Shown here piece after piece: positions 1-64,000 of a stretch of 64,000 bases of DNA. The position numbers and the translations under genes are program-made. The notes under the pieces were generated by a model. The model searched no databases and had not been told where the DNA came from. It saw nothing but the letters and a program-made list of their open reading frames with translations. The first letter of the stretch is position 1. Each line of letters begins with the position of its first letter. Source of the DNA: Polytrichum commune (taxonomy: Eukaryota; Streptophyta; Polytrichopsida; Polytrichales; Polytrichaceae); contig OX485805.1 in NCBI GenBank assembly GCA_950295325.1, positions 43,424,758 to 43,488,757 of the forward strand. The letters run 5' to 3'.

Positions 1-435
1 CCGAACTTCCAATGGATCCAAGGCAGCCTCTTGTTCGTGAGCATGTTTGTGGGCATCGTGGTCGCCGGGAGCGCCGTGCTTTTGTGTTGGACCGCCCATT
101 CCAAAAGCAAGGAGAGAGAACTGATGGAAAATCATGCACATGCGGCGCGGGTTGTGGGCTCATATGAAAATGAGCTTGCTAGTGTTGATGACATTGAGTG
201 GGCTCATCCAACTTTGTATGATATGGCCGAGGGTTACATGTTTTCGCGCCCCGATTTTTCAAGGGAGTTTGATCAAGTTGTAAAGGATTTTGGACACGAA
301 GATGTCGGTGTTCTAGTTTCCGGCCCGGAGGGCCTTCAACATGTTGTGGCGAAGGAATGTCAAAGGTGGTCAGGTTTGCAAGCCACTTTGAAAGCCGAAA
401 TCTTTAATTATCATTCGGTTAGTTTCTCTCTATAG
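1..435 (+). CDS. Ferric-chelate reductase (FRO)-like, C-terminal fragment
   Basis: Open from the window edge in frame 1 to a TAG at 433-435, giving the last 144 residues of a protein that starts outside the window. Seen: a hydrophobic segment near residues 11-32 (VSMFVGIVVAGSAVLLCW) that reads as a membrane helix, then a soluble tail with VLVSGPEGLQHVVAKECQRW, which fits the terminal NAD-binding motif (V-x-CGP-like) of the FRO/NADPH-oxidase flavoreductase family, here with Ser in place of the usual Cys. The end FHSVSFSL-like (YHSVSFSL) is typical of plant FRO proteins. Known for the family: membrane flavocytochromes that pass electrons from NADPH through FAD and haem to Fe(III) or Cu(II) chelates. 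The FAD site and haem ligands are not in the window, so activity cannot be judged. An NADPH oxidase-type relative is the alternative; FRO fits the terminal residues better. Confidence 0.72.
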   Translation, partial: PNFQWIQGSLLFVSMFVGIVVAGSAVLLCWTAHSKSKERELMENHAHAARVVGSYENELASVDDIEWAHPTLYDMAEGYMFSRPDFSREFDQVVKDFGHEDVGVLVSGPEGLQHVVAKECQRWSGLQATLKAEIFNYHSVSFSL

Positions 436-3400
436 GAAACCAACATGCGCCTTTGCAAGTCAAAGTGCTATTGTTCTGGCTTTTGTAATATGGAATGTGA
501 AAATATGCATCCCACATGCATATTTCCTAAGCCAAATTCTCAATACATGACTTTTTGTATTATTTACACATTCTACACATAAGAATTTTTGTCATGGTAA
601 ACAACTAGTTTGTGTTGAGGTTTATTACTTGTGCAACCGAATGATGCTAATGCACTTGTTTATAGGGGAAAGCACTTTTCGATGTTGGAAAAGTGGCGGT
701 GAATAAAAATGAGTATTGCAACCCTAACCACTTCAGCATTTCCTATTAGCACTTTTTGGTTTCACAATTATGTAATTGATTACTTGGACTTTTGTTTTGA
801 TCACTTCATCTCTTTGTTTTTTTATTTGAATTGGTTAACAATGGGAGCCGAAGTTGAGTTTGTCTATAAAATGCTCAATTTTGTTCATAAATGTGCATTG
901 AAATTTTGTCCATGCAAAATAAATAACTTGAATAATCAAAAATATATTTTGGCTCTGACGATATGTCATAATGTCGTGCTTGCGACATGTAATACACGTG
1001 GACACTTATGTTATTAATAAAAAAATAGCTATCTAGAATCCAATGCCACATTTGACTTTCTTGACAACTTGTGGGAGGTTAGAATATAGGCCTAAAATAT
1101 CCAAAGCCACATCATCGCCCCTTCCCACTTATTTTCTATTTAAGAAATAGAAAATGCTACACAATAGCGAAGAGGGGACAAATGCATCTTATGTGCCAAC
1201 TTGCAGGTGGTTACCTAAACTAAAGTCCATCCAAACCTCTTGATGGATTCATCCAGTATTTGTTACCCGATGACTTTACTTGAGTGTCATGAATTCCTAG
1301 CCCTCAATTGGTTGTGAATACACATGTACTTCGCTATTGCAACGACCACACACATCCACATTTTCAATTTTGTTCAATGCATTTCTACCCACAAGTAAGT
1401 TTCCTTATATGAGCCACTACAACTACAAAGGCCACCACCCACATGATGCAAAATACTAAATAAGAACATCATTTTATCTGGGCCAAATATCGAGATTTAG
1501 CTGGGGCTGCGACCTCCAAGTCTCTTTATCATTGTTGTGTGTGCAAATAATTCCACGTGCACCCCATGATTTGTCAAATTGTTCCATAAACCACCCACCC
1601 ATCACAGTGGATCTTGCAATCATGGAGGGTAGCTTCTATGGAGAATAGCTTCTATGGAGAACAAAGTAATTCCTTTTTTATCCAAAAATGGAAGTTCTGA
1701 AAGCAAATTAAATCACATGTGAGAGCTATAACAAATCCTTCTATTTTTAATAGTAAAAGGAATGAAGGAAAAAAAAATTACTGAAAAATATATATAGATG
1801 ACAATCACAATGTCTCTTCCAAATGAAACTAATTATTCTAGATTTGAAGAATACAAGAATACACGAATTTTGTTCAAACCAAGCAAGCTAACCCTGCCAT
1901 CCATGATCTCAAAGTCAAACATGGTTGAAAAATGGCCTCTCTGACCATTCAGGGGTTATTGGAATGAGAATCAACAAATATAATAATACACCTTGAATAT
2001 AGAACCTTAATCAAACACAAAGTAATCTGCATTGGATTCTGACGTACAGGTAGATATCCAACAGAAACAGGTATACACATCCAACAGAAACCATATAGGT
2101 CATCTACACCTTTCACTTCAAAAATTCACAAGCTGTTCAAATTGACATTGAAAAAGAGAAAGGTCATGTGACAAATACAAACTGTTGTCAGATCTGTACA
2201 GATCCTGGAATCCAAAAGAGTGTTCATAACAGGTGCAATCACTTTAGGGCATAGGCTCTTCACGTTTATCTCTTTCGTGATTTGACCAAGTCACTATCCA
2301 TACTGTAGCTTATTGCCTTATTGCTTTAGTTGCCTACTTATTGCATTTTGGTCCTCTCTTACACTTTCAGTGGAGGCCCTGATCACACTCTCATACAGAG
2401 GCAAAGAACAAAGAACCCAGGAGCAATCATTTGAAGCGATGAAATCATGATTGCAACATTTGATAATTCCATAATTCAGCTTGATTACACTTCATCTTGA
2501 ATCAACTTGAGAAGTTCAAATATCCTTTCAGTAGACGTTGCAGAACCTGCCTGTTCTTAAATTTCTCAGCACTTTATTTCCACAACCAATGAAGTGCCAT
2601 ATGCAGATCGTTTTCTGATATTTGAGCCCAACACTAGACACATAGAATCAGCAATGGTACATCACGTTTCTCCACATAGAATCAATAACAGTATGTCACA
2701 TTCCTATTATTAATGTTCTCAATACCTGCTCAATTTCAGCTACCTGTTATATATATTCATTAGCTCACACAAAGCAAACAGGAACACCCATCCACAACTT
2801 CCAGCTTCAAACCACGGGATGAAACGGAACAATAAGGCATATTTCATATCTCCAGTTGTGACACCAAGTTTTTGTACAATCTGGGACTGAGAAAATGTGT
2901 CTGCATGCAGCACAAAATCCACATACCACTAACGAACAATCTCTGAAACCAACCTGCCTCATCAATGAGGGAATCGATGCAAATGAATTTACTAAAGGCA
3001 ATCCTTTCTCCACGGGTTTTGCCATCCTAAATTACTAGCAACCCGTGATACTTCTCTCTGCAATAAACAAATTAAAAAAAAAAGGTGAACAATTTTGCTG
3101 TAGGTAACATTGTCCAACTGACTACATAATCCAGAATTATTTCTCCCAACATGTCATCTATCTTCTAACTTGCTTTCAAAGGGCCAACAAACCAAACATT
3201 TGGTTTCACGATTCGGCCATGAGCGCTCCTGGCTTCAGACCATGTTTAAAGAGTCGAGATAGCGTCCCCTCTAAAAAGTCTAGGCAGCAACCCCTGTATT
3301 CAGGAGGACAAAAAGGAACCACACATCAATATTCCCATCCACTCCTTACTGGCAAATAAAATGGAACTACTCTCGGCTGTGAATTGTATCAAAAGGGATT
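436..3400. other. Intergenic, no gene seen
   Basis: AT-rich sequence between the convergent FRO-like and hnRNP-like genes. Its first part must contain the FRO 3' UTR. Short open frames at 709-1017 and 2740-3025 have no recognisable domain, no splice-consistent extension and biased low-complexity composition. I see no RNA gene or clear transposon end here. Confidence 0.5.
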
Positions 3401-4182
3401 CTCAACGAGGCCATCGTCCAGAAAAAAAATATTAAAATATTAAAACGAAAAAAGGTTCTGAACGCTCAATATAAGGACGCATATCTCGGATTGGTCTTGG
3501 TGGTGTACTATGATGGTGATATGCAGAGTGACAATATTTTTGCCCTTCCCAATCCACATCTCATTACCCAAAACTTTAGACAGCTTGAGCTCATCAAAAA
3601 TGGCCTCATAGAATCATCACAAAGCCCAGCATGGCATCAAGTTGCAGCCTACACTTGTATTAAAGCTACACATTACAGAAGCAATTGACATGGCCCGCAT
3701 CATCCCGGGGAGGAGCCAACAGTTTCCTAGTTAGCATCACCTGAAGCGTACATGAATGGAAGAAACAGAAACCGACTGTTTTATGGTGCTACAAGGAAAA
3801 GGAACAACGACGAGCCCCTGTCTACAGCATATCTAACGCCTCCATCCTGTGCTCTAGAACACCATTTGAACTGCGACCTACTTACTGACTAGTACGATCC
3901 TATCACCTAGGATAGAGCACAGAATCCTCAGCCTGCACTCTCCAACATAAAGATTAAAGTTGCAAAATTTCAACCAGATGCTCTCTTCCCTTGTGCAGAG
4001 AAAACGCGCATCTGCAAATGATTGATTAGCATCAGAAGTCATGTCACATGACCCTGGGAACAAACTGGTCCACGGCTACTAATAACCTATGCGGACAAAA
4101 TCTAAAAACTAGTTTCGTAAGCGAAAAGACCTTATGAACATAATCTGTCCCCCTAAGGTTGGTATGCAACCAAATGCAGTAA
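3401..4182 (-). other. Probable 3' UTR and downstream flank of the hnRNP-like gene
   Basis: Non-coding sequence directly downstream (on the minus strand) of the stop codon at 4183-4185. It has no long coding frame on either strand. The extent of the UTR and its polyadenylation site cannot be fixed by eye. Confidence 0.4.
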
Positions 4183-5997
4183 CTATCCAGTGCGGTCACC
4201 AGCAGCAGGGTAGGGCCTGAAACGAGCATCAGGACCTCGCTGTGTCTGCCTGCCTGCTACACCGTAGCCTCCCCCATAGCCTGCTGTTGTTCCATTACCC
4301 GCCGCCCCATCTGCAGCAGCTCCGCCGCCGCCGCCCCCAATACTGTATCCCCCACCACTACCTGCACCTACTGACCCTGTTGGGCCAGCACTGTATGAGT
4401 CGGTTCCAGCTGATCTCCATGTGCTATCTGTGTATCCCGAGCCGTAAGCATCTCCATAACCCCCAGTGAAGCTCGCGCTGCCTGTTCCCCCTGCTGAGCT
4501 TCCATACCCACCTGCACCAGATCCATACCCACTTCCACCCCGTCCACCATACCCAGAGGATCCGTACCCACTATCACTGCTTCCATAGCCATACCCAGCG
4601 GCACTCCCACCGTATCCGGTGGTGCTCCCAGTAGGTTGACCTACACCAGCCCCAGTTGTTCCCCATGCTCCATTGCCATATCCGCTCATGCTTCCTGCCC
4701 CACTTCCTCCATATGCCGTTGAGCTTCCTCCTGCACCATACCCTGCTGCTCCGGTTCCCCATGCACTTCTCCCTCCCGCTCCGGGTGCACTACCATACCC
4801 ACTACCTGCACCTCCACTGCCATACCCGCCAGTGCTGCCATAGCCACCTCCGCTTGGACTGCTAGTGTAGCCTGCGCTTCCGAAGCCTCCTCCAGCGCTG
4901 CCATAACCTCCGTTCCCGTAACCACTTCCGCCATAGCCTCCATTCATACCAGCACCATACCCGCTGCTTCCGTAGCCAGCACTCCCATACCCGGCAGCAC
5001 CGTATCCAGCATAACCGCCCCTGCCTCCAGAGACCTGGCCATACCGGGCATCTCCTCGGCTGCCATAGCCACTGCCGCCAACAGGGCTGGAATAGCCTTG
5101 GCCATAGCCAGATCCGTAGTTTCCACCTCGCCCTCCGCCACCTCCTCCGAAGCCACCGGCTGCACGGCCACCTCCACCGGTGCCCGCAGACAGCTCCTTG
5201 GGGATGGCTTTCTTCACCTCCACCATCTTCTCGTTGAGCTCATGGAACGATTTTGTGATCACATTTTCAACTGCATCCTCAGAATCAAACGTGATGAAGC
5301 CAAACCCACGAGGCCTTTGAGTATTGTGGTCATACATTACAACCACATCTGTAATAGTACCAAACTGCTCGAAATACTTTTTGAAGTCATCCTCAGTAAC
5401 GGTGGAGGCTAACCCCCCCACAAATATCTTCTTTGTCCTAGTGAGAGACGACGCGGGCCCTTGGCCACCTTGGTTGTTGCTCCTAGGGACACTCTGCTGC
5501 TCATCCCTCGGCACGGCTTTTTTCGCTTCCACCTAGAGTAACCAAAAAGTTTAAAGACAGCTACAACTAAGTTATAATAAACTATGACACATAAACAGCC
5601 TTTTTCCAACACTTGCCCCCCCCCACCACCACCACCCTCCTCCTTTCCTGCATTCATTCCTTCCTATAACCACAACCTTCCCGCACATCACATTACACAT
5701 GCTAATCTCACATACACACACATGGGACAGACCGCGCGCCCAGATGGATGGAGTTTCACATACCGTTCGGCCATCAATCGTGTGCTTCTCGAGGACGACC
5801 CGATCCGCCACGGTAGGGTCTGCGAAAATGACGAATCCGAACCCTCGCGCACGCCCCGTCGCCCTATCCTTCATGATGACGGTCTCCGCCACTTCCCCGT
5901 AACTCTTAAAGTAGTCTCTCAACTTCTCTTCCGTCGTCTCCCATGATATGCCGCCGATGAACAGCTTCCCCTGGTCGGAGTCCATTGCCACCTCCAT
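4183..5997 (-). CDS. hnRNP A/B-type protein, two RRMs plus Gly/Tyr-rich tail
   Basis: Two exons on the minus strand: 5997-5764 and 5532-4183, joined in phase 0 (donor ACG|GTATGT, acceptor CTCTAG|GTGGAA), 527 residues. RRM1 about residues 10-84 has RNP2 KLFIGGIS and RNP1 RGFGFVIF; RRM2 about 112-190 has RNP2 KIFVGGLA and RNP1 RGFGFITF. The remaining ~330 residues are almost entirely Gly, Tyr, Ser and Ala with repeated GYGS-like units. This is the layout of plant RNP1/DAZAP/musashi-like hnRNPs, which bind nuclear and cytoplasmic mRNA and act in splicing, export, stability or translation; the target here is unknown. The tail is a prion-like low-complexity region expected to support condensates (inference). 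The first ATG (MEVAMDSDQGK) is chosen; a second in-frame ATG lies four codons later. A possible 5' UTR intron starts at a GTAAGTGAG donor (6338 on the minus strand). Confidence 0.9.
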
Positions 5998-6640
5998 CTC
6001 CCTTTGCCTGCCTGCCTCCCTCCCTTACTCCTTACTTCCTTCCTACCACCACCGGCCCTGTTTCAAACCCCACCACCCTGCCCCGCCGCTACAAAAACCA
6101 AAACCACGCAACACAAAAACACATCCCCCCGTCCCCTATAAGCAACCAAACCACCAAACCCTAACGTACACAAAATGCCCCCAAGCCCCGCACTACCAAG
6201 AACGCGCTAACCACCGCAACCAACACCAAACCCTAGATCAACAAGAAAACCGACAAACGCCCGAGGCCGCGGGACGCCTTGAGCCGAAATGCAATCGCAA
6301 CGACGGCCAAGGTAGGAAGGTGATGCTAACTCACTTACCGGAAGTGATGGCGATGGCAAGGAAGGAGGGGCGTGGATGCATGAGCAGGCGCAGTAGGGCG
6401 AGCGAGGCGGGCCTTCTTGAGAACTGGTCCACGCTCGCAAGACGAAGAAACGAAAGAGCGGGCGGGTGCGCGACGCTGCACAACGCTCACAAAGGGAAGG
6501 GCAGGGAAGGGAAAGGGAAAGGGGAGGGGCCAACCTACCTCTCTCTCTCTCTCTTTCTCTCTCTCTCTTCTCTGTGTCTGCTGGAGAAGGGAGGAAGCCA
6601 GCTCGACGTTTGAAAGGAGCCTTTGTGTGTTATGCGGCAC
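5998..6640 (-). promoter_or_regulatory. 5' UTR and core promoter zone of the hnRNP-like gene
   Basis: GC-richer than the surroundings, without a convincing coding frame. On the gene strand it holds an interrupted (GA)n tract at about 6539-6570, resembling plant GA/CT-rich promoter or leader elements, and a strong 5' splice site at 6338 that suggests a leader intron ending just upstream of the ATG at 5997. The transcription start is not visible. Parts of this segment (around 6520-6650) recur as diverged copies at 7.2-8.2 and 11.2-11.8 kb. Confidence 0.45.
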
Positions 6641-8185
6641 TCGGGCAGGTAATTAGTTATTTCCTTTGTTTTTTACCAGCCTTTGGGGTTTCATAAACCC
6701 TCGAGTCGAGTTGCAGCGATCGCTTACGAGAGATTGTGCGCCAAATGTCGAGAAGTATACGGTGGTGTAATTTTTTTTCATGGAGTAAGAAGGACTACGA
6801 ATTTGTTAATTTGTAAGGAGGACTGCGAATTTTTCACGATTAATTTGTTGATTTGTAAGGAGGTTTGCGAATTTGTTGGTGGTTTTAGTCTTGGAATTGA
6901 AATTAACTCTGACATGTTTTGAAGCCAACAGTTGGCTCGGGCGTATTACCAGTGTTAAGAGTCTGCCAACATATTGCGTTCGTTCCTCTTCACCTTTTTT
7001 TAGCACTCAGAACCAGGACATGTGTCGTGGCATTGTTGGTTCCTGCTTGATTGAAATTCCGGTACCATGTGGATTGTCGATGGGGTCTTGATCGGGAATA
7101 GGCGCCTCTACTACAGGTACCAAGGGAGAATTCGTGGATGGTTGTGTAGAGTTCAAGCATGAGTATTTTTAGCCAATTTAACACCTAAATCGAGGTCAAA
7201 AGATCTCGTATGTGTGAAGGAGGTTGAATCGAGGAGGGAGGGAGGGGCTAACATCTTTTCATTACTTTTCTCTCTCCACTTGTTGGAGAAGGGAGAAAGC
7301 TAGCTTAACGTTTGAAAAAAAACCTTTGTGTGTGTGTAGGTACTTAAATTGGCAGGTAATAAGTTAAACCATCCTTCTTTTTCTTTGCATAACATTAGTT
7401 GGTGTCATGATTAGCTTTAGCCTAAAAATACATGATATTTTCTTACCCTCCACACAACTTGAGATTTGGTTAACAATGTTTGTTTTTTCACTATATTGTG
7501 TTATATTCTCGACGTCTTTGCAGCAAGATTCATGTCCCACCCAACTCCTCAACTTTGTTGGGTGATATTATGTGGCTCGGGCTTCGTAGCATCTAAGTTG
7601 CAAGGAGGGAGGGTGAATGTGTTGATTGTTGTGCGGAGCTCAGGGATTGATAATTTTTGGCCAAAATAATACATAAATCATGGTCAAACATCCCAAATTT
7701 GTTCCTCAAGGTTAATTTAAGAAGGGAGGGAGAGGCTAACATTTTTCTCTCATTTTGTTATGGTTTGTTCCCTCTTTCCCTCCCTACCTAACAAAGAAGG
7801 GAGAGAGTCAACTCAACATACGAAAGAAACCTTGGTGTGTGTGTATGGGGTACTTATGTAGGTAAGTTATTTTGTATGTTTTTACCAACGTTCCTTTTTT
7901 GGCTTCATAGCACCTAAGTTGCAAGGGGGAAGGTGAATACGTGGAGTGTTGTGTGGAGCCCTAGTTGATATTCTGGCCAAAATAACACCTAAATCATGGT
8001 CAAGGATCCCAACTTTGTTCATTGACATTAAAATAGGAATGAAGGGAGAGGCTTAACATATTTTCTACTGTTTTTGTTGTTATTTTTCTCCCTATTTTTC
8101 TCTCTTTGCCTAGTGGAAAAGGGAGAAAACCAACTTGATATATTTCAAAAGAACCTTTGTGTGTGTGTGCATCTCAAATTTGCCT
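6520..8185. repeat. Degenerate tandem array derived from the hnRNP upstream region, copies 1-4
   Basis: The block 'GGAGAAGGGA..AAGC..AGCT...CGTTTGAAA...CCTTTGTGTGT' appears near 6583, 7286, 7796 (as AAGAAGGGAGAGAGTCAACT) and 8116. Each is preceded by a GGGAGGGAGGGGCTAAC-like and CT-rich stretch. Most units also carry a block like 'GAGCCC...GATATTTTGGCCAAAATAAC' (near 7140, 7640 and 7945). Units are about 320-700 bp and strongly diverged. Copy 1 overlaps the leader/promoter of the hnRNP-like gene, so the array looks like a serial duplication of that region. Confidence 0.7.
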
Positions 8186-8569
8186 TCTATGAGTTGTTAT
8201 ATTGTGACAATCTATTCACAATCAGCCATTGTAAAGGCATTGTAAATTTTTTAAAAAAATGACTAAATATGTAATGTTTCAATAGAGAATATCTCAATGT
8301 TGTTGCAATTGAAGTATGCCACAATGTTGATCCAAATTGAACATGTTCAATGCGAATTTCGTACATGATTGTAATACTATGGTTGGAAATTGGTCTTGAA
8401 ACAATGTCTTGACAATGGTTTGTCAATGGCTGTTGATTCTTTGCCTTTACAATGCTCAATTGTTTCAATGTTGGAAAGTTCTACTGTTATTCAATATAGA
8501 TACAATATTGTGTGAATACAAAAGCAAATACTCAATCAAAAAGTATGAATTTTGTATCAAAATTTGTAT

Positions 8570-11190
8570 TTATTGAGAAAGAAATGTCCTACCTTTGAAA
8601 AGTTGGGTACTATATGTATTGCACGTAATATATTAGCAACTTCAAAAACAACATAGGATGTAGGCAAAGATTGCCACACAAGCTCATGACAACCAACTAG
8701 TCTAGAAAGGTGATTTGCAAGCACTTCCCTGTACATTCTAAGAAATACCAATTCTTTGCAAAGTTTTTCCCCATCTTCACTTATCACATTTACCTTAAAG
8801 AGAAGCCTTATCTGTCCATATGATGTCACTTCATCTTGGCCACTTGCTTCCATTTGAACGGCTACACTACTAAACCAAGGTCTGTGATGAAAGGAATGTA
8901 CTGCTCTTGCGTACATAGGCCAATCATCAAAGCGATTAGAAGACCCTGATGGTATGGCCAAGGATGTAAAAATTTGGATGACCTGCATTAGAATCCATGC
9001 ATTGGTTAATAATGTTTCTTATAACATAATTACAAGACTGAATCGACACACTACTTTCATTGATTCTTCTATGAATATTATAGACATACAAACTATTAAA
9101 GGTTAAGTAAACAAGCCTATCATGATTTTACATTTACCTCATCTGAAACCAACTTGTTATCCATTTTATATAGGCCAAATGCTCCAATAAATTGTTGACG
9201 TAACTCAGGCTGCTCCATCAAGATCCTTTGTGCACTTTTGGGTACAAAATTTAATTGTGTTGAGGCATAAGAAAATTGAAAATCTTCTTTCATCCAAGAT
9301 AATTGCACGTTGACCCGATCTCCATATAGTATATTGGCTCATGTTGCAACAACCTTAGACATAATATGTTAATAAGGTTAGTAGATTGTTTTTCCTCAAC
9401 ACCTTATAAAATCATAAACCCATTTTAAAAATTCTAAAATAACCTCTAGATGGAAAGGAAGTTGAAGTATTCAGTTCATCAAGTGTAGGGAAGTTGAAGC
9501 ATTCACCTCATCAAGTGCAGTGTATTTTTCAGCCTTGGTCTTTTCCTCATATCCATCCTTGTTCATTGATAGTTTTCGCAAAGCATTTAATTTGTAGTTG
9601 TGTTTTAAAATTTGAGATGTTGCATTCCTTTTGTTACTTGCTCTGTAACCCCTCTTCATTAGTGTAATATGAAGTTGTTCATATTGGTTAGTGTTATACT
9701 CCCACGGAAGTCCTAATCTGCGTATACAATCTGAAAAATGTGACATAGCATGAATTTTGATTGTTTTGAAGCCTAATTTTTGCCACCTTCCCATAGCTTG
9801 TTTGAAAGTCATAACAACCCTGGAATCAAAACAAACAATATTCATTAGTAAAAACTTATATACCAACACATATTTTATTGAAATATTACGAGACTTTTAC
9901 ACATATACATTGTTGTTGCACTAAGCAAGTGAATTAATATTACCTGTTCATGGTGTCGTCCATGAGTTCCAATGAGTTGTTGGTGTGCTCAGGGCTTCGA
10001 CTTGCCAACTTGTACCATTTCAAAAACATTACAAAAGCCTTGATGACATTATCCTCAAAGAGATTGATAAGACAAAACACAATCACCTGTTCAAAACACA
10101 TACAATAATATCTTTGTAAGTGTTATAGAAATAATGCATACTAAAAAAAAAACCAAGTAAGAAACAAAACTAATACATGTAGACCTTACCTGCATTACAG
10201 CCCGCTGCTCAAAAGCAGCAAAGTTAGCATTGGAGTTGAAGTAGCCTCCTTTATCAATGCCTGGAACTTTGTAATAGGAGTACCTTGATTCTTTTTGTAT
10301 TGTTGCCAAATGCTTGTCCAATTCAAAAATGGCCTTAGAAGTGCAGACTGCCCCTTCACTTGACATATCTCTCAAAATTGAAACCAAGGTTTTAAAAATT
10401 CCAATATCTGCTTGGTGGAGTACATCAACATTGATAGCTGCATATGGATTGCCAAGTTTAGTAGTTCCCCCATTGAACCCCCAAAGAGCACTCTATAAGA
10501 ATACACATACCAAGTAAACCATCAGTATGCATTAACCCCTTATTTGATGCTAACCCCTCAAGACATGATTTTCCTTAATTCTTTATTTGATGTTATCAGG
10601 ACATGATTTTGTTTTATCAGAATTTCATTTGTAGGCTATTAGTTTTCAACAATTAAGTTTTCAACAATACTGAACGATTAAGAATCTGAGATATTGAAGA
10701 TGCTTAAAGTAAAAACAAACTTACCGCAACAGGATGGAGTGACCACGCCTTAGACAAGTTATCATAATCCTTTTTGGTGTTTTAATTTTTTCATGCCTCC
10801 ATCATTGTAAGATATATCTTCTCCATTTCTTCCTCTGTACGCATTGAAAACCTCTTGTCAACATCGCTAAGATGGTATTTTCCACACATACAAACGCTAC
10901 AAGGTGATTGACACTTGTTGGTGTCGTAGGTACACGTCACCTGCCATATCAAATTTCAAAACATTAGTTAGGGATCAATGAATAATTCAAGTGAACCATC
11001 ATCACTTAATTTATCTTTTCTACAATCCAATGGGGATAAGGAACATAACACTCTCATTGTTACTCTCATCAATTGTAATCACAATAGAAAAGTCAAGTAC
11101 CTTACACCCTTCATGATGGTCACATATGTAAGAGAATAGCAATGGGAAAACCCAATGAGAAGAGCCCCATGGATCCACAAGTCGAAGGCC
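8570..11190 (-). pseudogene. Decayed Plavaka/CACTA-like transposase, 5' truncated
   Basis: Minus-strand coding pieces join through plausible introns: about 11190-11106 (VFPLLFSYICDHHEG), 10938-10722 (KCQSPCSVCMCGKYHLSDV), 10496-10192 (INVDVLHQADIGIFKTLV), 10086-9955, 9822-about 9507 (YNTNQYEQLHITLMKRGYRA), about 9308-9135 and 8983-about 8598. The Cys-rich finger, the D-x-LHQ-x-x-x-GIFK block and the later N-x-x-x-YEQLH block with a basic GYRASNKR run match, from memory, Plavaka-type transposases of the CACTA superfamily. Two in-frame stops, TGA (10791-10793) and TAA (10782-10784), interrupt the second piece, and no start is present. The piece lies between copies of the local repeat array, so it probably inserted there. 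Family assignment is inference; a domesticated relative is possible. Confidence 0.6.
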
Positions 11191-11204
11191 ACTGCAAACA
11201 GTTT

Positions 11205-11770
11205 ATTCAACATTTGTTTCAACATTGGCAATTCATAGCACCTAGGCAGCACAGGGGATGGTTAATATGTTGATTGCTATGTAGAGCCCGGGGATTGATA
11301 TTTTGGCCAAAATAACACATAAACCATGGTCATACATTTGAAATGAACCTTTTGTGTGGTACTTAGGTAATAAATTTTCTTTTGTACTAGCCTTCCTTCT
11401 TTGGCTTGGACTCGGCGATATTTCATAGCACCCAATGTACCAAAGGGAAGATGAATACGTTGTTTGCTATGTAGAGCCCAAAAATAAACATGTTAAATTT
11501 AGCCCACATAACACCTAAATCAAGGTCAAAAACCCCAAATTTGTGAATCGAGCTTAAATTATGACAAATTAACAACAAAACCGTGGAGGGAGGGAGGAGA
11601 GGAGGAGGGAATGAGGGAGGGAGGGAGGGAGGGAGGAGCCCACCACTCTCCTTTTTTCTCTTTGCTTGTTTTAGAAGGTAGAAAACCAACTCAACATTTG
11701 AAAGGAATCATGTGTGATACTTAGGTAATAAGCAAATTTTTATTTTCCACCAACATTTCCTCATTTGGCT
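11205..11770. repeat. Degenerate array, copies 5-6
   Basis: Two further copies of the unit seen at 6.5-8.2 kb. The blocks 'GTAGAGCCC...GATATTTTGGCCAAAATAACAC' (near 11280) and 'GTAGAGCCC...AGCCCACATAACACCTAAATC' (near 11475) match, as does 'AGAAAACCAACTCAACATTTGAAAGGA' in part (near 11675). A G-rich GGAGGGAGG run precedes the last. The transposase remnant separates these from copies 1-4. Confidence 0.65.
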
Positions 11771-12600
11771 TGGGCTAAGAGTATCTCCAACCACGCCACC
11801 ACATCTTGCTCCACTTCCTACTCCAAAGTGGTGGTAGAGGAAGTTGCGGTGTGTCATAAAAGAGGTCTTAAGATTATAGTAATGGAGGCACCACTGCTAC
11901 AACACCATTTGTAGTATTGTAATATTTCTCAACAAATTTAACACAATTTTGGGCATTTGTTAAACTCGATAAATTAATCATGTAAGATTTAGTATAAAAC
12001 ATGTTGTGTTATGAAAAAAAAAAAAAAAAAAAAAACATTTTCTAGTGATAAAAGATGCTTGATTGGGGTAGAAAAACCTCTATGATAGTGTTGAAGGGGT
12101 ATGTGGTGGCAGGGATGGAAATGCTATGATGTGGGTTTATACTATAATCCAAAATTAATGAAAACCCACAATTGAGTTGGTTAAAAGCAAAAACTTGGAC
12201 CCAAGGACTTTCCACAATGGTCATGTATATATCATGAAACAATGAAGTGGCAATAATGTGGCATCACTTCTTGCCAAACCAAAGAGAGAGAGAGAGAGAG
12301 AGAGAGAGTTCAACCCTTTGATCATAGCCATGAACCTATATGTGAACCCCAAAATGGGTTCACATGTTCCCACTCATGAAAACACTTGTCCTAGTCTGAG
12401 AAATCAATCTTGAATCCAAAAGCAAGCTCCAATCAAGGAGTGTTTTGAGCCCCAATTTTCTTGGATTCAGAGCGGAGTTGGTTGCCTTCCTTTTGGTTTT
12501 TGTTGTTGTTCGCCCTCATCCTTGACACAATTGGTAATTTCATGCTAATTGTGTATTCTTTGTTTATACATGATAATATGAACCCTTTGTCAATAATTTC
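11771..12600. other. Intergenic with simple repeats
   Basis: No gene seen. Contains an A-tract (about 12013-12034) and a (GA)n microsatellite (about 12283-12308). Confidence 0.5.
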
Positions 12601-12627
12601 CAAATATACAATGTGTAGTTGCCAAGA

Positions 12628-12856
12628 GCGTAACCTTCCAAGACAACAAGTTGTTGCTATTAACCAAAATGTCACACCACAAGTGCGTAACCTTCCAAGA
12701 CAACAAGTTGTTGCTATTAACCAAAATGTCACACCACAAAGTGCGTAACCTTCCAAGACAACAAGTTGTTGCTATTAACCAAAATGTCACACCACAAGTG
12801 CGTAACCTTCCAAGACAACAAGTTGTTGCTATTAACCAAAATGTCACACCACAAGT
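12628..12856. repeat. 57-bp minisatellite, four units
   Basis: Four head-to-tail units begin GCGTAACCTTCCAAGACAAC at 12628, 12685, 12743 and 12800, followed by the start of a fifth (GTGCGTAAT, 12857). Units are nearly identical; the second has one extra A (58 bp). There are no spacers. Because 57 is divisible by three, open frames run through it on both strands, but these are by-products. Confidence 0.92.
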
Positions 12857-12869
12857 GCGTAATCACATT

Positions 12870-15593
12870 GTTGGATTTCAAAATACCATGAGAGGCTCGG
12901 ATTGGGCTCCGAAAGCATTTGGGTGCACATGGAAGAAGAACTTCAGCCCTTGGGGAGGGCCGGAGTGAATAAAGTGTCTGTTCGTAGGACATCCGTGGCC
13001 ATACCCTAGGGTATTGGCGTTGGGTGAAGGGTGCACATGGAAATAAGGTTTTTGTGTTCATCCAACATGTATGAGAAAATAACATTCGATTGCTTGCTCG
13101 CAAAAGGATAGGATGTGAACTCAACGCTCGAATGAACAACTTTTCTACAGCTTTTGGTAGCAATTTTATGTTTAAGATATCATTCTACAAATCCTACAAC
13201 TTTATGTTTACATTTTTCTAATATAGTCTATGCATGGAACCTTTTCCTTGTAATAGGCTCAATGGGGATGGATTCTTAAATGTTGTATTTATATGGACAT
13301 TTGGATGTACCATGGATGATTGGGATGACAATTGTATTGGTGAGGTGGGAAAGTTTGGAGCTTTTGAGGTCAAGGGTTCTCAATTTGGGTCTAGCTTATG
13401 GTTGTGTGCACTATGTTTTCATGTATTCCAATGAAGGTGTATTATTCTTGTGTGTCTTTGCTATTGTAAGGGGTTTTAGGTGCGAGTTCTCCTCCACAAG
13501 CTTAGGGCAGTGCGAGAGTGGCATTCTCTCATTTTTATGAGTGTGAATCTCTACAATAAATCTGTGCTTTCATGTCATGGTGTTCTCCAACCAATATTTT
13601 TTCTTTCTTTCTTTATGGTTTATGTGAACAAATGCACCCATTGGTGACATGCACACAATTAGTTTGTTTTCTAGTTGTGTAGTGGGGGGTTATGACAACA
13701 GTGATGGTTGTGAGAGTCAAGTGCAATGTACCTTGATCTTTTAAAAAAATTGTTGTTGTGGAAGCCATTGTGTGGAGTGGTGGCACAATTACAAGTGCAT
13801 AGTGGGCTACATAATCATTAGTTTAGAATGCTATAAGATGGCACATGCCATGGACATCATAATTCCAACATTTTGCACGTAAAATGTTTTAGATATATTA
13901 TAATGTTGTTCTTTGTGTTTTTGAACACATTAGGAATGCAAAGCTACATCATGCATGTCTAGCATTCAATTTGACGTGTGAGGGATTGCATTGTCATAGT
14001 TGCATTTGCAAATGGTGCGATTCAATACCTTGCTCCATCTTCTTTACTTTTGTGTCATATGTTATTATTAAAATATGAACTGATTTTTTTACATTTTTAT
14101 ATATATTTAATATAAGATCCTATAATAACAAATGGCTAAATGATTATAATTACTAGCAAGTTTTTCATAAATTATCTAAAGACTAATTACTTCTAGAGTG
14201 ACGGTCACTTAAATTCCTTGATCTTCACATAATAGCCCCCTTAGAACACCGGATTAATGCACATGTATAGCAAAATGTAGGCCAAGTGAACTCCTTGGGC
14301 TCAACGCTTGAGAGGAAGGTAATAATACATTAGTGTCTTTACCAACCTTCGTATCATTGGCTTTGGTATATGCATAGGCTCTAATTGCCTTCCTTTTTAG
14401 CTTCAATTTTATGCCCTCATCCCTACTCGGTGTTCATTGAAACGAGACTTTGCATGTGTTTGACATTTGTCTCTTGGAGGAGGAGGAAAAGCCAATTTGT
14501 TGTTTTAAAAAAACCCTATGCCATATTAATTAATGTATGCAACTTGTTTGTTTCCTCATTTCTTACTAGGTAGCCTTGGACTTTTCTTTGAATTTGGGTT
14601 TGGGTTTCGGGTTTGGTTGCCTCATATTGGTAATAACGTCCTTCTTCCCTTCGCTACTAGGCTTACTCTTTACAATGTGTTTTGCTTAGTAATTAATTGT
14701 TTCCAGTCAACACTATAATTTATATTCAATTTAAAATTAGACAATATAGAAGAAACTAAGTGGCATTATGTCTACATCAAATTACGATGGTTATCTTGTC
14801 AAATGAAATGCCTCACTATCTAAAGAATGTTACGGCCAAACAAGGGCAATGATTTTTTTTTTTGAGGGGAATGAAGTTCAAGTTTTCAATCTCCCATAAA
14901 CACAAAACATAGTTGTGGTGAGCTAAACGAGTTACATAATGGCAACAATAGCCAAAGTTGGAAGTTGAACCATTGTAATTTTGTGTCCAAGGCTGAAAAC
15001 ACATGAAGATGCACATCCCTACTTTCAAAACCCTACATGACAATCCCCCCAAAAACCCTTGTATTTGGAATGAAGGAACATGGATTTATACAAGCATAGG
15101 CATTCCCTTTATTATGCGAGAACATGTCCCACTAGTGTCAAACATTCCAATCCATAAAAAAGTTGATACCCATTTGCCATCACAAGGCGGGATGATATTA
15201 TTATACCAAACTCAAATATTTGGATGAACACCATGTTAGTGCATGTGTACTATGGCCCAAGTATCGAGTAATTGCATGGCACATAGACTCAACGGAAGTT
15301 CAAAATATTGTTTCTCTTGAATTACCCACAAATGAATGGTATCAAGAACATGGAAAATGTTTGACCCTATAGCATGGCTAATATCAAATATGGTGACACG
15401 TGCACAATGCATTTGTACATATATACATTGGTTGAATCTCGTATGTGTTGACTTAGGACCAATGGCACCCTTAGCATGTCCAGTTAGAACTAGCCCCTAC
15501 ATGGATATGATAAAGTCATCTCGACTTAATGGCCTATGTTGATTTTGTGGTCTTTGATTCCCTTTTGATGTTAACTAACTCACATGCCAAATA

Positions 15594-15630
<37 letters not shown>

Positions 15631-16100
15631 GTTGTACACTAGATTCAAATATGTCCTTAATTCAATTTATTTATGCTGAATATTATCTCCAATAGTTTGA
15701 TATCATTTTTCTATGTTCATACCATATTTGATCACTATTAGTAGACCACATAAATATGTTCGATTTCTCCATGAACTCTCCATCTTTGGCGTGGTCACAA
15801 AATTTACCAACATAGTTTGTGATCTTTGTGTCTCCCACTTAAATTTACTTCTACGACCACTCCACTTTAGTATACAATGCAATGAAAACATTTGGATTGT
15901 GGGTCCAAGAGTCTTCATCTTTGTCACCAAAAAAATGTAGATGAAGTGGTTTAGGGTTAGAATTTGCATAATTGTGACTTGTATTTTCCATTGATTGTGC
16001 AAATAACTTTTGGACAATGGCATAATTTGTAAACCTGCAATTGCATATATTGTTAACTTCCATGTTAACCAAATCTATAAGAAGCAAACCAACCAAGTTG
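12870..16100. other. Intergenic upstream of the RSP2-like gene
   Basis: AT-rich DNA with only short, unrelated open frames and a (GA)n microsatellite at about 15596-15627. The RSP2 promoter should lie in the last part, but no element can be named with confidence. Confidence 0.45.
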
Positions 16101-16119
16101 TATTGAGTTGCCATATAGA

Positions 16120-19100
16120 ATGGATTCAAAGTACGGAGAGTCATTCGACGCTGAATATGTAGATAGAATGTTGGGCAAAGTTTTGATTCAAGCATGTGCA
16201 TCGGTAACATTGGCTAAGCCCTCTGACCCAATTGAATACTTGAGTTTGTGGCTACACAAGTATTGTGACAATGCAGTGGTCTTACAAAATTATGAAAAGG
16301 AAAAGGCTCACATTGCGCATAAAGAAGTAGTCGCAAAGGAAAATGCTTTAAAAAAGGTTCAAGAGGAACAAGAAATCAGACAAAAACATTTTTCGAGCTT
16401 GAGTTACGTGAAGAGTATTTCGGATGATCCATACATGTTGTGGGAGACATGTTTGAAAGCCATAACCACACTCACTGGTATATATGTTTAAATGATTGGT
16501 CAGGTCATTTATTCTCAAATGTAGAGTATTAATATGCATAAACTCACTTGTAATTACTCAATATCTCAAATAATATGGTTGAATAGCACATTATGTTCTT
16601 GAGAACCATCATATTTAGGTTTAATCCAACTCATGAATTCCACCTAATTGTTTTGAATTAGGTTCCCAAGCTGCTTACGTAGCAGTGGTGGTGAGAAAAA
16701 TATTTGAACCCAAAAAAGAAAAAAAACCAACAAATGAAGGTGATGATGAAGGAGAGGAGGAAGAGGAACCAACCGAAGAAGGTGCATTCACGGTTTTCAC
16801 ATAAATTGTTCTCGAATCCTGTGACATAAAACTTAAGTTTTGAAAGTTTGGACAATTTCATATGTAAGTTGCTAATCATATGGTTGAGTGGCCTAATTTG
16901 CTCCTCTTTTAGTTTAAATGTCTAGCCATCATGAAACAATGATCCTTATTTTGTGAGTTTACTTAATTGAATTTTATTTGAGATGTAAAAAAATGTTACT
17001 TATCACAACTATAGAATGTATAACCTTGAAAGGCTCAAGTGGGAAAAACTTCAAAAGTGTGGATGATAATTGCTTTAGATTTCCATTAGTTGTTTGGAGG
17101 CATATGGTACATGAGCCTATTTTTTTATACAACAAAAGCTCAAAATTTCCTTAATCCTCTTTCGTCTAAGTTTTGTCACAAATGTGCTAAAAATATTATG
17201 TCATTAATGAGCATGTTCTCACAAAACACAAGTATGTTAAAAAAAGGATGGTCAAATAACAAGTATCAACCCTTAAACCCAAGAGTTTTGGTAGGGTTTC
17301 ATGGAAGGCATCTAATGGAAGACACCTATCTAATAAAGAATTAGGGTTTAGAAACCGGTTTAAAGAAGTTGAACTTTCTTTATTGTTAAGGTATGCATGT
17401 ATTCCGTGTCTGTCTAAAACTTTGTGTATGCATCACAACGAGAATCATAAAGGCCAACAAATTAGTTGTTACCATGAAGAGGTCACAAACATATCAATTG
17501 TTTTCTAAGAATAAAATGAAAAATAATGTAGGAGTGTCGGCTCTCTCAACATGGCTTACACATGGTTACAAGTGTTTTTCCTTGGCATATCACAACTTTA
17601 CACATGTTTGGGCACACCTGCACAATACATGATGCATGAAATATACAATTTATCAAGTTCTATGAAATACCCCATATTTGTGCATAGTCCACTAAGTTAT
17701 AAGAAAACTTATACATCGGATGCAGTCCACTGCTCAATGCGAAAACTCACAATTCACAAATTTTTGTAAATTTGATGATTTGCAAACCCCTTTTCACTTG
17801 AAGAGAACGGAAGAGAAGTGAATGTGTGTGAGACAATACACGGCGTTTTGTAGTTCATAACATAGTTATGTTACGGCATTGAATGTGATTCAATAGAAGG
17901 CGAAGAAGGAGAAGAGGGAGAAGAGAAAGCGAGTTCGGATGTTTCGAGCGTGGACAATGAGCCGGTGGAGATGGAGGATGAACCAAAGGAAGGGGACGAA
18001 GAAGCTCCCCCCGAGGAGGAGGAAGGAGGAGAAGAAGAAGCCACCGAGGGCGAAGGAGGTGGTGATGAGGATGGTGAACCACCCCCACCAAAGCCTCCGA
18101 GGCCACCCAAACCGCTCAATTATAAGAATAAGAAGATGTTGTATGTAGCCGCAACCGTCCCGTCACATGTGTACATGTTGAACAAGCAACTTGACATCAA
18201 AAAAGTGAGTGTATTTCTCATACCTTCTTAATCAACCATGTTACGTTGTGTAACATTGTCTCATCATAGGTTTACTTTACAATGTCACAATCATAACCTC
18301 GTTCTTAACAAGTCAGAATCATGCTCCCAGTTTGTTTATGAAATCCGACAAGATTCAAAGAGAGAGACGTGACTGAAGAACGCTTCATCTTTATCATAAT
18401 CGCAAGCTCATATGTGAACCTAGAACGGGTTTATTGAGCAGAACTATGGGACATGTGCTATTGCTTCATGTCGGAGGCCCATTCAAATATTATAGTTCGT
18501 ATCTAACGATGTTCATTATTTGATGTAGGGACCTGTTACATATAGTTTGCTTACAGACGGACTACCGAGCTTGCATATACCCAATGTCTTGTACAAAGAA
18601 GGTTGTTATTTCATGAACATTGTGTGTCTATGTTTTTATAAAGCCTATATATATATAAAAAGAAACTAGATACAAATTTTAGTATCGAAACTTTAATTAT
18701 TTTGATTTGGTGAATGTAACGCATTGAATTGTAAGTTCTAAATATTTGCAGGTATTCATTTTTTCGGAGGAGTTCCTCGATTGGGAGCTTATTATGTGGC
18801 TCCGATGAGGATTGAGTTTATAGCGAAGAAATACATGCAAGATGAATTCAAAGACAGACCAGCTGAGTGGTTTGATCAAGTTAAACAGTGTGGTCCAACT
18901 TCAGAACCCACTCCACCTTTATATAAAGATTCATAAACATCAACCAAAATTTCTCAACGTTCTTTTTTTTATGGCAACAACATAAGGCCCATTTCACACA
19001 CGAGCCAAGAGCCGTGACCATGAAATTGTGAGAGCCCAAAAGAAAGTGTCCAAAGGCCGTCCCAACACACCTCCAACATCATGCAGTGTGGTCACGGATC

Positions 19101-22100
19101 CTCAAGTGTAGTGTGAAGTCATATGTGATTGGTTCCTCAACCAAATGCTATTTCAATGAATTTTCTATTCATGTGGGTCCTCACACATGATAAAATAGAA
19201 TAAATCAACGGTTGTGATCGTTCGGAGTGCTATGGTCTCCCAGTTTTGCGTTAGGCCTACCTCCAAGAGGTGGTGTTTGAAAATAGTCCAAGTGACCATG
19301 TAACATGATCCATTCGATGCCATGTAAGAATCCATGTAGACTTTACATCCATCTTGCATTCGGTTACTAATTCCGTTGGTCCCTCAAGCGTAGTGTGAAG
19401 CGAACTTGGACGGGCTCCACCTATCCCACCAATGAGAGTGCTTGAAGTGTAATGGTCACGGGCTCTCAGCCTCGTGTGTGAAGGGGCCCTAACATATGTT
19501 CTTAAAGAAGAGGAGATTATTCAAGTAGTACGAATATGATAAGTATGTTTTCTTAGAGCACGACTAAAGTAGGGGCAACCTCATTTACGCAATGAAATCG
19601 CAGGTCGGTCTTATTTTTACCCCTTACCATTCATTTCTACATGCCCAAATCCATCCAAAACTACACTAAATATTGTATTTATTGTCATATGCTCGTGTAA
19701 GTCTATTAATACGGTCATCCCAACTTACTTCTAGTTCACATTGAAACAAAGTGATGAAATATTGTCACAGATGATACAAATTTGGATGAAAATATGCTTA
19801 GTATGTGGCAGTGATTCCAACATTGTATAATCTTAAATGTCCAAATGCTCTTACAAGGAATGACCAATGATGTTAGGTTTACATTTAGTGTTGGTGACAC
19901 TACACAAGCGGTTTGCAATTAGTATTGAGCAAGACAAAGAGAGAGAAAAACTTCGGTCTCCGGAGGAGACCGACGTGAATTAAGTGTATGTTCGATCCAC
20001 CCCCAATCCGATGCCCCTAAGCAAGACAAATAGAATATCGGTGGCAGTGAGGGCCACTTTAATTTACACCTAGACCAGGCCAATTCCCCTTGAGGCCAAT
20101 TGCATGAAATTTCAGCCCCTTTTGGGTTGGAGGCCGGCCTCAACTACACATTATAATAAGATTATAATGGGGCCCAATTTTCCCATATGTAAAGGCCTTA
20201 GGGCCAAGAAGCTAGGCCAATAAATCTATCATAATCCAACGGATCTAGCATAATCTAACATAGAGCTATTTATATTTCCACATAATCCAATGGATATGGT
20301 TTGTTAAAAAATTTATATATATTAAAAATTTATTGAAACTTGACATTGGTCCCGAGGTCAAAAATTGGCCTTCCATTTTGGGTGCACCCAATTCAATCAG
20401 CTTGGGCCGTATCATACCATGCATTTTTTTATTAAAATTTTCATACCACCAAATCGGCCCGCCCTCTAGGTGTGAAGGGTTTTGGCTGATTTCAGCCTTT
20501 TGGCCAATCACAAGGGAGAATTTTAGGCCTCTTACACAACGAAGTGGCCCGGCCTCTAGGTGTAAAACGGCCCTATATACAATACATAACCAACGTTGGG
20601 TAATCGGATGTGAATTTGAGTCCCTTGGCCCTACCCTGCTCAAGAGTCCTCATGGTGCAGTGTGAGGTTTACTGCCTACCTTGCGGTGGGTGGGCTTTTG
20701 GATGTTACCTACCTAGCTAGTTTGCCCTGTCAAGTAGAGAGAAGATTTCATGGTGGGAATCAAACAGCCAACCACTCCATTCGGAAATGGGTACCTCTCC
20801 TCTATCACGTGGTAGTTTAGGGTCATCTCGAATCCACTAAATACAATATTTAGTGGAACGTCTTTTGTGAATAAATGGGGCTACCTAATTATGGGTTTCC
20901 CCCCCCCCCTTTGAGCTTGGATATGAAAGGCGTAATTTCATTGGTGCATTTGATGCAATAAGTTAGATGCAATTCAAGCACATGTTCAAATTGCATGCAC
21001 ATTGCTTTTATTACTATTTATTGGACAAATTTGCGTGTCGGAGAGTAGTGTGCACCCGCACTATTATCGCTAAGGACTTTATTGTGGGAGATAGTAGTTA
21101 CGGTGTAACTCTTGTACTTCGAGTGAATTTTGTGTGTTGATGTGTGCATGATGTAGCCATACATATCGTGAAAAATAAATAATATGGATATTTAGTGTTC
21201 TAAACACCACTTCAAATGCTATTGAATGAATTATATGTAAGGAATCAAACTAATCTCAATCCCTCTCTCTCTCTCTCTCGTCATGCAAGGCGTGTGTAAA
21301 ATGTGTTGATGTGTGTTATTTTGCAGAAAGCAAATTGTGGCGCTTTTATGTTGTGACACGTTGAAAGTGGACAATTTTGGGATTGGAAGGCCGTTCCATC
21401 CGATCGAGGAAGAGTTTCTTAATGAATGTGGCAATGTGTTAAGTGGGATTTTGGATGCAAACAATAAGTACATTGCAAAACAACACAACACTCCGGAAGT
21501 TATTGAAAAACACATGGACAACGTCGTGGAGATAAAACTTGCAAGGCAAGAACAATTGGAGCAAGAACGGCTCGACGATATCAAGCGCAAGAAAGCGAAA
21601 AAAATTGCGTTGGCGCAAAAGAAATTTGAAGTTGCGCACAAAGCGTGGCAAGAACGTCAAGAGGCGAAAGCGGCGTTGAAGGAAAAACAAGAGAAAGCAA
21701 AACAAGCTCGGATAGCAGCTGGCAAAGAGGTATTGTTGTATGGATTCAACAAATAATCTTGTTCGTTTTAGGGGCTTGTTAAATCGACCACAAACTTGAA
21801 TCAAAGTTCATGCGAGTGGACTAGGATCTGACCAATCATTCAAGTTGGCCAAGTTTTTTTAATTCTAACGTAGAGCTAACACCTTGCTCTCTTCATGTGT
21901 GAGATGGAAAATCAAAATGTGACCAAGTCGTGTGGTTGCATGATGCATTTTCGTGGTTGTTTGAACAAACAACGTGGTCAATTGAACAATTTACTCGATT
22001 CATTGTCATTATCATAGTACCAAATGCATCTTTTGGGGACCATGAGATGTTAAACAAGTTACAATTCATGGTTAAAGTTGTGACAATGTGTATATCCATA

Positions 22101-25100
22101 TATACAAAGGGTACGAATTAAAATATTTGTTTTGCATGATCAAATTCAATTTTTTCTTGTCCACCCATGAAAATAGGGAACATCGTTCCTGTGAAGATAT
22201 ACTCCTTCCACTATGTTTTCTTCAAAACTGATGTCAAAATTTATAAATGCTTGCCGTTTAATAGGAACCTGAAGATGCAGCAGAAGAAGCAGAAGAGCCG
22301 GAAGGTGAAGAAGATCCTGAGCCTGTTTTGGAGGTTGTAGAGGATGAGGCAGAAGCGGCTGATGGAGAGGATGCCGAGGCGGAAGCGGAACCTGAAGAAG
22401 AAGCTGAAGAGGGAGAGGATGGAGAGGGAAGTGAACTTGAAGAAGGCGACAAAAAACCAAAGCATAAATTCGATGATGCTAAGCTTGAACCCGATCCGAT
22501 GGCTATATTAAAAGAGGTGGAGCCTGAAGAAGGTGAAGAAGGTGAAGGAGAAGAAGGGGAGGAAGGGGAAGAGGTGGAACCCGAAGCGGAAGCGGAAGAG
22601 GAGGAGCCTGAAGAAGTTGAAGAAGTTGAGGAACCTAAAGAGGCCGAAGAAGGCGGTGAAGGAGCCCCGGTTGAATCCGAAGACATGAAAAAATTGAAGG
22701 CCAGGAAGGTGGAAGATGCCAAAAAGGAGAAAGAGATGGCAAAAAAAATAAAAGCTTTGACAAAACAATTGGAAGGGTTTGAGAAAACAAAACAAAAAGC
22801 AATAGAAGAGTTGGAGGCTCTTGGGAAAAAAGTTGAAGTGTATGAAAAAGCATTGTTTGTTGCCGACGGTGTTGTAAAATATCTTAGGAAATTTATGGAG
22901 AACATATATAAACTTATACTCGAGAATAAGGTACCTTTATATACTTGAATCCCATACCTATAGTCTACATCGTCGACGTGTTCCAACCTCACGTGACACG
23001 TTTGCGTATTAAGTGTGTGTTGAGAATTGGTAAAGTGAATCATGATAAAATGCTCATGGTTAGACACGTCATGCTTTGTAAACATGTCTAATGGTTAGTC
23101 ACGTTGTGCTTTCTAAACATGTCTAATGTTTAAACACAATGCATATGGTCATGTAATCTAATGCAAAACTCTAATCTCAACTATTCAATATACGAAAACC
23201 AAACATTGGCCTAAACCCACACCCTTGAGGCCTCTTTCCATGAGGGTTTGCACGTGAACATAAGAAATGGAACACCTTTTGAAGGGTATCAAGTCCTCAA
23301 AAGGATTGTTTTGTCATGCAAGACATAAAAAATAATATAATTCAAGGAATATCGTTTAGTGATTTTTTTTGCACCTCCTGTAAATGTACCTACAATAACT
23401 ACCATCAAAAGTCCCATTGCCCGTGAAGCACATTGTGACAATTTTCGGACCATTGTCACAATAAACGTGTTTTTAAATTATTGTGTGAATTTGTACATTC
23501 ACCATGTCAATCTCCAAAAGAAACCCTCAAAATTACATCCTTTAGTCATAGCATATAAATACAAGTCATTCTTAGTATGTTGAAATAATGTAACATTACA
23601 AAACTCATGTAAGAATTAGAGCGGCCACTTTTCATGCTTAGTTGCGTACCCCGAAGGAGCCAACATTTAGACACGAATGACCAAGGTTAGTAGGTTCCAA
23701 CCCAAAATACGTTAGCATAGTATTACATTGTATTTATATCTTAATATTTGAAATTCAAATACCTAACACATTTTGAATCACCTTGCAGGCTATGCAACTT
23801 GAGTGTATAAAAAGATGGATGTATCCAAATAGACATGTTCAACGAGTGTTAAAAGTAAGGACCTCTTGTATGGGTTGATTGATGTGATGCGTGCATTGAC
23901 ATGTTACTGAAGCTTATGACGTTTGATTTGCCTTCTAATGAATAATGTGGACCACCAACATGTAGAGGTTATGGAGCTCTATAGATCTACAAGGTCCATT
24001 GTCTAGAAAGAAGATAAGATTGGTGTTGTTAAACATGTTGGCTCAAAATACAAAACCAAATATTGATGTTATTGTAGTTGATATCAAATACTAGTTGAAA
24101 GGTGATATTTCAATGTCGATTATGGATATTTGTGAAAAGAAAGTATCCGTTGCACAACATATTTGTGTGAAGGAGGATAGTTCCTTATGGAATTCTTCAC
24201 AAATAGTTACATATGCTATGTATTGTCACACATAAACGCCACCAAAACGGTTTTTAAAAGTGGCGTCATTGACATTTCGCTTCTATATGCGCAAGAATAA
24301 ATTGTTACGATTGTTTGGGTATGTTTGACAGGCATTGCTACATCTTCTCGGTCACAAGCAACTTGTCATTGACGATTGGGGCTCCGCTCGGAAATTATTC
24401 AACACAAATTTACTAGAGAAGGTTTTTTCTTAACCCAACTATTTGCAACATAGATACTCCAAACTAATTTTTTTATTAGTGTATTCATTCTAGTGACAAC
24501 TCTTTAGTTCTTGGACAACTGTCAAAATAACTATAGTTGACTAGATATTTTCTCAATACATTTTAGGGAACAACTATAGTTAACCAGAAAATTTTCAAAC
24601 CGATTTGAAGAACGATCATAATTACTTAGAAAAATCCCATGTATTATTATATATTCGAAGATGTTTGTCTCCTGATTTGTTTTAGTTGAGGGTAATTCAT
24701 ACGCTCGGGCCACTGAAGATCATCAAGAAACGCCTTTATACGATCACTTACAGTGTTGGGTTATAGAACAACCACCATGTACATCACCTACACAAGTAAC
24801 ACACTAGTGACACTACAACATTACAACAAAAATCTGTGAAGAGATTGTGCTTAAGTTTAATTAACTAATTAACTAATAGTTCAATTAGTTGGTTAGTTGT
24901 CCAAGGTCTGCAACCATGAAAGTCATTATATGTTTCGTGGTGCAATTCGAGCCCCTAACAAGTAGTAAATCGATTTGTACTTGGTAAAACGAGATCATCA
25001 CTATACATAACACAACCTATACTACAAAGAGGAAGTGGAAACTACATCATATGTGATACAAACAATAAGATGTACATGATGTGCATTTGAATCTAGGTCA

Positions 25101-28100
25101 ATTATATCAATCCAAATCTTTCAATATATAACACATCTTGCATGCATGTATATTATGATACAAATGTTCGATTCAAGTGTGGTCCTTGTAATATTTCTTG
25201 CTCAAAACAATCATAAACAACCTTGAAAGAAAGTGTACAATGGCCTTTTGAGCCTATAGGGGTTACATTATATTGAACACTTATGTCGTTATTTGGAATG
25301 TTGGGTAAGTCGATTGTTATTCTAGCCGTGTAGCCAATTTGTGGTTTACAATTGTCTAGGTATTGAAAGATTATGATCCACTCATCGATAATGACCCCGC
25401 TCGGTGGAAGATGGCCGACTCTTTTCTCGTTGTAAGTTGCAATACGAAGCCATCTTTCACTAAATATTGTATTTAGTGTCATGTGGTATTTTATGTCGCT
25501 ATGGCAAATTTTTAGTAATATTTCTTACAAATAAGTGTATACATTTTTCCAACCCAACTTATTTTTAGTTCATCCAAATGCTAGTTGTTGAAACAAAGTT
25601 TGCTATATTCTACATCCTAACATTCGTGTGATGAAATATTGTCATAAATGATTGAAATTTGGATGAAGAATCACTCAGTAAATGACGATAATTGCGACGT
25701 TGTAAATATGTAATGCCAAATTTTATTTACAAGGAATCACAAATAATATTAGGTTTACATTGAGTGTTGGTTACACTACACGGACGGTTTAAAATTAGTA
25801 TTGAGCAAGACAATTAGAATTGGTGACACTAAATGTCATATTTAGTGTAGTGTTTGATGAAACTTGTGTCATCCATGCCTTTGAACGTTGAAATAGACAA
25901 AGGGATGTTATTTATTGTGGTGAAAAGTACAACCTCGGATACATAACATGCATCAAACTTTATATGTATGCCCTATCAAAACACACTAATGACTATAGAG
26001 TGATTCCCTCTCTTCCATTGATCTAAATTCTATGCATGCACCCATCCCCGTCATGTGAGATTTTCAAATCATTGGGAGAGCCTTACGGATTTAAGACCGG
26101 GAGGCATCATAGAGATGCATAACATTATTCAAATCCATAACAATGTTTTGCGGTACCAACAATATTCCATAAAATATCCTCGGATATTCACCACATCTAT
26201 ATTGAATATGGGGAACGTCCAAGAGTATTCCACATAATATTGTTAGTCCCACAAGACACTGTTGTGGATTTGAATAATGTTATGTGTTGACTTTATTCTT
26301 AACAAAAAGAAAACAACACAAAAACTACCAAAAGTTGTGTTATATATATATATATATATATAAAATTAGAGTTGTCCGTAAAGTTCTTCAACCTCGAAGA
26401 GGTACGAAAGCATGGGGTTGATCCTTCTTTGACAAAACTTTCTATTAAAAGCTCTTTGGCTTGTTGTGTTTCAAAGCCTCTCTTAAAAGTTGGGTGAAAC
26501 TTTTGGGACTTTCTCTTTCCACCTCTCAAACTTTCAAGGAATTTGAGGATCTAATTTGGGTTTGAAGATGAGACCCGTGCTCCTAAATCTTGGATTGGAT
26601 ATGCAACGTTGCCTTCACTCGCCCCATCATAGTTAGACAAGGCAGAAAGTCAAATCTCAATAGACCAACACCACTCTTTGTATGTGCTAATCGAAGGATC
26701 AAGAAAGCTTGGGTGACTTTTGTGCTAATTCTCATGAACTTAGGGTTTGGGACTTAACCCAAGGTTTCATCTGCTTTACTTTACAAATAACTCTATTGGT
26801 CTAAACTTGTTAAATACACATGTAACGAGGAAAAACAACGGTTTGATGTTTACTTGCACATTTGGATTGACAGGGATTGAAGGATGAAAAATTGGTAGAC
26901 CAATCTTGCATCGGATTTGTAAGCATCTTCTTAATTGAAGAACTCATTGACCTTCGTCTATGTTATGCAAAAAAACGTCTATAGCAACTTGCCAAATTCG
27001 TAGAAATGAGATGATTTTTTGAATGAATTTTATCCATATAACATCCCAAATATATTAGGGTAACATAACATGGACCTAACATGTAGCATGCCTTCCCAAG
27101 CAATTACATGATCACTTCATAACTAATGCTACATTGGAGTAACTTTAGAATCCCTTCAAAGTAATGCTTCTCAACGGTGTTATATTATAACCACAAATTT
27201 GTGTCCTTAATTATTCCTCCCAAATGAAACTCGTCGAACTCTACAGTGACCATAAAGTGACCATAACACTATTCAGTTTAGTGACCATGTTGGGTGGGGT
27301 CAGGGATATGCCATGCAAGGTCCTAGAATTGTACCTTATAGATGCGTGTCTTAGCATATTCAACATGATAAACTAGGGTGAAACGACATTACTGAACATT
27401 ATTAGAATGGAACCGTCGATAGTAGCTGAATAATGTCATGACTAGTTAACATGGTGACTCCCACTATGATTATAGGCCACCATGACATATAACCCATACA
27501 TCATTTACTTAAAATAGTGTGGACCATGGAAATCCAAATCATCCCACCTCTTATAATCATGGACAACATCATTTACTAGATACCAAAATTTTCCTATAAC
27601 ATGTTTTTATGACTATCTAATCATCTCAATCGGATTGACAATTCAACTATTTGATGGACGTGATGTAGTTATTGCAACAATGGATACTAGCATGCAAAAA
27701 AACAACGGCTGCAGGGGTTAAATACCATACTTGCAAATCAAAATTTGAGAATATTTCCAAGGTTCTTATACATGTTCCACATCCCCCATGCATTTTGTGA
27801 GTGTTTTTGTGTAGGCTCCAACAATATTTGGGTGTTCCTTTCACTTCATGATAATGTTATGCTCTCATGTTGAATGTTCAATACACTCAATATAATGTTT
27901 AAGTGTCATATGGTATTTTTGGTCACCATGGTAACTTTTATTGTCAAGGATGATGGATGAGTTCGTCCATTGGCCAAAACTCTACCTTCTCTTGTCAGCA
28001 ACTTGTGATGAAATATTGTCATGGGTGGTTGACAATTGGATGAAAAACCACTTCGTAAGTGACAATAATTGCAACACTGTACATCTATAATCTCCCCTCC

Positions 28101-28981
28101 CCCCAAAGAAAAAGAAAAAGAAAAAGAAAAAATGTCAAATAATGTTTGGTTAACATTTAGTGTTGGTGACACTATACCACGGTCTACAATTAGTATTGAG
28201 CAAGACAATTAGAACTGGTGACACTAAATAACATATTTAGTGTAGTTCATAAGCAATTAGTACAAAATTGTGATCCTCTACAATTTACTACATGTAGGAG
28301 TTCACAAACCATATGCTTTTACTGGTGGTGTGTGTGGGGGAGGGGGGCAATATAATGGCTTTGTGTGTGAATATTGCTTCGATAACATTATTCAAATCCA
28401 TAACAATACTTTGGGAGACTGACAATAATCCATGGAATATCCCCCACATTTAATTGGAATGCGGGAATATTCTGTCGAATATTGTCAATCCCACATAATG
28501 ATGTGCACACATGGAACCCACCTCCACAAATCCCATATGACAGATATGCAAGGCTAGTTTAGCCCACCGATCCTTGTACGACGAGTGTGAGGGTTTAGGG
28601 TTAGGGTTTATAAGCCAATCCCGCTCTTTTGGCATGCGACTCTATCCATAAGCTCATAAACACTTTCCTTTTTTTTGCGAACTCCGCGCTCAAAGTTTGA
28701 TACGGAGACAACTCGTACGGACAATTCTATTGTAGGATTTCACGACCAAAGAGATGCAAGTGATTGTAAGTCAAGTGGAGGTGCAATTGACGTCGGAGAA
28801 GTTGAAGAAGATGACGGCCGACGAAGAGACGAGGCTCGAGAAGGCGAAGATGGAAGTCGAGGCGGAGGAGAAGCGGCTCAACGACATCATGCTCGCGGAA
28901 CAAGCCGAGAAAGAAGCGCAAGAGAAAGCGGCCGAGGAAGCTCGAGCGGCCGCCGGTGAAGGCGAACCCGAGGCGGCCTAA
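16120..28981 (+). CDS. RSP2: Radial spoke protein 2-like (DPY-30 + GAF), sperm flagellum
   Basis: Eleven exons with matching phases: 16120-16477, 16662-16781, 17897-18204, 18529-18601, 18752-about 18887, 21327-21729, 22265-22930, 23789-23854, 24332-24421, 26874-26918, 28736-28981; about 836 residues. Residues ~17-51 (VLIQACASVTLAKP...YLSLWL) are a DPY-30 motif. A GAF-like fold follows: LTGSQAAYVAVVV, then after a Glu-rich insertion (~140-230) MLYVAATVP, GLPSLHIPNV, GGVPRLGAYYVAPM and IVALLCCDT. Next come a charged coiled coil (~385-466), a second Glu-rich stretch (~467-600) with coiled coil, and a Lys/Glu helix at the C-terminus. DPY-30 plus GAF is the layout of Chlamydomonas RSP2, a spoke-head/neck protein needed for flagellar motility. 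The exon 5 donor is uncertain: cutting after 18866 or 18887 both keep frame. The ATG at 16120 is the first Met before the DPY-30 motif. Confidence 0.78.
18986..19489 (-). mobile_element. MITE family A, copy 1 (RSP2 intron 5)
   Basis: About 504 bp, bounded by inverted ends GGCCCATTTCACAC and GTGTGAAGGGGCCC and flanked by TAA on both sides (18983-18985 and 19490-19492). It is the reverse-oriented relative of the segments at 35013-35515 and 38011-38509, with similarity running through the whole length. No coding capacity. The short TAA/TTAA duplication would fit PIF/Harbinger or piggyBac relatives; superfamily is not settled. Confidence 0.85.
19664..19940. mobile_element. MITE family B, truncated copy (RSP2 intron 5)
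   Basis: Starts CACTAAATATTGTATTTATTG and shares with 25458-25847 the blocks GATGAAATATTGTCA, GTTAGGTTTACATTTAGTGT-like and TTAGTATTGAGCAAGACAA. The right-hand hairpin end is missing. Confidence 0.7.
20051..20575. mobile_element. Possible TIR element in RSP2 intron 5
   Basis: The left end GGGCCACTTTAATTTACACC resembles the reverse complement of the right end (GGGCCGTTTTACACCTAGAG). Both are followed by a TACACCTAGA..GGCC block, which recurs internally near 20460. No target duplication is evident and no protein is encoded. Read as a degenerate non-autonomous element. Confidence 0.45.
20835..20855. repeat. Solo 21-bp palindrome identical in form to MITE B ends
   Basis: CACTAAATA-CAA-TATTTAGTG is a perfect 9-bp inverted repeat around a 3-bp loop, the same arm sequence that forms both termini of MITE family B, here standing alone in RSP2 intron 5. 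Confidence 0.7.
25153..25482 (-). other. Orphan 109-residue open frame in RSP2 intron 9
   Basis: Antisense to the RSP2 gene. The translation has alternating hydrophobic and polar residues suggesting beta strands (for example ARITIDLPNIPNNDISVQYN) and is not low-complexity, which is unusual for intronic sequence here. Its first residues run into the end of MITE B (25458), so the start is artificial. I do not recognise a family. It may be a captured or decayed gene fragment, or chance. Confidence 0.25.
25458..25847. mobile_element. MITE family B, full copy with hairpin termini (RSP2 intron 9)
   Basis: About 390 bp. The left terminus CACTAAATATTGTATTTAGTG and right terminus CACTAAATGTCATATTTAGTG are each self-complementary, so both ends can form hairpins, and they are also inverted copies of each other. 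The interior matches 27884-28242 and 19664-19940. The orphan frame at 25153-25482 overlaps its left end. Confidence 0.82.
26118..26284. mobile_element. MITE family C, near-palindromic copy (RSP2 intron 9)
   Basis: About 167 bp. It starts CATAACATTATTCAAATCCA and ends with the inverse (GGATTTGAATAATGTTATG). Complementarity continues inward almost to the centre with scattered mismatches, so the transcript would fold into one long hairpin. Truncated relatives lie at about 28382-28500 and 33064-33150. Confidence 0.85.
26341..26361. repeat. (TA)n microsatellite
   Basis: Simple TA dinucleotide run in RSP2 intron 9. Confidence 0.85.
27884..28242. mobile_element. MITE family B, third copy (RSP2 intron 10)
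   Basis: About 359 bp, from a decayed left hairpin (CACTCAATATAATGTTTAAGTG-like) to the right hairpin CACTAAATAACATATTTAGTG. Internal blocks GATGAAATATTGTCA, AACATTTAGTGTTGGTGACA and TTAGTATTGAGCAAGACAAT match the copy at 25458. It contains a small AAAAAG microsatellite (about 28107-28129). Confidence 0.8.
28382..28500. mobile_element. MITE family C, truncated copy (RSP2 intron 10)
   Basis: Begins ATAACATTATTCAAATCCAT and continues through ACAATAATCCATGGAATATCC and the AATATTGTCAATCCCACA-type second arm, but lacks the distal inverted end present at 26284. Confidence 0.7.
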
Positions 28982-29830
28982 GTTATCGATCGGAAGGTAA
29001 GTTAGGCGCCGATTCATTCAAGTGACACGTCACGATGTTGTAGAGGTTCCGACTAATTGAAAATGTACACGTGGCAATTTGATGAAAATCGTAACACAAA
29101 TCGTGCGTCGACACGTGCCTATATATATATCACCTACAATAATTGTAAGTGTGATCACCGTGCAGATGAAGCTAGAGCAATGATCAAGACCGAGGGTGAA
29201 GTTGAGCTTGAGGCAACTTAAGTTAGCCTAGGTGTCGAATTGCTAATTCTTTGAGGCGACACTTAGGATGTTGTAGGGGTTCCGACTAATAGAAAATCAA
29301 CATGTGGCACTGTGATCAAATCATCAAACAAATTGTGTGTCGAACATGCTTATCACCTACAATAATTGTCAATTGTGATCATCATGCGAATGAACCTAGA
29401 GCAAAAAATTGAGACCAATTAAGGACAAAGCCGAGTCGAAGGCAACTTAATTAAGTCACCCTAGGTGGCGATTCTTTGAGGTGGCACTTTGGATGTTGTA
29501 GAGGTTCCAACTAATAGAAAGTCAATGTGTGGCACTTTGATCAAATTTGTGTCGAACATGCTTATCACCTACAATCATCAATCGTGATCACAATGCGAGG
29601 AAGCAAGAGCAGCTATTGAAACCGAGGGTGAAGTTGAGTCCGAGGCAACTTAAGTCACCCTAGGTGCCAAATTGTTGATTCTTTGAGGTGGCACTCAAGA
29701 TGTTGTAGAGGTTCCAACTAATAATAAAAAGTGACACGTGGCATCGTGATCGTATTTTGAATGAATTTACGTCAAACTCGCTTATTGTCGTTAACAATAA
29801 TTGTCAATCACGATCACAATGGTGTACTAG
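28934..29830 (+). repeat. Tandem decayed copies of the RSP2 C-terminal codons plus 3' flank
   Basis: The functional unit runs from GAGGAAGCTCGAGCGGCC (28934) through the stop (28979-28981) and the 3' flank (TGTTGTAGAGGTTCCGACTA, CACCTACAATAATTGT). Copies follow with starts near 29166, 29393 and 29597, each with the GAAGC-like start, a GAGGGTGAAGTTGAG-like block, a GAGGCAACTTAAGT-like stop region and the same downstream motifs. A final partial copy begins near 29821. Units are about 205-230 bp. Copies 2-4 lack an acceptor-to-stop exon of useful length and are more AT-rich than the first. Confidence 0.85.
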
Positions 29831-31410
29831 AGGTGGAATTTTGGTAAGGGCAATGTAAATCAAAAATGAATGAAATGAATTATGAAGAAATGACCATGTT
29901 CTACTTATGTAGCGTGTGTCCTTGAGAAGCATCTCCGGAAGGGTATCCGGGTACATGTTTGTCAAAACCTTCTTGTGAAACGTGTTTTGTTTTTGAATTT
30001 AATAGCAACACAAGGTTTGAAGACATGGTACTTACAACAAGACATGTGCTCCAAAAACAAGCACTTATGGCACCGTTGAGTGTGAGCCTTGCCAAAGATA
30101 AAACCCACCACCTTCTTGACAATAATGAGCAAGTTTTATGTTACACGTTTTTGCCACCTAAGGGCTTGTGATTGAGAACAAAGTAAAAACATTACATGTA
30201 GAGACAACCAAGATTTATATACCTTCCTTCTTGGCAAATTCAACCATTTCTCCATCTTCGATCAAATTCTATAACCGCATGCAATTCCATCTCCAACTCG
30301 TACTACTTGACCGATCCATCCACTTGCAATTTGGTGCAGTCCGCTCGGATTCGAATGTTTATTATATTTGCAATAAATGAACTTTGAGAAAACTAAAAAT
30401 AAGATTAATATAGATATAATATTTATTGTATTATTTATTAAAAAAGTTACCAAGAATTTTCATTTATGTTCTATAGTGTCCAAACAACCTATTGAACTTT
30501 CATTAGTAAAAGTTAAAATCATGAATAAGACATTGTTGCACTGTGTAACTCCAACTAGTAATGCGCACTAAGAGAAAGCTTGGAGACTATTGTCTCCTCA
30601 CAATGACTATCATTCATTATTACTAAGGGAAAAAAAGTTACTTGAAAACCTATTCAATTCGGAAAGACATGTGATTGCTTTTAAATGATCACTAGTATGG
30701 TACCTTCAACTAATATGTCAATTTCTAGGCACGGTGTTGAAATCCAACATTCCCTCCCAATGATGTATATATGAATGAATGAATGAATGAAATAGCACAA
30801 AATTTATGTATTTAAGTACCCGATCTAGATGATAAAAAAAAATAAGGGCAAAACCTATACATTTTGCTATAGATACCAATGTGATATCCACACTGATTAT
30901 CCCAATTAGTGCATGTAACTATCTAGAGTTACACAATGTTATAATGTTTTTATAATGAGAATGTAATATTCTACCAAGAAAAATCATTTATATTCTATCA
31001 TGTCCGAACAACCTATTGAGCTTTCATTCATAAAAACCGAAGTAAGACGTTATTGCACTCGTGACTCCGAATAGTAACACGCACTAATCGGGCCAACCAA
31101 TGACAATCATCTTGAGCTTAGAGAGCGGTTTCCGGCAACGTGCCATGCTCGGAGCCATTCTTATAAAAAAGAAAACATGTACCAAAACGCACGGGGTGGC
31201 CGATTTGGTCCCCGAGAGACTTGCTTCGACGACGTCTTGTCCGATTCACAACAATTGTAACGACAAAAACATCAACGTCCACAACACGAGCACCTAGATT
31301 ACATCGAGATTGGGAAAAATGGGCCGGGTTGTTTGTAAAGCGCCGCCGCATGCATTCGAAGCACCGCGGGCGGGCGGCCGGATGGGTTGGCGCCCGAGAG
31401 TCGCGTTTAA
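29831..31410. other. Intergenic between RSP2-like and SAXO-like genes
   Basis: No gene seen. A segment near 30448-30570 (CATTTATGTTCTATAGTGTC, AACAACCTATTGAACTTTCA) recurs near 30975-31090, a local duplication spaced about 530 bp. The GC-richer part at 31190-31400 has short open frames but no recognisable protein. It may once have been SAXO 3' flank before the MITE at 31411 inserted. Confidence 0.45.
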
Positions 31411-31794
31411 GGTAGGGGTGGCAATTTCCGTACGGGTCCTAAAGTCGACCCCTATGTCGGAAGCACCTATTTACGTGCTTTTACCTAGGTTTACAAAAGC
31501 ACCTATCAAGGTGCTTTTACCGTTCACAGCGCTGCCAACATTTCATTGGCTGCCAGTGGTCGGTTTTAGAAATCCACCCTGTGGATATACCACGTACCCT
31601 ATGTGCGAGTGTTGGTCACTCTACAAGGTTTCCTTTAAAAATTTGTAGGAAATCATAAACATGCTGATTTATTTTTATTTTTTCATAGTTGCTTTTGCAC
31701 CAGCTTTGCGGAGCGCTCAAAATTTATAAAAAAAATAGTTTCAGCATCCCAACTAGGCACATCTGAAATTTGGACGGAAATCGCCACCCCTACC
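31411..31794. mobile_element. MITE family D inserted next to the SAXO stop codon
   Basis: About 384 bp. The left end GGTAGGGGTGGCAATTTCCG and right end (reverse complement GGTAGGGGTGGCGATTTCCG) match at 19 of 20 bases. TTAA flanks both sides (31407-31410 and 31795-31798). No coding frame. The right TTAA directly abuts the SAXO stop codon at 31799-31801. TTAA is the piggyBac-type target; a 3-bp TTA/TAA target cannot be excluded. Confidence 0.9.
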
Positions 31795-31798
31795 TTAA

Positions 31799-33268
31799 TT
31801 AGTAGCACATATGGTCTCCGCAAATGATGGTGGGCTTGCCGAGCGTCAATACGGGGCACTTCCCGGGCACCGCGCGGCCGGTGAAGTCGGCTTGGTAGGT
31901 GGTGGGCCCCGTGACCTTCCCGGTGGGTTGGGGCCCGTCTTGCTTCTTGTGCGTGTACTTCTTGGGCATCTTCCATTGCACGAAGTCGTTGAGGTAGGTG
32001 CTCGTGCCGTCGAACTTGGCGCCCGTGTTGCCCAAGCTACACCCGTGCTTGATGACCACGTTCCTCGGTTGGGGGCCGTTGTTGCAAAAGTCGACGTTGT
32101 ACGTGGTGTCCCCCGCGAACTTGCCCCCGCCGTTGTGGTTTTGGTGCTCCATGCGCCGCCGGGGCGCCATGGACTTCGACTTGTCCCAAAAGTCGACGTT
32201 GTACGTCGTCTCCTTTTGCATCGGCCCCCCCAAATCCACCTTCGGCTTCGGCCGCATCGACTCCCGCGGCCCGTACGGGTGGGGCACGAAGTCGACGTTG
32301 TAGGTCGTGTTGGAGTCCATCCGCGCGTTGTTCTCGTCCTTCTTCTCCTGCTTCCGCACATGCTTCGGGGCGATCGGCCACACCGGGAACTTGGCCGTGT
32401 ACTCGGAGATCGTGCCCGGGTGGTAGTGGGCGTGGACGGACGTGTGCTTCGCAGGGCACTTGTGCATGCCGCACTTGCATGTTTTGCAAACACAAACGCG
32501 GCCCTCCTGTACGAAACCCACCCAGTTGAAGAAACACTCATGAGATGAAACAACATTCATAATGTCGTGTAAATACCGATCGTGTGTCACTACAGCTTGA
32601 GTACCAACCACCACTAACAAACAACACTAAAACATAGCAAGGTCACACATGAATAACACATCTCGACACGTGATCAAGGAGCCAAGGAGGAGGCTCCTCA
32701 CTTAGGAGCCTCACTTTCCAAAACTAAGGTTCATCCATCCAACTCTAAATGGATGAAGCCCAACGGATAAGGTGCGGCCGCCGACGCCGCATACCGTGAC
32801 AATAATGTCACTCAACGACGACAACCCCCCTTCCCCCTGGGTACTATAACAGTGGGAATGTTGGGAGCTCAATTTGACTACGAGTCCCCTTGCGCGACTT
32901 TTCGAACATCCGGTTGTTGTATTACAAGGGTCCACATAATGAGAGTTGAACGTTGAGTAATGTTATGTTTAGGACTTTGAACAAAGTTGCCCATGGAAAT
33001 GCCCTTGCATTATGAGGGAATTCGGATTCATTGGGTGGGTTTTAGAGACGGGGTCAAGTTATGTGAGGCATAACATTATTCAGATCCATAACAATGTTTT
33101 GTGAGACTGACATTATTCCATGTAGTATTCCCGGATATTCCCCACATTCATACTATTTATCAATTTTGTTTCAGTTATTAATTTTGACAACAAATAAATA
33201 CTTACACCTGATTTGGGGTCACATGCCGGTTTGACGGGCCCATCGGGACCTCCTTTTACGGAAGCCAT
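31799..33268 (-). CDS. SAXO-type microtubule-binding axonemal protein
   Basis: Two exons on the minus strand: 33268-33206 (MASVKGGPDGPVKPACDPKS...) and 32506-31799, joined in phase 0 (donor GGT|GTAAGT, acceptor GTACAG|GAGGGC), 256 residues. The start of exon 2 has CVCKTCKCGMHKCP, the Cys-rich N-terminal signature of the SAXO/FAM154 family. Six spaced modules follow: SEYTAKF, TTYNVDF three times, STYLNDF and TTYQADF, each with basic/proline linkers. Family knowledge: SAXO proteins bind and stabilise axonemal, centriolar or cytoskeletal microtubules through such repeats. In a plant the only expected site is the sperm flagellum and its basal bodies. The exon is markedly GC-rich compared with its surroundings. 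The gene is convergent with the RSP2-like gene. Reading through the intron into 32507-32620 gives no better N-terminus. Confidence 0.85.
33064..33155. mobile_element. MITE family C, half copy in the SAXO intron
   Basis: GCATAACATTATTCAGATCC followed by ATAACAATGTTTTGTGAGAC and a GGATATTCCCCACATTCATA-like block matches the left arm of the element at 26118-26284. The right arm is absent. Confidence 0.7.
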
Positions 33269-35012
33269 GTTCCTCAACACAACAAAGATAATACACTTAC
33301 TAGTATACTAGTCTATTACACTTTCTTGCACACCCACAAACTTGAGAGGATGTTTTGCTTTTACTTTTTTGGGGCTTCTACCTACTTGAGGTGGAAGTTC
33401 TCTCTGCAAAAAGCAAATATGCATATACGCATTAGTTCTTTCTATTAAAAATTACATAAAAAGAAAACATTACATGATGCAATGATCCCCTTCTCAAGTG
33501 TGCACAATTTTATCTCCTTTAGTCACTGCTACTTAAAAGATTCCGGATACATTTTGAGTTCATATTTAGCATGTGGCAACTTTTAAGACTAAGTAAGTCT
33601 TGGATTTCGAGACACTTTATCATGTTTACAATTTATCTCTTTCGCACCTTACATACATGTAAATGTACATATACACATGTATGTTTAGCCTCGTGAGGAT
33701 AACAACCAACATGTTAACAAAACGACTCCTCAAGTGCACCTCCAAACATACATTTCCACACATATAACAACAAGTGAACTACTACAAGGCTCGTTACACT
33801 GCTAGAATCGGCATTCACAATTTGTGAAGTGATTTCTTGCTCACACTACGAACTCAAGGAAAGAGATTGTGGGCAAGGATGTATGCTAGAATTTGAATAC
33901 ATGGTGCCAAACCTCGAGCGTGTCTCACTTGATATGATATTTTTAGAAGCTAAAATGCTATATCATTTTATGTGAACTATATGACAATACCATGAACATT
34001 CCTATGACCCAAGATCGAGCTTACTTTTCTAGCTCGATCTCAAAACATGCACACGATAAGTAAGTGAATGTTTGAACAAGCAATTCATGGAGTCTAGTAT
34101 ACGGGCGTTAGGTGCTTCCCAACCCACAAACACTTGTAAACGTTATTCAAAGGTAGCTTGATGCAAAGAGCGGCAATAATCACAAAAAGTAAGATATACG
34201 ACTAGGTACTTGTGTTTTACGTTACAATTCGTTTCAAATATCTCTACATGCACTTGCTTGTAGAACTATGAACAATGTCGGAGAGCAACTCATGCAAGCA
34301 AGACTTGTGAGTTTCATATGTTCCAGCATGCACTTGGCTCGCATATACAACATACAAATGCATGTGTTTGTGGATAGAGACAACAAGCGTAGCAAAAGTA
34401 TGCCTTGAGAACGACCATGCCGAGGTTCAAAAGCCAAAGGAAGTGAATTCAAAGTTGGTTCAAAAGTATCTTGAAGCAAAATACCAATAAATAAACGCTC
34501 AAGTAAAGATCCACGACTAGGTACTTATGATTATTCTTAGACAATGCGACATGGGGCATGCTCATAGAGCTATGAGCAATGCCGGAGACGACGTGCCAAA
34601 TTCATGTTTCCACTTGTCTCACATGTCCACATTGAAATGCATATAATATGTGTGTACGTGTGTAGGTTTCCTCAAAAAATATACCAAGTTGGGGTTTCTC
34701 TACTACACTTGGCTACGACAAGTGTAGCAAAAGTGTAACTTAAGGACACCGATGCGAAAGGTCAAGAGAGCGGAGAACGAAGAGTTGTGGAGGGTGGCGA
34801 AGAGTCATCGTGGTGAAATGGCAATTCCGATAAACCCCTTTGAAACCGTCCGGACTCTTGGATGCCACTTGACACTTTGGTTGTCGATGGTTACTATCAA
34901 TGTTAGACTAATATTTGGATGAACTTGTGGTATCTAAATTAAAATATAATTAATGGTGTTAGGAAACCTATGTGACTAATATCAAGTTGTAAAATTGATC
35001 ACATATACCGAT
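33269..35012. other. SAXO upstream region with a local duplication
   Basis: Includes the putative SAXO promoter. About 34150-34470 is repeated at about 34480-34800: ACGACTAGGTACTT, GAGCTATGAGCAATG/GAACTATGAACAATG-type blocks and GTAGCAAAAGT occur in the same order, spaced about 320 bp. No coding gene recognised. Confidence 0.5.
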
Positions 35013-35515
35013 TGGCACTTCACACACGAAACTGAGAGCCCGTCACTAGTGCACTTCAAGCGTTCTCATTGGTGGAAATGGCGGAGCCGGTCCAAGTTCG
35101 CTTCACACTACGCTTGAGGGACCAACGGAGTTAGTATGTGAATGCAAGATGGATGCAAAGCCTACATGGATTCCTACATGGCATCGAATAGTTCATGTTT
35201 CATGGTCACTTGGACTGTTTTTCAAAAACCACCTCTTGGAGATAGGCCTAACACAAAGTTGGGAGACCATGGCACTTTGAACGCTCACAGACGTTGGTTT
35301 ATTCTATTTTATCATGCGTGAAGATCTGCATGAATAGAGGTTCATTGAAATAACACTTGGTTGAGGGCTTGGTCACATATGACTTCACACTACACTTGAG
35401 GGTCCGTGACCACACTACATGATTTAGGAGGTGTGTTGGGACGGCCTTTGGACACTTTTCTTTTGGGCTCTTGCAATTTCATGGTCACGGCTCTTGGCTT
35501 GAGTGTGAAGTCGCC
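35013..35515 (+). mobile_element. MITE family A, copy 2
   Basis: About 503 bp from GGCACTTCACACACGAAACT to TGAGTGTGAAGTCGCCC, with inverted ends and interior blocks (TTCACACTACGCTTGAGGGA, CCACCTCTTGGAG) in common with 38011-38509 and, inverted, 18986-19489. The target duplication is no longer clear (ATT left, AGAT right). Confidence 0.85.
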
Positions 35516-36740
35516 CAGATACTTGATGGGTACCATAAGCCAAGAGACTCGTAGTATACACGAGTCATTCCATTTGTGTCATAACATCTTAATACAATAT
35601 GTTTATTAGAAGATAATTACATAAGTATAAAGATTCTTGGATGGTTATAAACCCAAATTGTATCATAAACTGAGGCATCCTCAAATCATCATACCATACC
35701 AAAAAATGTATTGTTCTTCTAAAAGAAGCATTGTTAGCAACATTGAAATAACTTTGTGACACGATGGCTATTGTTTCCAACATAACCTTACACTTCCACA
35801 TGACCAACATACAAGCTAAAGCCTATCATCTTTTAAATGTTTTGTGCAAGCCGATGATGTCAAAACACAAATGAAAACTACAAACAAAGGAAAAAAAAAT
35901 GACAATATTGTTTTTATATATCATTAGCACATTGTGAGTTGCCATTTTTTTTAATTACACATGTATATAACAACATTAACACAACAATATAGTCATGACA
36001 TTAAATATGTATGAACATAGTTTTTTAGTTTTTTTTTTTGAATAGTTAGCCGGTGTTGGTGACCTAACTTGGCACAGGGAATTAGCCCTAACATTCAAGT
36101 GGTTGAGACACATAGCATTACCCAACCCAAAAGGGTGAGGCTGTAGGCCCAAGAATTTATTTGGAATTGGGCCAAGCAACATTCCGAGAATATTCATGAA
36201 GAACACATAACCAACACCGATGTGTGTATGGAAACTATAACCGCACAATGTGCACATATTGGGTCATGTGCCAAATACGACCCACTAATTATTTGCAATA
36301 CTAAGGAGGATGAGTTTCCATGCAGGTTGTTTGCCCACTAGATTCTAGACAAATAGTGGGCTGGAGGTGTTCGCACGTAGATAAGCACAAACCACCAACC
36401 AACCACAGTCTGGTGGCCTACTAACGTAGAATGTGGAGGACCGTGGACACAAACTGCTACACCTCCATGCACCCACTATAGTCAAACCACCAAGTCAAAC
36501 CACCTATTCCCGATTAGGAACTCATTAAGAATCTATCAAGTACCATAATTCCAATCGGGCTAGAACCAATAGTGCCATGACACATGTCTTTGCTTTAGGT
36601 GCTAAAGTGAGGAGCAATGAGCGGATAAGATGAGCAGTTATGGACTATTTCTAGACACTAATAATATGTACATGCTAACTTCTGGCTGCATAAAGTCACA
36701 ATAATCTCAATTGAAGGAATACAAAATTATTGGAAAACTG
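35516..36740. other. Intergenic, nothing recognised
   Basis: AT-rich non-coding sequence. Short open frames such as 35976-36257 (minus) have no recognised domain. Confidence 0.45.
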
Positions 36741-36759
36741 CAGTCGTTTTGATTTCCAT

Positions 36760-37180
36760 CTTCCTACTTGGGAAATTTTGCACTGCCTTATACTTCTCCA
36801 TATTTGGTGCATAAGGAATGTGGGTGTTAAGTGATTCATTTTTTCATGTTCTCCAACTTCTACCGATTAGATTTACACAAAAAACTTGTCATTAGCAAAT
36901 CTACAATGAAACATTTGCAAAAACCGGATTGAAAATCAGACCTCCCCCTAATTTAGTTATGGTTTATTGGAAGTGCAAGTTTGTTGATATGTCAATTGGA
37001 TTCATAGGCCCTCCCAACTGTGTTCACTATGGAGTGTAGAGTAGTTATTAATATTTGAAGACATAGTCCAATCTCTTTTTAACATGAGTATATTTATTGA
37101 GGAGCACGCATAAACACATTATGATGTTTGCTCTTCAATCCTCACCTAACCACATATGAATCAAATATAGGGGGTTGATT
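36760..37180. repeat. Dispersed repeat E, copy 1
   Basis: Shares the ordered blocks GTGGGTGTTA, CATGTTCTCCAACTTCTA, TTATGGTT and a CACATATGAATCAAATATAG-like end with 55890-56245. Related ends occur at 54690-54890, at 37930-38690 around MITE A, and inverted at 57430-57650. Function and class unknown. Confidence 0.6.
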
Positions 37181-37538
37181 TAAAAAAAACCACTTAAGAC
37201 CCACCTATCTTGATTTTTTAAGTGATCAGTTATGGGTGCCTCTATACTAAAACATTTTTTAACCTACAAGTGCCGGTCACCATGGGATTGAAGATTGGTT
37301 TAGGAGGAGGAGGAGGAGGAGGTATCTATGAAATATGCATACTAAAATCAACACACAAATTTAGGTTTCATTTTAGAATGATAAAAACCCCTTCAAATGG
37401 TAAGTCACAACAATTTAAAATTCAATGCTAATGAGCATTTTGTAATGTTTTTGACTTCCGAGTTAATTACATTATTTATTGACACTTTCACTTCCGGAAT
37501 GAAATCCCAATCAATTGCTTCTTTACTAAGTGGAAGTA

Positions 37539-37560
37539 CACACACACACACACACACACA
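37539..37560. repeat. (AC)n microsatellite
   Basis: Perfect CA/AC dinucleotide run. A (GGA)n run also lies nearby at about 37302-37322. Confidence 0.85.
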
Positions 37561-38010
37561 TATCATTTTGGACCTTGAGGGTGTAGTGCACTCAATATGA
37601 GGATTTTGAATAAGTGGCCTTCAAAAATGCAAGGGCAATGTTTTTTTCGAAGTCGGGTGGGGCGGGCAAAAGTTTTCAGTCGGGTGGGGTGGGCAAAAGT
37701 TTTTAGTCAGGTCCAAAAAATCTCGATTTTGATTTGGATGCTCATGCAAGCATGTGACAATGGTCGCTTTAGGCTTTGCACCCACTTCTTGTAGGTTGTG
37801 GAACACACACTTAGTGTGAGATGGTTGTCAATTTCAGATCATATTTGTCTCCATTCGGAGCCATATGAACAGGGGGACATTAAACCTCTCCCTACGAGCT
37901 TTGCGGGGGAGGTAGATATGGGTAGGGCTTGTTGTTGCCACTTTCTTCATGGTTATCGAAGCTCATATGAATATCTTGTTCATTATCAAAATGAAAATTC
38001 TACGAGTTAA

Positions 38011-38509
38011 GGCCACTTCACACACAAAACTGAGAGCCCGTGACCAACTACACTTCAAGCACTCTCATTAGTGGAAAAGGCGGAGCCGGTCCAAATTTGC
38101 TTCACACTACGCTTGAGGGACCAACGCAGTATGTGAATGCAAGATGGATGTAAAGTCTACATGGATTCTTACATGGCATCAAATGGATCACGTTTTATGG
38201 TCACTTGGACTATTTCCAAAAACCACCTCTTGGAGGTAGGCCTATCACAAAACCGGGAGACCATGCCACTCCGAACACTCAAAACCATTGATTTCTTTTA
38301 TTTTATCGTGTGTGAGGACCCGCATGAACAGAATTTCATCGAAATAGCATTTGGTTGAGGGCATGGTCACATATGACTTCACACTACACTTTAGGATCCA
38401 TGACCACACGACATGATGTTGGAGGTGTGTTGGATGGCCTTTGGACAATTTTCTTTTGGGCTCTCACAATCTCAGGGTCACGGCTCTTGGCTCGAGTGTG
38501 AAGTGGCCC
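38011..38509 (+). mobile_element. MITE family A, copy 3, with TTAA target and empty-site paralogues
   Basis: About 499 bp from GGCCACTTCACACACAAAAC to CTCGAGTGTGAAGTGGCC. TTAA lies at 38007-38010 and again at 38511-38514. The flanks belong to dispersed repeat E. In two paralogues of that repeat (near 54718-54740, and inverted near 57530-57560) the same flanks meet at a single TTAA with no insertion. Confidence 0.92.
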
Positions 38510-38961
38510 TTAATAAATGATCATATAGGTAACCCCAAATATGTTGACCACTACATCTAGAATGGTTAACACACTTTGAGCACGTAGTCCAATCTCTTGT
38601 CAATACATTTTGTGTTGGTGTTTGTTCTTGGATATGCACCCAACCATACACCACTCAAATCATAGGTGCTTGTTCAAGAGCCAAAGCCGAATTAGGCACA
38701 CCTACCTTAATTAGTGTGGAACAACTAAGAATATAAGTTATGACTTATCACATATTCGGTGGAGCCGCCGAACAACGAGCAATTAGTGTGGTTCGGACCA
38801 CCTTCTTCGGGCGGTCACCGGGCCTTCTTCTTCCCCTTCTTCCCCTTGCTTCTTGTTGTCGTCGCCTTTTGTTTTCTCTTCTCTTGTCATTGTTTGTGTG
38901 TGTTGTCTCGCCATAGCCAGGGCTTTCGCCATAGCCAAGGCTCCGAGTCGGAGCTGCCGCC

Positions 38962-47992
<9,031 letters not shown>

Positions 47993-50262
47993 TGAGATTC
48001 AATAGACCAATCACATGCCCAACAGCAAAGGTGCCCTTCTGTTACACACTGGGTTGTTGGAGACAATTTTTGCACCTGAGAAATTGCTCTTTGTTTGAGT
48101 TAAGCCCCTTCTACAGATTGTCAACAATTAAGAGTATTGTATACTCTTTTTAGGGAAATCTTCTTGAGGTACAAATGCATTTGCTCCTTGCTCTGCATTG
48201 GTAGTTACACCTTCTACGCTGTATGGCCTAGGATTGTGGGCTACAAGTCTACAGCTATAGGGTTAGTTAATTGCATGAAGTCTTGGATCCACATGTACTT
48301 TTGAGCCGATTTTTGCATAGTTTGATACTTCTGACTTGAAAAAGTATTGCATTCTTGTTTTTCCTGTGATTGCAACTTTATCTTGAAGATTGATGTGCAT
48401 GGTATAGTTTTAAATGCATGCTATCTGTCTTGTGGATTTTTTTTTTGCAATGGTTGCTTTGTGATTTATGTTGTGTATCACTTCAAAACTCATGACATTG
48501 CATAATTTGAGAAATTTGTTCACAGTTGATGTGCACAATCATGGTGAAATTGGTGTGTATTTTCTGTGGAAATTCCAAAAGAGCTCAAAGCTGGGTGACA
48601 GTTGCATGAAATTGATGCCTTACTCCTTGTCACAAATCAACAAGGGTCCTCCTTTGCAAGTAATTGTGATTTTGAAATTTCTTGAGCATTTTCTGTCTTT
48701 GACGAATCAAACAGATGCGTGGTTCAATTGAGTAGAATCTTCATATATACATTCATGTGGTCCAACCTTCGTCACTAGAATCGTTTCTGCTTGGTCAAGT
48801 CTTCCAATTAACAGTGACTTTTTTAGTTGACACAAGAAGAGGTACACTTGTTTCCATTTCTGTAGAGAACATGCTCCCTTAGATAATATTTACAAATTTG
48901 GCAGCTCCTTCGTAAGGAAATTATGTCGAGCAGGGCCTTGGGGTTCTTGCTCTTGTCTTTATGAATCAGCATTGGCTCCCATGGTGAGCACTTACGAACG
49001 ACTAATCATCATTTGTGCAAGGATAGATAAATATAGGTTATTTTGACATTTAGCTTGTTTGATCATGATGATTTGGTAAGTGTCTTGATCAATGTGGATA
49101 CCTTGAAAGCACTTTAGTTTCCTCATGTAGCTATTGACTTCATCTATCAACTAGACAAGGTTGACCAACCGGTGACTTGTACACGAGACTCTATTGGTAA
49201 TTGGACATCGAGACCGTAGCGGTAGTTGTTGATAAATGTTGGGATTTTTTGAATCAAGCCTCTACAAGTCATTACGTCCTAATACGAGTGTGTCCCTCTC
49301 TAAAGTACGAGTAGTTGGGAATCAAAATTTCTTATTGGATGCTAAGTCGAGACTCGAGAGATTAGCTTAAGTATCTAGGATGATGATCGCATCAAGAACT
49401 CGTGTTTCTCCTGGCAGCGGAAATCATATTGTTAGCTAAATCATCCCACGAAAGAATGAATTGATGTTCTCAATCTCTTCCGCATCGCACCGATCAGCTG
49501 TGCTCCTAAACGTAGAGTTAGCCCGAATGCCATTTGACGCCCTTCGAAAACGTTTTTTGGCCGTCGTGCCAATGTGATAGAATAGAGAATGCCGAGTTTG
49601 TAGACACAGTCCTAGAATGAAACGGTGTGTCGTAGTTCATCATCGGAGAACATGAAACTGCACGTATGAGGGGCCCAAACGTCACCAATTTTGCTTATGT
49701 TTCTTCATTTTCTTGGAGGCAGATTGGATGACTCGAATGAACAATTATTATTGGGTGCAAAACAGGCCGACAATCAACATACCAGTGCTCAGGTGAGGAG
49801 GGTGATTTGGATCAAAAAAATTCAATATACTTACAAATGTTATGATCTATTGGGAAAGAAGCCTCGTAGATGGGTAAAAGTTGGTTCTTGACCTAATCAA
49901 GAGAAGGAGATTTAGGTTTTCGCTGCGATTGTAGAAATTACTTCTTGCGTTGTTTTAAAGATCGAGATTCCAAAGTTGACAATCCTAATCCTTGCTTGTC
50001 CATTATATCCTGAAGTAGTAGTTGGGGCCTTTGCAACATCAAAATAATACTGGAAGTTTGTCAAAAAAGTGAGCGTGATAATGGAGGCCGGCCAAAAGTA
50101 GGAATTGTAAACCCTCAATTGCCTCAATCTCCATACATGAAGAAAGCGTGTGTAACAAAATGTGTGATGTGCAAGTGATCAAACAGAGGAAGAGAATACA
50201 AAAACGGAGTTGAAGGTCAAGGTTAGAATCCTCACCTGGGCTAGTCGAACGTTTGTTTTTCT
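47993..50262. other. Convergent intergenic region, 3' UTRs of fumarase and the NSR-like gene
   Basis: No gene recognised. The first several hundred bases should be fumarase 3' UTR and the last hundred the NSR-like 3' UTR. A 66-residue frame at 49691-49891 has no recognised domain. Confidence 0.45.
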
Positions 50263-52864
50263 TTAGCGACGACCACCACCACCTCCTCCCCCTCGAGGAC
50301 GGTAATCATCTCCACGCTCACGGCCCCCTCTTAACGAATCATCTCGTGCTGGACCTCGGGGTCCCGGGTGTCGTGCAAATGTAAGCCGAAGAACATATGA
50401 CTCGTGATCAGTCTCATCGAATTTGTAGCCTAGAGAATTTAAGAGTGTGAGAAGTCAATGTGGGTAGGAATCTTATGTTGAGAAGAACAAGTTGAATGGA
50501 TGTTGACCTTATGAATTCAGAAAGAAAGATATTAGTATATAAGTGGATCAATGCTATTCAGTGGTGGGGGAGATTTTTGGGCATAATCGTTTACATGTTG
50601 ACATCTTTTGGTTTTTCTTTATCGATATTAGGTATATTCCACAGATTCTTCTAAAGTGATCGGTAATTCTCCTGAAGTCTGGAACTTCAACCGGTTACTT
50701 CTCAAACTCAACCAGTTTATCTGTAACTAACTGCCGGGTTCTCCCCGATCATTGATGCTATTAGCGTGTCACAATGATCGATAAAGCGAGAATATATCAC
50801 TACAAAATTGACACTGATCATTGAAGAGTTTCAAGTTTGTAACCAAAATGATGTGCGCACAATAATGACAAAAGATAGATGAGACTAGATTGCTGTATGT
50901 TTCGGTCACCTTGTAATGCTTCCAGTGTTGTTGCTGCACATCTTGCATCTGCAAACTCGACAAAGCATAATACCACCTTTCCACCATCCACCTATAACAT
51001 TTTGTGGGTGAGACTTGGAACAAGAAGTTGAACAATTTTTTTTTTAACTAATCAAGGGGTATCTTGAAGTTGTTATGCATCAATTGTCATGATCAATTTC
51101 TAAGGAAGTGCTCATGTTTCATATGTAGTAAGTAATATCTATTGAAAACAAATAACAAACTCTTGTTGCAACCATAAAACACAAGGAGGTGTTCATTGTA
51201 AAACTCACACGCTTTGCATCTTTATGCACCAAACGAACTTCCTTGAAACCTATGAATGGGCGGAAGATATCTTTGATATTGGAATAAAGAACAACAAATG
51301 TACTAAGAAAATTTGATGACAAATTCAATTGCAAAAATGATATTGGACAACATTTATATGCATGCAAGATTGCAACAATTGATGCTCTTTGAAGTAAGAC
51401 TCTCCATGTTGTATGACGGTTGTTTGTACTTCTGTGACCGACATCGACATTTGTCCAGTTAAATGAATGTTATCAAGTTGGTATAAGTATAAATGCATGT
51501 GTCCATGACATTCGATGAAAGATACGTGCAGCTTCTCTTCGAGAACAATCTTGAGGAAGTCCATCCACAAACAAGGTAGAGGACGCATCGGGAGGAAGAA
51601 CTTCAAGGGGTCCGCGCATAACATCAGGCTCTGGAGCACCACCATTTAGATTAAGTCCTGCATGCCGACCCCCTATCCCAACATCTAGCGGTCCCATGCG
51701 TCCTCCCATCAAGGAAACATCTTCGGGTAGACGTCCTAATGAGAGGGGCCCAAGACCCCCTCCACCATTGATTTGACCCAAACCAGGGCCCATTCCAAGA
51801 TCATTGTCGTTCAAGCCTCCACCATATGACAACTGCATAATCAATAAACCTTAACATAACTTTCTTTTGCAACATTCAAATACACAAAAGTCCAAACAAC
51901 AAACATTCTACATTTTTGGGGGGTGGAAATCTTGACACACCTCAACCATTACCCAAAGTACACTTAATCTATGTAATCAAAATATAGGCTATCTTTTCTA
52001 CATTTTTTTAATGATTGACATGGCAATGTAAGAAACTCTTACAATATCTCCACCTCCACTGAGAACATCGCCATCTCTCCATCCAGCACGTACAACACGC
52101 TCATCATATACTCGGTCTCGAGTGTAACCAACTTCACGGTCTCCTCTACCGTCAACATAAGTTGCTCTTGGAGCTACGTCTTCTATGTCACATTGGAAAC
52201 AAATAAACAAACAAGAAAATCTCAATTATGTATCCAATCCTATGCATGTTTGCTTTCTATAGTTGAGCAATGTGAAATTCTTTCAAACATATCTAAAATT
52301 GTAATATAGTCACATGTCCATGAACATAATGCGAAGAAAAAAACAACTATCTTTTTTTAAATGCAAATCAACGCTATCATTCTTCAAAACCTAACATGAA
52401 ACCTACAATTGACATATCTAAAAATCAACTATCAACTATCTACCATCCAATAAGATATCATTGTCAACCATAATTGTTGATGCTTTAAGCAAAAAAATAC
52501 CATTCAAAAATTTGCACTTTACGTAGCAATATAACATTTGACAAGGGTAATTGTAACATGGACAAAGCCACAGTGTGGTTGATGCTCAAATTGGAAATAT
52601 AAGGTTCAAAAGAATACCTTCACATGTCCAACTTTCATTAAGAAATAATGATTAATGTTCAACAAACAATCATGTTGAGATATTTGCAAGATTGACAAAA
52701 AAAATTGATGTATTGTTTTATTTAAAAATACGAGAGACATTTTGTGGCACTGGTGAGAAAGACCACACACCGTAATCTCGACGAGAACGCTTTGTGGGAG
52801 TGGATCCTGCACGACGCCCATCTGTTGTAGCATTGTAACGCCAATTGCCCCCATAATCTCCCAT
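50263..52864 (-). CDS. NSR/RBP1-like nuclear speckle RNA-binding protein, one RRM
   Basis: Six minus-strand exons with matching phases: 52864-52771, 52182-52043, 51832-51526, 51270-51209, 50991-50910, 50429-50263; 283 residues. The N-terminal half is Gly-, Arg- and Asp-rich without a fold (TPTKRSRRDY, then GLGQINGGGGLG). The single RRM, about 161-250, has RNP2 LFVDGLPQDC, the characteristic REAAHIFRPFIGFKEVRLV, and RNP1 KVVLCFVEF, then ALQGYKFDETDHESYVLRL. The tail is RG-rich and ends GGGGGGGRR. This combination matches, from memory, the plant NSR proteins and Medicago RBP1, which modulate alternative splicing in nuclear speckles and bind long non-coding RNA. Whether this copy does so is inference. 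The RRM is split by two introns. The ATG at 52864 is the first in frame after upstream stops; a further 5' exon cannot be excluded. Confidence 0.85.
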
Positions 52865-54680
52865 GACTAGGCCTAACCTTGCCCGCCACAACCCCTCTGG
52901 CTCCAATATTTTCCCTATCTTTTAAAACGTCCTTGTCGTAACAAAAATTATAACTTGCAGACACTTTCTATTTGCTTACCTTCATTTGATTTGTGCCTCT
53001 TACCCCAATGTTTGTCGTGTGTTGTTTTCTTGGAAAGTTGGTCTAAATATACGTTACTCACATCAACTCACATAAGTGATGCAACTTGCACCTCCTAATT
53101 CATTCAAAGCCCTACTAAACCTCGTGCTTACTCTGAAGCTTGAGAATCCCCCCCTAAAAGAAAAATTGATCAATGCAATAAAATTAACTTGTTATTCTTC
53201 AAACTTTCCCACACCACTGCCGTGTTCCTAAATGCAATCCCTAAGCTGCCGAAAAAAAAAACTTATGTTCATCAAATTTACTTTGACAATGACCTTTTAC
53301 ACCAAATTGACACATTTGGAACATACATTTATGTGTGTAGGGGCAAGGCTCACATAGAGCTCTCAACCACAAGCTTAATTTTGCAAAGTTCTTGGAATGA
53401 ACTATTGTATGAGAAATGTTTTGAGAATGTGGTGATAGGAACATGCGTTGGGGATGAGTAGTGAAGGTGGTTTGGTTTTCCGTTCTCTCAATGTCAAGAG
53501 GTGGTTGGTGGAGTGGTTTGGTTTGTTTTGTAACTTCCTCGTGGAATGAAGAAGTAAAGGCATGGGGTTCTCACTTGCATTTCTTTCCCATTTGGTTGAT
53601 TGGTTGGTAGGTAGGTACTTCATGCTGACTACGACACTCCATCATCACATGTGCTTAACCACTAAGTTACAAGGTTTTCCATTTTCTGAGCTCATGTCTT
53701 AGTGGACCTGTCTTTATTTGGGGTATTTCTTTTCATTCTAAGTTCATGATGTAATTCTACATAAAATTGGGTCCACTTCAAAACAACCTATGCCATGTCC
53801 ATATAATTTAGAAACTCAATTTTCTTTGTTGACCTTCAATACATGGAAGATATTGAAATTCTTGACATTACATATTTTATGGGGGTCAATTCCAAGCATG
53901 TGATGCAACTAACCTTTATGCCAATTAAACTAAAGAATTTCAATATACGCTTTTGACCAATTTGAAAAAGAAGATACATCTAATGCAACAATGCTTGTAT
54001 AAAATGTATTGATGTAGTTCACAATTTATCCTTCCCAACTTTGCTTTGTAGGCAAACTCCAAGTTATGTCTTCAAAACATACTTTATGGGAGCTTTGAAG
54101 TTAAACCATTGAAGGCATGATCACCTTCCTAGTGTTTGGTTTCCGTTGCATTCTATCACTATGGTCTGCCCAAACATAGTGGAGATATCCATATGAACCA
54201 CATATTCCCAATGCATATTGTATCCATGGCACTCAATAAGTATTGGCCGAAAATGTAGAGCTGAACATTCTCAAGATATTGAACAACATATATCCACAAG
54301 GTAGTCATTCTCGCAAGATATACGTGGAGAATGGCTACGGGTTCAATTTGTGTTTGGTGATCATCTCATACCATTCATGAAAGATGTGAGCTAATCCAAG
54401 AAACTTATGTTAGTTTGCTTTAGAAAACTTGAAGGCATGTTATGCTAGGCACAACCTCCGACACCACACCCACCTAATTTCAAGGTGTTGGAATGATTGT
54501 AGTCCCAGATAATAATAATTTCAACACCCAGTGGTGTTGAAACCACCTCCACATACAATATAAGGTAGATGGGTCTTAAATGGTTACTTTTTCTAGCAAA
54601 CCCACTTCTCCTAAGATATGAAGCATGTGTTTAGTACATGATGGTAGCAAATCCAAAGTGCGGCCATAGCTACTTTCCTC
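52865..54680. other. Intergenic, upstream of the NSR-like gene
   Basis: AT-rich. It includes the probable 5' UTR and promoter of the NSR-like gene in its first few hundred bases. No other gene recognised. Confidence 0.4.
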
Positions 54681-54689
54681 ATAAACTTC

Positions 54690-54890
54690 AAAGCTATCAA
54701 AGTGAATATTCTCATGCTCATTAAATGGTTGTATAGGTTTCCCCAATTATGTTGACTATTGAATCTAGAATGATTGTCATATTTTAAACACACGATCTAG
54801 TTTCTTTAAACACATGTTTATATCGTATATGTTCATTGAGCCACACCTAATCATATGTCACTCAAATATAGGTGTATGTGGAAGACAAGT
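54690..54890. repeat. Dispersed repeat E, copy carrying an empty MITE A site
   Basis: Matches the flanks of MITE A copy 3: ATTCTCATGCTCATTAAATG corresponds to 37970-38010 joined directly to 38511-38525, followed by GTATAGGTTTCCCCAA and CACTCAAATATAGGTG blocks equivalent to 38525-38690. Confidence 0.7.
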
Positions 54891-55889
54891 GATTGCATTA
54901 GGCATGTCTACCTTAAGATGTGTGGCCTTATTGTGGGCACCTCTCCAAGGGTTTATTTATTTTGTTGGTTGGATCGGGAATCGTCTCATCCAATTGGTAA
55001 TTCTTAGTCATAGAGATTGTCATTTCAAGATTTAAAAGCGGGGTTGAGCTGCAAACAATATAAGAGGTCAAAGTTTGGAAAATTATCATGTCTAGATGAT
55101 CACATACATTGGGCCTCTAAATTGTGTTAAATTTTTATTCGCAGGTTATGGCATTGCAAAATCCAATGCAATTTGAAAGTGGATACCACACATTTTCCAT
55201 GGATAGAAATAAAATTTCAAATTTTAAAAAATCAACAACTTTATGAAATCAAAATGCATAAAGGTGGTGTCAAAAAGGCTACTTCCCCTAGTGTAACTCA
55301 CTAAGTTGCAAACTAAGAACAAAAACAATTTTCTTATACAAATTGCATGCCTCTAAACTATTCATGTTAAAAACTTGACCTCCTATAGATTTGTGGTTGA
55401 TTCATCTCAAACAAGTTTGTCTAGAAATGAGGAAGCATAACTCAAGAGGTTTTGATAGAACTTGGGGTACCCAAGAGTAGATTTGTATAAGGGACGGGTT
55501 CTTATAATTGGAGTGGTGAAACTTGTGAAATTTTATGTGATAAAAAATAATCATCCAAAAAAGAGAATGTAATATAATATATCCTTTCAAACCAAGAAGT
55601 CTAAGTTCTTAATCAATCTATGACTTGAAAAAAGTTTCAAAACCTAAAAGTTGAGAATGGTTTACGTCCCAGACATCAAATCATAAAACTTGCATTGCAA
55701 AATTGACAAGTATTTCATTTTTTTTCTACCCCTCCATGTATTCTTGAACATTTTATTAATGTGTTTGATACCATGATCCGTCATGTATCAAATATCAAAT
55801 ATTCTTTTAGTACTTGTACACATTAATTATATGTTAAAAAGATGCCCAAGGTAGATGTGGCTAACTTGGTGTATGATCTTAAATGGGCA
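54891..55889. other. Intergenic, nothing recognised
   Basis: AT-rich sequence between two copies of repeat E, without a supported gene or clear repeat boundary. Confidence 0.4.
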
Positions 55890-56245
55890 CTTGAGGCATG
55901 TGGGTGTTATTTAGTTCGTTTTTTATGTTCTCCAACTTCTATCAATCAAAATTAGCACAACAACACTTTTGTTGCATTAGGAAATGAATTTTGAATCATC
56001 AACACGTATCATATTAAAAATCTTACCTCTCCTGGTATAGTTATGGTTATCATAAACGTATGTTTGTTGATTCCTTAACTACATGCGTAAGTGCTCCCAA
56101 TTGTGTTCACTATCAAGTCTGGAGTAACTAATCAAACATGAAGACTTAGTCTAATCTATTTTACACAAGTGCCTTTTGGTGGTTGTTCTTTGATCCTTGT
56201 TGAACCACATACTGATCAAATATAGGTGCTTGATATAGAAAAGTA
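55890..56245. repeat. Dispersed repeat E, copy 2
   Basis: Parallel to 36760-37180: GTGGGTGTTATTTAGTTCG, TATGTTCTCCAACTTCTATC, TATAGTTATGGTTATC, GTGTTCACTATCAAGTCTGG and ATCAAATATAGGTGCTTGAT occur in the same order. Confidence 0.6.
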
Positions 56246-57097
56246 ACAAAATAACACTTGCATACCTATACATATGAGTGGTGTGTGGCTAAGTGTGAAT
56301 CTAAGAATGAACACCAAAATGACACGTGTTGAATAGAGACTAAACAAGGTCTTCAAAATTTGTTAACCATTCTAGACACATTTCGGAGGCTTCCAACATT
56401 TATTGGGAGATAGTCAATCCTCTTCTAGACAAAACAACAACAATCTATCACCTTCATTGTACAAGTGTTTGTGATTGCCTTGGGATCATAAAACAATTAA
56501 TGTCGATTTTTTGGAGCAGAGATATGTGGAAATAGTGATGGGTTGCTTGAATGATAGGTTTTTTGACATCCAAATAGTCAAATGCATGTAAGTTGTTTAG
56601 TCCAGATGTCTAGGTCTTTATGTGTGAAAATAATAAGAAATAAATGATGTTGTGCCCCAAATGTGCACATTTTTTTACTCTTAATTCTTACCAATTGCAT
56701 ACCTTAGGGCTTCAATTAAGCCAAGCACTAATACACTATTGGAAAGCTTATGGGATTTACAAACAAACACAACTTCTAGATAATGGTACAACCACATTTT
56801 GATTTTTTTTCACAAGCCTCCCATTGTAGACAACTGACATTAATTATCATGTGCCCAATTAAGAATAGCGACCACATTAAAGCTCACATAAGGTATGTGA
56901 CCATATTGTGGACCCTAAATATAATTCTAACTGTTAGATCAAATTAAGTGTTGCCTCATCCGGCTACCAATAGAGAATCATGCAAATTGTCATCTCAAAT
57001 TTGAGAACTGGAGGTGAGATGCGAAAGTAAAGGTAAACATACCTAAATTAATCCCTTATCTTAATCATGCACCTATATTTGAATGGCACGTGGTTTT
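56246..57097. other. Intergenic, nothing recognised
   Basis: AT-rich, no coding frame or RNA gene seen. Confidence 0.4.
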
Positions 57098-57408
57098 CTC
57101 GGGGGGTTCACTCCCTCTTATATTTTGCATACACGTGCGTTCGGGACCTATTTATTGGGGGGCTATTTACCTTGCAGAAAAGATTATAAGGTATGGTATT
57201 TTTCAAAATAAAGGTGTGATGGTATTTTACATGTAATCCTTTTTCACTATTTATATGTGATTGTATTTTACATGTTATCCTTTTTTACTATTAAAAAAAC
57301 CCCTATATTATATGTAAGTTTTTTATAAAATTTTATCTACAATGAATATATTAGACCTTATTTTTTATCGCATGTTGTTCTACGATTTTTGCCAATGAAC
57401 CCCCCGAG
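57098..57408. mobile_element. hAT-like MITE with 8-bp target duplication
   Basis: 311 bp with perfect 13-bp inverted ends (CTCGGGGGGTTCA and TGAACCCCCCGAG), directly flanked on both sides by GTGGTTTT (57090-57097 and 57409-57416). An 8-bp duplication is typical of hAT transposons. The interior is AT-rich and non-coding. It sits inside an inverted copy of dispersed repeat E. Confidence 0.92.
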
Positions 57409-57429
57409 GTGGTTTTGTGTGACTTTAAG

Positions 57430-57650
57430 AAAAATATACCAAAAAGATACATGTTTGAAAGAGATTGGACTGCGTGCTCAAATTACTATAACTATTCTAG
57501 GCTTAATAGTCAACATAATTGACAAGACCTATATGACCTATATGACCATTTAATGTGCACGAGATTCTTCACATTGATAATGAAAAAGGTATTCATGTGA
57601 GCTCTAAAAAAAAATCACGAAGAAAGTGGCTACGGCCTCAATTTCGATTT
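57430..57650. repeat. Dispersed repeat E, inverted copy with an empty MITE A site
   Basis: The reverse complement reads TTTTTCATTATCAATGTGAA, then TTAAATGGTCATATAGGT, then TTGTCAATTATGTTGACTAT. It aligns to the two sides of MITE A copy 3 with only one TTAA between them. Confidence 0.7.
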
Positions 57651-58089
57651 GCTAAGCATCTCGTACTAATTGAATGTTTCATATCCTAGGAGAAGTGGGC
57701 TAAGTTAGTGGGAAAGAGTGACCATTTAAGACCCATCCATCTACCTTAAAACATTTGGTTGCCGAGATTGCAGCAAACTTGATTAGGGTTTAGATGAAGC
57801 CCAACACTCTGTGTGAACGCCGTGGGACAAAAAGGTTGAGACGCAGATGGTGGTAGCCTACTTACCGACCGCTTCATCCAATCCCCTGCACCGAAGCTAT
57901 CAATCCAGTTATCCATCCCATCGCCCTTTCCCCCCCCCCCCCGGATCGCCATAGCTAAGTAGTATGGCTTTGTTTTTTGTCAAATTTCTGCTCCTACTCT
58001 CTCTTGGAACATGAGTTCCATCTTCATGCTTTCCAAGCGCCATGGCCATGAATTAGGGTTTTAGGTTGTGCAGTGCTTTCACATGCTGT

Positions 58090-58440
58090 GTGAGGCGGGT
58101 TAGGGTAGGCAAATGGTGCAGACAGGAAGAAATTTGGAAGGAATCTTATGGATTTTGTGAAAGGGGGTTAAGGTTGGCAATGTGCAGACAGGAAGGAAAT
58201 TGGGCGGAGTTTTGTGCAAACAGGGAGAACAATTGGCAGGGGTTTTGTGGGTTTGGGAGGGGGGTTAGGGTAGGCAGATGGTGCAGATAGGAAGAAAATT
58301 AGGAGGAGATTTGTGGAATTTGTGGGTTTTCTGAGGCGGGTTTAGGGTGGGGTAGATGGTTGCTGATAGGAAGAGAATTAGCAGGAGATTTGTGGAATTT
58401 GTGGGTGTTGTGAGGCAGATTGTGGAAAAAAGGGTTTTGG
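58090..58440 (+). repeat. ~65-110-bp tandem repeat upstream of the PPR gene
   Basis: Four diverged units begin GGTTAGGGTAGGCAAATGGT (near 58098), GGTTAAGGTTGGCAATGTGC (near 58166), GGTTAGGGTAGGCAGATGGT (near 58263) and GGTTTAGGGTGGGGTAGATG (near 58338). Each is followed by CAGA/GATAGGAAG and a GATTTGTGG-like block. It is probably leader or promoter DNA; the open frame across it (58066-58290) is a repeat artefact. Confidence 0.75.
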
Positions 58441-58578
58441 GGGGTATGGTGAGGAGAGTGGGATGATGAAGATGATGGTGGGGTAAGTCTGAGGTGTTTG
58501 GTGCAATGTGGGGGTTTGCGGAAGGGTGAGTGGGATCAGGCACCCGTGGATGTGGATGTTGGGGGGGCAGGTTTGCAT

Positions 58579-61500
58579 ATGGCCTGTCGTGTTGCCCATA
58601 GTCCAGTTGTGAAGCTCTGGATGGCTAGCCAGTCAATCTGCAAAGTGCCGCTGGAGAGATGGGGCAGCTTCAAGATTTGGAGCAACTTCAATGTCTCCCT
58701 CGGCGGCGGAGGCGCGGAAGATGTAGGAGGGTGCTGGAGGATACAGATGCCTGCGATTGCGTTTGAACGTTTGCGGAGTTGGTCTCATAACCCTGCCTTG
58801 AACGAAGCTGCCAGGTCAGTGATCTCTAGTGTTTTACTGGAAAATGTAGGTCGATCCTGGGTTCTAAAATCCTTCAACCCTAATTGCCTCCACAATGAGA
58901 AGGTTTGAGAGAAAAAAACACTATTCTTGTCTTAGTGATTGCAATTCACGGAGCGGCTTCCGATTACATGACACAACCCGCCTTGCCTTTGCGTTCCAGT
59001 ATGAATGTTAGGCTCCCTTTACAACTGAGCGCGAGTTGAGGGCTCAAACTTGCAAGTTTGAGAGTTTGATACTTGGATTCAAAGAGATTTTATTTGAAGC
59101 TGAAGCTATTGTGATCAATCCTGAAGCTCTTAATAGCTCAATAAGGTTTCGAGAGAAAGGAACACCATCAATTTGCTTGCAATATGGAATTTGGAGGTTA
59201 CTGAGATGGGTCTTAGCGACCTCCACCTGGCTTAGCCTTCTTGTGTTAGCAATACAATTCACGGAACAGTTTCCGATCATATGACACAACCTGCCTTGCC
59301 TTCGCGCTCGGGGTCGGATGTTAGGCTTCCTTTATGAGTTGAGAGCTTGAACTTGCAATTTTCGAGAGTTTGATACTTGGATTCAACGTGATTTCATCCA
59401 CAGCTCAAGCTATTGAGATCTCGATTGATCAATCTTCAAGCTCTCAATAGTTTGAGCAAGTGGAATGTGGTCATGCTTAAGGTGAGATATCAAGGAAGTT
59501 AGCTATCAATGGGGATGTCGTATTAAATGAAGGAGGATTCTTGACAAGTGAAAGAATGCTTGAAATGCCATGAGAGCTTGAAACTATTGATATTCCTAAA
59601 CAATCTCCATGAGATAGCTTCAGATTTTGACCAAGAGCTTGTTGTCGTTGTTCCACATGGGATTCATTAAGGTGCCATCTAAGCAAGCCCGGCAAAAAGT
59701 TGACCAGCTCAAGTTGAAAGGTCAATTGAAAAGTGGACTCGAGTGAACATGCGCGAGTAAAAGGTTCCTCTTTGTTAATGAGGAGGCTCCTTTGATTGAG
59801 CTCTCAACCTCTCTAGTGGGGCCTTAGTTTCATAGTGTCAATACCTGATTCATGCGGTTTCGCCGCTGAATTCTGAAGATTGGGTGTGTCTGCCAGAGTC
59901 AAGGTCTCCTTCCCATACCACTTTTTAGATTGTTGGGTTCTGTCTTGGCGCCTAGACACAATGTAGTTATTCTTGGTCACCATATGTGACATCTGTATTG
60001 ATGTGATTCATACAGAGAGAAACTGGGTGTTGAGTATGAATTGTGCTTGGGCTCAGGGTATCTGCAACAGTTTGAGCAAATCAATTGCATACTCTTCTGA
60101 GAAAAGACACAAATGGTCCATATTAACAATGATGAAAGAAGTGGCCACTTGATTGTGCCACACCAATTTCTAGGCTCTTTGGTTTACTCACTTGATTGTG
60201 CTCCAAATTTAATAAGTTAACCCCTTGAGCAGTACCTCTTTTAGTCTCTGTACATAGACATAGTGATTCAGGTTCTTGTTTCTTAAGTATAACATGATCT
60301 GCGGTTGCCTATTTTACGATTTTAGGTTAGCGTGCCGTATGTAAGCTGTGAGTTTGTGAGGTCATGAAATTAGGAAATCATGAAGCAAATGTCTTTGTTA
60401 TTGTGTGGAGCAGGTGCAGAGCCACATAGCTGTATAGTTCGATGGAGGTCGATAAAAGCTTAAGGTAATTGTTCTTATATGGACTGAACAAAGCCGCATG
60501 GGTCCTTTTTGCAGGTTGGCAGGATGGAAAGGGGGTTCAAAGACTTCACCCATTTGGGTCACTTATGCAGGGTCAGCAATTACTACAGAAGTCTGTGTAG
60601 ACCACAGACGGATGTTTGGTGGATCTGCTGCTTTGGAGGGCAGAGAGCGGCTCCAAACCACATCTAATGAGGAGGAACTGCCTCACATTCTACGTGAGTT
60701 AATCACTTTTACCTTTACAGTGGACATTAGAGTTGTCCTTTAACTCAATGGGACATCGGGAGTTGGTCCCCTATGATTTTTTATGGTTGTTTTGCATACA
60801 ATATCAACTTATGGTGCATGCTCGGATGCAGTGTTGGAACTTAAATGAAGAGCAACTTATTCTGGTTCATTGAGGGCAAAACTCATTTGATCACCTATTG
60901 GCAGTGAGGGTGACCCTCAATGAGCCGATATAGAATGTTCTCCAGTCCAATCTCCACAACCTGCAAGAATGCACCAAAAACTTACCAAACATGGAAGGTG
61001 TCGTATGCAAAATAACCAACTCCTGACCAAAAGTCATGTCGACCTAGAGAGTAACTCTATTCTATTTTGATCTATGTATATTCTGCTGTTCCAAAGGTTC
61101 TTAGAGCCTTTTATGTCTTTTGGCTGCTGCATAAGTTCAACTGGAAGCTATTCTATCTCATAGCAGGGTTCTCTGAATGCTCTCTATGCCTACCTACGTA
61201 CCTTTGGTTGATTGTCTTAAGACTTACTCTCTCAAGACTGTTTGCAAGTTTGAAATCCATGTAGTGATGTTGGGTGAACTGGTTACTGCAGCATGTGGTT
61301 TTGTTACTGCAAAGTTGGTTGTGAAGCTAAACTGGAGATGGTGATTATCTTGCAGAGGAGGGAGATAGCAGCAAGTTGCTTGACCCAACATCAAATCCGT
61401 CACCAAGTAGCCGACACCAAGTGAAAGATGTAGTGGCGGTTCTGCGCACTGTAAAAACTAAGAAAGACATGAGTGAGAAGCTTGCTCCTTTTGCAGGGAA

Positions 61501-63676
61501 GCTCTCGATGCGGGATGTAACCGTGATCTTCAAGATGATGTATAATAGACAACTAGCTGTTGATTTTTTCAAATGGGTCAAGACGCAGTCTGGATTTGAA
61601 CCTCATTTCCACTTATATGTGGCGTTTGCCCACTGTTTAATGAGGGTACAAAAATGGGTAGCACTCGAGATATTAGTTGATGAGATGATACGGAACAAGT
61701 GTCCACCTGACACCAAATTTTATTTTCAAGTCATTAGGGCCTGCACATGTGCGGGTCGGATACAAACGGCAGAGAAATGGTTCACTAAAATGGGAATGCA
61801 TGGGTGCCCCCCTGATATTAATGTATACAATCTCCTTATCATGGAACTTGGGAAGAAGGGCCATTTTGATCAAGCATTGGGGTATTTTACACGATTCAAG
61901 GAGGCAGGTCTGGTGCCGAATGGAGCCACATACTGTGCAGTTTTGAGTGCTTGTCGAAAGGTTGGAAATCTTGACAAAGGGTGTGAGATTATTAAGGAAA
62001 TGAAGGAAGCTCGGATCCCACTAGATCAAGTAGGATACAGTATATTGATCGACATGTTTGGTAAAGCTGGCAGATATGAAGAGGCTGCTGCTACATTTCA
62101 AGAATTGCAGGTAATGTAGCCATCCTAATGTTTGATACACTGTGAGTTGTTGTTGTTGTTGTTGTTGTTTTTATTTCTCAACTGCCTTGGAGTCTTTAAA
62201 ATGACATTGGAGTTCTCGTGTTGTGATGCCAAAGTGACTCATGCTCCTCGTTGATAGAATACCTGGGCCATGAGGTATTGCCACTTCAAATTCTTGCTCA
62301 ACAGCATTCAATAATCTCAATAACCCCTCTGGCAGCAAGAAGCAGCTGGCTTATGAATTAGACCTGTGGCTAGAGCAACATCAAGATATTGATGATTCCA
62401 AATGGAAAATTAATTTTAAACACAACAGGATAGATTTTGCAGATTTTCTATGGATTTTCTATGTCTGCTTTATTTAGGAACAAAAGCATTTGAATGTGCG
62501 GTTCTTAAATGTCTTGATCTTCCCCATACTATCGAGTGTTAAGTTGTTAAATCCACAATTGCAGTAGGCTCTGTTTGATGATATTTTGTTTTTTTGTCTC
62601 CATTACACTCATGAAATGAGGATACTAAATTTTGTATCCCCTTTCAGGTGGCTGGACATCTACCTGATCGAATCGCATACACTACACTTATTCATGCCTT
62701 TGCAAAGGCTGGTCTGGTGGATCAGGCCACGCTAGCATTCCAGGAGGCTCAGAAATATGGCTGTCTAAATGACCCCATAATCTTCTACACCATGATCCAG
62801 CTCTATGCGAAAGCTGCCATGTCTGACCAAGCTCTCCACGTGCTGACGATGATGAAAACATTTGGGTTCAAGGCAAATGAATTAGGCTATGGGAGTGTCA
62901 TAAATGCATTTATGAGAGCGGGCTCACCTGCTGGCGCCGTCCAAGTCTTCGAAGAAATGCAAGTTTCGGGGTGTAACATTGGTGAGAGCACCTACATCAC
63001 GATGCTTAATGTCTATTCAAAGGCGGGGTTGCATTCAGCCGCGGAGAATTTGCTAGCAATAGTGAGAGAGCAGGGGTACCACCGGAATGTAGTTGCATAT
63101 AGCACCCTCATTGACATGTATGGAAAAGTAGGGAAATTGCAAGAGGCCACAAGGTTATTTTCTTTGATGAAGCAAGAAGGATGTGTTGGGAACTTGGTAG
63201 TCTACAACACCATGTTAGACATGTATGGCAAGGCGGGTCGTTTGAATGAGGCGGAACGGCTCCTCATTGAATTAAAAGACTCGAGCCTTGTACCCGACAC
63301 AGTCACATATACGACGCTAATCAATGCATATAACCGTGTTGGGCGTTTCGAAGAGTGCATACGTGTGTACCATCAGCACAGAATGGATGGGTTGAAGCTG
63401 GATAAAATTCTAGTTGCCATTATGATCAATGTGTTTGGGAAGACGCGGCAGTATGTGGAGCTAGCTGACCTTCTTCAGGAGATGCCAAAATCGGGAATTC
63501 AACCCGATGCTCGCATACTGAAGACCGTTGTAGAAATTTATGAGGATGGTGGGTTGTGTGACAACGCGGCGGAGCTTTTACAAAGGATTAAAGAATTAGG
63601 GCCTGCAAAAAAGGATTCGTCACAAAAGCAGCCGCAATGGACTTCACCGCGTTACTTGACCGAAGAATGTGTTTAG
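58579..63676 (+). CDS. P-class pentatricopeptide repeat (PPR) protein, 14 repeats
   Basis: Four exons with matching phases: 58579-58814, 60515-60693, 61356-62110, 62648-63676; 732 residues. About 14 consecutive 35-residue PPR motifs occupy residues ~223-712 (for example VVYNTMLDMYGKAGRLNEAE and VTYTTLINAYNRVGRFEE). The intron at 62111-62647 cuts the fifth motif (FQELQ|VAGHLPD). There is no E, DYW or SMR domain, so it is P-class. Family role: binds organellar RNA in single-stranded register, one base per motif, to protect ends, aid splicing or translation. The N-terminus (MACRVAHSPVVKLWMASQSI) is basic and hydroxylated, suggesting an organelle transit peptide; chloroplast or mitochondrion cannot be told apart. 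A start at 58621 (MASQSICK) is equally possible. I do not recognise the orthologue. Exons 1 and 2 rest on frame and splice consensus only. Confidence 0.85.
58937..59462 (+). repeat. Tandem duplication in PPR intron 1
   Basis: Two units of about 210 bp, spaced about 310 bp: CACGGAGCGGCTTCCGATTA and CACGGAACAGTTTCCGATCA, both followed by CATGACACAAC/ATGACACAAC, CCTTGCCTT.GCG, GATGTTAGGCT-like, GAGAGTTTGATACTTGGATT and an AAGCTCT..ATAG end. Non-coding. Confidence 0.8.
62146..62169. repeat. (TTG)n microsatellite in PPR intron 3
   Basis: Seven to eight TTG/GTT triplets just downstream of the exon 3 donor. Confidence 0.85.
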
Positions 63677-64000
63677 GATCTTGTGATTATACTTTCACAC
63701 CCAGATTGAAGGGAAGGGGGGACCTATCTGGTAGATTGTGCTGATAAGTCATAAGCTTAGGATTGCAACTTCAAGTTCAGGTTTTTTTTTTTGAAACCTC
63801 AACTGCACCTTAGAACCAGGTGTTGGGTTTGCAGATCCTGTTGATGACTGGTCGCATTGATAGCTTCTTACCCTTATGCAGGAGTCAACATTCAACCTTC
63901 TGTGGGTATGTTTGTGATACTGAAGGAATCAATGTGACACACTGAAATGTGTGTCCTGAACTACCACTTGTTGCAGAGGTATCGGATGCCCAAGATTCTC
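63677..64000 (+). other. 3' UTR/flank of the PPR gene
   Basis: Non-coding to the window edge. Contains a T-tract at about 63782-63791. No further gene begins. Confidence 0.4.

Follow-up and report, generated by a model that had tools for sequence, protein, structure and literature searches.

An RSP2-type and a SAXO-type gene in convergent orientation in Polytrichum commune, two predicted sperm-axoneme genes most likely adjacent by chance

Gene models and layout of the locus

The window (the whole 64-kb stretch of Polytrichum commune DNA that was analysed) contains an RSP2-type gene on the + strand and a SAXO-type gene on the - strand, whose 3' ends face each other. We built both gene models by hand from splice sites, reading 15500-27400 on the + strand and 27300-34600 on the - strand. 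The RSP2-type gene comprises 13 exons over 16120-28981, with the ATG at 16120, in agreement with the earlier sequence-only reading, and the stop codon at 28979-28981; GT-AG borders are found at 12 of 12 introns, the frame is kept across all junctions and the product is 883 aa long. The SAXO-type gene has two exons, separated by an intron with a GTAAGT donor and a CAG acceptor, and encodes 256 aa, with its stop codon at 31799-31801. The features of the window, with their basis in brackets, are the following.

4186-6024, - strand: two RRM exons (Pfam)
16120-16477, + strand: RSP2-like exon 1, with the Dpy-30 motif at residues 12-48 (Pfam Dpy-30 above cut-off; RSP2 alignment)
16662-16781 and 17897-18204, + strand: RSP2-like exons 2-3, acidic linker and beginning of the GAF-like region (in-frame GT-AG joins)
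18529-18601, 18752-18887 and 21327-21729, + strand: RSP2-like exons 4-6, GAF-like region and charged helical stretch (7jrj_I alignment at 190-276, with a weak piece at 286-325)
22265-22930, 23789-23854, 24332-24421 and 24686-24754, + strand: RSP2-like exons 7-10, acidic and helical stretches (Chlamydomonas RSP2 436-530 aligns in colinear order, E 0.33 alone)
25360-25431, 26874-26918 and 28736-28981, + strand: RSP2-like exons 11-13, without homology support (splice sites, phase-0 joins and exon 13 composition)
28982-31798, no strand: gap of 2,817 bp between the RSP2 and SAXO stops (both gene models)
29162-29380, 29421-29591 and 29596-29817, + strand: three decayed tandem copies of the terminal part of RSP2 exon 13 plus downstream sequence (sequence comparison)
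31407-31798, no strand: 392-bp element with 25-bp terminal inverted repeats (24/25 match) and TTAA at both ends (adjoins the SAXO stop codon)
31799-32506, - strand: SAXO-like exon 2, with a cysteine-rich start, five [ST]TYxxDF repeats and a late Cys-Pro (gene model, Pfam and human SAXO1 alignment)
33206-33268, - strand: SAXO-like exon 1, start codon at 33268 (splice-site gene model)
43707-46224, + strand: class II fumarase fragments (above the Pfam cut-off and under the full-length cut-offs of NCBIfam)
61331-63673, + strand: PPR exons (Pfam)

The 3' end of the RSP2-type gene could also be drawn differently. The gene might stop after exon 10, at an in-frame stop beyond 24754, and 25360-28981 would then be some other coding piece or a gene in decay. 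Such an early end would agree with the small size of exons 11 and 12 (just 24 and 15 codons), and with the fact that the alignable part of Chlamydomonas RSP2 runs out near exon 10. However, exons 11-13 are joined in frame through GT-AG introns, and exon 13 is open over 82 codons with a coding-like GC content by codon position (0.66, 0.33 and 0.72). We consider the early end unlikely and retain the 13-exon model; if the gene did end after exon 10, the gap to the SAXO stop would measure about 7 kb.

Base composition and repeats within the two genes were also recorded. SAXO has a GC content of 0.86 at third codon positions (0.90 for exon 2 alone), in strong contrast to 0.43 for RSP2 (0.72 for the last exon); for comparison, the values are 0.45 for the RRM exon tested, and 0.42 and 0.50 for two PPR exons. 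A dispersed repeat of about 500 bp occurs in three copies, one in RSP2 intron 5 (18983-19483) and two beyond SAXO (35018-35516 and 38049-38512), the latter in inverse orientation to the intronic copy. A repeat family is found in RSP2 intron 11 (26114-26284), in RSP2 intron 12 (28377-28464, only 65% alike) and in the SAXO intron (33065-33152). Its copy in intron 11 is a foldback, with 79-bp arms that are 77% complementary and 9 bp between them.

Family identity and proposed roles of the two proteins

The RSP2-type protein has an N-terminal Dpy-30 motif (Pfam, 24.9 bits against a cut-off of 22), and its top match among PDB sequences, as searched with phmmer, is Chlamydomonas RSP2 (7jrj_I, E 2.6e-13). 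Five PDB sequences were obtained at E <= 1, namely RSP2, DYDC1, two DYDC2 and a weak unrelated one (E 0.034). We also considered a bare DPY-30 protein of the DYDC type, and rejected it because the best match is to RSP2 and extends across two significant stretches. When searched alone, the middle region matched Chlamydomonas RSP2 with an overall E value of 7.9e-5; the stretch at 190-276 by itself gave 0.0014, and a second piece, at 286-325, was non-significant. Its sole further match among PDB sequences at E <= 10 was a bacterial regulator chain (E 1.3), presumably a GAF domain, and we take the aligned part of Chlamydomonas RSP2 to be one as well. Since Pfam models gave no GAF match in the RSP2-type protein, whether at E <= 1 or at E <= 10, the GAF label comes only from colinearity with RSP2. 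Further downstream, the late helical region is colinear with RSP2 436-530, at an E value of 0.33 that ranked below two unrelated matches. All the matching regions keep the Chlamydomonas order, the late part being non-significant when taken alone. Thus, of the DPY-30/GAF gene of RSP2 type on the + strand that the sequence-only reading had proposed, the Dpy-30 motif and the RSP2 identity were confirmed by Pfam and phmmer, while the GAF part stands only through the RSP2 alignment. Pfam matches to ApbA_C in the RSP2-like protein and to DUF1456 in its late region fell below cut-off and were discarded.

The protein described here appears to follow the plan of Chlamydomonas RSP2 (7jrj chain I), from a Dpy-30 start through an acidic linker, a GAF-like region and an acidic stretch to a KALLHLLG helical region. 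It differs in length, with 883 residues against 738, and in that exons 11-13 are unaligned. Mammalian DYDC1 and DYDC2 (PDB 9fqr, 8j07 and 8wzb) resemble it in the Dpy-30 region (E 6.5e-8, 3e-7 and 1.5e-5), but these PDB chains have just 159-177 residues, and the mammalian complex is described, in the accessible part of PMC10774353, as being without the long RSP2 C-terminal part. With its 883 residues, the RSP2-type protein would belong to the long, Chlamydomonas-like type.

The SAXO-type protein scores 34.4 bits with Pfam SAXO1-2, against a cut-off of 26.5; as this cut-off is passed, a non-axonemal repeat protein was rejected as an alternative identity. Human SAXO1 matches with an E value of 3.4e-12. 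It is one of five PDB sequences at E <= 1, of which two are STOP-family axonemal proteins that match at the cysteine-rich start only (E 0.015 and 0.89), and the remaining two are weak and unrelated. According to the accessible part of PMC3280300, SAXO proteins begin with a cysteine-rich N-terminus and continue with a series of Mn-like motifs, the final one carrying a Cys-Pro. In the SAXO-type protein, N-terminal cysteines 26, 28, 31, 33 and 38 align with human SAXO1 and form cysteine-rich motif 1. The motif [ST]TYxxDF starts at residues 88, 121, 155, 190 and 223, with a regular spacing of 33, 34, 35 and 33, and it was found at most once in each of 10,000 shuffles. A Cys-Pro lies at residue 238, past the last repeat (223-229); this was a dipeptide test only, and there is a second CP at 38. 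By these comparisons, all three SAXO hallmarks are present, with Cys-Pro assessed as a dipeptide. Pfam matches to CBM_4_9, Rab3-GTPase_cat and DUF7497 were below cut-off and were discarded, and one scan of viral contigs returned no relative.

Human SAXO1 (PDB 8ou0 chain D) has the same cysteine-rich start and Mn-like repeats, but is longer, with 477 residues against the 256 of the SAXO-type protein with its five repeats. Physcomitrella SAXO1 and SAXO2 and Chlamydomonas FAP257 are listed as SAXO members in the accessible part of PMC3280300, and were compared by name only. As two Physcomitrella SAXO proteins are named there, SAXO in land plants was already known.

Judged from sequence comparison, the identity of both genes is beyond chance, and both are ordinary members of known axonemal families. 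The Pfam score, the human SAXO1 match and the five repeats bear out the SAXO-type gene that had been read on the - strand. Likewise, the proposed tie of both families to the axoneme agrees with our homology searches, which placed both proteins in axonemal families and neither in a non-axonemal one.

RSP2 binds calmodulin. We hypothesize that, in the spoke neck, the RSP2-type protein would dock onto the RSP3 helix through its Dpy-30 motif, with its long C-terminal part extending towards the spoke head. The SAXO-type protein would attach to axonemal microtubules through its five Mn-like repeats and stabilise them. Both genes would be expressed in developing sperm, from separate promoters at opposite ends of the locus. 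We infer this assembly and expression of the two products, and the transfer of spoke and microtubule roles to plant sperm would be by analogy with other organisms. The mouse spoke structure shows Dpy-30 motifs of Rsph2 and other proteins wound around the Rsph3b helix. The C-terminal part of Chlamydomonas RSP2 is far longer; it extends to the surface of the spoke head, and mammals lack it (both from the accessible part of PMC10774353). In Tetrahymena, RSP2 is located in the spoke neck and only its N-terminus resembles Chlamydomonas RSP2 (PMC12399478, accessible part).

Contents of the gap and of the rest of the window

The sequence-only reading had the two genes ending 2.8 kb apart, convergently, with no gene between them. 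This agrees with the measured 2,817 bp and with the Pfam result, as no match at E <= 0.01 was obtained for any of the 24 open frames, each at least 50 aa long, that overlap the gap. No tRNA or Rfam match was obtained anywhere in the 64-kb window. What the gap does contain is a tandem array and an insertion-like element. The array (28931-29817) repeats the final part of RSP2 exon 13, together with its 3' flank, with a period of about 207-233 bp. Of its three decayed copies, two can still be read as a C-terminal peptide, with the stop at the same place; a fourth stretch, tested in the same way, held no copy. The 12-bp end motif of the 392-bp element is absent elsewhere in the window. Because the gap contains what looks like a mobile-element insertion and also carries a decayed array of tandem copies, its present length is unlikely to be old, and its contents would reflect ordinary turnover between two genes rather than a kept arrangement.

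Outside the locus lie 61 open frames no shorter than 90 aa. Pfam was run on 60 of them and returned 18 families at E <= 0.01: RRM families, PPR and further helical-repeat families, Lyase_1 and a marginal UCH_N (E 0.0042). No flagellar family was found among these 60 frames, a search that genes made of short exons would escape. Two of the helical-repeat families, TPR_WDR35 and ARM_TT21, are named after proteins of ciliary transport; the match of each lies on the PPR exon at 62615-63673. The presence of PPR and RRM exons would be in keeping with a land plant. As for the fumarase on the + strand, reading of the sequence suggests a possible N-terminus near 38971. Three SSIMPGK-type peptide patterns are absent in every frame, which could be due to an exon split or to a decayed gene. 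Three - strand open frames (8557-9018, 9471-9896 and 10091-10492) presumably derive from a broken transposon protein, which they resemble; Pfam gave a match for 0 of the 3, and NCBIfam for 0 of the 2 searched (9474-9896 and 10094-10492).

The pairing and its meaning for plant flagella

In our opinion, the RSP2-type and SAXO-type genes are very probably two separate sperm-axoneme genes that lie side by side by chance, and their pairing would best be read as a coincidence. We estimated how often such pairs arise under random gene order, using five assumed combinations of gene counts (150-500 flagellar genes among 20,000-35,000; assumed, not measured). Under these assumptions, 0.9-12.5 adjacent flagellar pairs are expected per genome, and the chance that any one flagellar gene lies next to another is 1.2-4.9%. 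Since random order with these assumed counts already predicts 0.9-12.5 pairs per genome, one adjacent pair is unremarkable. Against the chance reading, the specific convergent arrangement is expected in only 0.2-3.1 of those pairs.

A different explanation would be that RSP2 and SAXO form a conserved flagellar neighbourhood, their adjacency being kept in plants with swimming sperm by a common chromatin domain or regulator. Both genes would serve one organelle, and they adjoin without a recognised gene between them. However, the adjacency is known from a single genome, chance alone predicts adjacent flagellar pairs, and the insertion and the decayed array make it unlikely that the length of the gap is old. 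Moreover, RSP2-SAXO adjacency is unreported among the matches listed from the open-licence literature. Those matches gave no SAXO locus identifier for Marchantia or Physcomitrium. Mp6g07660 is described in the accessible part of PMC13190419 as a radial-spoke homologue, the spoke protein being unspecified. The accessible part of PMC3268115 mentions 'radial spoke' once, as background, and contains neither 'RSP' nor 'axonem'; the main text of PMC8128824 and PMC4947347 contains neither 'radial spoke' nor 'SAXO'; and radial spoke protein 9 is the sole radial-spoke mention in PMC6027899. We regard a conserved neighbourhood as highly unlikely.

It would be tempting to go further and propose an old, selectively kept convergent pair, opened together in the sperm cells of plants with swimming sperm, and we find this likewise highly unlikely. 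If it were true, the pair would have disappeared or been broken up as flagella were lost, and its position could be used as a marker of that loss. We also regard as highly unlikely the proposal that the two transcripts overlap as a natural antisense pair tuning both mRNAs; the genes are indeed convergent, but both 3' ends combined would have to cover the 2,817 bp between the stops, and plant 3' UTRs typically measure a few hundred bases.

The loss of motile axonemes had been attributed to seed plants with pollen tubes. This contrast is too broad, because cycads and Ginkgo have motile sperm (PMC9023351, accessible part). According to the same part of that study, most flagellar assembly genes are present in Cycas panzhihuaensis, many flagellar structural genes have been lost in Gnetum, conifers and angiosperms, and Ginkgo has swimming sperm, yet is without RSP2, RSP3, RSP9 and RSP11.

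In summary, our analysis adds well-formed gene models for two predicted plant sperm-axoneme proteins. A plant RSP2 of apparently long type, a type that mammals lack, is relevant because Ginkgo, also with swimming sperm, is reportedly without RSP2 (PMC9023351, accessible part). The pairing of RSP2 with SAXO would matter only if it recurs elsewhere.
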